64,000 nucleotides of DNA, taken from positions 31,529,310-31,593,309 of the forward strand of contig NC_068352.1 in NCBI RefSeq assembly GCF_014633365.1. Direction: 5' to 3'. The position numbers and the translations under genes were made by a program. Source of the DNA: Diospyros lotus (Eukaryota; Streptophyta; Magnoliopsida; Ericales; Ebenaceae). The notes beneath the pieces were generated by a model. The model had not been told where the DNA came from. It did no database searches and worked only from the letters and a program-made list of their open reading frames with translations. Below, one piece after another: positions 1 through 64,000 of the stretch. Each line of letters starts with the position of its first letter. The first letter of the stretch is position 1.

Positions 1-640
1 AATAGGATTGTCGGAAATGATTTTTAAGTAACTTTTCCACAAAAAGATTTTCGTGGGGGGTTGAGAATCTAAGTTTTCTATAGACTTGGGAATATTTTTA
101 ACAAAAAAAAAAAGACTAAACCATCTCTTACCCTTTTATAACCCCATACAAACATATTATATATATTAAATATATTATATATACATATATTTATATATTA
201 TATATTATATATAAAAATATATATTATAATATATTTATATTATTTATTATAAAATATTATACATATATATTATGTATATATATATTATATATATTATATA
301 TACACATGCATATATATATATAATGTGTAAACAAATGATATTTTTTTGATTTTCTAGAGATGTTATGGGTCCTAATATTTTATCTAGTAGAAGAAATTTA
401 TTATTTTTTAATAAAAAATTAAATAAGGGTAATTTTAAAAAAAGAACATGAATTCCCAATAATGTTACATTTAAACTAAACATAGGAATGTAAAATTCTC
501 AAAAAAGAATACTCAATATTCCTGAGAATGTTTAAAGCTAACCAAACATAGAATTGCATAAATTCTGGGAATTAAATATTTCCAAGAGTATTCCCAAGAA
601 TCATGAATCCTTGGAATTTAAAAACTTCTCCCGTACCAAA
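1..640. repeat. AT-rich low-complexity DNA with TA microsatellite
   Basis: No gene is supported here. Positions about 150-330 are almost pure A/T with repeated TATATA runs, a degenerate TA microsatellite. Short open frames in it consist of low-complexity Ile/Tyr residues and are not believable proteins. Confidence 0.8.
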
Positions 641-784
641 CGTCCCTTAAGTGTATGGCATATGTTATACTCTTTTAGCACAAACAAAAAAAGAACTGCC
701 ATCTTTTCATACACCCTGTCAGTCTACTCTCAACCTCTGGCAAATATTCAAAATCTATTAACACCTAATTAGTGATCAAAACGC

Positions 785-2822
785 CACAATCTGATGTTGG
801 AATTCATGAATGATGTTGATGAATATTTTGTAATTCTCTCTATCTTTTTTTTTTTGTGATCTCTTCTCCATTTCTTCTGAATACTCTCATCTTCTTATTG
901 TTTCTATTCGATATCTCCCTCTAAATTCTCTACTAATCTTTCAAAATTTCCTTTCACACCATAGCTTAACCCTAGGGATGTGGCAACCAATATCAAAGTA
1001 GCTAGGTGATTCCTAGCCTATCAGTTCATATATTCAAGTGAGTAGCAAATTCCGAGCAATTAGAATTCTTGACAATTTAGGACAAAAGTGTACACTGATT
1101 AGGATTGGTGAGTTGGAGATCACCTGGGTGAAGACCACGGCTATCTCCTTTGACTTTTCCAGCAAGTTGGTAGCAGACGAACCCAATGATGGCAGAAGGG
1201 ACATGGATGAAACAATTGGAGTCACGGTTGGATGCAATGGAGCTAGGCATTCAACAGAACCAGGAGCAAATAGAAGGGAGATTAGAAACGATGGAGCTTG
1301 GCCTCCGCCAAACCCGAGAAGAACTGAGTCGAGGCCGAGCGGAAACGATGGCAATGGAAAGAAACCAGAGATAAGATTTCTCCTATTTCCAAGAGGAATT
1401 TTTTGGGTTTGGGCAATAGCTAAGCATAGTCTTAACCCTGTTCTCCAGGCTTCTAAAAGCGAGCTTGCCGATGGATTTTTCACTGAGGAACCTAGCTCCA
1501 ATACTCGTAGGGGGCCGATCCGAACGTCACACTCTAGACCAAGCAATGGCAAATGAGCCACCCGAGATAAGGACGAAACCAGTGGCGAAGGGTGCTGAGG
1601 CCCATCAGAATTCAATTCTTATGCCAAGACTCGACATTCTAGTATTCAAAGGAGACAACCCAAGATAGTGGGTTTGCAGGTGTGAATGGTTTTTTTATCA
1701 ATACTGGGTGGTGAAAGAGCATAAGGTAAACATAACAGCAACATACCTTAATGACACTAGGGATATATGGTTTCAAGGGTGGAGTTGGGGAAGAACAATC
1801 TTAAGCTGGCTGGAGTTTGTAAAAGGATTGTGAAACGAAAAATGGTGGGCATTCTAAAAGAATTTAACAAAATAAAGCAAAAAGGATCAGTGGACGAGTA
1901 TCTCATGAGGTTTGAAGAACTTAAGGTGTTGATTGATGTCGCTCACCCCACGCTGGACAAAGCCTACATTGTATCTAGTTTCATCAGTGGGTTAAATGAG
2001 GAGTTACAACCAATAGTCAAGATGATGCAACCCACTACCGTCAATCAGGTTGCAGCAAAGGCCAAACTATATGAGATGGCCCTAAAGGCTATTTTTAAAA
2101 AGCACGGAGTTATAACAAAAAGGTATCCTCAAAGCAGTTAGGAGGTGGGAGAAAATGCTAGGAAGATAGCCTCAAATTAGACTCAGGGAAAAGAGCATCC
2201 TAGTGTTGCCAAATCTCTTATTATGGAGTCCAAGAGAAGATTTGGACTATGTTTTAAATGCGGGGACAAATTCAATTCAGGCCACCAATATAGAAGGCAA
2301 TTGTTGCATATGGAGGGTTTAAAGGAAAAATATGAAGTAGGAGAGCCAGCTAGAGTTGGATAAAGGAACAACGGTAATAAGTTTCTTAGGAATAAGAAAC
2401 ATTTCAATGGGGGAAAATTTGTCACATTCCAAGGGTAGTATTTGTAATTTTAGTTTTTTTTATTTTTAATTTCTATTTATGTTATGACTATTTATCTTGT
2501 AACTAGAAACTGTTAAGATATTTTTTCTTTTTGTCTATTCTCCTATCTTATAGCTAAGGCAGTTACAACCTTTGTCGTGTAACTAAAGTGATTGCAGCTG
2601 TGAGCCTATATATTGAGCCACATCCTAACGTTGGAATTCATTAATGATATTGATGAATATTTTGTAATTCTTTCTAATCTTCTTCTTCTCTTTGTGATCT
2701 CTTCTCCCTTCTCTCGAATACTCTCATCTTTTTTATGTTTCTCTCTGATATCTCCCTTTAAATTCTCTATTAATCTTCCAAAATTCCCTTTCACACCATA
2801 GCTAAACCGTAGGGGTGTGACA
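785..2822 (+). mobile_element. Degenerate Ty3/gypsy retrotransposon (unit 1)
   Basis: The 3' LTR spans 2420-2822 (TGTCACATTCC to GTGTGACA). A truncated 5' LTR remnant lies at 785-985 and is followed by a weak initiator-methionine-tRNA primer site (ATATCAAAGTAGC). The interior encodes broken gag pieces in several frames: a coiled N-terminal part around 1186-1374, a retrotransposon gag domain around 1850-2115 (GSVDEYLMRFEELKVL, VSSFISGLNEEL), and a CCHC-like knuckle around 2245-2290 (CFKCGDKFNSGHQY, where the last Cys is replaced by Tyr). No protease, reverse transcriptase or integrase remains. The element is non-autonomous and dead. Confidence 0.85.
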
Positions 2823-3174
2823 TGATGTTGGTTCAAATTTTCATGAGTATTTTGAATTCGTTATGTATTCACAGGGTTTGCCATTGTGGATCAAAACAGG
2901 CACTTTATGATGCATCTGGTTCCTCTTGTAGTATGTATATAGATCTACTTTAAACACACATAAATTGGTGAAACAAATCACTAAAATTGACATCAACACA
3001 ATACATTATAGCATATTGTTAATACTTCAGATGAAACACTGAAAAACACAGATACAAACAACTACTCGAAGCCTTTACTTTATTATGAGCCACTCCTTAC
3101 ATAAACAACCAAATAGGGAGTGAAAAGGGCCAAGACATTCGTATCATTCACAACCATATCTCTGCTAAACCCTT

Positions 3175-4832
<1,658 letters not shown>

Positions 4833-4887
4833 CTAATGTAGTGTTTTCTGATTCTGGGTGGGTGCCATGAGAGTGGGTTCGAGTGAG

Positions 4888-4894
4888 TATTTAT
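4888..4894 (-). promoter_or_regulatory. Probable TATA box of GST copy 1
   Basis: On the minus strand the sequence reads CCATAAATACTC, about 86 bp upstream of the ATG at 4802. The element and spacing are conserved in copy 2, where the sequence is identical. Confidence 0.5.
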
Positions 4895-5146
4895 GGAGGA
4901 GATTAGCTTGACCTTGAAGCTGAAAAATTCGGCAGTCAAATTTTCTCTCTTTCTGGGTTTCTGCGGTCTTGATCTTCGATGGGATTGTCATTGCTTGCAT
5001 CATGTTTATAGGATTCAAATGTCTTTGCATTTGGAGCTCACGGCTGACATCTGTTTCCATTAATTTTTGTTATTAAAGATAACATTTTTAAAGGCAGGCT
5101 CACGTAAACCTTCACTTACACTCGATTTTATTTAATATTTTGAATT

Positions 5147-5262
5147 CCCTGAGAAGACAATTGATTGAAGTTAGTACTGTTGGATGCTATGCAAATTATG
5201 CATGCCCTGAGAAGACAATTGATTGAAGTTAATAATGTTGGATGCTATGCAAATTATTATTT
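5147..5262 (+). repeat. 58-bp tandem duplication in unit 1 spacer
   Basis: Two adjacent copies (5147-5204 and 5205-5262) both begin CCCTGAGAAGACAATTGATT. They differ at a few positions. Units 2 and 3 do not have the doubled form. Confidence 0.75.
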
Positions 5263-7085
5263 CAATTTTTAATATATATATATATATATATATATTTGAG
5301 GGAGGAAAACCTCCCACGACTTCTCCCTTGATTAGCCACCTTTCGTCTCTTTTTTTTTTTCTTCTCTCCTTCTTCCTTCTCTGAAAATAAGGGTTCTTTT
5401 TTTGAAAAGAAAATGAGAATTCTCAAAAGAATTTATCACTAGAAAGAATTCTTAGAAGAATTAATAAATAGAATTTTCAGAAGAATTATTCTACAAAATT
5501 CTTGTTTTTTCAATTTTAATAACGTTCAATTTTATTGTAAGGTTTTAAAATTTGTACTAACTTTTTAGTCTGTAAATCGATGTATCTTGAAAAACAAATG
5601 TTAATTAATTTCTAGCACTTTCAATACGGCGACAAATCTATTTTAAGGGAACTGTATGCTACACAAATCTTGATTTTATTATCTCTTTATATATTATTGT
5701 GTTTTAATTTTTTTCTTACATAGTATTATATTATTTTAACATTTCTGTTCTGTTAATTTAAATATAGTATTACAATAATTATATTTTTGAGCAATAATTA
5801 TAATATTATAATTATAAATATATTTATTATTTAATATAATTATTTTAATTATAATTGGTTAACAATCTTTAATCGGATAACGAAGGACAAGGAGTATAAG
5901 TACATTGAAAAAACAATTTATTACATTTTTTTAACAATTTGAGCACTCAAGACTGCCTTAGTAATACTACATGAACAAAATTTATGTCATGACGATTATA
6001 AATGAATATTTCTCAATAAATTATACCAAATATCTTTGAAATTTGATAAAAAAACAAAAACACCCTTTAACAAATTAAAAAAAAATGGCAAAGAACACCA
6101 TTAACATTATAACAAAATGGTCTATTGTCCAATACAAATAACAATTATGTTGCCCTAAACACAATTACCTCCGACTAACTCACGTCAGATAATCGGATAA
6201 TTGATCATTCTTCTAATATTATGTATCAGTTTTCCTTTAAAATTATTAAAGAATGATTATTATTTTTTTATAATTTCAAATATGCCTTTCACCTCGCCTT
6301 TCCTCTCTCTTTTTTAATTCTTTTTAATTATAGACCATCCGCCATGGTGTATCGACACCGAAGCCCCGAGAGAGAGAGACTTGGATCAATTGAAAGAGAG
6401 AAAATAATAATACCCACCTCTCCACCAATACCATGTCTCATATTCTCCTTTCTTTTTCTAAATCCATATCCCTCTTCAATCACAGTGGACTTGTAACAAC
6501 TGTGGGCCCAACCCAACGACTCTGACCGTTGCAATTCATGAACCGAACAGGACTTCACTTGCAATCAACTCTCATTTCCCTCTCTCTCTCTCTCTCTCTC
6601 TTTCCTTTTCTCCTCTGCTCGCTTCCAATTTGTGGCAAACCCTAAATCAAACCCCTATCAAACTGCACTAGGACCGATTGGGAGAGAAATAGAGCAAAAT
6701 TTGTGTTGGATTGGCGAAGCTTGTCACTAGAGATAATAGAGATGGAAGGATGGAGATGTGAGAGAAAACGATGCCAAAGGATGTGAGACTCCTACTGTTG
6801 CTGTTGAAGAAGATGAATTGCTCGACCTAAAGAAGTGATGATCGAACAAATTGTATTGTGGGATGGAAAGAGAGAGACTGAGGCTAAGAGAAAGAGATAT
6901 GAGACTTTACGTAAAATGGTCTACTTCATGCAACAAATACCCTATGAGAGTAATCACTAATCATTTTCATTTTTAATATATATTATCAAGACTCTCTTTT
7001 GTTTTAATACCAAATCTCAAGGGCACTCAATACAACTTACCCAATTTTCTTTATGTTAATGATGTTTCACAATAATAAAATTATT
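5263..7085. other. Array spacer: AT-rich stretch plus conserved tail
   Basis: 5263-6290 is AT-rich with a TA microsatellite at 5271-5296 and homopolymer runs; no gene is seen. 6290-7085 contains a segment repeated in units 2 (13,130-14,810, interrupted) and 3 (16,600-17,360). It includes GGGCCCAACCC, a CT microsatellite near 6580-6600 and mixed-frame open stretches. No recognisable protein is encoded, and the function is unknown. Confidence 0.7.
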
Positions 7086-7642
7086 GTAACACCTAATTAA
7101 TAGTGATCAAAACGCCAAGCATAATGCAGGACAGGAGGTCTTACACAATCTATCCAAACTTTTAACTAAAGAAATTAATGTTCAGGGTGCAACTAATCCA
7201 GACTAGTGTTCTGGGCTCATTTCATTTATAAACCATTCGTTGGCAGTATATGATGCATATCTGAATCAATGAAATACAGAAGAATACTAGCTTCCCAGTA
7301 GATGAGAGGACAATTCCAACTATTTTTTTCATTTTCTGTTCCATTTTTTGGAAGTAAAAAGACTGAATTAATATAGATCCAAGAGCACCATTCCAACCAC
7401 ATTTTTATGGGAAAATTCAATGCATCCATAAAATAAGGATGGTATACCAACCTTCATAGTTGCAAATGAGAAAAAACTTTCAGCAATCTGCCTAACTCGG
7501 CCCTTTAATCTCAAGTTTGACCAGTGAGGCACCTATGTACCAATTGATGAAACATCAAATGAATATGAAGCCATGTCAATTGTCAAATGTTAGGACAAGA
7601 AAGAACTCACAACCAGAAAAACCAACCTTGGCATCAATGAAG

Positions 7643-8667
7643 TGTCGTATTCCAAGGTAGTATTTGTAATTTTGATTTTATTTTCTATTTTTAATTTTTA
7701 TTTCTATTATGGCTATTTGTCAATTAAAGGATCGGTGGACGAGTATCTTGTGAGGTTTGAAGAACTTAAGGTGTTGATTGATGTCGCTCACCCCACACTA
7801 GACAAAGTCTACTTTGTATCCAGTTTCATCAATGGGTTAAATGAGGAGTTACGATCGATAGTCAAGATGATGCAGCCCACTACCGTCAATCAAGTTGCAG
7901 CAAAGGCCAAACTGTAGGAGATGGCCCTAAATGTTATTTTTAAAAAGCACGGAACTATAACAGAAAGATATCCTCAAAGCAGTCAGTAGGTGAGAAAAAA
8001 TGCTAGGAATGCAACCTCAAATTGGACTCAAGGAAAATAGCATCCTAGTGTTGCCAAATCTCTTATTATGGAGTCCAAGAAAAGACTTAGACTATGCTTT
8101 AAATACGGGGACAAATTCAGTCTGGGCCACCAATATAGAAAGCAATTGTTGCATATAGAGGGTTTAAAGAAAAAAGATGAAGTAGGAGAGCCAATCGAAG
8201 TTGGATAAAGGAACGGCGATAATAACTTTCTTGTGGATAAGAAACATTTCAATGGGAGAAAATTTATCACATTCCAAGAGTAGTATTTGTAATTTTAGTT
8301 TTTTTTTTATTTTTAATTTCTATTTATGTTATGACTATTTGTCTTATTACTAGAGACTGTTAGGATATTTTTTCTTTTTGTCTATTCCCTTATCTTATAG
8401 CTAAGGCAGTTACAGTCTTTGTCATGTGACTAAAATGATTGCAACTATGAGCCTATATATTGAGACACATCCTGACGTTGGAATTCATTAATGATATTAA
8501 TGAATATTTTGTAATTCTCTTTAATTTTCTTCTCTTTGTGATATCTTCTCCCTTTCTCTTGAATACTTTCATCTTCTTGATGTTTCTCTCTGATATCTCT
8601 CTTTAAATTCTCTATTAATCTTCCAAAATTCCCTTTCACACCATAGCTAAACCGTAGGGGTGTGACA
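7643..8667 (+). mobile_element. Internally deleted gypsy element (unit 2) with 5-bp TSD
   Basis: The 5' LTR is reduced to about 80 bp (7643-7722) and is fused directly to a gag fragment (GSVDEYLVRFEELKVL and onwards, about 7725-7917). The 3' LTR is full at 8265-8667, though its first dinucleotide is TA rather than TG. Perfect target duplications TGAAG flank it at 7638-7642 and 8668-8672. The same insertion site is used in units 1 and 3. Confidence 0.88.
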
Positions 8668-9018
8668 TGAAGTTGGTTCAAATTTTCACAAGTAAATTGA
8701 ATTCGTTATGTATTCACAGGGTTTGCCATTGTGGATCAAAACAGGCACTTTATGATGCATCTGGTTCCTCTTGTAGTATGTATATAGATCTACTTTAAAC
8801 ACACATAAATTGGTGAAACAAATCACTAAAATTGACATCAACACAATACATTATAGCATATTGTTAATACTTCAGATGAAACACTGAAAAACACAGATAC
8901 AGACAACTACTCGAAGCCCTACTTTATTATGAGCCACTCCTTACATAAACAACCAAATAGGGAGTGAAATGGGCCAAGACATTCGTATCATTCACAACCA
9001 TATCTCTGCTAAAACCTT

Positions 9019-10709
<1,691 letters not shown>

Positions 10710-10764
10710 CTAATGTAGTGTTTTCTGATTCTGGGTGGGTGCCATGAGAGTGGGTTCGAGTGAG

Positions 10765-10771
10765 TATTTAT
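10765..10771 (-). promoter_or_regulatory. Probable TATA box of GST copy 2
   Basis: The minus strand reads CCATAAATACTC about 86 bp upstream of the ATG at 10,679. It is identical in sequence and position to the element of copy 1, so the two copies probably began with the same core promoter. Confidence 0.5.
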
Positions 10772-10989
10772 GGAGGAGATTAGCTTGACCTTGAAGCTGA
10801 AAAATTCGGCAGTCAAATTTTCTCTCTTTCTGGGTTTCTGCGGTCTTGATCTTCGATGGGATTGTCATTGCTTGCATCATGTTTACAGGATTCAAATGTC
10901 TTTGCATTTGGAGCTCACGGCTGACATCTTTTTCCATTAATTTTTGTTATTAAAGATGACATTTTTAAAGGCAGGCTCACGTAAACCTT

Positions 10990-12700
10990 CAGTTACACTC
11001 AATTCTATTTAATATTTACTAAATATAACATCAACCGTGTTAGGTGACAGACTTAGGTTCCATTTATTTAAGATTGTAAAATATTATAAGTAATATCTTA
11101 TTATAATTATGATATACCTTTTATCATTACATAATTTATCTCATGTAGTACTAATAGATTGTTACATAATTTATCTCACATAATACTAATAGATTGTTGA
11201 GGGTATGGTCGCCTATTTAAATTTTTTTATTTACGTATCTTTTACAAGAAGAGTTTATCGTATCATTTACATCTAAGTAAAATCTTATCAAAAATTTAAC
11301 CACAGTTTCATGCTTTCTAAAATAAATAAACTTGTGAACCATAAGATACTATTAAGTCATAGAATATGGAACAAGAAGAAGCTCACTGAAAAATTTGTAT
11401 ATGTACGTGTTCAAATTGATATTTGGGTAAATAAAAAATTAATTAAAAAATAATTTGAAATATGTGTATTATAATATATAATTTATATTATTATAAAAGT
11501 AAAAAAAATACAAAAAATATATTATATATTAAATTATGAGAGTGTACTATGCATATATTGTGAAGACGTCTTATTAAAGTTAATAAGTTTGGATACTATG
11601 CAAATTACTATTTTAATTTTTAATATATATATATATATATATAATTGAGGGAGGAAAACCTCCCACCAGTTCTCCCTTAATTAGCCACCTTTCTCCCTTA
11701 ATTGGCCACCTGTCTGCTCTTTCTTCTTCTTCCTTTTCCATCTTATTTTCTCTTCTCTCCTTCTTCTTCCTCTTATGTAAATAAGGGTTCTTTTTCTAAA
11801 AAAAAAAAAAGAATTCTCGAAAGAATTTATCAATAGAAAGAAGTCTTAGAAGAATTAATAAATAGAATTTTCAGAAGAATTATTCTACAAAATTCTTGTT
11901 TTTCTAATTTTAATAATGTTCAATTTTACTGTAAAGTTTTAAAATTTGTGCTAACTTTTCAGTCTGTAAATCGTTGTATCCCGAAAAACAAACGCTAATT
12001 AACTTTTAGCACCTTCAATAAGACAGCGAATCTATTTTGAGAGAACTGTGTGTTACACAAATCTTGATTTTATCATCTCTTTATATATTGTTGTGTTTTT
12101 ATTTTTTCCTTACATAATATTATATTATTTTAATATTTCTATTATGTTGATTTAAATACAGTATTACAATAATTATATTTTTGAGAAATAATTATAATAT
12201 TATAATTATAAATATATTTATTGTTCAATATAATTATTTTAATTATAGTTGGCTAACAATCTTTAATGGGATAATGAAGAGCAGAGAGTATAAGTACATT
12301 GAAGAAAAATTTTATTATATTTTTCTAACAATTTGAACACTCGAGACTGCTTTAGTAATACTACATAAACAATATTTATGTCATGACAATTATAAATGAG
12401 TATTTCTCAATAAATTATACTAAATATCTTTGAAAATTGACCAAAAAAAACAAAAACACCCTTTAATATATTAAAAAAAATGGCAAAGAGCACCATTAAC
12501 GTTATAGTAGAATGGTCTATTATTCGATGCAAATAACAATTATGCTGCCCTAAACTTAATTATTTTCGATTAACCTCAGTTGAACAACAAATCATTCTTC
12601 TAATATTATAAGTGATGTAACCCTTTTCCCTCAAAATTATTAAGGAATGATTGTTAATTTTTTATAATTTCAAAGACACGTCACCTCACCTCACCTTTTC
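10990..12700. other. AT-rich spacer of unit 2
   Basis: No gene is seen. The DNA is AT-rich, with a TA run near 11,623-11,643 followed by sequence shared with unit 1 at 5290-6250. The part at 11,020-11,580 is missing from unit 1 but partly present in unit 3 (15,980-16,340). Confidence 0.75.
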
Positions 12701-13124
12701 TTGAGTCGTTCAACAGGCCCGATGGGTCTGTCGAGCGGCTCACAAAGATGGGGCAAAAAGACAATTTTGCCCTTGCTCACTTTACAAATTTACAAAGCGG
12801 GTCACTGCCCCCCTCGTTTTGCACGTCTCCCCTGCCTGCCATGGCCACCGCTCGCCTCTCCGTCACGCCTCGCTGCAGTCGCCCGACCTCACCTCCGTCT
12901 CCTCATTGCCATCACCGCCTCGCCTTGTCGATAGTCGATGCAACGACTGTCGGCGAGGCGACGGAGGCGAGGCACAGCGAAAAGGCGAGCGACGGCCATG
13001 GCAAGTAGGGGAAACGCGCAAAGCGGGGGGGAATCCATGGGAGGGGGAGAGCAAGGTGTGGGAGCAAAATGGTCTTTTTGCCCCCTTTCTGTAAACCCGT
13101 CGATAAGCTCGTCGGGCTCTCTAG
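12701..13124. mobile_element. GC-rich inverted-repeat insertion (MITE-like)
   Basis: A GC-rich block of about 424 bp sits in AT-rich DNA and is absent from the matching place in units 1 and 3. Its ends form an imperfect inverted repeat: GCCCGATGGGTCTGTCGAGC near 12,717 and, reading inward on the other strand from the right end, GCCCGACGAGCTTATCGACG. A short TTTTC flanks both sides as a possible target duplication. The family is unknown. Open frames inside it overlap on both strands and look like composition artefacts. Confidence 0.55.
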
Positions 13125-13364
13125 CATTTTCCTATTTTCTCTCTCTTTTTTAATTCTTTTTAATTATAGACCATCCACCATGGTGTATCAACACAGAAGC
13201 CCCAAGAAAGAGAGAGAGACTTGATCAATTGAAAGAGAAAAAATAATAATACCCATCTCTCCACCAATGCCATGTCTCATATTCCTTTCTTTTCCTAAAT
13301 CTATATCCACCTTCAATCACAGTGGACTTGTAACAACTGTGGGCCCAACCCAATGACTCTGACC

Positions 13365-14257
13365 TATGTTGCACAGAAACGGAAACAGAAAATGCAGAAA
13401 CGGTATTTTTCAAAAAAGTTAGGAAACGAAAACATAGGGTAAATTGTAATTTTAAAAAATATAGGGGTGTATGTGAAATTAATATATAATTTATATACTA
13501 TAAATCATATTAAGTTATAATTTTGCAAACCCTAGATATATTATTACCCTAGACTATTACCCACAAGCTCTCAGAGACCCACGCCGCTTGTTGTCAATGG
13601 CCGACTGCCGCTACTTCCTCCGTCTGCCACCGTCGTCGACCCGTCGCCTCTCTTGCCGTCGACGCGTCTGTTGCCCTCGCCCTTGCCCTCATCGTCTATC
13701 TCGCCTTTCTCATAGTCGATCTTTGCCATCGTTGCTGCCTCTCTTGGTCGCCATCGACGAGTCTCTTACCCTCACCCTCGCCTTCATCTCGCCTCTCTAC
13801 CAGTCGAAGCGTCTCTACCACCGTCGTTCGCCTCTCCCGCCATCGACGAGTCTCTTGCCCTCACCATCGCGTTCAATCTCGCATCTCTCATAGTCGAAGC
13901 GTTTCTACCGTCGTCACTCGCCTCTCACCCTCGTCGTCGCCCACCGCAGTACACCATCTCTCACCTTGACCATCGTTGCATACTCCATATCTCGCCTCGC
14001 TGCCAACCACCGTCGCCTCACCTCTCGATGATTGTTGTCTTCCTCACAGCAGGTGAGCGACCGTGGTCGCTGGAAACACGTTTCAAGTGTGAAACACATT
14101 TCCCATATTTTTTGTAAATTGCGAAACCGCCCCCAGAACGTTTCGTAATTTACAGAAACGTTCCGAAGGCCGTTTCGGGTCTTCTTCGAGGTTTCCAAAA
14201 TGGAAAACGATTCGAAAATACCGAAACGATACCTCCGAGCTGTTTCCGTGCTTCATA
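13365..14257. mobile_element. Non-autonomous Mutator-like element with 10-bp TSD
   Basis: An 893-bp insertion flanked by perfect direct repeats GACTCTGACC at 13,355-13,364 and 14,258-14,267. Units 1 and 3 have an uninterrupted sequence there. The termini are imperfect inverted repeats (TATGTTGCACAGAAAC and TATGAAGCACGGAAAC). A 9-10-bp target duplication and variable inverted ends fit the Mutator superfamily. The centre is GC-rich with no transposase. Confidence 0.75.
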
Positions 14258-15370
14258 GACTCTGACCGCTGCAATTGATGAATCGAACAAGACTTTGCAA
14301 TCAATTCTCATTCCCCCCTCTCTCTTTCCTTTTCTCCTTTGCTTGCTTCCAATTTGTGGCAAATCCTGAATCAAACCCCTGTCAAACTGCACTAGGACCG
14401 ATTTGGAGAGAAATAGAGCAAAATTTGTGTTGGATTGGCGAAGCTTGTCACTAGAGATGATATAGATGGAAGGATGGGGATGTGAGAGAAAACGATGCCA
14501 AATGATGTGAGACTCCTACTGTTGCTGTTGAAGAAGACGAATTGCTCGACCTAAAGAAGTGATGATCAAACAAATTGTGGGATGGAAAGAGAGAGACTGA
14601 GGCTAAGAGACAGAGATGTGAGAGATTACGTAAAATGGTCTTATTCAAGCAACAAATACCCTATGAGAGTAATCACTAATCATTTTCATTTTTAATATAT
14701 ATTATCAGGACTCTTTTTGTTTTAATACCAAACCTCAAGGGCACTCAATATAACTTACCCAATTTTCTTTATGTTAATGATGTTTTACAATAATAAAATT
14801 ATTGTAACACCTAATTAATAGTGATCAAAACGCCAAGCATAATGTAGGACAGGAGGTCTTACACAATCTATCCAAACTTTTAACTAAAAAAATTAATGTT
14901 CAGGGTGCAACTAATCCAGATAGGTGTTCTGGGCTCATTTCATTCATAAACCATTCGTTGGCAGTATGGTGCTGCATATCTGAATCAACGAAATACAGAA
15001 GAATACTAGCTTCCCAGTAGATGAGAGGACAATTCCAACTCCTTTTTCATTTTCTGTTCCATTTTTTTGAAGTAAAAAAGACTGAATTAATATAGATCCA
15101 AGAGCACCATTCCAACCACATTTTTATGGGAAAAACTCAATGCATCCATAAAATAATTAAATAAGGATGGTATACCAACCTCCATAGTTGCAAATGAGAA
15201 AAAACTTTCAGCAATCTGCCTAACTCGGCCCTTTAATCTCAAGTTTGACCAGTGAGGCACCTATGTACCAATTGATGAAACATCAAATGAATATGAAGCC
15301 ATGTCAATTGTCAAACATTAGGAGAAGAAAGAACACAAAACCAGAAAAACCAACCTTGGCATCAATGAAG

Positions 15371-15764
15371 TGTCATATTCCAAGGTAGTATTTGTAATTT
15401 TGATATTATTTTCTATTTTTAATTTTTATTTCTGTTATGCTTATTTGTGAGCTAAAAGATGTTAGGATATTTTTTCTTTTTTCTTTTCCCTTTTATCCTG
15501 TAATTAAGGTGGTTATAGTCTTTGTCCTATAACTAAAGTGGTTGCAGTTGTAAACCTATATATTGAGCCAGAATCTCTTGAAATTCATGAATGATATTAA
15601 TGAATATTTTATAATTATCTCTAATCTTTTTTTTCTCCCTTTGATCTCTTCTCCCCTTTCTTTAGAATACTCTCATTTTCTTATTATTTATATCTCCTCC
15701 TAAATTCTCTATTAATCTTTCAAAATTCATTTTCACACCATAGCTCAACCCTATGGGTGTGACA
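15371..15764 (+). mobile_element. Solo LTR of the array gypsy element (unit 3)
   Basis: One LTR only (TGTCATATTCC to GTGTGACA), flanked by TGAAG on the left and TAAAG on the right. This is the same site as the TGAAG-flanked copy in unit 2. It fits LTR-LTR recombination that removed the interior. Confidence 0.85.
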
Positions 15765-15965
15765 TAAAGTTGGTTCAAATTTTCAAAAGGATTCAAATGT
15801 TTATAGGATTCAAATTCCCTTTGACATGTTGTCATTGCATGCATCATGTTATAGGATTCAAATGTCTTTGCATTTGGAGCTCACGGCTGACGTCTGTTTC
15901 CGTTAACTTTTGTTATTAAAGATAACATTTTTAAAGGCAGGCTCCCATAAACCTTCTGTTACACT
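15765..15965 (-). pseudogene. Remnant of GST 5' flank, coding region deleted
   Basis: Immediately after the solo LTR the sequence keeps the start of the GST 3' flank (GTTGGTTCAAATTTTC). It then jumps to the GST upstream flank (GGATTCAAATGTCTTTGCAT, GAGCTCACGGCTGAC), which matches 5000-5110 and 10,880-10,990. Both exons, the intron and the TATA region are gone. Short GGATTCAAAT repeats at the junction suggest a local deletion or misalignment. Confidence 0.7.
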
Positions 15966-17359
15966 CAATTTTATTTAATATTTACTAAATATAACATCAA
16001 CCATGTTCGGTGACAGACTTAAGTTCCATTTATTTAAGATTGTAAAATATTAGAAGTAATATCTTATTATAATTATGACAAACCTTTTATCATTACATAA
16101 TTTATCTCATGTAGTACTAATAGATTGTTACATAATTTATTTGTTAGAGAGTCTGTTCGCCTATTTAAATTCTCTTATTACTGTATCTCTCACAAGAAAA
16201 ATTTATCGTGTCATTTACACATTCTAATTAAAATCTTATTAAAAATTAAAAATTTAATAACAATTTCATATTTTTTAAAATAAATAAACTTGCAAACCGT
16301 ATGATTAAAATACTATTAAGTCAGAATATAGAACAAGAAGCTGACAGAAAAATTTGAACACTCAAGACCAATTTAGTAATACTACAAGAACAAAATTTGT
16401 CATGACAATTATAAATGAATATTTCTCAATAAATTACACCAAATACCTTTAATAATTGATCAAAAAAACAAAGGCACCCTTTAATGTATTAAAAAAAAAA
16501 AAGAAAAAGAGCACCATTCTTCTAATATTATAAACTATGTATCACTTTTCCCCATAACTATTAAAGAATGACTGTTAATTTTTTATAATTTCAAAAATGC
16601 CTTTCACCTCGTCTTTCCTCTCTTCTTTTTAATTTTTTTTAATTATAGACCATCCACCATGGTGTATCGACACCGAAGCCCCAAGACAGAGAGAGAGAGA
16701 GACTTGGATCAATTGAAAAAGAGAAAATAGTAATACCCACCTCTCGACCAATACCATGTCTCATATTCTCCTTTTTTTCCTAAATCTATATCCCTCTTCA
16801 ATCATAGTGGGCTTGTAACAACTGTGGGCCCAACCCAATGACAGACCGCTGCAATTGATGAACCGAATAGGTCTTCACTTGCAATCAACTCTCATTTCCC
16901 TCTCTCTCTCTCTCTTTTCTTTTCTCCTCTGCTCGCTTCCAATTTGTGGCAAACCCTCAATCAAACCCCTATCAAACTGCACTAGGACCAATTGGCAGAA
17001 GCTTGTCACTAGAGATGATAGAGATGGAAGGATGGGAATGTGAGAGAACACGATGCCAAAGGATCTAAGACTCACTGTCGCTGTTGAAGAAGATGAATTG
17101 CTCGACCTAAAAAAGTGATGATCGAACAAATTGTATTGTGGGATGGAAAGAGAGAGTCAGAGACTAAGAGAAAGAGATACGAGAGTTTACATGATCCACT
17201 TCATGCAACAAATACCATATGAGAGTAATCGTTAATCATTTTCATTTTTTATATATATTATCAAGACTCTTTTTGTTTTAATACCAAACCTCAAGGGCAC
17301 TCAATATAACTTACCCAATATTCTTTATGTTAATGATGTTTTACAATAATAAAATTATT

Positions 17360-18395
17360 ACAATAAAAAATTGTACTTACCAACAAATTAGTATAAAGAA
17401 AATAAACAATATAATTATGTTTTTAGTTTTAGTTTTAGTTTTAAGATTTAAGTATTAATTTGGAGGCAAAAATCACTTTTAGCCTGTACACCTTAGCTAT
17501 ATTTATGCACAACACATACAATGCATATAGTTTCTTAACTATTTGTAATAAAATGAGTTGGGTCAAATTCGGCATCACCTCAAGCCCAACCCAAATTTAT
17601 AATTGGATTGAAAATGATCCAATTTGATGCTCAAGAGGGTGCAATTCCCTTTTATCCTGAGGCTTTGTAATTGTTCCAACACAAAAATAAAAAAGAGGGG
17701 GTGGGGGTTAAGATAAACATTTCAATCCTTCGGATTGCTTTGCTTGAGAGAACCAAATATCAAAGATATGAACAAATTTTGAACTTTCTATTGTTTTTCA
17801 CAAAAATCAAGAGCTGGGAAATGAAAAACCTGAAAAAAGAATACGGCCTTGAACACTTCTTCTTCAGCATTAGGCGCAATCTGCATACTGATTTACAGAT
17901 TTTAAAATTACTCCACACAAAATGATTCTAGAGAGTAGAAACCATTTTCTACAAAACTTATCCCAAAGCATCCTCATTCTGCTAAAATAACAAGAAAAGA
18001 TGAAACCATTTGCTAATTTTAGAAGGCAAGAAAGCACAACTTATTTGACTACTGTTTCAAAAACGTTTTTATTTTGAAATCAGAACTCCATAAGTCTTTG
18101 GGTGAACTTCAACTTCTGATAAATATTTTAAAACCACTCTAAAATGAAGAGGATACAAAAAGACCAGACACTTCTTAAATCCATAATTGTCAATCTTGAG
18201 AACAACACAAGCAAGCAAAATAGAAGACCACCCAGTCATGATTCCAGAATTCAACACACACTGTTCTCCATCTAAGTTAAAACTCGTCCAGAAAGGAAAA
18301 AAGAAAACAAGCATCTACCAAACACTTTGCAACATAAGGGACCATGATAAATTCAATGAAGCATAGTATAAACCCTAAATATTTACTTTGCAACA
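17360..18395. other. Unique intergenic DNA between the array and the UBP25 3' flank
   Basis: AT-rich sequence with no recognisable gene. A small TTTTAG repeat (TTTTAGTTTTAGTTTTAG) lies near 17,420-17,445. Open frames are short and on both strands, and none resembles a known family. Confidence 0.65.
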
Positions 18396-19175
18396 TATGT
18401 GTATGGCATGTCCTGCTCTTCCAGCACAAATAAGAAGCGAAACAAAACAACAGATAAAATCCGATTGAAACAAATAATAAAGGTACATGTGAAAAATGCA
18501 TCTTTACTTTTATACACCCATCAGCCTACTCTCAACCTCAAAAAATTCAGAACCTTTTTAACACCCAAAACTGACGTACAGAAGAAATACATGTTCAGAG
18601 TGCAACTTATCCAGACTTCAGAACCTTGTTGTTGTATTTGCACAAGAGGAGCTTTTAGAAGTAAATACATGTTCAGAGTGCACCTTATCCAGACTACTGT
18701 TTGGCACCTTATCCAGACTACTGTTTGGGCTCAGTTCATTTATAAACCATTCAATGGCAACGACGTACAGAAGAATACTAGCTTCCTAGTAGATGAGAAC
18801 ACCAATTCCAACTGCCAGTGCAGAAAGATAAAGAGCATGGCAATAAAAGTAAAATGATTATCAATGTCATATTTTCTCCTCTCTTTTTTTTCATATTTTG
18901 GAAAAAGGACTCAATTAGTATTAGATCCAAGAGCACCAATCCAACCACATTTTTATGGGAAAATTTGATGCGTCCATAAAATGAGGATAGTATATTAATC
19001 AAAATTTTAAAAAAACAAAAAAGAAAGGATATCATACAAAATGAACAGAAAGTGTTGCTTGTTCTCTGCCACAACCTGCACAGTTGCAAAGGAGAAAGAA
19101 AACTTTCGGCAATTTGCTAACTCAGCCCTTCAATCTCAAGTTTGACCAATTAGGCACCTATATATCAGTTGATGA
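18395..19175 (+). repeat. UBP25-downstream segment homologous to the array units
   Basis: 18,400-18,570 resembles 640-770 (GTGTATGGCAT, CTACTCTCAACCTC). 18,590-19,170 resembles 7170-7560 and 14,900-15,300 (CATTTATAAACCATTC, AGAAGAATACTAGCTTCC, CCAATTGATGAAACATC-like end). It is the most diverged of the four copies and lies next to the 3' end of a real gene. It may be the source of the flank carried in the array units. Confidence 0.7.
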
Positions 19176-19543
19176 AACATCAAATGACAAGATAAAACAG
19201 CCTTCTCTCAACCCCATCATTTGAGTAAAGATATAAAACGAGACATACCCCTAGTTACGGCTCGAGGATTTTGTCAACATTCATGAAAGATAAAAATCAG
19301 CATTACTGATAATACATCAACCTCTGCCACCAACACATCAGTAGTCTGCAGTTTACCAATAGAAACACTCAATAGCATGAAAGAATAGAGCACAACAACT
19401 ACACTGAAGAGAACAATAATAATAGTTCATGCACTGCTACATTTTGCGTTATCTATTTTTACATATAATAAAAATTTGAAAGAAAAGCAGCAAAAGTCCC
19501 CACCATTGACATACCATGGGCGAGATGCTAGAGAAGCTGAATG

Positions 19544-21940
19544 CTATTTTTCCTGGCTAAAAGATCTGAGACGGTTAATAAGGGTCTCTTTCAAGGATTC
19601 TGGAATTTTTGATATAAAATTTCCTCTGGCATTTGTTATCAACGACTTCCTGTATCATGAAGCAGTTAAACAGTGAACTAGAAATTCCAAAATCTTGAGA
19701 AAAGTGCAGAAAATGAAAATAATTATGATGTAAAGAATCAAGACACACTGAACTACCACAAATTACAATAAAGCAACATAAGGACAACAAAATAATTTAC
19801 AGAACAATAACTCAGAAATCACTTTCCGTGAATCCTCAAGCAAAATTACCAATACAGATCAAAAAAAACTCTTTCAAGGGTACACATAGTCAAACTTCAG
19901 GAACATAAAGTTCCCAACATCACATACTTTTTATTTTGTTTTCCACCCAACAAACAAACTAAAATCCCTCTTTCATAATTAAGTAAACATTTAAAAAACT
20001 TACCTTAATTCATTGCCGTGTGATGCCATATTGCCTGTTTCTAGAGAACATGCTTTTTTTCTAGAAAGCATGGAATGATAAACTTCGTCTGTCCAACCAC
20101 ATGATCGCAGAATTGAAGAAGCTTCTTTTCCTAGACTGAGACAAACCAAAAGGCATATACCAAAGAACAAGGGAATTAATTATGTCAACAAGACAAATGT
20201 AAACAAGCACTTCAAAAAAAAAAAAGTTAAGAATACAAAAAGAAGAATCATCAGAACGTAAATATATAGATAGAATGGTTACCAACATACAGATCAATGA
20301 TTCAAATCACTTCTTTTTACACTATTTTGGAAACCCAATGACTCAATGGTAAGGATATGTAAAATACAGGATTTCCAATTGAATAAAAAAATTTAATGAC
20401 TCTGCTCAAAGCATGGAAGAAAGAAGTGCAACATTCAGAACATTTTTCCAAATAAAAGGGCTGCAATAATCATTAGCAGAATGTCTACCCTCATCGTCAA
20501 GTATAAAAAAGAACACATTTTTACAGAACATTGGTCCCAACTGATATAGGTTCTAGGAGAGGCAAGACAGGATACAAAGATAAACTTTGCAATATTCATG
20601 CAAAATGGCAGCTTTAGAGACCCAACCAAACCCCAGTTGCAGGGTTCCAAAGTGGCTGCTTTCAACATTCCAGATAACACATAAAAATACAAAGTGTACA
20701 AAATCATTGATCTTCAATACACTGACTAAATCAGTGAACAAAATGGCATAGCAGTCTAAGAGGTCATCTCTTTGGTGATTCTCCTGGAAAGAATTATTTG
20801 AACAAACAACAGTAATGGACACAACTTACGGATATTTGCAAGCATAAGCATATATGACAAATCAATAGTTCAAGCACAACAAGGGTAAATGCATGTGCAC
20901 TGCTTTAACTAGATCCAAACAAGCTGAAAATGAAAATATAGAAGGATTGGAGATGAGGTACATACGTTTCTTTGAATTGTTTAAGTTTTTCTTGAGAATG
21001 AATATCTTGAGCAAACAAAATGCACGAATTCTCATCCTCTAATTTCCTCTTTGACCTCAAGATATCAGAGCAGCAGTTAGCACCACCATTCTGCAATTTA
21101 GGCCAGTTTGCTCCTCTTCCAATTTTGATTCCATTTCTTCCATGACTGTCTTCACGCATGCCCACTTCTGCAGACATAGCAGGTACACTCTTGGTCTTAC
21201 CATTCCCATGTACTAAGGGAAATACTTGGCTGTTCTCACCATCAACTGCTTTAACTGCTTTACCTTCCATAACACCATTTCCACCCAATGATGCATTACT
21301 CTTCTCACTCTTTGCAGAAAGCGAGGCTTTGGCATCCCCATTATTTCCAGTGGAACAGTCAATTTTTGCATTGGAAGTAGCAAGAGACTTTTGAGTACTA
21401 TTTTTTCCAGAGTTACTTTTATTGGCTTGTGGACTAGAAGGCACTTTATTGACCTCAGACCTGTTCAAATTATCCACAGAATTTTCAACAGATTGATCCA
21501 TGTACGCTGCTTTTCTAGAATCATCTACCTTTCTATTTATGGGTACATCACTGCCATTGCACTCTTTAGGCTTCACCCCACTGGAAGGCAATGCAGTGCT
21601 GGCAGGTGCTGGCCTTTGTTTAGTACGAGAAAAGAATAGGATGTAAACCTTCTCTGACAAAACCTCTTGCAGATTTGAAAGTTTAACATAAGAATCATTG
21701 CAGCAATACCAACGGCATGTTGCATCCTGTATGCATAGAAAACCGAAATCAGTAAAAAAATGAGTAGCTGCTCTATCAAAGACTTGACAACTATTTCAGG
21801 AATATCCAACATAAAATATAGGGGCACATGCCAAAAGGTTTGTTAACAGATACCTTGACGTATGCATAATAGTGTCCAGAATCTGGTGAGAAGCCAGAAT
21901 GCACAATTGTACCAAACAGTTTATACTCTGGATGTGGATC
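19544..21940 (-). CDS. UBP25: UBP25-like gene, 3' exon block (exons 5-8)
   Basis: Exon 5 (21,854-21,940) encodes the His-box end of the protease fold. Exon 6 (20,966-21,726, 761 nt) encodes the CCND motif and then a long disordered Ser/Asn/Lys-rich region. Exon 7 (20,004-20,135) reads [20 protein letters not shown]. Exon 8 (19,544-19,649) ends RLRSFSQEK then TAG. The frame of exon 8 was decided by the phase left by exon 7 (AG|G). Another frame gives a stop slightly further upstream but does not fit that phase. Confidence 0.88.
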
Positions 21941-24900
21941 CTGCAGTAAAGCCACAAATAATTGCATTAATCAGCAGCGAGAAAGGCAGTATAGCAAAAT
22001 GAAAGGACAATGCAGTAAACTTTTAACGATATTCAAAACAACAGTGCCACACAAGATTTTTTACATCAAAAGATAAAAGACTGTCCCACATGTAAAAGGA
22101 AGTTTGTACTCTCTGCATGACAAACAGTAGTGAGTTCAGTCCTTATAGGATCTGCACCATGCCAGGATAAAATCAGCCCAAGTTTACCATATAACCTTCC
22201 CTAGCACAGTTCAGATTGTTGCTAAAACCCTGCTCGTGTATACAGTAAACTGCATTCCTCAACTTATTGCCATATCAAACTAACAACTGAGGCAGATTCT
22301 CCTCCAAACATATTTATTAGATGTCACAAAAGAAGAAATTTTTTGTCTTTGATATGATTAACATCCATCAATACCATTCCAGGAATCTCCCAACTCCTCC
22401 TAGAATGCTCTGGTCTGGCTGTCTTCATTTGAATCATACTGTCTATTTGGCATCAATCACATCTTCAAATGAAACACACATCACTAATACAGTCCTAAAT
22501 GTTCTATTCATTCTACAGTTCTCTCAACAGAGATAAAAACCTCCAGCAGTACCACTATCTTACCGACAATTTCAGTACAGTGGGATGAACCAATCAACTC
22601 CCAACACACAACCTTTAGTTTTTCCTGTAGCACAGACGGGAACTAAATTTCACTCCTCCAAAACTACCATAAACACTGTACAAAAAATGCTACATGCACC
22701 ATCTACATATAATTGAAGCAAAGATTCAAGTTCCTTCACCCCCCAAATATTTCACACCTTCCTGACCTCATCTCTTCCTCAAACCTGTGTCATAAAGACA
22801 CTTCACACCTATTTGATGAATCGGATCATTTGCTGACATAAAAGTTCAAAAGGAACTCATTTTCCAAAGTTTCCTCCCTATCCACAATACCATAGCCATC
22901 AGATACTATAATTTATCCTCAGAAACCTAAATCCACATCAAATCTAGAACAACAGATGCCACCATGCTTATTAGCATTCTACCTACTTAATTTGAAGCTT
23001 CAGACAATTAATACAATGCTCAGAATCAACTTGATTTCCTATGTTTAATGTCCCTGGATTGTAAAAGCTTTGTTGGCAATCCAAACAACATTAGGAACAG
23101 AGAGCAAAAGTTCAGGGGAAAAAGAAGTGGGCAAAAAAGCCATGGGGTCTTTTTTTTTTTTTTCCCATTTCTTAACATTCAAATGACAAGGCTGTATCTC
23201 CAGCAAAAAAAAAAAAAAAAAAAAGGAGGATAAGGCTGTGACTAATTTCCTGGATTTTTTGTCTGGTTGATTATTGTCAAATCCCTATCATTCAGTATGT
23301 TGATTTTCCAGAGATAGATAATGTAAAGATGGGAATTGCTGTGAAGCTTACATGAAACTAGTCATACACCATGGAAAAAGGTCATAAGATAAATTGATGG
23401 CAAAGATAAGGAACTTTCTTTTTTTATTTTTTTAATCAAAAGTAATTAAAACTTCAAAGCATTAAATTTGCCAATTGAGGAAGCAAAAGGAGAACCAGAA
23501 GAAGGATTTGGTGCAGCTAAGAGGGAAGGTAACGGAGTTCATACTAGAAGAAAGCAAGCAGACGAGACCATCATGTTGGAATAAAGGAAACAGTACTCAG
23601 CTAATTGGCTCACCTTTGAATGCAGAAAATTATGTTTCCTAATGTAGATATAGAATGAACAGTTAGCTGTTTTTTTCTATATCAATTAGCTGCCTAATTA
23701 GTTAGTTTCCTAATTGTTTATGTTTCATAGCTAGTTTCCTTAGAAAATAGATTGATAGTTTCCTTAGAAGATAGATTGATAGTTTCCTTGTGAAGGTGTC
23801 AAGACTCACCTCAAATATGACTGTATATGTGCTGTGAATATACAAGAATTCTGAGAATTTTGGCTGGGAAATCCAACAATATGATGTAAAAAATGCATTC
23901 CTTCATAGAGACTTAGAAGAAGAGGTGTACATAGAGCCACCACCAAGCTTTGATGGCAAATATGGTCCTGACAAAGTTTGCAGACTAAAGAACGTCTTGT
24001 GTGGGCTAAAACAATCACCGCGAGTTTGGTTTGGGAGATTCACTGTAATGACCCGAATTGAACTAATTAATGTTGTGTCATGTTTTGAGGATTGAGTGAT
24101 TAACCTTGATGTTTAATATGTTGTTTTTGGTAATTATTAATTAAGTGTTGGGTCTAAGTTGGAAGATCCGAATGTGTGTAAAATTATATTGGAATTGTAG
24201 TTTAGATATTCGAATGGGGTAGTGGTGTATTCGGATGAGGCATGTGACATTCGAATGTTTTGTGATATTCAGATGTGTGTGTGTGTGTTTTGGGCCTCAT
24301 TTGGATGGCATATGAAGCATTCGAATGTGTTATAGGTTCTCCATTCGAATGGAGTCCTCTATAGCATTCAAATGGCATGATTTTGAGTGTTTCATTCGAA
24401 TGACTTCCTATAGCATTCGAATGACCCACGTTCCAAAAAATCACTTTCACCTTGCAACCCGACTTTGACCATGATTAAGCTCGAATCTTGAAAAACTCAA
24501 AACATGAAAGTTATAGATCTTTCTCTTGTCTTTCCATATCATCTTGAATCACCTCAATCGGAGCTTGGACGAGAGAGTTAAGTCAAAAATTCGAAAGGGT
24601 GTCGAATCTGACCAGAATGTTCATTTTCATTGTATTCCTCTCATTCGAATTAGTTACTGTAGCATTCGAATGGGTCTTTATGAGACTGAAATACCAGACC
24701 ACTTTCTCGATTCAGAAGTTGCTTTTCAGGAAGGCATGTCGGGAATTTATCCTACTTTCTTGACACGTAAATGTCTCTTATATATATATATATATGGAAT
24801 GTTGAGAGAGGAGGGAATTAAAATTAACTACAGAGAAAGTGGCGTGAACAATGAAGAGAGTGGCGTGAACAGTGAAGAAGTGCAGAGAAGAAGAAGGAGG

Positions 24901-27900
24901 AAGTACAGGCAAGCTCCTTATTCCTTCTTTGCAAGCTGTTCCTTTCCTTTTTCCTTCCCTTGATTCCTTTTGAGGTTCCTTAATTTAGCTTGTGCGAGTG
25001 AGTGGGTTGGTTCTCTAATATGAGTGTGTGTGTGTGTGTATATATATATACACGTATATACATGGCTGAGGAGCATGGGTATACTTTGAGTTAAGTGGCA
25101 GAAGGGTGAATTATATATAGATATTGCCGAGAATCTATTTCCATGGTGAGGCTCTTAATTGTGCTATTTGGCCAAGACCCTGTGTATGGCTGAGTCTTCA
25201 AGGCTTTCAATTCATTTTATATATACATATATATGTACATGCATGGCTAGTAAGGAGTTGGTTGTGGCGTTAATGGGTTTTTGAGGGGATTATTTTGGTT
25301 GGAAGTTATAAGGGAATGCATAGGCTTGCCTTGGTTGTGTCCAGTGAGCAATTCCTACTAATTTGTACATTTAAAGAAAGATTGTAATTTCTCTCAGTAC
25401 CCAATCTGGTGAGTCTTGTTTATATGGCTATGGAGAGTTCTTTCTCTCTCCAATTTATTGTGGAATGGAGATAGGATCTCATAAGTTAGAGCCAGGGGGT
25501 TGATTTGTGGCCAAGAATCTTTGCATGTATTTTATTTTATTTTCCATTATTATGTCATTTAAATGCATGCAGGGACTTGGAATTATTCATATGGGGGTTT
25601 ACACATGGGTGTGCGCTTGGTCACGAGCATGGCACCGATTTAAATATTTTTGTTGTTAGACACAAGCATTACATTCGGCATGTGACTTCCTATGTGGGCG
25701 AGGCTTGACAGGATACTTGGCTTATGGGGCTTTGTATCCCGTCCGATCTACTACGCCACCCTTTATGTGTTGCATTGCATTGGCGCCAATTTTGAGATAC
25801 AGGTGTACGATATCGGGTTTCTTGGACCGAGTTTATATATTAGGGTCGCTTTGGCGTGCCCCAATTATATATGTGGACGTTTATGCATGCCCCAGCGGGT
25901 GTTGGTCGCTCCCACCCGAGCGAGCTTCGGCTCTAGTTATAGGTACAACTTGCCTTCAGGGCAGCAACAGGTTTGTGTCATGGACTTGGGTGCCAGTGCA
26001 TTTTTTTTCGGGCCTCAAGATCCGGTATGTGCATATTTTTGTTATGCGGTTGGTGCCTGTACTTTGTATATGATTGGTCGACATGCTTTGCATGAGTTTT
26101 GTACTAGGGTGCGGGTTATTCTTAGTCTCCTTATTCTTATCAGCCTTTCATTTCTTATATGCTTGCTGAGTCTTATGACTCACTCTTGCTTCTCTTCATT
26201 CAAGGTAAAGGCAAGGCCAAAGTTGAGGGTGAGTCTAATGGTGTCGGACTTACTTGAGTAGACAGTGTACAGGGCAGTTCAGGTTAACCTTACTATGGAG
26301 CAGAGTTGTATGATAGGGTTATTGTCTCTTTTGAGTTGTTCTTTTTAGTTTGGCTTGTATGTATGTGAACCCTGTAGCCCTATGGGCCAGTTGTGCTTTG
26401 AGATGCATGCTTAGATTGTGGTTATGCTTCCGTTGTCAAATTTATTCACTTAAATGTGAATCCAGGTGTGCATGCATGGCAAGTATGTCTCCTTTTGGTT
26501 TTCTTCTTTTTTCCCCTTGGGGCCACCCGCTAGGGTTCTTCAGCTTGGTTGGAGGATCCAGGTGGGGGGTCCCACATTCACTAAGGCTATGATGTAGTTT
26601 GGGTATAAGTAGAGTCATGGTGACCATACTTTATTTGTGAAACACTGAGGTAAGGAAAAGATTAAATTCCTATTAATATATGTAGATGATATTATAGTTT
26701 ATGGGAGTGATGAGGAAGAAAAACTGAGGTTGAAAACACAATTGGCTCTAGAATTTGAAATGAAAGAGCTGGGAAAACTCAAATACTTTCTCGGAATTGA
26801 AGTAGCATACTCTAAACGAGGGATATTTATATGCCAACAAAAGTATATACTTGACCTGCTCAAGGAAACAGGTACCCTTGGATGCAAACCAGTGAGTACA
26901 CCTATTGATCTGAACCATAGAATGATTCAAGAAAGCAAGGAGAGAATAATCATTGATAAGGGGCACTACCAAAGGCTAATAGGAAGATTGATTTATCTCA
27001 CACACCAGACCTAACATTACTTATGTTGTAGGAGTAGTTAGTCAGTTCATGCAAGATCCTAAGGAGGAACATCTACAAGCAGTTCAGAGAATTCTTAGGT
27101 ACTTAAAGGCTACTCTAAGAAAAGGAATTTTGTTCAAAAAGGGAAATAACTTGATAATAGAGGCATACACCGATGCTAACTATGCAGGATCTCTCACAGA
27201 CAAGAGGTCAACTATAGGCTATTGCACTTTCATAAGAGAAAATTCGGTTACTTGGAGGAACAAAAAGCAAAATATGATAAGCTAGATTGAGTGTAGAAGC
27301 AGAATTTCATGCTATGGCTCTAGGTGTGTGTGAGCTTTTGTGGATCAAAATAATTCTAAAGGATTTGATAATTGAAAGTAGATCGATGAACCTATACCGT
27401 GATAACAAATCAGCTATTAGTATAGCACACAACCCGGTATAACATGATCAAATGAAGCATGTAGAACTAGACAGACATTTCATCATAGAGAAAATTGACA
27501 GTGGACTCATTATTATCCCTCATGTGACATCAGAGAATCAATTGATTGATGTTCTAACTAAAGGATTATCCACTTCTAGGTTTCAAGAGATTGCTGGTAA
27601 GATGGGAATGGAAGATATCCACTCATGTCTCACCAGCTTGAGGGGGAGTGTTGGAATAAAGGAAGTAGAAGACTTACTCAGCTAATTGGCTCACCATTGA
27701 ATGCAAAAAATTATGTTTCCTAATGTAGATATAGAATGTACAGTTAGTTGTTTTTTCCTATATCAATTAGCTTCCTAATTAGTTAGTTTCCTAATTGTTT
27801 ATATTTCCTTAATAGCTAGTTTCCTTTGAAGATAGATTGATAGTTTTCTTATGAAGGTGTTTCCTTACGAAGGTGTCAAGACTCGCCTTAAATATGACTG

Positions 27901-30900
27901 TAAATGTGCTGTGAATATACAAGAATTCTAAGAATTTCCACACATCATATACCTAATACAGTTGAGCCCAATCCTTAGAACCAGTTTCTCAACAATCTTA
28001 TATAACATGTAATAATTCTTCCATCCAAAGTAACAGTTATCAATGATCTTGACTTTCCCATCGCTCTTAGAAAAGGGGTTAGAACTTGTACTCAATACCA
28101 CATATGCAATTTTGTTTCATATGATTCACTTAACCCATCCTATAAGGATTTTGCTTCTGCTTTGTCTTCTTTTCTTATTCCTCAAAATTGGAAGGAGACA
28201 TTTGTTGATCCTAAGTGGAAGGAAGCCACGTTAGAGGAGGAGATGACTGCTCTAACTAAGAACAATAATCAGGAGCTTCCAACTCTTCCTGTTGGAAAGA
28301 AAACAGTAGGTTGCAAGTGATATTACAGTTAAGCACAAGGCAGATAGTACAATTGAAGGATTTAATGCAAGGTTGCTTGTTAAAGGAACTTATGGAGTTG
28401 ATTATCAAGAGAATTTTGCTCATGTAGCTGTCACAACCCCAAGGATATAGTAGTCATAGTACATTACATGTATTTCAGTTGGTTGTACCTTGATGCATTG
28501 TAGTTGTTGTACCTTTCAGTTGTTATTGTAACTGAAAGACAAACAAGCCTATAAATAGGCTAAAACCTAGAGGATTAGGTATTGTTGAATGATAATAGAA
28601 TTTCAGACTTCTCTCTCATCAATTCCCTTTCGATTCCTCTCTGATTTCCCTATTCTTCCCTCTCAATTCTGTCTGTTATCTCCTTCTTTCTGCTCTAATT
28701 CTCCCTGATCTCTCTCATTTCTTCTGATTTCTCCTTCTTTTCTGTTTTATCTTCCCTGGTATCTTCCAATTCCCATTCTAAACCCTAGGTTAAACCTAGG
28801 TACATGAAAATTTGGTATTAGAGCCAATCGATTCTCAGCTGTCAGCAAAGCAACTATCAGCTCTACATGACAATTTGGTATTAGAGCTGATTGATTCTCG
28901 GCTGTGAGCAAAGCAATTCTCAGCTAACATTCAGGAGCATCTTAGCAACGATTCAGTGAAGTTAATTTCCGACGGTACTCAGCTGTTGATTTCCGAAGCT
29001 TGTCGGCTGTTAATCTCCAGTGATTCTTGGCTGTGATTTCCGGCACTTCTCGGCTGTTCATTTCCGACACGAAGCAGAGCCAAGAGAATTCAGACGATCT
29101 AGGTGAATTCTATTAGCTGATCCAGCAAAGCAGATCCAGGTGTTCCGGCTGTTGATCCAGACCAGCAGTCCTCAGCTGCTGCATTGTGTGATTCAGGAAG
29201 GCTATCTCAGAATTGGAAGTCAGGCGATTGCTGACCAGAAGCGGTCCTAGCGAAGCAGATCCAATCAATTCTCAGAAAGCTCTAATTGAGCCACTCGATT
29301 CAAAGGAGGCTGCTATTACTGGCTGTAGATCTAGGCAATTTCTAGAAGTGATTTCAGTGACAGAATTCTGGCGAATTTGAAGGCAGAAAAGAGTCAATCA
29401 AGTTTAGGAGGTATCACAGTTGCGCAGCGGAAGCAGTTGCAGAAGCAAGCAATGGACACCAGACTCGAGGAAACATGCGCTAACCTCAATCAAAAGCTGG
29501 ACGAAATCATGATTATGGTGGCCAAACGGTTTCAGATTAGTCTTCCAGCTCAATTACTTTCTAAGGAGTATTTGGATTCAATTATTCAAAGGAAGAGACC
29601 AGTTCTGGTGACAGTTGGAGATCCATACATTACTTGTCCATTGAATCAGCTTTCAGAGATAAAAGGAAATCTCTAGATCCAATGACAGTCCAATCATATC
29701 AGCCGGAATCATTCGTCAGACTTCTGGATTTTAGGAATCTGAGGAACAATCTGAAATGAACCAGTCAGTTGTAACTCAAGACTCCGGCGAAGAAGAGAGA
29801 TTGGACAAGGAGATCTGTGAGGATCACATTTTATATTTGCAGGAAGCTGATGAAGTAGCATTGGAACAAAACATTGATTCAATTGATATGCCGGCAATAA
29901 ATCAGATCAGAGATGAGAATTGCAATGAAAAGAGCTTTCATGCATCTGCTGAGAGGTATGCCTGTTACATCGACTCTAGGTTGGATCAAGTTTTTGACGC
30001 TCCACATGCAGTCAAAGAAGTTCTGATCGAGCAATTTGGATTGGAACAGTCTTATATTGGCTCTAAGGAAATTGCTCATAAGGCTGATGAGGTCCTAAGG
30101 CTAGGACTTTTGGACCTTTGGGCCCCAAGGTTTAAATCTAGATATGGAGGTCATGTTTCAGTCATTGAGGAACCGGAGGGACAATCTCTCTCTTCCTCTA
30201 CAATCAGGATGCTGAGAAAGGAATGGCAGTTGCAGGAAAAGTCACTACAACAACATTGGAGGAGAAATTTGATACAGATGAACTTGTGGTGTACCCTAGC
30301 AAGCACGAAGTAACAGATGCTTTAAAAGCACTGATGAAGTTTGTAAATGTTGAGCCCAACTGGACCTGGGAGGAGGCAATGCGAATAATCATCCATGACA
30401 AGAGGGCTGGGGCTTTAAGAATTTTTGGTGAGTGTAGACAGACATTCAATGAGTACTTGGACCAAAGAAAGAAGCTGGAGGCTGAGGAAAGGTGTAATGA
30501 CTGTAGGAAGAACAAGGGAATCACTGGAACTTACACTTACAGATCAATTGGAGAAGAGAACTTTGTCATGGATATTTTGGAGGACTACATTTTATATTGG
30601 CAGGAAAAGCAATGTTGAGCCCAACTGGACCTGGAAGGAGGCAATGCAAATAATCATCCATGACAAGAAGGCTGGGGCTTTAAGAATTTTTGGTGAGTGT
30701 AGACAGACATTCAATGAGTACTTGGACCAAAGAAAGAAGCTGGAGGCTGAGGAAAGGTGTAATGACTGCAGGAAGAACAAGGGAATCACCGGAACTTACA
30801 CTTACAGATCAACTGGAGAAGAGAACTTTGTCATGGATATTTTGGAAGACTACATTTTATATTGGCAGGAAAAGCAAAAGAGAAAGAACATAAGAGCGAA

Positions 30901-33900
30901 GAGGAATAGACCTAGAAGGAGAAAGAAAGAACAAAGGATAAATCAAATAATGAAGCAGGGATTGGATGAAGAACAGTGGCCAGTGCCAGTCACTGCAAGT
31001 CACGACCCCAAGGATATAGTAGTCGTAGTTTATTACATTTATTTGAGTTGGTTGTACCTTGTTGCATTGTAGCTGCTCTACTTTTCAGTTATTGTAACTG
31101 AAAGGCAGACAAGCCTATAAATAGGCTAAAACCTAGAGGATTAGGTATTGTTGAATGATAGTAGAATTTCAGTTCTCTCTCATCAATTCCCTCTCAATTT
31201 CCTCTCTGATTTCCCTATTCTTCCCTCTCAATTCTGTCTGTTTTCTCTCTTTCTGCTCTAATTCTCCCTGATCTCTCTCATTTCTTCTGATTTCTCCCTT
31301 CTTTTCTGTTTTATCTTCCCTGGTATCTTCCAATTCCCATTCTAAACCCTAGGTTAAACCTAGGTACATGACAGTAGCCAAATGAGTTTTATACAAGGCT
31401 TTCTGTCATGTGCAGCTAACTTAGGTTGATATAACTGAATGTGAAAAATGCTTTCTTTATGGTGCCTTACAGGAGGAAGCTTACAAGAGGAAGCTTGTAT
31501 CATAGTTGTTAAAGGCGCGCCTAGGCGCAAGGCACCTCGCCTAGGCCGAGGCGAGGCGAGGCGATTTCAATGAAGCCCTCGCCTTGCACGGTGAGGCGCC
31601 GGGGCGTGAGGCGCGCCTCATGAAACTTAGGTTTTAATTAAAACCTAGGCAACCCAATTCGCTCCTCACTCCATCTTCCTCCCGACTCCAACCACGCCCG
31701 CATCCTCTCTTCCTCTCCTTTCTAGCCTCTCCTCTCCAACTCGCCCGATCTTCCTCTTCCTCTCCTCTCCAGCCGCGCCCGCCTCCTCTCTTCCTCTCCT
31801 CTCCAGCTCAGCCCAATCTTCCTCTCCTCTCCAGCCGCGCCCACCTCCTCTCTTCCTCTCCTCTCCAGCCACGCCCGCCTCCTCTCTTCCTCTCTGTCAT
31901 GAACCTAAGGTTCATAACGAGCTGAAATTGGCAATCGAAATGATCCAATTGAATTAAGGTCAAGAACAGAATGTATAGAGGGAAAATTGAAGAAGAATGG
32001 GGGAGAAATTAGAGAGAATTGAGGGAGAGCAGAAGAGAGAATTGAGAGGGAGATTTGAGAGAATTCGATTTTCTTTCATTCATTCAAGCATAATCTTCTC
32101 CTCTTACAATGGGCCTTTTTATAGGCATAGTAGATAGATAACTAATTTCTAACAGCACCCATGTGCTCTAACAACTTGTAAAAATATCCTAACAAACCAT
32201 TGCAACCTTATTACAATGATGCCCTTCTATTATTCCTTGGGTCATGACAATTCCCCCCTCCTTGAGAGAGTTCTTGTCCCCAAGAACTTGCAGCAACTAT
32301 TCATTACTTTTCATCCAATACCGGCTTTCTCGATCCGTTTCATTCTTCTTGCTTGCTTGCTTGCATCTTTTAGGCCTCTTCTTCTTCGTTCTTAGGTTTC
32401 CAAGATCCATCCCAAGCATACTTTGGCCTAGAGCTTCAATTGAAGAAATCTGATCGAGTTCAAGTTTGATGCCCCCACCTTCTGCAATAGCTGGCCGACC
32501 ACAATCAGTCTCCCTTTCCAATACAAGGTTGGATAGAGAATCTACAACCATAGCTGCCTTTACTATGTTTCCATTCAACCCATGGCCAATTTCTGTTGCA
32601 AAAATATCAACATCATCCTGAAAATATAGCGATGAAGAGTTGTAGACTTGCCTTGGGTGCTCAGACCAATGCTGTTTGTGAGCATTGGAATTAGGGGTTG
32701 CTATGATTTCAATCCCTGATTTATCAGTTTCCAGCTCTTGTAAAGTGTGATCTTTACAGATCTCCTCATCCAATCTACCTTCATGTTCTGAATCCTTAGT
32801 TACCATTGATAAATTGGCTGTGATTCCAGCAACAACTTCCTTAATATTGATTGATTTTTCAGTTGGTTCCTCTTGATTCCATGCAAGTAATCCAGCAGCT
32901 TCTTTTTCCCCATCTTCGTCGAGATATTTCTCTACATGCACTTCTCCTTCAAAAGGATTCGTGGGCTCCTTTTGATCTGTTATCCTATCAACCCGATTAA
33001 TATAATTTTCCTTGAGATTATGCTTTTCACAACCAAAATTACTCTCAATATTGCATCCATCTTTCTGGTCACTGTTGCCTCCGTCACAATGTTTCTTTTT
33101 CTGCCCAAAATCTAGAGTAGGCAGTGAATCGGTCATTCGTACTCTTGTCTCCTCCTTCGACTACTCCATTCCAAGGAACTCCTCCTTGTTAAAACTTTCG
33201 TGGTAATCATCAAAGTATTCTACCGAAAAGTTGTAATAATACTTCTTAATAAGTATCATTGCAAATTTTTGCAGCTTCTCATAAAACATTCGACCGAATT
33301 CCTTGCACTCTTCATGTATTACACTTCTTGTTCCTTTGTCCCTGTTGCTGCCAGCTGAAAAGGCAGCCTTCTTTGGCTGCCATTGAGGCTCCATTTCCGT
33401 TGAAAATGAAACATTCTTCTACTGCAATTGAGGCTGCTCTCTTGCTTGAAAATTAACCACTGAAAATGCAGCATCATTCGGCTGCAAATGAGACTCCAAT
33501 GGTCTCGTATATGCACTGCTCCCCATAGCCAACTTTTCACCAACAACATACTTCGACGGCCACGGAATGGAAGTTCTGTACATGCTTCTGTTTTGCCTGT
33601 TATAGCAGTTCCTAAACTCACTTCAATTGCAACTCAATAGTTGAAGAACACCCGCTCTACTTCGCCTCCCTTCTTCAAACAAATTATCCCAAAATTCAAA
33701 GCCAAAATTAACCTTTGTTTACCTTACTAGCAGCCTAGGATTTGATTGGAATTACCGCAAAAGAGCGCTGGAATTCTCAACCAAGAATCACCCCTCCAAA
33801 TTCGCCTTCCACAATCCACTCCCAGTTGCTCCAAATCTCAACGTTTCTGCTATGCAAATACTTCCAGAACTTGATTGAATCGATTTGGCCTCCAGATTCA

Positions 33901-36900
33901 CCTCACGAAAATCAGTTGCTTGTTTTCAATGTCGAACCAGTGACCAGAGTCCTAGCTAGAGGTCACTCCTCCTACGTCTCCTTCAAATCCTAGCCGACCT
34001 CACCTTCTCATGCATCGGAATCAGTTACTACTTCAAATCCAACATGCGATTGCCTTAATTCAACAATTACTTCCAAACTTGCATCCTTACTCACCAGAAT
34101 GTCTACTCGGCCGCCAAAGACCCCCCGGCTTGCTCACTTCAAATCGGATCGAACATTATTGAATTTTGAACTCCAGCCGAGGAAGACCGCTCTGAGATGC
34201 CTTCCGATTGGGTCCGTGAAGTGATCAGAAATCACCTTCTCCCTCAATCCTTCCTCGTTTGACAAGGGCTATTCACCGAATCCGTTTGAATTGGCTGTGA
34301 CAGCCTTCCCCACCCCTGTCGTCAACTTCGGTGGAGCTCTTGCAACCTGTCTTCCGCTTCAGTTGCACGCGCCTAGGTCGTCAGCTTCACCCTCCGATGG
34401 ACTCACACCTCTTCGGGACGTCCGCTACAGCCGCGGACGCTCGATGGTCCACTTAACTCTCCGACGGACTGCCGCTTGTCACAAAAGACGTCCGTTCGCG
34501 TCACCCCACTGTCCGCTTCTCACGAATGACTATTGTCCGCTTCACCTCTGACGGACTTACGCTCACCTTGGACGGTCGCAACCCACAACCAATAGCAAAT
34601 GCTCCTCAGTTCGTGTCCCACCTAATCACCGACTCAGCGACCCAGACCCAGTCGCTCCAATTCGCGAATCCTCCTGGGTTGCTCATCTTCAAGTCTGGTC
34701 TAGATTACTGGATTCTTGGCCGCAATCCAATCCTCCTACTTCTCCTTCGCGTCTTCACTAGAAGTTGCTGCTTCTTGAATTGCCTTCAAGCAACGAACCA
34801 GGATTGCCGAAGTTTCGCCAAACCGACTTTGATCACCATCGCAGTTCGCGCTCACCTCACCCAAATCGCCTTCAAAGCCTTCTCAATCTGGGCTCGATTA
34901 AATCAAGCAGAAGGAGTCGATAGCCCCAGATTTGCTCTTGCCAGGTATATCCAAAAATCTGATAACTGTGATGGGTTCCAGAAGTCACCCAGATTTGCTT
35001 CTCACCGTCTGGGTTGGAATTGCAAGTTTCAATCAACTGGAATCAAATCCACAGCCAATGATTGACTGCTCTGATACCATTTGTCATGAATATAGGGTTC
35101 ATAACGGGCTAAAATTGGCAATCGGAAGGATTCGATTGAATTAAGGTCAAGAACAGAATGTATAGAAAGAAAATTGAAGAAAAATGGAGGAGAAATTAGA
35201 GAGAATTGAGGGAGAGCAGAAGAGAGAATTGAGAGGGAGATTTGAGAGAATTGTAGAGAGAGAAAATCAGATTTTCTTTCATTCATTCAAGCATAATCTT
35301 CTCCTCTTACAATGGGCCTTTTTATAGGTATAGTAGCTAGATAACTAATTGCTAACAGCATCCTAACAGCACCCATGTGCTCTAACAACTTGAAAAATAT
35401 CCTAACAAACCATTGCAACCTTATTACAAATTGCCCTTCTATTATTCCTTGGGTCATGACAGTCTCCTCTCCAACCACACCCTCTTCCTCTCTTCTCCTC
35501 TGCTCACGCTCTTCTCCTCTCTTCTTCTCCTCTCTTCCTCTCCTCTCTTCTCCTTTGCTCTTCAAGATATCAAGCAGCCTACTGCCCACCGAAACCAGCT
35601 ACCATTCTCGGTCTCAACCTGCTCTCGTGAGTTCTTTACTTGTTTTATTTGATTATTTCTTGTCTACTTGTTTAATTTCTCTTGCTGGTTACTTCTCTCT
35701 CTTTATACAATTGTTGTTTTCTTGTTGATTGGAGAATTTTGTGGAAGTTGGAATTGTGTTGTAGCAACCCAGTCAATCTCATCAAATATTTCCAAAACTA
35801 ACCTAGTATGAAATTACTTTGAAACTGATCCTAATGATAGAAATACCACCACATGTAAATTTTGTCGTAAAGTAACAAAAGGTGACACATTTCGGGCGAA
35901 ACAACATCTTGTGGGCATATTTCGAAAGGTGGCGTCGGTATCAATACGTGATACCATTGACCCACATTGATGAAAGCAATGAATGGTTGATTGGAAAGCT
36001 TGATGAGGAGAATGATAAAGATGATGAAATTGTTTTTCCAGATAACGTTGGGGATGGGTTGACATGGAGTAATGTCGTTGTAGCTGCAGGAGTTGGAGAG
36101 CCTAGTTATCGATTTAGAATTAAACAAACTCGATCACAATCGGGTTCAACTTCGGCTTCGACTTCAAAGCGGCAAGTAACTCAGGAGATTGAAGAGGAGG
36201 AGGAAAGTGAGACAAAGACTGAAGATGATAAAGACTTGGAAGAGAGAGAAGAATTAGGACAGGAAGAAGAAGATGAAGGGGATGATGAAAATATTGACCT
36301 TGATGTGGATGATCTCCTTGATGATGATTGATTAAAACTTCTTTATTGATTGTGGACTTGTAGTGTTTATGTATTTGTTTAAAATTTTGCATGATGATTG
36401 GTACTTGTTTGAGTTTCAGACTTTGGGTTGAACTTTAATGATGTTTCTAGTTTAGAATTTGCATAATGAATTAATCAACTTTGATGTTGTTAGTTTAGAA
36501 TTTGAAGATGATGAATCATGAATGATATACATATGTTATTATTGATAATTTGATAGTTGTTTATGATTTTACAAGATTTTGAGTTTTTTTTTCTAAAAGG
36601 TGCGCCTCGCTTTGCAAAGGCGCGCCTCAAGCTCCAAGCCGCCTTGATGCGCCTCTCGCCTTTCAAAACTATGGCTTGTATGGAGGTGTGTAACATTTGA
36701 TTGTAACAGAAGGCAAAATTTGCAAACTCAAGAAGACACTATATGGCTTTAAGCAGTTTTCTAAGGCATGGTTTAGAATAGTGTTATTAAAGGCGCACCT
36801 TGATACCAAACGCAAGCCTGGTGCCTAGAAACAAACCAGGCGGGCGAGATCTGCCCAAGCCCTCAGGCGCAGCCTTGGGCTCATAGATGTTAAAGGTGCG

Positions 36901-39900
36901 CCTAGGCGCACCTCATGAAATTAGCTGTCAAGCAGTCCACTGCCCACCGAAACCAGTTGCCATTCTTGGTTCCAACCTCCCCTCTTCTCGATTCCAACAT
37001 GTATACATTACAACATATTTACATTTCTTTAGTTTAAGTAAATGTCCACATTTTCTTTAATTTATATTTTACCTTCTATTTACTTTAATACATAAATGTA
37101 AATAAGAAAGTACCCCCCATTTGGATTCAATAAAAATTATCTAAAAAATCAAAATTCATAATAATAAGAAAATAGAATTTTGGTTTTAGTACAAACTCGG
37201 TATTTAGCGATTTTACCACCCCCAAATACATACCTACTATTTCTTGAAAAATTCATTAAAAATCATTTTAACAATAATGAATATTAGCTATCAAAATACC
37301 GAGAGATAATTTTTCAAAATGAAAACATTTTTTTATGTCTCCTTATAATGCCCTAATCCTCTAGACTTAGAAAAATAACATTTTTCAAAATGAAAACATT
37401 TTCTTGATTGTGGACTTATAGTATTATGTGTTTGTTTAGAACTTTGCATGATGATTGGTACTTGTTGTGAATCTTACAGGAATCAAAAATTTAAAATGTC
37501 ATCCAACACTATTGATCCTAACCCTGATAGTAGTTTTGCTAGTAAAAGAAAAGATCCAACATGGAAATATCATAGTTAGCATATGTTGAATTTTATATTT
37601 TTTTATAGCATGCTTGTTAAAATATTATTAGAAGTTATGACCTATTTTATACCTTTTTTCTTCAACTAGGACATATATTTTTTTTTTTTATTAACTTGCG
37701 CCTAGTTCCACCAGGCTGGCGCCTCGCCTTGCGCCTTGCACCTCAGGCTCCAAGACCCTTGTGCACCTTAGTGCGCCTTGGGCCTTTAATAACACTGATT
37801 TAGAAAATTCAATAAATCTATTTTCAGCTTTAGATTTTAGCAAAGTAGTGCATCACACCATTCTGTTAAATGAGTTAGGATTATATGACTCTTCTCATTT
37901 AATATGCTATAGTGGTGACAAGCAATAAACCAGGAGAAACGGCACAATTGAAATGTTCCATTGCCAAAAAGTTCGAAATCAAGGATCTAGAAAAAGTAGG
38001 ATATTTTCTGGAAATTGAGGTTGCTCAATCTAAAAAGGGCATCTTTGTATCTCTCAAAAAAAAAAAAAAAAATACATTCTTGATATACTCAAGCAAACTG
38101 GTATGCTAGGTTGCAAACCTACAGAGACTCCTATTGTAACAAACCATTGTTTTAATAATGCTTATGGTAACGAGGTTAACAAGGCTATGAATGACTGGTT
38201 GGGAAGTTAGTTTATCTATCTCATATCTGTCCAAAAATAGCCCACACTAATAAAAAAACTCAGCCACTTTATGCATGAACCGTAACAACTCGTCCAGAGG
38301 CTGTTTACCACCTGAAGGTTGAACCATCTACAGATGCTGATTAGGCTAGTTCTCCAGGCACAAACTGGGCCCCTACTTTACTTGGAACAAAATCTGTAAC
38401 AGCCATTTTTAAAGGATCTTCCACGTTATAAACTATGGGGACATGGTGACAAACCACTAACCTGTCCAAACAATTCTACTACTACTCTTCCACACAATCT
38501 GATGTCAACTTATAACCCCCTGATAATAATGCTCAAAGCATCATATGAATCTTAAGGACTCTTGTAATAAGATCTCAAATTTTTTACTCCATTACCTGAA
38601 TAGTTACAAGCTAATAGGTTTCATCCATATATAGGACTATTGCTGAATAAAATCCTAAAAAAGTTGTTCAAGATGATGCCACTAAATATTCAATACATTG
38701 GTGACAAGTTTCCAAAATAATGATCTTGCACATTGTTCAAAAATATCAGCCAACACCACAGAGAATGAAAGAAAAAATAGAAGACGGAAAAAAAAAAAAG
38801 TTTAAGCAAGCTAGGAACCAAGAGCCCACCTAAAGTGGCCCTTTCTTTTGCATGGACACCCTTGCGTAGTTCCATTCTAATTATTGAGACCATTAGAAAA
38901 CTGAGTCATGCCGCGACTATGTGGTGCTATCCATGTAAGAAGGGGGAACATCATGTTTGGAGGTCTATCTCTTTCTATATCATGTACCATATTCGGAGGG
39001 AGAATAACTGAGCATTCCAGGGTGAAGGGAGGCAAATTTCTTCTCCTACAAGAGCCAGCCTCATTTCTCTATTTTGCTAGTCAGGGAGGATGTCTACTTC
39101 TTTCTAGAGTTACTTGTTCTGTTTATGTATGATGTTTCTCTGTATGTAATCTCTAAAAGGTGTTCTTTTATGTGAGTTGGCAACCCTTAATGTCAGTCTT
39201 TTACATAATACTTTTAATCATTAACAAAAAATCAGAGGCTTAAGCAAAACTAGAAGCAACTATAGCAATCTTTCTAAAGAAAAAGTAACTGTTTAAATCC
39301 TTTTCATTTTAAATTAAACTCCACATAATCTTGGATATCACAATCTGAACTATGAATATGATACATTAGGCAGCACCTATTATCTCTTCTTTTTGAAGCT
39401 TCAGCAATACATATTTTTCTGTCTAAATAACAATCAATCTTGTAAGAAAACCTGATTAAAGTCTATCCATCACAAAAAGAGCTTTACGCACCTGCACCTT
39501 GCTTGCTTTGCACATGTAACTTGCAAGCACCAAAAATTCATCAAACGCAATTGCCTTATCAATTTTCCCACCAAATATGCCCTCAAACCTCTATGCATTC
39601 AGGACACAGGAAGACCCCATTACATATAGTCATGAGTTCTAATACAATTATGAAGAATTATAGCGACAGAAAAACCCAGAACCCTACCTTGAGTTGGATC
39701 ACAAGGACATTAGGCGCTTGAAGTAAAAACATTTGCTTCCTTGCCACCACCAATTTTTTACAACTACACAAGCATAAGTTGATGGGTCAATATACATGCA
39801 TATGGGTAACTGAGAATTAAAGACACAGAATCACTTACTTCTCACACTTGTACTTGTTATTCCCATCCAAATTCTCCGCTTGGAAAAACTTCTGCAGACA

Positions 39901-40604
39901 GTCTCTGAGAGAACCACTATGCAACACATCAAGACTCAAGTCCATAATCTCGTCGACCTTATTGGACTCGGCACCACAGACCAGACACTTCACCTGACTC
40001 TGAATAGCACCCCCGAAAATCTCCTTCACCACCGTAGAAGAAAACCCCTCGTTTCCTCCGCTGCAGCTGGTGTCGCCGCCCTTGCGCCATTTTAGCTTCT
40101 TGAGACCGAGGCAGGCGTTGTGGCAGGAGTCAATCACGTAGCGGAGAAATTCGTGGGCGTCCTCCTGGCGACCGAGGCGAAAGTGTTCGGCGAAAGTCTT
40201 CAGAGAACTGTTCATCTTCCGAGGCGAGTCCTGCGCCAGATCAACGCTCAGAGACCTCGCGATCCGCTTCTCCAAAATACAGAACGGACAGTCCCGCTTC
40301 TTGTCGGCCTCCGCCAAGTCACCTGCACAAGCACCGAATTGATCACCGTCAAAATAATAAGTAAAACCTCGAAATCTTTGATAAAAATTGGGAATGGAGA
40401 AAGAATGAATTGATTACAGGAGGAGGAGTGTCGGAAGGAGAGGCAGAAATTGGCGAGAGGAGGAGTGAAGGTGAGGCACTGGAGGACGCTATTGAGGTAG
40501 CAGGAATTGCCAAGGTTTCGGAGGCCGAGGGGAGGGCTTCCTTGCTTGCGCTGCTTCTGGTTGTGGCGGCGGAGAGTCGGCTGCCAAGTCATTTGCAAGG
40601 CCAT
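19544..40604 (-). CDS. UBP25: UBP25-like ubiquitin carboxyl-terminal hydrolase
   Basis: A cysteine protease of the USP/C19 family that removes ubiquitin from proteins. Eight coding exons (minus strand): 40,418-40,604; 39,839-40,322; 39,688-39,763; 39,498-39,590; 21,854-21,940; 20,966-21,726; 20,004-20,135; 19,544-19,649. All junctions are GT-AG and the phases agree, giving 641 codons plus stop, close to Arabidopsis UBP25. The Cys box [18 protein letters not shown] contains the catalytic Cys35. The His box [16 protein letters not shown] contains His303, and WYCCND contains Asp320. A CLVC and CENC pair forms the zinc-finger ribbon. The C-terminal half is low-complexity, Ser/Asn/Lys-rich. The start is the MALQMTWQP methionine, as in the family. 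Intron 4 (21,941-39,497) is about 17.6 kb of nested transposons, but no coding exon is damaged. The neighbour upstream is the translocator gene, as in Arabidopsis. Confidence 0.93.
21955..23460. other. UBP25 intron 4, 3' portion (not transposon-like by eye)
   Basis: Intronic DNA with no coding exon. It contains a T run and an A run near 23,150-23,225 but no LTR, inverted repeat or protein similarity that I can see. Confidence 0.6.
24044..26576 (+). mobile_element. Long solo LTR (2,533 bp) inserted in copia A
   Basis: It begins TGTAATGACCCG and ends GGGTCCCACA, with perfect TSDs TTCAC at 24,039-24,043 and 26,577-26,581. It splits the copia RT between WFGRFT and KAM..FGYK, so the host frame reads across when it is ignored. 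No gag or pol is present. A very long LTR starting TGTAATGACCC resembles the Del/Tekay chromovirus group (family knowledge). Open frames inside it are not gene-like. Confidence 0.85.
24205..24680. repeat. Cluster of CATTCGAATG palindromes
   Basis: The exact 10-bp palindrome CATTCGAATG occurs six times in under 450 bp near the 5' end of the solo LTR (near 24,250, 24,319, 24,341, 24,391, 24,414 and 24,670). Several one-mismatch variants also occur. This is U3-side sequence and may be regulatory. Confidence 0.7.
29377..29676 (+). pseudogene. Gag-like N-terminal fragment in element C
   Basis: A 99-codon open frame includes [20 protein letters not shown], which resembles the coiled N-terminus of plant Ty3/gypsy gag. 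It ends before any zinc knuckle. It may be the truncated gag of the ancestor of this element. Confidence 0.45.
29756..30222 (+). CDS. Unrecognised acidic open frame of element C
   Basis: An open frame starts at 29,756 and runs on to 30,313 (185 codons). I do not recognise it. It is acidic and includes [20 protein letters not shown] similar string ([15 protein letters not shown]) occurs in the minus-strand frame of element D, so both elements share a family-specific, non-gag-pol protein. It overlaps the start of the PRP40-like frame from 30,223. Confidence 0.4.
30223..30930 (+). pseudogene. Captured PRP40-type FF-domain fragments, tandemly duplicated
   Basis: 30,223-30,618 reads as pre-mRNA-processing factor PRP40. 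The lead-in to the first FF domain and the FF core are present ([36 protein letters not shown]). They join directly to sequence like the last FF domain ([25 protein letters not shown]). A second copy of about 265 bp (from about 30,611) repeats the FF part in another frame and continues into a basic tail ([10 protein letters not shown]). The first copy ends in a stop created at the duplication joint. PRP40 is a nuclear U1-snRNP-associated protein; here only spliced-together pieces remain inside a retroelement. A functional product is doubtful. Confidence 0.78.
31690..31894. repeat. CT-rich minisatellite in hAT1
   Basis: Imperfect units of roughly 50 bp built from CCTCTCCTCTCCAGCC and CGCCCGCCTCCTCTCTTCC are repeated about four times. 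Related CT-rich sequence continues at 35,462-35,560 on the far side of element D, so D inserted within this minisatellite. Confidence 0.7.
31895..35461 (-). mobile_element. LTR element D nested in hAT1 (minus orientation)
   Basis: The LTRs are 31,895-32,249 and 35,082-35,461, both reading TGTCATGA to GTCATGACA. Next to the right LTR is CTGCTCTGATACCA, the complement of an initiator-methionine-tRNA primer site. Next to the left LTR is a pyrimidine run, the complement of a polypurine tract. Both place the 5' end on the right. The flanks CTCTC and GTCTC are a near-match TSD. No reverse transcriptase or integrase was seen. The LTR ends and internal protein resemble element C. Confidence 0.85.
32297..33394 (-). 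pseudogene. Element D internal open frame, broken by one stop
   Basis: Two same-frame open stretches (33,394 to 33,161 and 33,136 to 32,297) are separated by a single in-frame TAG at 33,161-33,163. Together they would be about 365 codons. The protein is acidic, with [15 protein letters not shown] resembling the element C frame, and ends in a basic tract ([14 protein letters not shown]) followed by YWMKSNE. Element C has a similar basic tail. The function is unknown. It is not gag, RT, RNase H or integrase. Confidence 0.5.
35800..36331 (+). pseudogene. hAT transposase remnant: BED finger joined to C-terminal tail
   Basis: 35,821-35,935 encodes a BED-type zinc finger ([25 protein letters not shown] and H spacing present). 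After a frame change and apparent internal deletion it meets the usual C-terminal end ([31 protein letters not shown]) and a very acidic tail ending DVDDLLDDD. The catalytic core and the hAT dimerisation domain are missing, so no active transposase is made. Confidence 0.75.
36779..37797 (+). mobile_element. Second hAT element hAT2 (1,019 bp), non-autonomous
   Basis: The ends are TAGTGTTATTAAAGG and CCTTTAATAACACTG, flanked by GTTTAGAA (36,771-36,778) and ATTTAGAA (37,798-37,805), an 8-bp duplication with one mismatch. It has AGGCGC-rich subterminal regions and shares sequence with hAT1 (CCACTGCCCACCGAAACC). It keeps only the first codons of a transposase (ATG at 37,496, then [10 protein letters not shown] and a stop). 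It interrupts the RT of copia B. Confidence 0.85.
38430..39497. other. UBP25 intron 4, 5' portion
   Basis: Intronic DNA between copia B and exon 4. I see no exon, LTR or inverted repeat. An A run occurs near 38,790. Confidence 0.6.
39498..40604 (-). CDS. UBP25: UBP25-like gene, 5' exon block (exons 1-4)
   Basis: Exon 1 (40,418-40,604) holds the start and the catalytic Cys box. Exon 2 (39,839-40,322) has [18 protein letters not shown], the [10 protein letters not shown] motif typical of USPs, and [14 protein letters not shown]. Exon 3 (39,688-39,763) has [11 protein letters not shown] and [11 protein letters not shown]. Exon 4 (39,498-39,590) has [16 protein letters not shown]. All four lie within 1.1 kb, in contrast to the 17.6-kb intron that follows. 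Confidence 0.9.
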
Positions 40605-41282
40605 CACCGACCGGACGACGACGCTGCAGCATTGGAATTCCAAGATCGCATTGTCCGCCGGCGTCTCTTTCCCTCCCAATAGCTGCTTCCGCTCGCCCGA
40701 ATTCTTTCTCGGAAAATATTTTTGGGGGGAAAGAGCGAGGAGGCGGTGATGGTGGTCTCGGTCGTCTCGGGTCTCCTGCTCTTGGCTCGGGGCCGAGGCT
40801 TTTCGGGTTTGGATTTGGATTTGGATTTGGATGCCTCCGTCATTGCCCCTTTTATTATCATTGCTATTATTATCCTTTTATTACCATTATTATTTTCACG
40901 TTGCCATAATGCCATGGCAACAATTTATTTATTTTTTTATAAAAAAAAATAAATTGTTATTTTATAAGGCCATACCCATGCATTTGGTAAATCCTAATAA
41001 CCTAATTTAAAATCTTATTACTTGGCGTCTTCAAGTCACATTTTAACGACCAATAATGCCTTTTCAATTAAAAGTTAATTTTTTTATTTGTGACCCTATC
41101 TATTTTTACTTTTAAAGGTATTTTAATTTTTTTTAATTTTTTCTTATTATATTAATTTTTATTGTCAATAAAAATTGACTATAGTATCATTTCAAGTGTA
41201 CAACTCACTAAAAACGTATGTAAATCATGCACACCATCTCAACATAAAGATAGGTAAATTTATATCTTTGGGACAAAGGTCG
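40605..41282 (-). promoter_or_regulatory. UBP25 upstream region
   Basis: The first about 250 bp upstream of the ATG is GC-rich and G/A-rich on the coding strand, and is probably 5' UTR and core promoter. No clear TATA box is seen. Beyond about 40,920 the DNA becomes AT-rich and featureless. Confidence 0.35.
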
Positions 41283-41475
41283 AGCGATCAGATAAGCGAC
41301 ATGTCAGTATCAATTCGATAGATCGTGAGTTCGATCATTGTCCTATGCAATGAGACAAAATCTCACACCTGTGATTTATCTCCCCTGACATAATCGAGAG
41401 CACGAATACCGAAGACCACGCAAAGACAATCATCTCAGAATAGACAAATTTAGGCCATCCATATTGCATTAGGTG
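41283..41475 (+). mobile_element. SINE-like dispersed repeat, copy 1
   Basis: It resembles 58,318-58,500. Both contain GAGTTCGATCATTGTC-like sequence (a tRNA B-box-like motif), then GCAATGAGA, TCTCACACCTGTGATTTATC and CATCTCAGAA-type ends. The B-box-like motif suggests a tRNA-derived SINE, but no A tail or target duplication was clear. Confidence 0.4.
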
Positions 41476-42365
41476 AGGATAAGTGGGCTCATATAGTTCC
41501 CACCTTCGATGCCTAATAATGGTAGTTAAACACATAATTTATATTCATAGAGATATTATTTAGATATTCAAAAATAATACTTAATGTGATACTCTTATAT
41601 TATAATATAAGTATTATATATTTATATTAATTAAATATATAATAAAATATATCAGTGTCACATCAAATATCACTCTAAAAATTGTTTTGAAATCTTTTAA
41701 ACCCACCTTTTCACATATCTCAATATGAATAGTACAATGATGAATCAAGCTTGGAGCAATCTCATCTTGGCTCCATAATGTCATGTCTCCTACCCCATCC
41801 TATAGAGTAACGGGCATAAATTGAATACCCATTACATAAGTTAAATGTATATAAAATTTAAAAAATAGTTTAACCATAATAAGTTACTAATTATTTTTGT
41901 ATTCTCAACCGTGCATTTCCCCACCATGCTAACGTCATGTGTTCCAAATTACTGCTACAATTTAAAAAAAAAAAAAATACAACACAAACACCAAAGTAAA
42001 AGATAAAGTAACTTGAAGCTTCAAAAAATATAAATAATAACTTATAAAAAAAAATAAAACACAATAGATAAAGCATCATAGGATTAAATTTGACAATATA
42101 GAGGTATCTAAACATTAAAAAATATATATCTTTTAGACAAAAATCCTATATCTAAATAGAGAAAATAAAAATAAATATATAAAACAAAATGACAATTAGT
42201 TAAAAATGTGTAGATAACAGTATATATATTCTAAGTAAGGATTTATTCTCCTATTCATTTTTACCCTATTAGAAAAAAAATTTCATCAAAACTCACCCTA
42301 ATAGATGGATTTGTCTAATACTCATCGTAGCATATAATAGATTAATCTCGAACCATACAATTTTT

Positions 42366-44075
42366 TAGGGCCTCTTCAGATGAGTTTTTGTTTTCATTAT
42401 TTTGAGAACAAAAACAAAAAAGGCCATATGATTGCTTTTTTTATTTTCAAGAAAAATAAAGACGTGATTTTAAAATTTTTATTTTATTTTCATTTTCTTT
42501 CTCTATAGCCACTCACTGGCAACCTCTGATGCACGAAAACAGCTCATAAACACTATTTCAACATGTTTAAGACGTTTCCGTTTCGAAAATGTCAAAGACA
42601 ACCCAAAAAATTTTAGGTTATATCTGTAATTTGCGAAACATTTTGGCAACATTTCACAAATTATAGAAAAGTATTGGAAAAACATTTCTAACGACCGATT
42701 ATGGTTAGAGACAGAATTGCTCCCATCTCTAACCACCAACTATATATATTATCTTCCCTTCTTCAATTTTCTTCACGTTGCATATCCTTTAGGTTTAAAT
42801 CTAATTTCCATTTTTGAATCCCCAAGATCGTCAGTCCTTTACCCATCCTTTACCCACTGCTTCTTGCTTGCTTGGTGCTCGTGTTGCCGTCGATCGAGCC
42901 TCGATCTCATGGTTGTTCCCTTTCTCGATCAATTGTTCTCTCCAGCACTTATAGTCAACTACATCTTGATGTTCGATGCTCATCTAACTATCGGTCGAGT
43001 CACGATCTCACGATCATCGTTCCCTTTCACACTCATCATCGCTCAATGCTCGCGCTGCCAATTGCTTTTTGTCTATATTATATTTGAACTAATTTTTATA
43101 ATTTTTTATATTAAAAATTACATTTACAAAAAAATTCTATATTTTTTAATTTACACTTTATCTACATTTTTTTATTATTTTTTTAAAAAATATTATTTTC
43201 TTATTTTTATTTTATATTAAAAAAATATTTTTATTTTCGTACAACCTACCCAGCAAGTATAGAAAGACTTTGGGAGTCACCCAGCAAGTATAGAAAGTCT
43301 TTGGGAGTCACTAATGACTAGACTCCCAGAAGCCCTCTTTACTTCTAAGAATTGACCTTAGAGAATCACTTTTAGTAGTCCCCACTCCTAGAGACTCTCA
43401 TGGAGTCTCCTCCAATGTCGTCAACTTGCGTGTTAGGTATTCATTTTTTTATAGAGAAAACGAAACCAAAACACAAAATAAAAAAATAAAACCCAAAAAC
43501 AAAAAGCTCTACGAAACAGCCCCCTAACGATTGCGCTTCCGTTGGGTGGTGGCAATCAGCCAACTGTAACTAGTATCAAAGCCACTACTCGATACTATGA
43601 TGATGGGGCGTGTTAATCCCACATTGAATATTTTGAGTTACATAACCGACTGACTGACAACCAAACAAAAATTGGGAGAAAAAATGCTCTACTATGAGCC
43701 TCGTCTAGTTACAGCTAAGTTGGTCGAAAATAGAAATGAAAAATGAATAATATATAAAATAAAAACAAAAATAAAAAATGATATTTTAAAAAAAAATAAA
43801 AAATACGTAAATATAAGAAATGACATTTTATAAATATAATTTTTAATATAAAAAATAATTATTCAATCTAAAAATAAATCTGCATAGACAGAAACGCATT
43901 TTTAAATTGAAAAGATATTTTTGATATTTTTCTAATATTATAAAACAGCCCCAAAATATTTCTAAAATTACAAAAATAGGCCAAAAACATTTTTATGGTG
44001 TTTCTCGACATTTTGGTACAAGACACATTTTGAAAACGTCAAAACGACACAAGACGTCTCCGTGCGTCATAGGTT
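42366..44075. mobile_element. Complex of decayed inverted-repeat elements
   Basis: Two overlapping inverted-repeat pairs are visible. One has TTAGGGCCTCTTCAGATGAG near 42,365 and, on the other strand near 43,526, TTAGGGGGCTGTTTCGTAGA, both leading into a GTTTTTGTTTT-type run. The other has TGATGCACGAAAACAG near 42,527 and, from 44,070 inward, TGACGCACGGAGACGT, resembling the ends of the Mutator-like element at 13,365. Their overlap means at least one pairing is fortuitous or the elements are rearranged. No convincing TSD. Confidence 0.35.
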
Positions 44076-44631
44076 CCTAGGGTTAAAGAAATCCTAACAG
44101 TTTCATGTGGCAATCCCCTCAAGTTCTGATGTTTGCATCATCCCCTTCATTAGGAAGACATCTAATTGCAAAGTGCCAAAACTGTTTTAGAATTGCTAGT
44201 GTATTTGAACTGCTAGAAAAAAGAAAACACTGCAGCTCTATACCCTTTGTGAAGAGAGGTTCCAGGTTTCAAACAGCAGCTACAAATTATCATGATTCAC
44301 TACCCCTACTGCGCTTCGCTGTGACAAAAACCCAGAGATCACTTTACATTCAAAAAATTTCCTTCTTGAGGATTCCCTAAGAATGAATGAAAAGAGTCGA
44401 TAACTGCCATACCTTTTCATGGCAGAATATTGTGATATTCTCAAATTTACACATTGCTTACAGTACAACGGTGTATGTTGTTCTCGTTCCCCAATGTCAA
44501 AACAGCTGCAGCAAGTGAGAAAAATAAGGAAAGAATCATACATATCCGGCCGTATCAATGAAAATTATATGCATGTAGGAACGGGATAGCTTCTCCAAAA
44601 TAAACAGTATATATGTCACGGATTTTGTTTT

Positions 44632-44750
44632 GTTGCCTGCGTTGAGCAAATCTTATGCTGCCCGTGTCGAGCAACTCATATGAGACCCACAACCACCCCC
44701 CCCTGCAAGCTGCATTGGGGGCAACATAAGAGTTGTCCGACGCAGGCAAC
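44632..44750. mobile_element. Small hairpin MITE
   Basis: A 119-bp sequence with inverted arms of about 32 bp: GTTGCCTGCGTTGAGCAAAT at the left and, from the right end inward, GTTGCCTGCGTCGGACAACT. A C run lies between them. No coding. It lies about 160 bp downstream of the translocator stop codon. Confidence 0.6.
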
Positions 44751-44907
44751 ATAACAGAGCCCTATATGTCACTACTTTATTGGTACTTCAAATTATTTTC
44801 ATCTTTAGAGAAAAATCAAACAAACAATTTTTATGGCATCAGCTTATAGAAGAAATAACTAGATATTTTACCTTAAACTAAAAATTGTTAGGCCGCCCTA
44901 ATTTTAT

Positions 44908-47900
44908 CTATGCATCAGAAGTTGAAGGTGAAGCTAATGGAACAGATTGGGAATGTAGAGAATCATCAGGGGTGCCTCGAAAAGTTTCCCTCTTCAACTT
45001 GTGGTTATTATATGCAGCTACACCTGCAATGGCTGGGTATACAAGACCAGAAAATACTCCCCGTTAATGAATATCTGAAAAGCAAATTGGAGAAAAGAGA
45101 CACAAATACGACCCTAGAGATACATGAACTTCGTAATTTTAGCAAATAGAAAATGGGCAGAACACAGCAATAAATAAATCTATAAATATGGCTAAAGAAC
45201 TTTTCATTTTCTTCATTTCTTGGTCAGAGGAATCCCCATGTTCTACTTTAAAAAGGAACAATGCTTCACCAACAAATAAAAAGAAAGAAAGAAGATGAAC
45301 AAGAACAATGGAAACTATTGGCCTTCATGCTTCAAAAGATTTAAACCCTAAATGGAGTAATTAGTTGGTAGAAAGTCAATACTCTCTTTCTATTTTAATC
45401 TTGGACGTCCTTCGTTTTACCAAGGCCTCAGGTGCATATTACACTTGGCTTACCTTGTCAGCCTTCCAGAAATTTTTTATATGATATAAACATACAATAG
45501 GACACCACCAGACACATGCTTCATGCGTCTGAACAATGTCTAATGGTATCCCATTTAGATGGCATACTAACAGGGGGGGGGAATTGGCGAATGGTATTCT
45601 CATCTTTCATAAAATCACTTGTCCTTTGATCATGACAATAGCTTCCATGACAACATAAAATCATTTTTGTGACAAACAGAATTAGAAGTTATTTTCCAAG
45701 TAATCAACACCCCACAGATTGTGCCGCAATTATCAAGAGACTTAGTAGACTGGATATGGTTATTTCTTTCCTTCATTGGATATGGTTATTTCTACCAAAG
45801 GGTCAACATTAAGATGCAGGTGAAAAAACAATAGAGTTTCTATTAATAGAATAGCAGAGGCAAAGAACAAAAATTGTTGACATGGAAAAAGAGAAACAAA
45901 GAAAAAAAAAAAAAGAAAGAGGGAGAAACAAATACAAACATGATAAAACCAGCATGGTCAAAGAAGAAATATGAAATAAAGGCACATCTGTGGTCAGACA
46001 TGCACGGGTATTTTCCAGATGAGGAAACAGCTCACATCAAGTATGTTTGTGAATTCCAAATTATCTTCCAATTATATACCTTTTTATGAATAAGAAAACA
46101 CACATTAGCACCATCTATCTTGTACCACCTCTAGAGGACAACAAACTGCAGTTCCTGACTTTATTTCCCAGGAATTGGTTTCTAATGTAGAAAACTAGAA
46201 TATAAACAGGACAACATCAATATCAACAGGATAAAACAAAATATTGAAGATATAAATGAGTATCAGACAACTAAAGCCTAATTTTGACATGACAAATTCA
46301 AATTGCAAACCAAAACAAAAGTGTTTATAGAAATATTACCAATGCCATAACCAAACAGATTTATAATTGTCAGCTTTGTGTCGGCAAACAGAAGTGCTGA
46401 TAATAGGACAACCACCCAATCCTTGACAACTCCAGCCACACGAATCGTTAAAGCACTTGTATGCGAGATCACAAGGAAAACAGATAGATTAAGAGCAAAT
46501 GTACAGAGAGAGTTGAGTGTTAGGATAAGAGGTTTGAAATTCCATGTCCCCTCTTCGTCCATCTTTGGCTTCTCCAGAAAAATCCATGGAACCAACAAGC
46601 AAAGAGCACTGCACAAAACTAGGAATTTGTTCAAATGGCAGACACTTCTAAACACAAAATCTGAAAAGCTAAATGTAAAACGTTATGCTTTCTGGATGAA
46701 GACAATACATGCCTGCAGGGACTAACATAGTACATGACAGATATAGGGTTTAGCTTGAGACCCTTCCTCTTAACCAGAATCTCCATGAATATAAGCCTCA
46801 AAGCTTCTCCAACAACACCTCCCATTTGATAAACCACACCAATCCAGCTGATATTTATCTCCCCATAGGAAGCCACTAGAACACCAAAACTTATCACAGA
46901 CATTATTAAAAGCATCCTACAGCTCATCACTTCAAGTCCAGCAGCAACTCCAAGAATGAAAACAGCTACAGGCACTGCAGATATCAATGAGATGTAAGAA
47001 GTGATATCGCTAAGAGAAGTGACAGCAATTGTTATCCAAATAAGTGAATCAGCAATTATTTCTGGATACAGCTAATGAGACAAGAATGGTGAGTTAGAAA
47101 GATAGTGATTACTTACTAATTGCTTTCAACATTTGTGCAAATGCAACTGATATATAGAGATAGGCAGTATTTCCAAGCCATAGAGTCATTGCAAACATCG
47201 CACCAATTGGGATGACTGATGTAGTATATCTGAATGTTCAAACTTAATAAGATTTTTTTCAAATATATAAAGAGAAAGGAGAAGAGTAGATGGCTAACGT
47301 AAACATATGTGTAGAATTCAGATAATAAACTGAGATTTGAGAATTCATTTGTTGATCAGTAGTAATTCCATCATTTTTGTTTCTAAAGCAACAAAAGATT
47401 CACTGCGTCTACTTAATATAAGAGAGACAAAGATGTGACAGGAACAAAAATTTCTAATAGAAACATTAATGGATAGTAGTTACTAAGGTACTTACATTTC
47501 TGTAGTCATCCCTTCTTCTACTTTCATAATCTGTTTAGAATATAGATTAAGATTATATATCTCTACAGTGGAAAAAGAACTGGATAGCTGTCTAGTAATA
47601 AATTTAACGTAGTACCTTGAGAACCTTAGTCAGTACAAAACACAGTACGGAAGAAAAGACCATGTGAAGTAGAGTTAATCCAAGAGGATACGGGAAATTT
47701 ATTTCTTTTGAGGACAATACCCACTGCAAGTTAAAGAAAGATAAAATAAAGCTGATGTTAGATCTGTGAAGGAATTCTTTTCCTCCATTTTGGCTAGCTA
47801 GTAAAGCAACTTCTGTAATGAAGAGTCTACCTTTATACACACAATCTTGTAAAACAGGCAATGATAATAAGAGAGTCAACATGAAATGAATTGTAACTTA

Positions 47901-50900
47901 TGGATCTAGCTCAAAATGTTGAAAGAAGAGCAACCACATAACAAAGGTAAGCAACTAGGGCAATAAATCTTCTAAAAAAGAGGCCGAAACACTAGATGCG
48001 CCACTAATGCTATCCTTCTCTGTGTTTCTTTTCTCTTTTTCTTTCTTTCATTTTTTTTTTTTTTTTTTTTGACAAGGATCTATTAGAGAAAGATAGAAAG
48101 ACAATGAAATGTAAAAGGAGAAATGGTGGGAAAAAAAAAACTATTTTCCAGGAAAAAGCACATGACAGGAGAGATTGGACCACAAAAGGAGAAGCTAACC
48201 AAATGTAGATTGAGATGGCTACTATTATTCGAAATATAGCAAAAACTGCTCTAGGTAAGTTGAAGGGAAAAGCTCCAAACAAAAAAGAGTCTTGGTAGTG
48301 GAATAAAGAGGTACAAGCACAAATCAAAACTAAGAGTGCTCCTTCCTACAAGACTTTAGATACATACCATGATAAATAAAACTTGAAGAGGTATAGTGAA
48401 GCAAAAAGGAAGCAAACAAGGCAATATAGCTTAGGAAAATGTGTGCCAACAATTTAGTATAAAGGAGGGGGAAAGAGATATATATAAACTATCTAAAGCA
48501 AGAAAAACAAAAACAAAATATTTTGAGTCAAGTGAAATGCATAAAAGACGAAAACTAAAAGATTAGTAAATGACAAGGCATTAGGCAATCTGGAAGAGAT
48601 GGGAGGAGTATTTCTAGAAGCTATTCAATGAAGATGGACAAATAAGTGTTATCTTGGGGCATCTTAGTGGCACTGAAGAAGATAAGAATGACATGTATTA
48701 TAGATGATTTGTCCAAACAAAACAAAGCCAGCATTGAAAAGATGAAGAATAGTAAATCAATAGGACTAGATAATATCTTGATAGAAACATGGAAATGCAT
48801 GGGAGAAGTGGGCATTTTTGGCTAAAGAATTATTTAATGTGATCCTTAAATCAAAAGGGATGTCAAACAAATAGAGAAAGATCGGTTTAGTGCCTAGTTG
48901 AAGGAGGTGTTTCTCCATAATTCAAGTTTATTATTCACATTTTTTTCATCTCATCTATCAAGAAAAAATCATCTGCAAATAACATAACAATAATAATAAA
49001 CAGATGATTTGCAGATGATTTTATTGTTGTTGTTATGTTATTTGCAGATGATTTTTTCTTGATAGATGAGACGAAAAAAATGTGAATAATAAACTTGAAT
49101 TATGAAGAAACACCTTAGAATCCAAACAATTTAAATTAAGTCAAAAACCAAGTATGTGAAATACAAGTTATTCTAAAAACAAAATCAATTTCAATATCTC
49201 AGTTCAATTTTCCAAAAGAATAAGAGATTATAGAGGATGTTAATCATGGTAAAGGTAGGATGGTTAAAGTTGAGATATGCGTGCAACATTTTATGCAATT
49301 GTAAAATCACTGTAAAAATAAAAGGGATTTTTTATTAACAACTTTAGACCATCTTCCCAGGAAATAAAAAAAAAAAAAAACTATAGACCATCTTTGTTGT
49401 ATGACACAATATGCTGGACAATTAAGCACCCATACTTGCAAAATATGAGTGCAGCTCAAATAAAAAAGCTAAAACAGATTTGCAACCATCAAGAAAAAGA
49501 CAATAAGAAACAAAAGACCATGCGTAATAAGGTTGGGATGTTGCTTATTGAAGATAAGATGAGAGAGTCACAATTAAAATGGTTTGGATATGTGAAAGAA
49601 AGACCAATAGAAGCACATGTGAGACAGGTCGATAATATTTGTAGCAAAAGAATGAGAGGAAGAGACCCCCGCCCCCCTAAAAAAAAAACTTACCTAGAAA
49701 CCCATAGACATGACATGGAATATAATAGTCTTATAGAGGATATGACTATGATAGGGTTAATTTGAGATCTAGAATTCATGTAGCCAACCCCATCTAATGG
49801 GATTAAGACTTGTGATAGTTGTAGTTATCAGAAGAAAAACAAATTGAAATTCTAAGGTTGAAAGCATAACAAGGAGTTAACACAAATATGATTAAGGAAA
49901 ACTAAAACCTTTAACCATCATGGCACAGATTTTTGACAAATTCCAAAGCACCTATTGAAACATTGCATGAACAATGATATGTTTGTGGACAAAGTGAGGG
50001 GGATTTCACCCTCTCGTCAGTGTTGGCTCACTTTGTTGGTAGGAGTATCAGTGTTCCAGCAAGATGATGTAGTATTTGAGAAGGTGATTTGGAAAGGTAC
50101 AGAGTTCCCCCTCTTAAAATGATTCTTTCTGCCTCTGTGTATTATACAGTGTATGTAAACAAACAAACTGAATACTACACCCACAAGAGGTAGCAATAAT
50201 CTTTTTGGCATCACAAAATGACTAAGCATAGACTGCTTTTAATTAATAAATAAAAATAACTCTTTCCAGCATCTTGCTTTTCTTATGAGTTATTAAAGCA
50301 ATAATGTGAAATTTGACTTTTCACTTTATCCAAGTTAAGCTCATTTCTTCTTCCAATCCATCGACAGAAAGTTTATAGATCTTTTAAGTGCAATGCAGTT
50401 AGCCCCAAAGCATGAGTATGGCAAGACCTTGTGAACATCCTGAACAAAACTAAATAAATTATAAGCACACAAATATAAGTTGTTGCCAGTTTCTCATCAA
50501 TTAAAGTACACAGAACTTTCTAATTAAATTAAAAGGAGCATTTCCTCAAAGTTTGACAACCGTTTGAACCGATCAAAAAGAGATGAATCTTAGGTTGCCA
50601 GAAAACAATAGAACTGGAGAAAAAACTCTTCATACTATTACTACTCCATTCGAATCATTTAATGCTATAATCAAGTATCAATAGCTTCCAGCTCCAGAAT
50701 CATAGTTGATGTGAACCTCTCAGAACAAAATACAATCAGTATTTCATCGTATATATTTTATTTTTGTTGCCTACAAAATGTTGGTATTCCATCTCTATTC
50801 AGAACAGTTGCACAGAACCACACGTCACTCCAGTTTTTCCAATAAATTCAAATCATGATTTACACACATGCAGTCTCTCTCTTCAGCCAACACCGACATT

Positions 50901-51412
50901 TCAGATTCCCGCCATTGACCTAGAAGTCCAAGAATTTCGGGAAAGTAGAGAGTTGGACAACAGCAGGTAATATCTTCCTCCATTCAAACCTCAAATACAT
51001 GCATCAACGTATCCCTTCATTGTGGAATCTACCTGACCTCAGCCATGGCGTAGATCATCCAAATCCATAGCAAACCTATCCTCCAAAGATCCATAAAATT
51101 ACCAACCCCCTCGCCACTCCCTCCTTCAAGCCATACAAAGAGCGATACCGTTGATTATACATTCAGGTTAAAACAAAAAACAGAAAAACGCTTTCGATTC
51201 CCTCCCTCGATTTCTTTTTGGCCGTAAACGTGAACAAATGCATAAAACAACAATGAAACCGAAATCGGAAACCTAGTTGCAGGGAAATGAAGAAGGGATT
51301 GGAAGTTGACCTTGTTGAAGAATATCTGGCCGCTGGAGAGGGCTATGTAGAGGAGAATGTAGGCGTAGGTTAGACACTGTTCTCCAGACAATCTTCGCAT
51401 CAGATCCGCCAT
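44908..51412 (-). CDS. Sugar-phosphate/phosphate translocator (At3g14410 type)
   Basis: A membrane carrier of the triose-phosphate/nucleotide-sugar translocator family. Seven exons (minus strand): 51,311-51,412; 47,616-47,723; 47,496-47,530; 47,117-47,229; 46,713-46,974; 46,340-46,608; 44,908-45,032. Phases agree and give 337 aa, about the family size. The protein is almost entirely hydrophobic helices (LTYAYILLYIALSSGQIFFN, FILGVAAGLEVMSC, TFALNLSVFLVISH, VAGVVKDWVVVLLSALLFAD). The soluble tail is Ser/Pro-rich, after AAYNNHKLK. Intron 5 (46,609-46,712) begins GC instead of GT. Intron 1 is 3.6 kb and contains a LINE fragment. The substrate cannot be told from sequence. It lies in the same orientation as UBP25, as in Arabidopsis. 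Confidence 0.92.
48600..49850 (+). pseudogene. LINE retrotransposon fragment in translocator intron 1
   Basis: Broken reverse-transcriptase sequence includes MKNSKSIGLDNILIETWKCM, which matches the plant LINE motif with GPDNIPIE, near 48,750-48,900. A FADD catalytic-loop region (FADDFFLIDETKKNVNNKLE) lies near 49,040-49,100. The C-terminal part at 49,394-49,765 has KVGMLLIEDKMRESQLKWFG and KKKTYLETHRHDMEY. The large central part is deleted and replaced by an inverted duplication. It ends near GATTAAGACTTGTGATAG. It runs opposite to the host gene. Confidence 0.8.
48905..49114. repeat. Inverted duplication (about 94-bp arms) in the LINE
   Basis: The left arm (48,905-48,998) is nearly the exact reverse complement of the right arm (49,021-49,114), with a 22-bp spacer. 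The right arm is the coding copy of the RT FADD region and the left arm its inverted copy. A transcript would fold into a long hairpin. Confidence 0.82.
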
Positions 51413-52138
51413 AGCCGGAGCTTTCCTTCTTCCTCACTCTTTATCTAACTCACTCGCGGGCTTGGATAGGAAGGCGAGAGCCTGAGAAAGTGATTAAAAA
51501 TGCAAGGGCCTGGCTGGCGATGGGGCGTGTTTGGTGTTTGTTTTCCACTTTCCACCGCAATCAAGCACGGGAAAATCAGTTTCTTGGAAGCCAAACAGAT
51601 GGAAATGAGTTTCTTCTTCGTTTCACTTTATGCTCTTTTTTTCCTTTATTTCGGCGTGGTCTAATTTATTTTTCTCATTAACTTGATAAATTATTGATGA
51701 TAGTCGTAATTAACCACCGAAATCAATCTCATTCGAAGTACCTACGAGAAGAGGCGGGACTACATCTTTCGGTTTAATTTCTAATACTCGAGTCAATAAA
51801 GAATAATGATAATTGATATAAAGTGAGCAATATGAGTTATATGAATTTATTTAAGTCTTACTCTTTATATAAATTGGGGGAGACAAATACACACTCTTTA
51901 TCTCTCATATTCTCGAGTTCGTAATTACAAGCTTGACGTAGTATGTTTTTTGGACCCAAATATAATAAGAGAAAAATCTTCCAAATTTGCTTTGAATCCA
52001 TCAAGAGTTAAATTTGTAGTCATATGATGGATTTACTTAAATAAAGGGATACGTATGACTCTCTTATTACTTATTACTTAGAGATAGAGATATGTGGCAG
52101 ACTAAGAGTCATTGTTCTTTAGTAATAGTTTAGAATTT

Positions 52139-53330
52139 TTAGGCACTGTTTTTTTATTGTTTTCAACCCGTTTTAAGTTTTTAATTTTTTAAAATATTAA
52201 AAACACGTTTACTTTGTTATTTTCAAAAATTGAGAAAATAAATTATAAAATAAATTCAAAACAACAAATATTATTTTAGTTGTTTTCAGTCAAAACTAAC
52301 TGAAAATACCAAAACGCATAAAACAACCTCCCCAAACCCAATCTCACACATAGAACCCATTGTTTCTCTCTCATCTTTTCACTTCACTTCTTTTCTCATC
52401 TCTTCCCTTATTTCTCAAGCTAGCATCGACCTTGCCCATTGCCGCCGCCGACTCCTCTTTTATCCTTCATCCTCCATCGTCGTGCGACCACATGAAACCG
52501 ACGATGATGCTGATAATCAAGCAACATCCAAACGATAGCCATGGTAGAGCAATAAAGACCGACGGACATAGCAATGAATAAGGCCATGGTCGGCAAACAT
52601 GGTGGAGGTGCTTGAGAGGTCAAGGTTGGAGATGACATGTTGGAGGAGAAAATTGATGATCGATAATGGCGGAAGGAAACATTCATGATCATGGAGCCTT
52701 CGCCTACCGACAATGCATCATCAACCATGGCAATGACTCTTATCCCCTTACCAACGACATGAAAGAAGCCTTTGATCGCCAAAATTCACCAGCCATGGTG
52801 ACTGGTGTCGAATGATTATGTTTTTGAGTTTTAGCCAAAAATTAAAAATAAAATCTATGAAAATTCAACCATTAAATTTGGTTTATTTTTGTGTATGTTA
52901 ACTCCCTTAACTCGACATTTCTAATAGTAGGCTTTGATTGTGTAAATTTTTTGCCGGCGATGGTCACCAATGAATGAGAGAATAGAAAAAGAAAAGAAAG
53001 AAAAAAATTATTCTTAAATTTAGAAAATAAAATTATATATTTATTTAAAATTTAAAAAATGTAATATATATTATAATTAAAAATATAGGATAACATACAG
53101 TATATTATTAAGTATATTACACATATTATGTATAATAATATTTAATATAAAATGTTATATTAAAAATAGTTAATTTATTATTAAGTAAAATATTTGTATT
53201 TCAAAATTTCAAAACAAACGCGTCTTCTAGTTTTCTATTTTAAGAAATAATTTTTCAGAATAACAAAAGGAACACATTTTTAAAAATTTCAAAACAAAAA
53301 CTTAAAATATAAAATTAAGAATGAATTTAA
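52139..53330. mobile_element. Possible degenerate MITE upstream of the translocator
   Basis: The left end reads AGGCACTGTTTTTTTATTGT and the right end, inward, AGGAGTGTTTTATTCTTATT. A GC-rich centre (52,370-52,800) is flanked by A/T-rich arms. No TSD was certain. The open frames in the centre overlap on both strands and are not gene-like. Confidence 0.3.
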
Positions 53331-53937
53331 AACTCAAAACTTAAAATTAAAAAATAAGAATAAAACACTCCTTTACCTTTTGAGTATTCTTTCATCAATT
53401 ACAATATAAATTGTTTAGCCTAAGACACTTTTTTTTTAACTAAGGGGTAATTACTGTTATGTTATACTAGTTGCTTTTTATTCTACAACTTAGTTATTAC
53501 AAATACCCTATATTTTAGTACAAGCACATGTCATGTGTTGATATTTCAAGTCTGTTACGTGACAAACTCTTATGCCTAATATTTAGTGTTTTCATGTTGA
53601 GTTACACCTAACATTTTGTAGTACCTTTGACTATTAGTATCATTCTGACACAAGTTTGGCGCATATTAATGATGGGTCAATAATCATCACTTATGTTCTT
53701 AATTGAGTATTTGGTAACTTTGCTCAACTTCAAGTTAGTCCCTAGCGTGACAAATTTGTGAGGTTCGGTGGCACGATCCCATAATTTTTTATAAAAAAGT
53801 TAAATTTGGGTTTGATTTACAAAGATTGCACAGAAAAGGAATTCGAAGTTGATAACTTAAGCCATCCACTACACTCTACTGAGACAATCCCAAAGAACAA
53901 GAGTTCATCTAAAATTTACTTAACTTGTTAGGGCCGG

Positions 53938-54860
53938 TCTTGAGATTTTAAGGGTCTTAAGCGAAATTTTCTATGAGACCCTTTTATGATTATATTTAAA
54001 AATAAAATTAATATGAAAAAAAATATTATATAAAATTTATAATATTTCACTTTAAATTTACTCTTCTAGGTTTTTTAGATAAAAAAAATTAATAATTAAA
54101 TTATTACAATTAATTTGTTCTAACATATGTTTTTCAGTAGACACTATCATCAATCCATTAATGTAAATTCACTAATAATAGAGGGTTCACAAATATTGAA
54201 ATATGTACACAAAATTAATTGATAATTTAAGGGCTAATAGAAAAAAATTAAAAGATATACATGCTAAGTCGCACAACAAGATGATGATGATGATGATGAA
54301 AATGGAATTGTTGCAGATAAGGTGCAATTATGAAATTGGTTGAATTGAGAACCTATGCTTGCGCAAATTGATGGTAGATGCCAGTGATAATGGATGAATA
54401 AAAAATTGAGAAGAAGAGGAATTGAGGAAGACGATGGAGTCGCAGCCACTATTAGGAGTATGAAAATAGTTGTAATACAATCTTACAAGAGAGAGATTGA
54501 AATTAATTAAAAATGCATAAAATAGTTGTAAAGTGATGGGTGCCACTCCGAGACGGATGGGAATGAGATTGATTATTAATAAAGAAATGTAAGAGATTGA
54601 GATTAATTAAAAATTATAGTAATGCGGATTAATTATTGATAAAAGAAATGTGAAAGATTGAGATTAATTAAAAATTTACAATGGCTTAAAATGGGCATGG
54701 CTCCTAACGTCTCTTCAATTTTTAAATTTATTATTTTTAATAAATTTTAATTTTTTAATTAATTTAAAATATAAAAATTGAAATAAGCATGGCCCCTAAT
54801 GGCCTAAAATAGGCATGAGGCTTAGGCGGTTGCCTAGATAGCCTATACCCAAGGCCGACA
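53938..54860. mobile_element. Possible hAT-like MITE
   Basis: The left end AGGGCCGGTCTTGAG and the right end, read inward, TGTCGGCCTTGGG are similar to the GGGCCGG-type ends of plant hAT MITEs. The interior is AT-rich with a GAT microsatellite near 54,282-54,300. No clean 8-bp duplication was found. Confidence 0.4.
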
Positions 54861-55458
54861 GCATCAAGTATATTTTTTAGTGTTTAAGTCAATATTAATA
54901 CTATAAATAAAATAAATTAATTATACATAATAAATAATATAAATAAAAAATATTAAAAGAGTATTTATTGTTAAGTGATATTATTTATCTTTCTTTCTTT
55001 TTTTAATGTAAGAACGATTGGATACTTGAAATGGTAAAATTATAAACATATTGTTGAGGACGATGAATAACAACTTGTTCTTTTATCTAGAGAAGTCAAT
55101 CAACGAAATTTAACTATAGATCTTAATCCCAAATAACAAATAAACCAATATGATTCAGCTTCCAAATTTTAATCCTGAGGAATCTGACATCTATTCAAAA
55201 GATTTGTTATTATTCTAATCAAATTAGATAATTATATGAGATAATCAATATTGAAAATATCGAAAATAATTTTTAAGTATCTCACATTGTGTTACCCATA
55301 TTAAAAGTCAAAACCGCTTCAAGTAAATCATCTATATCATAAGCACTCATTACGTACATGTTGTTTTTATCCCCATGGTACCTCAACCATCAAGAGACTA
55401 TATTAAAAGACTCAATCTTATTCTTTTTTATAGATATTTATATTAAAGCGAGTTGGGT
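54861..55458. other. AT-rich intergenic DNA
   Basis: I see no gene, repeat pair or regulatory signal here. Confidence 0.6.
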
Positions 55459-57267
55459 TGTGACAACTCATCCTCCTAAGGTGTGTTACTATTCTAATTT
55501 TTTTTATATATATATATTATCTATTCCCACAATACTACATCTCAAATTCACGAATACCGTATTTAAAAATTCCTAACATACATATATTTCACATTCAAAA
55601 TGATAAGTAACCTAATCACTTGCGAAAACAGAATTGAAACTTAACGAAATATTGTAATTACAAATGAAGTAAATTCATACAAAAATCGTTCAATAACCAC
55701 AATATTATAACATCCGACAGACAAATTTAATAGAAAATAACTGACACATGTCACCTATCATGATTCTCACAATTCACCCTAGCACGAGCGTAGGACTTAT
55801 TATACGATTACTAACATAATCATAACTTAGCAATCCTATTCTTTTTCTTCTGTTCATCTCGCCTGGAATGTTAAATATTCAAGGGACAAAATCCAAATTA
55901 GAAGATGAAACTTCTAAATTAAGGTTTAAAATAGTTTTCATGAATGTATGATGCATGGACATAAAAATCAACCGACACCGTAAGGTAGCTTTGATAATAT
56001 TCTAATCTTGACATAGAAACTAAGGTAGTTATCCCGACAAACACACATGGCACAGGATACCCCTATGGTTATTCTGACAATCATCATTGGGAAAATGCAT
56101 ATCAAACTACTAGAGCAACATCTAACCCCATCACGTTCAACATGAATGACACAAATAACGATAGGCCAATAATATCATACCCAATGCAATATAATGTTTA
56201 CCGATGCAATGTAAAATGAATATGCAGATATATGACAAAATGCACATATGTTAACATAGATTTGGTGAAACCCTTGCACTTTCATGTACGCTTAAGCAAA
56301 TTATACCATGTATACAAAATTTTGGGCGAACCACTCACCTTGATTTAGCTTCTCAAGCTTCTTTGGTATGCATACCCTGACCTCGAAACTCGAGCCCTGA
56401 CAAATTTCTTGGCCAAAATTTTTGAAAAATTAATCAAACATAATTTCCTTTTTTTTTTTTTTCTCTATTTTTTCTATTTTTTTTCTTACCCTTACGCACT
56501 TGCACCAACGCGCATGTGCTCCAATTGTCTTCTCCGACCTTCTTTTCGCCACAAGCTACCTGGTTTTGGTTTGCTTTTTTTATTTTTCTTCCCCTCCTAC
56601 CTCGATTTTTCCTCCTGAACACAATGGTATCCTTATTGCACAGTGATTCTGGTTGGAACACCTTTGATTTAGCCATTAAAGCTCAACTCCAATGACTTCT
56701 TGATTTTCCAACAACACTCAAAACCCCCTCAAATAGATACGAAACTCGATCAAACTTTTCAAAAATGATTCTTATCACCTTAAGAACAAATGCCCTTTAT
56801 CAAATTCTCACAATTTCTCCAAAAAATCTTGGATTTCGCCACTGAAATTTGATAAAAAAAAATCCCTTGGCCCATCTCGACTATTCATAGTCTCTTCAAC
56901 CATGTCTCCGGCCAACCACAACCATGCCTTGCACCACAAGGTCTAGGGCTAGGCCATGATGGCCCTAGGCACCCTTAAACGGCCGAGATTCGACCTGCCC
57001 ATCAGCGGTCAGTGCGACATTACACAACATATTTACAGTTTGGCCCTCCCTCTTTCACTTATTGCACTTTCACCCCTTTGCCCCCTAGTCCTCAAGTTCT
57101 CAATTTTTTTTCTAAATTCTCATAAATTTTAAAAATTACACTTTAGCCTCCAAAAATTTGAAAATTACACTTTAGCCCCAAAAATTTTGAAAATTACACT
57201 TTAGCCCCAAAAATTTTGAAAATTTCACTTTAGCCCCAAAAATCTTAAGAAATTTTTGGGTATTACA
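55459..57267 (+). mobile_element. Solo LTR, about 1.8 kb
   Basis: It begins TGTGACAACTCATCC and ends TTGGGTATTACA. The flanking 5-mers are TGGGT (55,454-55,458) and TAGGT (57,268-57,272), a near-match target duplication. The termini fit long Ty3/gypsy LTRs. No gag or pol lies on either side. A tandem repeat occupies its last 130 bp. Confidence 0.6.
57128..57250 (+). repeat. Tandem repeat, about 30-bp unit, four copies
   Basis: The units are variants of AATTACACTTTAGCCCCAAA followed by AATTTTGA. They are adjacent without spacers, so this is a minisatellite and not a CRISPR. Confidence 0.8.
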
Positions 57268-57535
57268 TAGGTAATCGGTTTCGTTTATCTATATATTTAT
57301 AGTTAATAACTTATTATTTTTGAAGGTTATAAAAGGACGAATCAACTAAAACACGATTCTAATTACTTGGATATTGTTTTTTGGACCATTACACTTGTGC
57401 ACACAAAAGTATTTGTAGATTTTCAAATGTTTGGTTTTTCTTGTGTTACAATATTTAATATATTCAATATATATACTATTTGGGTTTATAATTTCAAATG
57501 TCACATTCGTCTAATAGTTTGGGTGATGGTTTGTC

Positions 57536-58148
57536 CAGAGCCAGCCTTGGGCTAGGGTTACAGCCTGGGGCCCACAATTGAGGGGGGCCCAAAATTTTAC
57601 TTGCGGACCACCATGACTCAAGGTAAGCTAAATGGATTAGCGATATTATGCATTGAAAATGATATGTTAGAAAACATTAAATATGATAGTATAATTGATG
57701 ATTTTGCATCTAAAAGTGCAACAATAAGACATTTTAAATGATGTTTTGTGGTTGAGATTTCATTATTATTTTTATTTTGTAGGTACATGTGATGACTGTT
57801 TTTTCTTCGATTAATTGTGAAGGATGAAAAGAAGATTGATCAAATCAATAAATGTTTACGGAGATTCGGGAGAAAGCATGTAAACTCAAATATGTAGTTT
57901 TCATTTTTTAATGTAATGTTTATAATGTGGGGTACTCTTTTTTCTTCGTTTGAGGTTTTGTCCCATTGAATTTTCTCCAAACAATATTTTAATGAGGTCC
58001 CAAAGTATTCTTCCTTATCTTTTGTAAATTCTTATAATTTTAATAAAATTAATTAGTTGATAACTTTTATTTTTTTTATTTAATTTGTATAAAGAGGCAC
58101 ACTTGAGAAAATTTGTCTTAGGCCTTAGAAAACCTAGGACCGACTCTG
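57536..58148. mobile_element. hAT MITE with perfect 8-bp TSD
   Basis: A 613-bp element with ends CAGAGCCAGCCTTGGGC and, from the right inward, CAGAGTCGGTCCTAGGT. It is flanked by perfect GGTTTGTC at 57,528-57,535 and 58,149-58,156. There is no transposase, so it would have been mobilised in trans. Confidence 0.88.
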
Positions 58149-58317
58149 GGTTTGTCATACCAAAAGTGAAAATATAATCAATTTAAGGTCATTATTAAGT
58201 TAGTTACTGCTAACAAAGTTTTTTACAACTAACTTGCATCAGATATATGTATGAAGTTTGTGAACTAACAAAGTCAAGAATTAAATTAAGAGAGTTTATC
58301 ACAAGCCCTTAGAGTAT

Positions 58318-58500
58318 ACATCAGGCAAGCGATATATGCTAGATTTATATTAGTGGATCATGAGTTTGATGATCGTCTTACGCAATAAAATAAAGTTTCA
58401 CACCTGCGATTTATCTTCTATATCAGAATCAAGGGCATGAGCGACAGGAGTCATGCAAGGGCGATCATCCCAAGAAAATTTATTACAATCCGATCTTACA
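58318..58500 (+). mobile_element. SINE-like dispersed repeat, copy 2
   Basis: The diverged partner of 41,283-41,475. Shared blocks include GAGTTTGATGATCGTCTTAC, TTTCACACCTGCGATTTATC and GGGCGATCATC. It is probably the same family. Confidence 0.4.
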
Positions 58501-58509
58501 TTGATAATT

Positions 58510-59700
58510 TAATAGAAGATATTAGATATATTACTTGGTTTCATATTCTTTATGGTCATTTTTAGTTAGCACTTTTAGGTGAGGTGTAGTTTTGTATCTT
58601 ACATAATAAAAAAATAGAAAATACACATTCAAATATAAAATAAAAAATACAAATTTCTCTTACATATAATATTTTTTAAGTAACAATATTTTCCAAACAA
58701 TAAGTGAAATATATTTATTGCTCGTATATATATATATCTTTATATTTCTTAAAATGTCGTCATTAAACCATTTGAGTATATGAAGAAGAAAACGATCAAA
58801 TAGTGCAGAGAAGTCCCAACTCAAATACTTTGATACTTAAATTAGATTTTGAAAATGATGAAGACTTCAAGGCTGTATTACCACTAGCATCAGAAACGCA
58901 CATTTTCTAAAATAAAAGACTATTTATTTATATAGAATCATGGAGTAATTATAAATCTCATAGAATTAAGATTCTTATAAATAATGTTTATCTTGATATT
59001 CTATAATCTATTAGGATTAGAATTATTCTGGATAACATTTATCTCAATATTTCGAGATCTGATTAGTATTAAAATTACTCGCGTATAATATCTATCATTT
59101 TCACAAAATATTCGAAAGAATTTTTGAGTGTCGATGTTATTCAGTTTGCATGTTGTGCGAGTCCCTTTTATTTAAGTGGGAAAATTTTATCTTTTTAATT
59201 AAAAAAATTATTTTAAAATTTTAGATTATTTTGACCTTTTAGTAAATTTTTGTCTATGACACAACAACATCCAAATGCTACTTACGAGGGTATGTTTCAT
59301 TCCTATCACTTTGTCATATCATGGCTTGAATGACTCACGTATTTGTCACACCCTAGAAGATTTGGATAATTAAATTATAACTATATCCATTTTGGAGATA
59401 CAAACAGACCACATTTTGATAACTTTTACTGAGCGGTCTCTTCCTTATAATGCGACTTATTGTACAATTCAATAAGAATTAAATTCATATAAAAATTTGA
59501 GTGAGACAAGTCATTTTTTTTATATATTAAAATATACTAATTAAATTAATTTAAAAATAAAAATATAGGAGTATAATCGAAATAACAAAAAATTTAAATT
59601 ATCACACAAAAAAATATCAAAATACATGAGTTAAATTGATTTGAAAATACAGGTCAATGAGTGTAATTGAAATAAAAAAAAAAATCACGTGATTACATGA
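58510..59700. other. Intergenic DNA, no feature seen
   Basis: AT-rich with short homopolymers and a TA run near 58,725. No coding potential or repeat pair could be supported. Confidence 0.6.
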
Positions 59701-59709
59701 AAAACACGT

Positions 59710-60520
59710 GAAAGTATAAGTGTTATGGGGTGCCCTAAAGTTCTTCTAACTCTCAAGGCAATTTTTGAATTTATTCTTCCTTGGAGAGTCTTTTGGACGG
59801 AAGCCTTCTGGACATCCAACGAGTCTCCTATAATTGGCCTAGCATGTATCATTTTTGAGCAAGTCTAAAGACATCATTCGAGGTCTCTCGGACCTAAGCC
59901 ATCCACTGGAAATAGTTATCGGGGTACCTCACCCCGAAAACTTCTCTAGGAGCTTTGGCCTCCCAAAGGCACTCAGTGAAAAAGTCTTTCAGTTCAATTG
60001 TGGGTTCCATAATTTCAATTATAAATATTCACATATTCGAAGACGAATGAATCTTTTTGTTCAACTGATCCTTTGGAGTTTTTCTAGACCTATGACCTGC
60101 CACTTTCTCAGACCAGTTGATCATTACTTAGTCTCTTTATAGAACCCATCCGGGAACACAAATACTCATTCAGGACACGGAATATAGATATACACTTGTA
60201 TCATACATCATTTTTTGAATATACCTTAGACTATTGTTTGACTTTAGCGTTAGAGGGCCCGCATGGAGAAGTCTCTCGCGTGCCTTTTTGACTTCTATTT
60301 GTGACCGCAGGTTGAGGCATCGCCTAACTCATTCGAAGGATTAGAACCCTTGCCTTCTGAAAACCCATTGGGGTTCTCTTTCTATTGATTCCCTGCAGGC
60401 CCATCTAAAAGCTTCTGAGGACTTATCTGGGTTCCTGCCTTTTCAAGTTCCAGCTTCAACTAGTTCTAAATCTACATGGCCTCGTTCGTGGCATCCCGAA
60501 CCCTCTGTCATGGTGAAAGA
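59710..60520 (+). mobile_element. Fragment resembling a Tat-lineage gypsy LTR end
   Basis: The stretch around 60,238-60,315 (TTTGACTTTAGCGTTAGAGG, CTCTCGCGTGCCT, TTGTGACCGCAG) resembles the R/U5 part of Tat/Ogre-type LTRs as I remember them. The flanks are not clear and no coding region was recognised. Confidence 0.35.
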
Positions 60521-60717
60521 CTCTGTTTTGATTGATTACAAGATAAATAATTTTAGTTATTATAATTAGGTAACAACAACAAGGGTACAAATATAAATTT
60601 GATCAATAAAGAGTTTTGACAATTAGTTTGCATTGCTTGTAATATTACGTATAAATTATAATAAATATAAAATTATAAATTTAAATATTGTCGTGTGGCT
60701 TATTATAAATATGGATA

Positions 60718-61633
60718 ATGCTATTTGTACAGAAATAGTTTTACACACGGGTTTACAAAATGATATTCACGCAATAAATTGAGAATTTATCGTGATAAAT
60801 TTGTGATATTCTCTTATCTTATCTCCCCCATCTCTCTCTCTTTCTCTTATTTCCCTTTCAACACTTCTTCTCACATCATTCATCTTGCCACTACATCTGC
60901 CTTGCACTCATCGTTAGACGCCCGCCGCTGCCTCGTCTCTCACTTGGCTAACCGTGCGTCTTGCCTCTTGCCTGATTGCTCGTCGTCTGCTGCATCCTCG
61001 CCTAGCCGCCTCGCCTCTCGAGGTTGTAGTCAGCTAGGCGAGGGGCGAGCGTCGGCCAGGTGAGGTAGTAATGGGTGAGGTAGGCTGCGACGGGGGCTGT
61101 TAAAGGGTTAATTACACCAATAATCACTCAACTTTGTATTCTGTTATTGTTGGATCACTGAACTTTGAAATGTTACCTGTTAGTCACTAATATTTCAAAA
61201 CTGTTACTGCTTAGTCATTGAACTTTAAAATGTTACATGTTAGTCATTAATATTTTAAAATGTTATATGTTAGTCATTGAACTTTAAGTTCACGAGTGAC
61301 AAATGAGAAATAATTTTGAAATATTAGTGATTAATAGGTAATATTTTTAAATTTAGTGACTGAATAGTAACAATTTTGAAATATTAGTAACTAATAGATA
61401 ACATTTCAAAATTCAATGATCAAATAGTAATAAAATACAAAATTAAGTGATTATTGATGTAATTAATCCAACTGTTAAAGGGAGAGGAGAGGAGAGAGAA
61501 AAGAGAGGAGGGGAGAGAGAGAGGATAAAAAAAAAAAGGCAAAATGATCATTAAGACGAGAGAAAGCGGAACAAAATTGTCATTTAACTTACCCCTACAC
61601 CTACCTGTAAGTGGCCTCCTGTACAACTAGCAT
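60718..61633. mobile_element. MITE-like element with ATGCTATTTGTACAG ends
   Basis: The left end is ATGCTATTTGTACAG and the right end, read inward, is ATGCTAGTTGTACAG. A GC-rich centre (60,900-61,090) is split by a nested fold-back element. Its ends resemble those of the next element at 61,668. Confidence 0.55.
61108..61471. mobile_element. Fold-back MITE with 11-bp direct flanks
   Basis: A 364-bp palindromic element: TTAATTACACCAATAATCAC at the left and, from the right inward, TTAATTACATCAATAATCAC. It is flanked by CTGTTAAAGGG at 61,097-61,107 and 61,472-61,482. The arms contain repeated TTAGTCATTGAACTTT-type motifs. Flanks of 9-11 bp fit a Mutator-type fold-back. Confidence 0.8.
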
Positions 61634-61667
61634 GATCCTATAAACATTTACAATTGTTTATGAGAAA

Positions 61668-61845
61668 ATGCTATTGGTACACTCATTTTGTACATCTTAA
61701 TCTACATAAGGGGATATTATGACAAAAAAATCCCTCATGAGGCGATAGAGGCGCGTGAGGTGCATGTGAGGCACATGGTATTTTGGTTATAATACTCCTT
61801 TACGTAACCTAAGATGTACAAAATGAGTGTATATCTAGCGAGCAT
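61668..61845. mobile_element. 178-bp MITE
   Basis: Long inverted arms: ATGCTATTGGTACACTCATT at the left and ATGCTCGCTAGATATACACT from the right inward, both leading into CATTTTGTACATCTTA. No open frame. No certain TSD. Confidence 0.7.
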
Positions 61846-62328
61846 GATTCTTGTTTATGACAGTGAAGCCGGTTACAGTTTAATCAGATCCAATCCAGGC
61901 TTTCAATTCAGGATTAGGCAGCACTCAACCGCTGCATTTGTGGCTTACAAATTTTCCGGGAAAATTATTTTCTTTCAATTTTATCCAACCTGCTGCCGCC
62001 AATCCTTTCACACCACATTATATATTCAAGCTCGAACTGGAAAAAAAAAGCCCATGAAAGATGGCGACAGATGGAGAAAAACCTCTCCAAAATACGAAAA
62101 AATTACCCACAAAACACAGAGGGCGCCACAAATTTGAACAATTTTTTGGGCTGTGGGATGATAATGAAGCAACGCTCTGTGAAGCACACAAGGGTCGTGT
62201 GGAGGAGACGCCTCCGTTTGCGTCCCTGATCGGATGTGGTTTGAAATACCCACCTCCAAAAACCAATCCTCAACTCAGTGTTCTCTTATCTCCATCAACC
62301 CCACCTTGTTTGTCTTCTTCCCAGTTCT

Positions 62329-62336
62329 CTATAAAG
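62329..62336 (+). promoter_or_regulatory. Probable TATA box of glycolate oxidase gene
   Basis: CTATAAAG lies upstream of a pyrimidine-rich stretch that looks like a 5' UTR. A donor-like AAG|GT at 62,415/62,416 and a strong acceptor TTCTTGCAG at 63,405-63,413 suggest a 5'-UTR intron of about 1 kb before the ATG at 63,489. This is inference; no transcript evidence is available. Confidence 0.35.
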
Positions 62337-63488
62337 TCGCCATTCTCTTTTGGCTCTGTCCTTTTTCTCTCTAAGTTTTGTCCAAAACTCTCCTCTGTAG
62401 CTCTTGGAGCCCAAGGTTTGCTTCTCCTCCTCCTCTGCTTCTGTGTTTCTTTACGTTATCTCCTTGTTTGTGTTGTGGAACTGGTGAGGAATATCTGTTA
62501 AAATGATTGGTAGGGTTTGCTAGAAATTTTCAAACAGTGAGCATTCATTGTTTTAATTTAGAATACTTGGTTGGTTTGTTTTCATGGTGAAGCATATGGG
62601 TAAATGCATGCTTTGTTGGCTTGAAATGGCTTGCCTATTTGTACATGATTTGTAGGGTTTGATAGAAATTTTTGAGGTGTAGCATTCATTGTTTTAGCTT
62701 GTGAATATTTATTCTGATTTGTGCATAATCATATCCTCTTTCTCATTCTGCTCTACGTTTTAACTGCTCTCCCTGTCCTTACATTATCTCCTTGTTTATG
62801 TTATGAAACTGGTAGTCGGTCAATTGGCCCACTTTCATGGTGAAGAACACGCACGCACGCGCACACACACACTCTTATATGTACATATATGCTTGTTTTC
62901 TGGCTTGAAATGGTTTGCCATTTGCACTTCATTTATAGGGTTTGATGGAAGTTCTCAAACAGTAATAATTCATTGTTTTAGCTTATGAGTAATTCATTGC
63001 TGTGGGTTTTATCCTTTTCCATCCTTGCACTCTTTTATGTGTCAGAATCCGACCTTTTCTCTGATAGTTGGAGGAGAAGAAAAACAAAAGAGGAGAAAAG
63101 TGTACTTACTTCTCAGAGAAACCGAGAAGAAAATGAATAGATGTTTGATAGCATGAAGTACTTTTTTTGGTTACTCATAAAGAATAGTTTATGTGAATAA
63201 TATCATTTCCTTTCCCATTTTTTGACAAATCAAAGATCTACACACATGACATTGTTTTATTGTTCATGGCATAGTAATTTATCTGCTACATGTCCTATTT
63301 CTTTTACGAGTACCTTGGGAAGATTTTACTCGTGATAAATTTTACTATATTTACCTGTTATATTTACTTCTTGGAGTGCATGTTATATAGAGAACTTTTT
63401 AGTATTCTTGCAGAATAACTTTGCTGATAAATATATTTTTTCATGTTAAATCAAGAATTTCTGAGGGGTGGAAAAAACAACCTTAACC

Positions 63489-63898
63489 ATGGAGATAACC
63501 AATGTTATGGAGTATGAGGGCATTGCCAAGCAAAAGTTGCCCAAGATGGTTTTTGACTACTATGCATCAGGTGCAGAGGACCAGTGGACTTTGGCAGAGA
63601 ACAGAAATGCTTTCTCAAGGATCTTGTAAGCTTCCTATCTGGATTCAAAAGTTCCATAACCTTGGCATTGGAATTTCTCCAATTTGTATGTGAATTTAAT
63701 CCTGATTCCAACATAGGAATTTAACCATCCAATTATGTATTTCCTCTAATGTAGACTCTTAAATGGAATACAGGTTTCGACCCCGTATTCTTATTGATGT
63801 AAGCAAGATAGATACGACCACCACTGTCTTGGGCTTCAAGATATCAATGCCCATCATGATTGCTCCAACAGCCATGCAGAAAATGGCTCACCCTGAAG
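63489..63898 (+). CDS. GLO1: Glycolate oxidase (peroxisomal), partial at window end
   Basis: An FMN-dependent (S)-2-hydroxy-acid oxidase that converts glycolate to glyoxylate with release of hydrogen peroxide in photorespiration. Two coding exons are visible: 63,489-63,625 ([23 protein letters not shown], then [12 protein letters not shown] with the active-site Tyr24) and 63,774-63,898 ([33 protein letters not shown], the FMN-binding start of the barrel). The GT-AG intron phases agree. The donor after CCTGAAG at 63,899 starts an intron that runs to the window edge. The remaining about 280 codons, including the C-terminal peroxisome signal, are outside. The symbol is by family; which GOX paralog it is cannot be settled. 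It lies next to the translocator, as in Arabidopsis. Confidence 0.93.
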
Positions 63899-64000
63899 GT
63901 ATGCATTTTCTTTTTTTTTTTACTGTTCCTCAAATACATCTGCTTTTATTTTTGAGGCAGAGCTCTAATCTAGCTGATTAGCAAAGATCAATTCAATTTG

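Follow-up and report, generated by a model that had tools for sequence, protein, structure and literature searches.

Structure and cargo of element C

The window, a stretch of 64,000 nucleotides of Diospyros lotus DNA, contains a 2,945-bp LTR retrotransposon (element C, 28429–31373) with a 5-bp target duplication, GTAGC, and when its flanks are joined they form a single continuous copia-like sequence. The LTRs (Table 1) have TG...CA ends with one end base altered in each, and differ by 19 substitutions and 5 indel events over 374 sites (K2P 0.053). The primer-binding site TGGTATTAGAGCC is presumably the complement of an initiator-Met-like tRNA. No polypurine tract precedes the 3´ LTR of element C; in the relatives that were read, a tract rich in purines or in G occupies this place, and that of element C was probably deleted after insertion. 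A search at 24–38 kb of the window gave no inverted repeats of at least 40 bp.

Element C is gypsy-derived and is not itself a full gypsy element, which would have gag-pol with reverse transcriptase and integrase in the gypsy order; no pol frame was found in it. Only an N-terminal part of what we take to be gag, from known motifs and, in a cargo-less relative, its position before the protease, stands before the host-derived sequence; Pfam gave no gag for that frame of the relative or for the scanned frames of element C. This separates element C from TR-GAG elements with their complete gag domain, and its length and gag remnant separate it from TRIMs, which are very small and without coding capacity. 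With its introns missing and LTRs as its boundaries it also differs from Pack-MULE or Helitron cargo, which is captured from genomic DNA, often retains introns and is bounded by TIRs or Helitron ends.

A sequence-only reading of the window had described the coding sequence of this element as that of the splicing factor PRP40 rather than gag-pol, and the significant similarity to PRP40 and FF domains that this called for was found. The FF domain (PF01846) scores 27.5 bits (E 3.3e-6; cutoff 22), the top PDB matches are PRPF40A FF domains (E 4e-8), and the top protein match is PRP40A of D. lotus itself (P0001, E 6e-35). By tblastn, residues 447–542 of P0001 correspond to 30205–30492 (67/96 identical), residues 857–880 to 30538–30609 and residues 857–884 to 30803–30886. 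In 300 dinucleotide shuffles of the interior the best score of P0001 was 25 bits against 137 observed, and that of its tail alone 20.4 against 38.9. None of 15 short candidate proteins (82–260 aa) matched the 149-aa cargo at E 0.01 or better. The description of FF1 joined to the last block without the middle is right in that the middle is absent; this is a later internal deletion, because other copies keep middle PRP40A regions.

What the sequence-only reading overlooked is a second host gene, the DNA-repair gene SMC5, just 5´ of the PRP40A fragment (protein match, E about 1e-26), and the gag remnant before it. The cargo had been placed at 30223–30930 and in fact starts further upstream, at 29765. 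The part assigned to SMC5 exon 6 rests on nine bases, and exon 3 is interrupted by an insert of uncertain origin similar to the C-terminal block of PRP40A. No Pfam domain was detected in the SMC5 frame; the idea that this frame encodes a protein of the element's own was rejected, since protein and DNA matches identify it as SMC5, and a start of SMC5 near 29861 was given up in favour of the exon-by-exon DNA matches. Among 14 proteins compared with the cargo, 13 match SMC5, one matches PRP40A, and none matches both.

Both donor genes are present in the same assembly. Exons 3–8 of host SMC5, with splice signals, and the exons of host PRP40A were located; a further stretch that was examined yielded no SMC5 exon after exon 8. 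The cargo of element C lacks the host introns that it spans: three in PRP40A, two in SMC5 that are clearly spanned, and one more in SMC5 that is reached through the final nine bases.

Table 1. Features of element C (positions in the window)
Feature	Position	Strand	Basis or remark
Target-site duplication, left copy, GTAGC	28424–28428	.	Equals 31374–31378
5´ LTR, 381 bp	28429–28809	+	Aligned with 3´ LTR
Primer-binding site	28813–28825	+	Read from sequence, after 5´ LTR; within 63-bp tandem repeat 28801–28925
N-terminal gag remnant (label assumed)	29452–29764	+	Frame broken; ends ...CAG at position of putative gag splice donor 1; 5´ sequence common to SMC5-bearing, PRP40A-bearing and cargo-less gag copies
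SMC5 fragment: exon 3 (29765–29790, 29861–29951), exon 4 (about 29952–30052), exon 5 (about 30053–30197), first bases of exon 6	29765–30207	+	77.6–86.8% DNA identity to host gene, exon by exon
Insert in SMC5 exon 3, like PRP40A C-terminal block	29791–29860	+	29791–29845 78% identical to 30552–30606; partly overlaps PRP40A-tail match in L026
SMC5/PRP40A junction at a CAGGATG common to both; PRP40A exon begins at 30208	30205–30211	+	Class found again at 15 further loci; element C by eye
PRP40A fragment, four exons without their three host introns, over FF1 (residues 448 to about 545)	30208–30500	+	84, 84, 87.5 and 92% identity to four successive host exons
265-bp tandem repeat, first unit	30346–30610	+	Direct repeat
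PRP40A C-terminal block, residues 857–880, joined via internal deletion	30538–30610	+	tblastn
265-bp tandem repeat, second unit, other frame	30611–30875	+	Direct repeat
3´ LTR, 376 bp	30998–31373	+	Aligned with 5´ LTR; polypurine tract not directly 5´
Target-site duplication, right copy, GTAGC	31374–31378	.	Same letters as left copy

Relatives of element C and their junctions

The cargo is recurrent in this family, as had been supposed. The D. lotus assembly has 94 PRP40A-type clusters, one of them the host gene, and, besides host SMC5 itself, 54 SMC5 clusters; 25 loci have both. Overlapping or host loci were removed before enclosed loci and junctions were counted and selection was analysed. 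At 23 of 37 other cargo loci examined, the cargo is enclosed by a direct-repeat pair, taken as LTRs; 13 show no pair in the stretch examined and one has a pair that does not enclose the cargo. The refuting condition set by the sequence-only reading, a fragment lying outside the LTR pair in other copies, did not refute the capture. Of the 23 loci with an enclosing pair, a script detected a target duplication in only 2. Capture at the DNA level, in the manner of Pack-MULEs or Helitrons, or by rearrangement beside genes, moves many fragments of plant genes (PMC2774510), yet the enclosing repeats, the target duplication of element C and its missing host introns make such an origin highly improbable here.

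A gag motif recurs at 39 places, and of 20 short stretches read there 16 run into SMC5 and/or PRP40A and 4 into gag. One cargo-less gag copy (L096), followed downstream, continues into RVP_2, RVT_1 and RT_RNaseH. The 3´ ends of the relatives rejoin a common stretch before the LTR; ahead of it PRP40A stops at several points inside late exons, and later deletions blur the first junction.

In relatives the SMC5 part sets in precisely with host exon 3, and the PRP40A part opens with the start of a host exon; earlier PRP40A starts indicated by tblastn (residues 401–444) were not upheld in the DNA of L022, L023, L026, L050, L072 and L073. The edge between gag and SMC5 exon 3 was seen at five loci by pattern and at L022 by eye, and that between gag and a PRP40A exon start at nine loci by a loose pattern (L034 is ambiguous). 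Seven further loci have TTG followed by the PRP40A exon start, an arrangement explicable by a GAT-to-GAT deletion. Twelve loci fit no class, several of these being loose pattern matches, and the SMC5/PRP40A junction of element C recurs at others (15 loci; Table 1).

On the element side, the gag remnant of element C ends at the point where three of four cargo-less copies (L083, L086, L088) read GT, namely GTAATT at candidate donor 1 and GTTAGA at candidate donor 2. The two candidate donors, CAGGTAATT and CAGGTTAGA, lie nine bases apart and have 8/9 and 7/9 bases of the splice consensus, against 3–8 for ten natural SMC5 and PRP40A donors. These cargo-less copies are degenerate: CAG/GT is intact at both sites in no single copy, and L093 is without part of the motif. 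In both fusions the gag frame runs on into phase-0 exons. At the level of DNA the family has the make-up expected of retrovirus-type transduction by a spliced chimeric RNA, with the element up to an apparent splice donor, then a host exon start, and later introns gone.

A probable splicing origin for the cargo

The way in which LTR retrotransposons pick up host genes is, in our reading, often deduced only from the loss of introns. Here, empty gag copies, single captures, a recombined capture and both donor genes in one assembly make a specific mechanism testable. It is likely, judging from these junctions, that gag was spliced into host exons, that the chimeric RNA was reverse-transcribed and that two captures recombined, element C being a non-autonomous Ty3/gypsy-type derivative. 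One element copy would have lain in sense in SMC5 intron 2 (about 4.4 kb) and another in sense in the long PRP40A intron before residue 448 (about 20.1 kb). Each copy would have been transcribed from its LTR, and one or other of the neighbouring gag donors would have been spliced to the following host exon, with the exons downstream of it joined in turn; host exons would in this way have replaced gag-pol downstream of the gag N-terminus. The chimeric RNA may then have been packaged, have regained the 3´ end of the element via template switching and have been integrated by enzymes of an autonomous relative. The SMC5 and PRP40A versions would later have recombined at the shared TCAGGATG, followed by internal deletions and, in element C, the 265-bp duplication. 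Such a course would also account for the odd PRP40 block of element C. Two captured genes only are known, and the events were probably two. SMC5 intron 2 holds an LTR piece of B type (sense, 71%), and the PRP40A intron a gag-like stretch of 167 bp (sense, 69%) and another B-type LTR match in antisense; as evidence for former insertions these remnants are weak, because such repeats are common. CAG stands on either side of each gag-host junction, and the look of splicing could therefore also arise if copying of unspliced RNA switched at CAG.

Alternatively, reverse transcriptase may have switched inside the particle from element RNA to mature SMC5 and PRP40A mRNAs, the exon-start edges being coincidental. 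Abnormal template switching has been described as one route in plants (PMC13317346), it would explain the missing introns, and the SMC5/PRP40A junction with its shared bases itself has such a look. However, both 5´ edges fall at host exon starts and the element side falls at GT, and mature mRNA before the two exons ends in AAG and GAG, with only AG in common with the end of gag. We estimate the coincidence of four edges at far below 1e-4 (for exons about 100 nt long and a GT frequency of 1 in 16), and regard switching to mature mRNA as unlikely.

Exon-only capture of several genes by LTR elements is already known. The view that gene capture is less often seen in LTR elements needs amending, as gene fragments are not rare in them: they occur in 425 maize elements (PMC2774510), and a figure of 1,343 is given for rice. 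Bs1 of maize joins pieces of three host genes in a hybrid frame (PMC13317346), its cargo being exons only (PMC4717578); it resembles element C in this and differs in genes and host. Gene-carrying TRIMs of 1,172–1,449 bp, among them GmaRetroS15 with fragments from three genes, are like element C in being LTR-bounded, mostly multi-copy and exon-only, with 5-bp target duplications (PMC4717578). The cited accounts of Bs1 make no mention of a splice-donor footprint matched by an empty gag copy, and that of the TRIMs, as cited, has neither a gag remnant nor an analysis of exon edges; the family of element C has some 90 loci, with two genes and with recombined versions of them. The footprint with its empty counterpart looks new.

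Parallels to the proposed splicing route come from animals. In retroviral oncogene transduction, capture needs a chimeric RNA, and a retroviral or cryptic donor is spliced into the gene to give a chimeric provirus-host transcript (PMC515179); those are animal retroviruses, and the present case would be one of a plant Ty3/gypsy-type element with housekeeping genes and no sign of function. In Drosophila, a donor of the sense intronic LTR element Springer splices into the next host exon, as observed in RNA, and no reinserted copy appears in the cited account (PMC13097621), whereas for element C the reinserted product is what is known. If correct, the mechanism would connect the intronic hybrid splicing known from fly RNA with heritable shuffling of genes in plants. 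One further possibility, to which we give even weight for and against, is that the two gag donors of this Ty3/gypsy family act as a standing exon trap, in which intronic copies yield in-frame gag-host mRNAs, some of which become heritable, mobile and recombining fusions. This would amount to retrovirus-style gene transduction in plants, with empty, one-gene and two-gene states kept in one genome, and more trapped genes would be expected at the same donors.

Probable decay of the cargo

The gag-host fusions are in frame, the FF domain is still recognisable, and at one locus the two gene parts are each reported to lie in an open frame 328 aa long. These features could point to a working element protein under selection, for example one replacing gag, as could the SMC5 part of element C, which loses 7/41 near-invariant columns where natural sequences lose 1/44 to 8/50. 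The PRP40A part, however, loses 14/52, against at most 5 in any of 85 natural proteins. Copy-copy pairs were used for dN/dS, because the host branch is constrained and comparison of copy with host would be unfair; copies with fewer than 40 aligned codons were excluded. The medians, 0.63 (SMC5) and 0.55 (PRP40A), are slightly below those of neutral simulations on a star tree, a simplification, and lie within the simulated ranges (0.68, 0.53–0.91; 0.66, 0.51–0.90). Stop-free copies number 15/30 for SMC5 (neutral mean 11.2, maximum 18) and 6/27 for PRP40A (neutral mean 10.1, maximum 17). The tests fit neutral decay; a protein under selection appears quite improbable, and most probably the cargo is carried along as a passenger. 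A single "stop" of element C in the PRP40A selection alignment, where its own frame is open, is taken as an alignment artefact.

The tandem repeat of about 265 bp in another frame is present in element C as first described; the 50 loci examined gave no second instance. It shifts the frame, with FF1 and the first tail block in frame 1 and the repeated copy in frame 2. Its units differ at 7 sites, all transitions; the comparison of 7/265 with the 19/374 LTR substitutions, as a measure of its age relative to the insertion, gives p 0.16, and p 0.04 when the 5 LTR indels are added.

Host sequences in element C

The sequence-only reading placed PRP40 FF-domain pieces inside an LTR element, and both parts of that claim hold for element C, a 2,945-bp retrotransposon. 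Its LTR pair has GTAGC on either side, and its cargo matches Pfam FF, the FF domains of PRPF40A in PDB and P0001, the PRP40A protein of Diospyros lotus (E 6e-35). Against P0001 the element interior scores 137 bits, compared with at most 25 bits for shuffled interiors. The last P0001 block is matched twice, and the tandem repeat of about 265 bp noticed in the PRP40 block is real. Among 85 PRP40A proteins, the D484 of the cargo is found in P0001 alone and its V474 in P0001 and one other. The upstream frame gave no match in a Pfam search and matched plant SMC5 in a protein search (E 1e-20; main tblastn match E near 1e-26). By sequence similarity, element C therefore carries a second host gene, the order being gag start, SMC5, PRP40A, with the two host parts in different frames. 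An insert within SMC5 exon 3 (29791-29860) resembles the PRP40A C-terminal block; at least its start is present in L022, another genomic locus, and most of it is covered by a 73% match over 90 bp in the neighbouring element B (32720-32809, minus).

Joined, the flanks of element C form one continuous degenerate sequence, which from its motifs we take to be a copia polyprotein; Pfam gave no confirmation. The K2P distance between the LTRs is 0.053, presumably an insertion age of about 2 to 4 million years at plant substitution rates. At 28801-28925 the LTR end and primer site form a 63-bp tandem (86% identity) whose divergence exceeds that of the LTRs (p 0.03), so it perhaps predates the insertion.

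Features of the window
Feature	Position	Strand	Remarks
Gypsy gag pieces	1969-2032, 7810-7924		within duplications of 783-17359
GST N-terminal domain	10215-10706	minus	within duplications of 783-17359
Direct repeat	23574-23860 + 27649-27937		87%
Element C, LTRs	28429-28809 + 30998-31373
Upstream frame	29735-30310		SMC5
Main SMC5 match	~29861-30190
PRP40A alignment	30205-30492		P0001 residues 447-542
Host PRP40A exon, residues 448-480	within 30205-30500		84% DNA match
Host PRP40A exon, residues 481-503	within 30205-30500		84% DNA match
Host PRP40A exon, residues 504-529	within 30205-30500		87.5% DNA match
Host PRP40A exon, residues 530 on	within 30205-30500		92% DNA match
Last P0001 block (857 on)	30538-30609, 30803-30886
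Element B, non-autonomous LTR element	31887-35461	minus	LTRs 87%, TGGTATCAGAG-type primer site
Ubiquitin carboxyl-terminal hydrolase piece	39835-40413	minus	PF00443

Spliced origin and junctions

Comparison with the introns of host PRP40, suggested in the same reading, found three of them missing across 30205-30500. In host SMC5, exons 3 to 8 are flanked by ordinary splice signals; exons 3, 4 and 5 are matched in element C at DNA level without intervening introns, and the nine bases that end its SMC5 part agree with the beginning of exon 6. Exons 3 to 8 form one intronless run in L041 and L042, and in L043 except for an additional stretch of ~430 bases close to where exons 3 and 4 meet. Since host introns are missing from it, the cargo is judged to have been captured via spliced RNA.

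SMC5 exon 3 follows element sequence exactly, with nothing between, in five loci (L034, L041, L042, L043 and element C) and, by eye, in L022. The PRP40A exon starting at residue 448 follows an element end of about CAATTCAG in nine loci (a loose pattern, L034 being ambiguous), a shorter element end in seven more, and SMC5 in 15 loci and element C. No upstream exon of either gene adjoins gag in the junction sequences compared, and the gag frame is maintained in both fusions. In L062 (near 1369 and 1435) and L064 (reverse strand, near 1525 and 1591), gag end and PRP40A exon start are repeated 66 bp apart.

A genome scan located the element motif at 39 places (reversed control, 0). Beyond it, 16 of 20 stretches examined lead into SMC5 and/or PRP40A and four into gag. 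Three of these four have GTAATT at the point where cargo copies switch to SMC5 and GTTAGA at that for PRP40A, with the CAG before both GT points intact in none; in the fourth, L093, the motif is partly missing. Against the donor consensus the putative donors score 8/9 and 7/9, and ten natural SMC5/PRP40A donors 3 to 8. In L096, which follows one of these gag copies downstream, protease, reverse transcriptase and RNase H lie beyond gag, a label we assume from position and motifs, a Pfam search of that frame having given no match.

The introns just 5´ of the captured exons measure ~4.4 kb (SMC5) and ~20.1 kb (PRP40A), and no other SMC5 intron in the gene part read comes close to intron 2 in length. 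Element copies probably inserted in sense into these two introns and were transcribed from their LTRs, with splicing then linking gag to the first host exon downstream and to the exons after it; the chimeric RNA would then be packaged and its 3´ end recovered by template switching. The two captures were probably joined at TCAGGATG, which is common to SMC5 exon 5/6 and PRP40A-only elements. Both host introns contain family-like LTR and gag remnants (one LTR match antisense), a weak fit to sense insertion. Before the LTR, relatives share a final stretch with a purine-rich tract, and their PRP40A end points vary within its late exons. In the PRP40A-only copy L026 the match reaches about residue 1003 of 1028, where the host stretch used for comparison stops, which suggests that the first PRP40A capture extended near the gene end.

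That LTR elements capture genes is well established (PMC13317346, PMC2774510). Like element C, Bs1 (PMC13317346, PMC4717578) and GmaRetroS15 (PMC4717578) are described as holding exon-only pieces of several genes; the maize survey, under its conditions, found no multi-gene elements (PMC2774510). Retroviral oncogene capture apparently depends on a chimeric transcript (PMC515179), and intronic Springer copies in flies splice into host exons (PMC13097621). In the listed titles and abstracts of mainly open full-text literature we found no report of SMC5 or PRP40A capture and, chiefly at that level, no plant splice-donor footprint with an empty counterpart.

Copies, selection and neighbouring features

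The 149-aa cargo query (150 of 247 candidates scored) gave at least 105 genome matches in 94 clusters, one being the host PRP40A gene; the SMC5 query (65 of 357 scored) gave at least 65 in 56 clusters, two being the host gene. These counts are lower bounds and some weak clusters are perhaps chance or other PRP40 exons, so we use the round figures of about 90 PRP40A-type and about 54 SMC5 cargo loci. Both lie within 3 kb at at least 25 loci. Cargo was present in 37 of 41 loci examined, and not seen in the stretch examined of L033, L036, L039 and L040, all from the LTR search. In 23 of the 37 it lies between paired direct repeats (minimum length 100 bp, interpreted as LTRs); one locus has a pair that fails to enclose the cargo, and in 13 the stretch examined contains no such pair; a script search found target duplication in two of the 23. 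The cargo is thus recurrent in the element family, as had been proposed. Copies hold SMC5 alone, PRP40A alone, SMC5 followed by PRP40A or, in L050, PRP40A first; middle PRP40A regions missing from element C occur in other copies.

Copies differ from host SMC5 by dS 0.12-0.39 (30 copies) and from host PRP40A by 0.16-0.52 (27 copies), so that, against the LTR K2P, the captures look older than the insertion of element C. Median copy-copy dN/dS is 0.63 for SMC5 (368 pairs) and 0.55 for PRP40A (335 pairs), compared with 0.68 (0.53-0.91) and 0.66 (0.51-0.90) in simulations of neutral change that used the transition bias seen in the data. Stop-free copies number 15/30 and 6/27, respectively. The PRP40A part of element C has lost 14 of 52 near-invariant columns (at most five in 85 natural proteins), and its SMC5 part 7 of 41, inside the natural range (1/44 to 8/50 in eleven sequences). 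For one other locus, both parts are reported within a 328-aa open frame. We read the cargo as a passenger, for which a brief coding life is possible.

Elements B and C are 69% alike over part of their LTRs, and no match to SMC5 or PRP40A exon DNA was found in element B. The two copies of the direct repeat in the table are possibly the LTRs of a copia-like element whose end lies just upstream of element C. Several overlapping duplications (identity 75-94%) occupy 783-17359.
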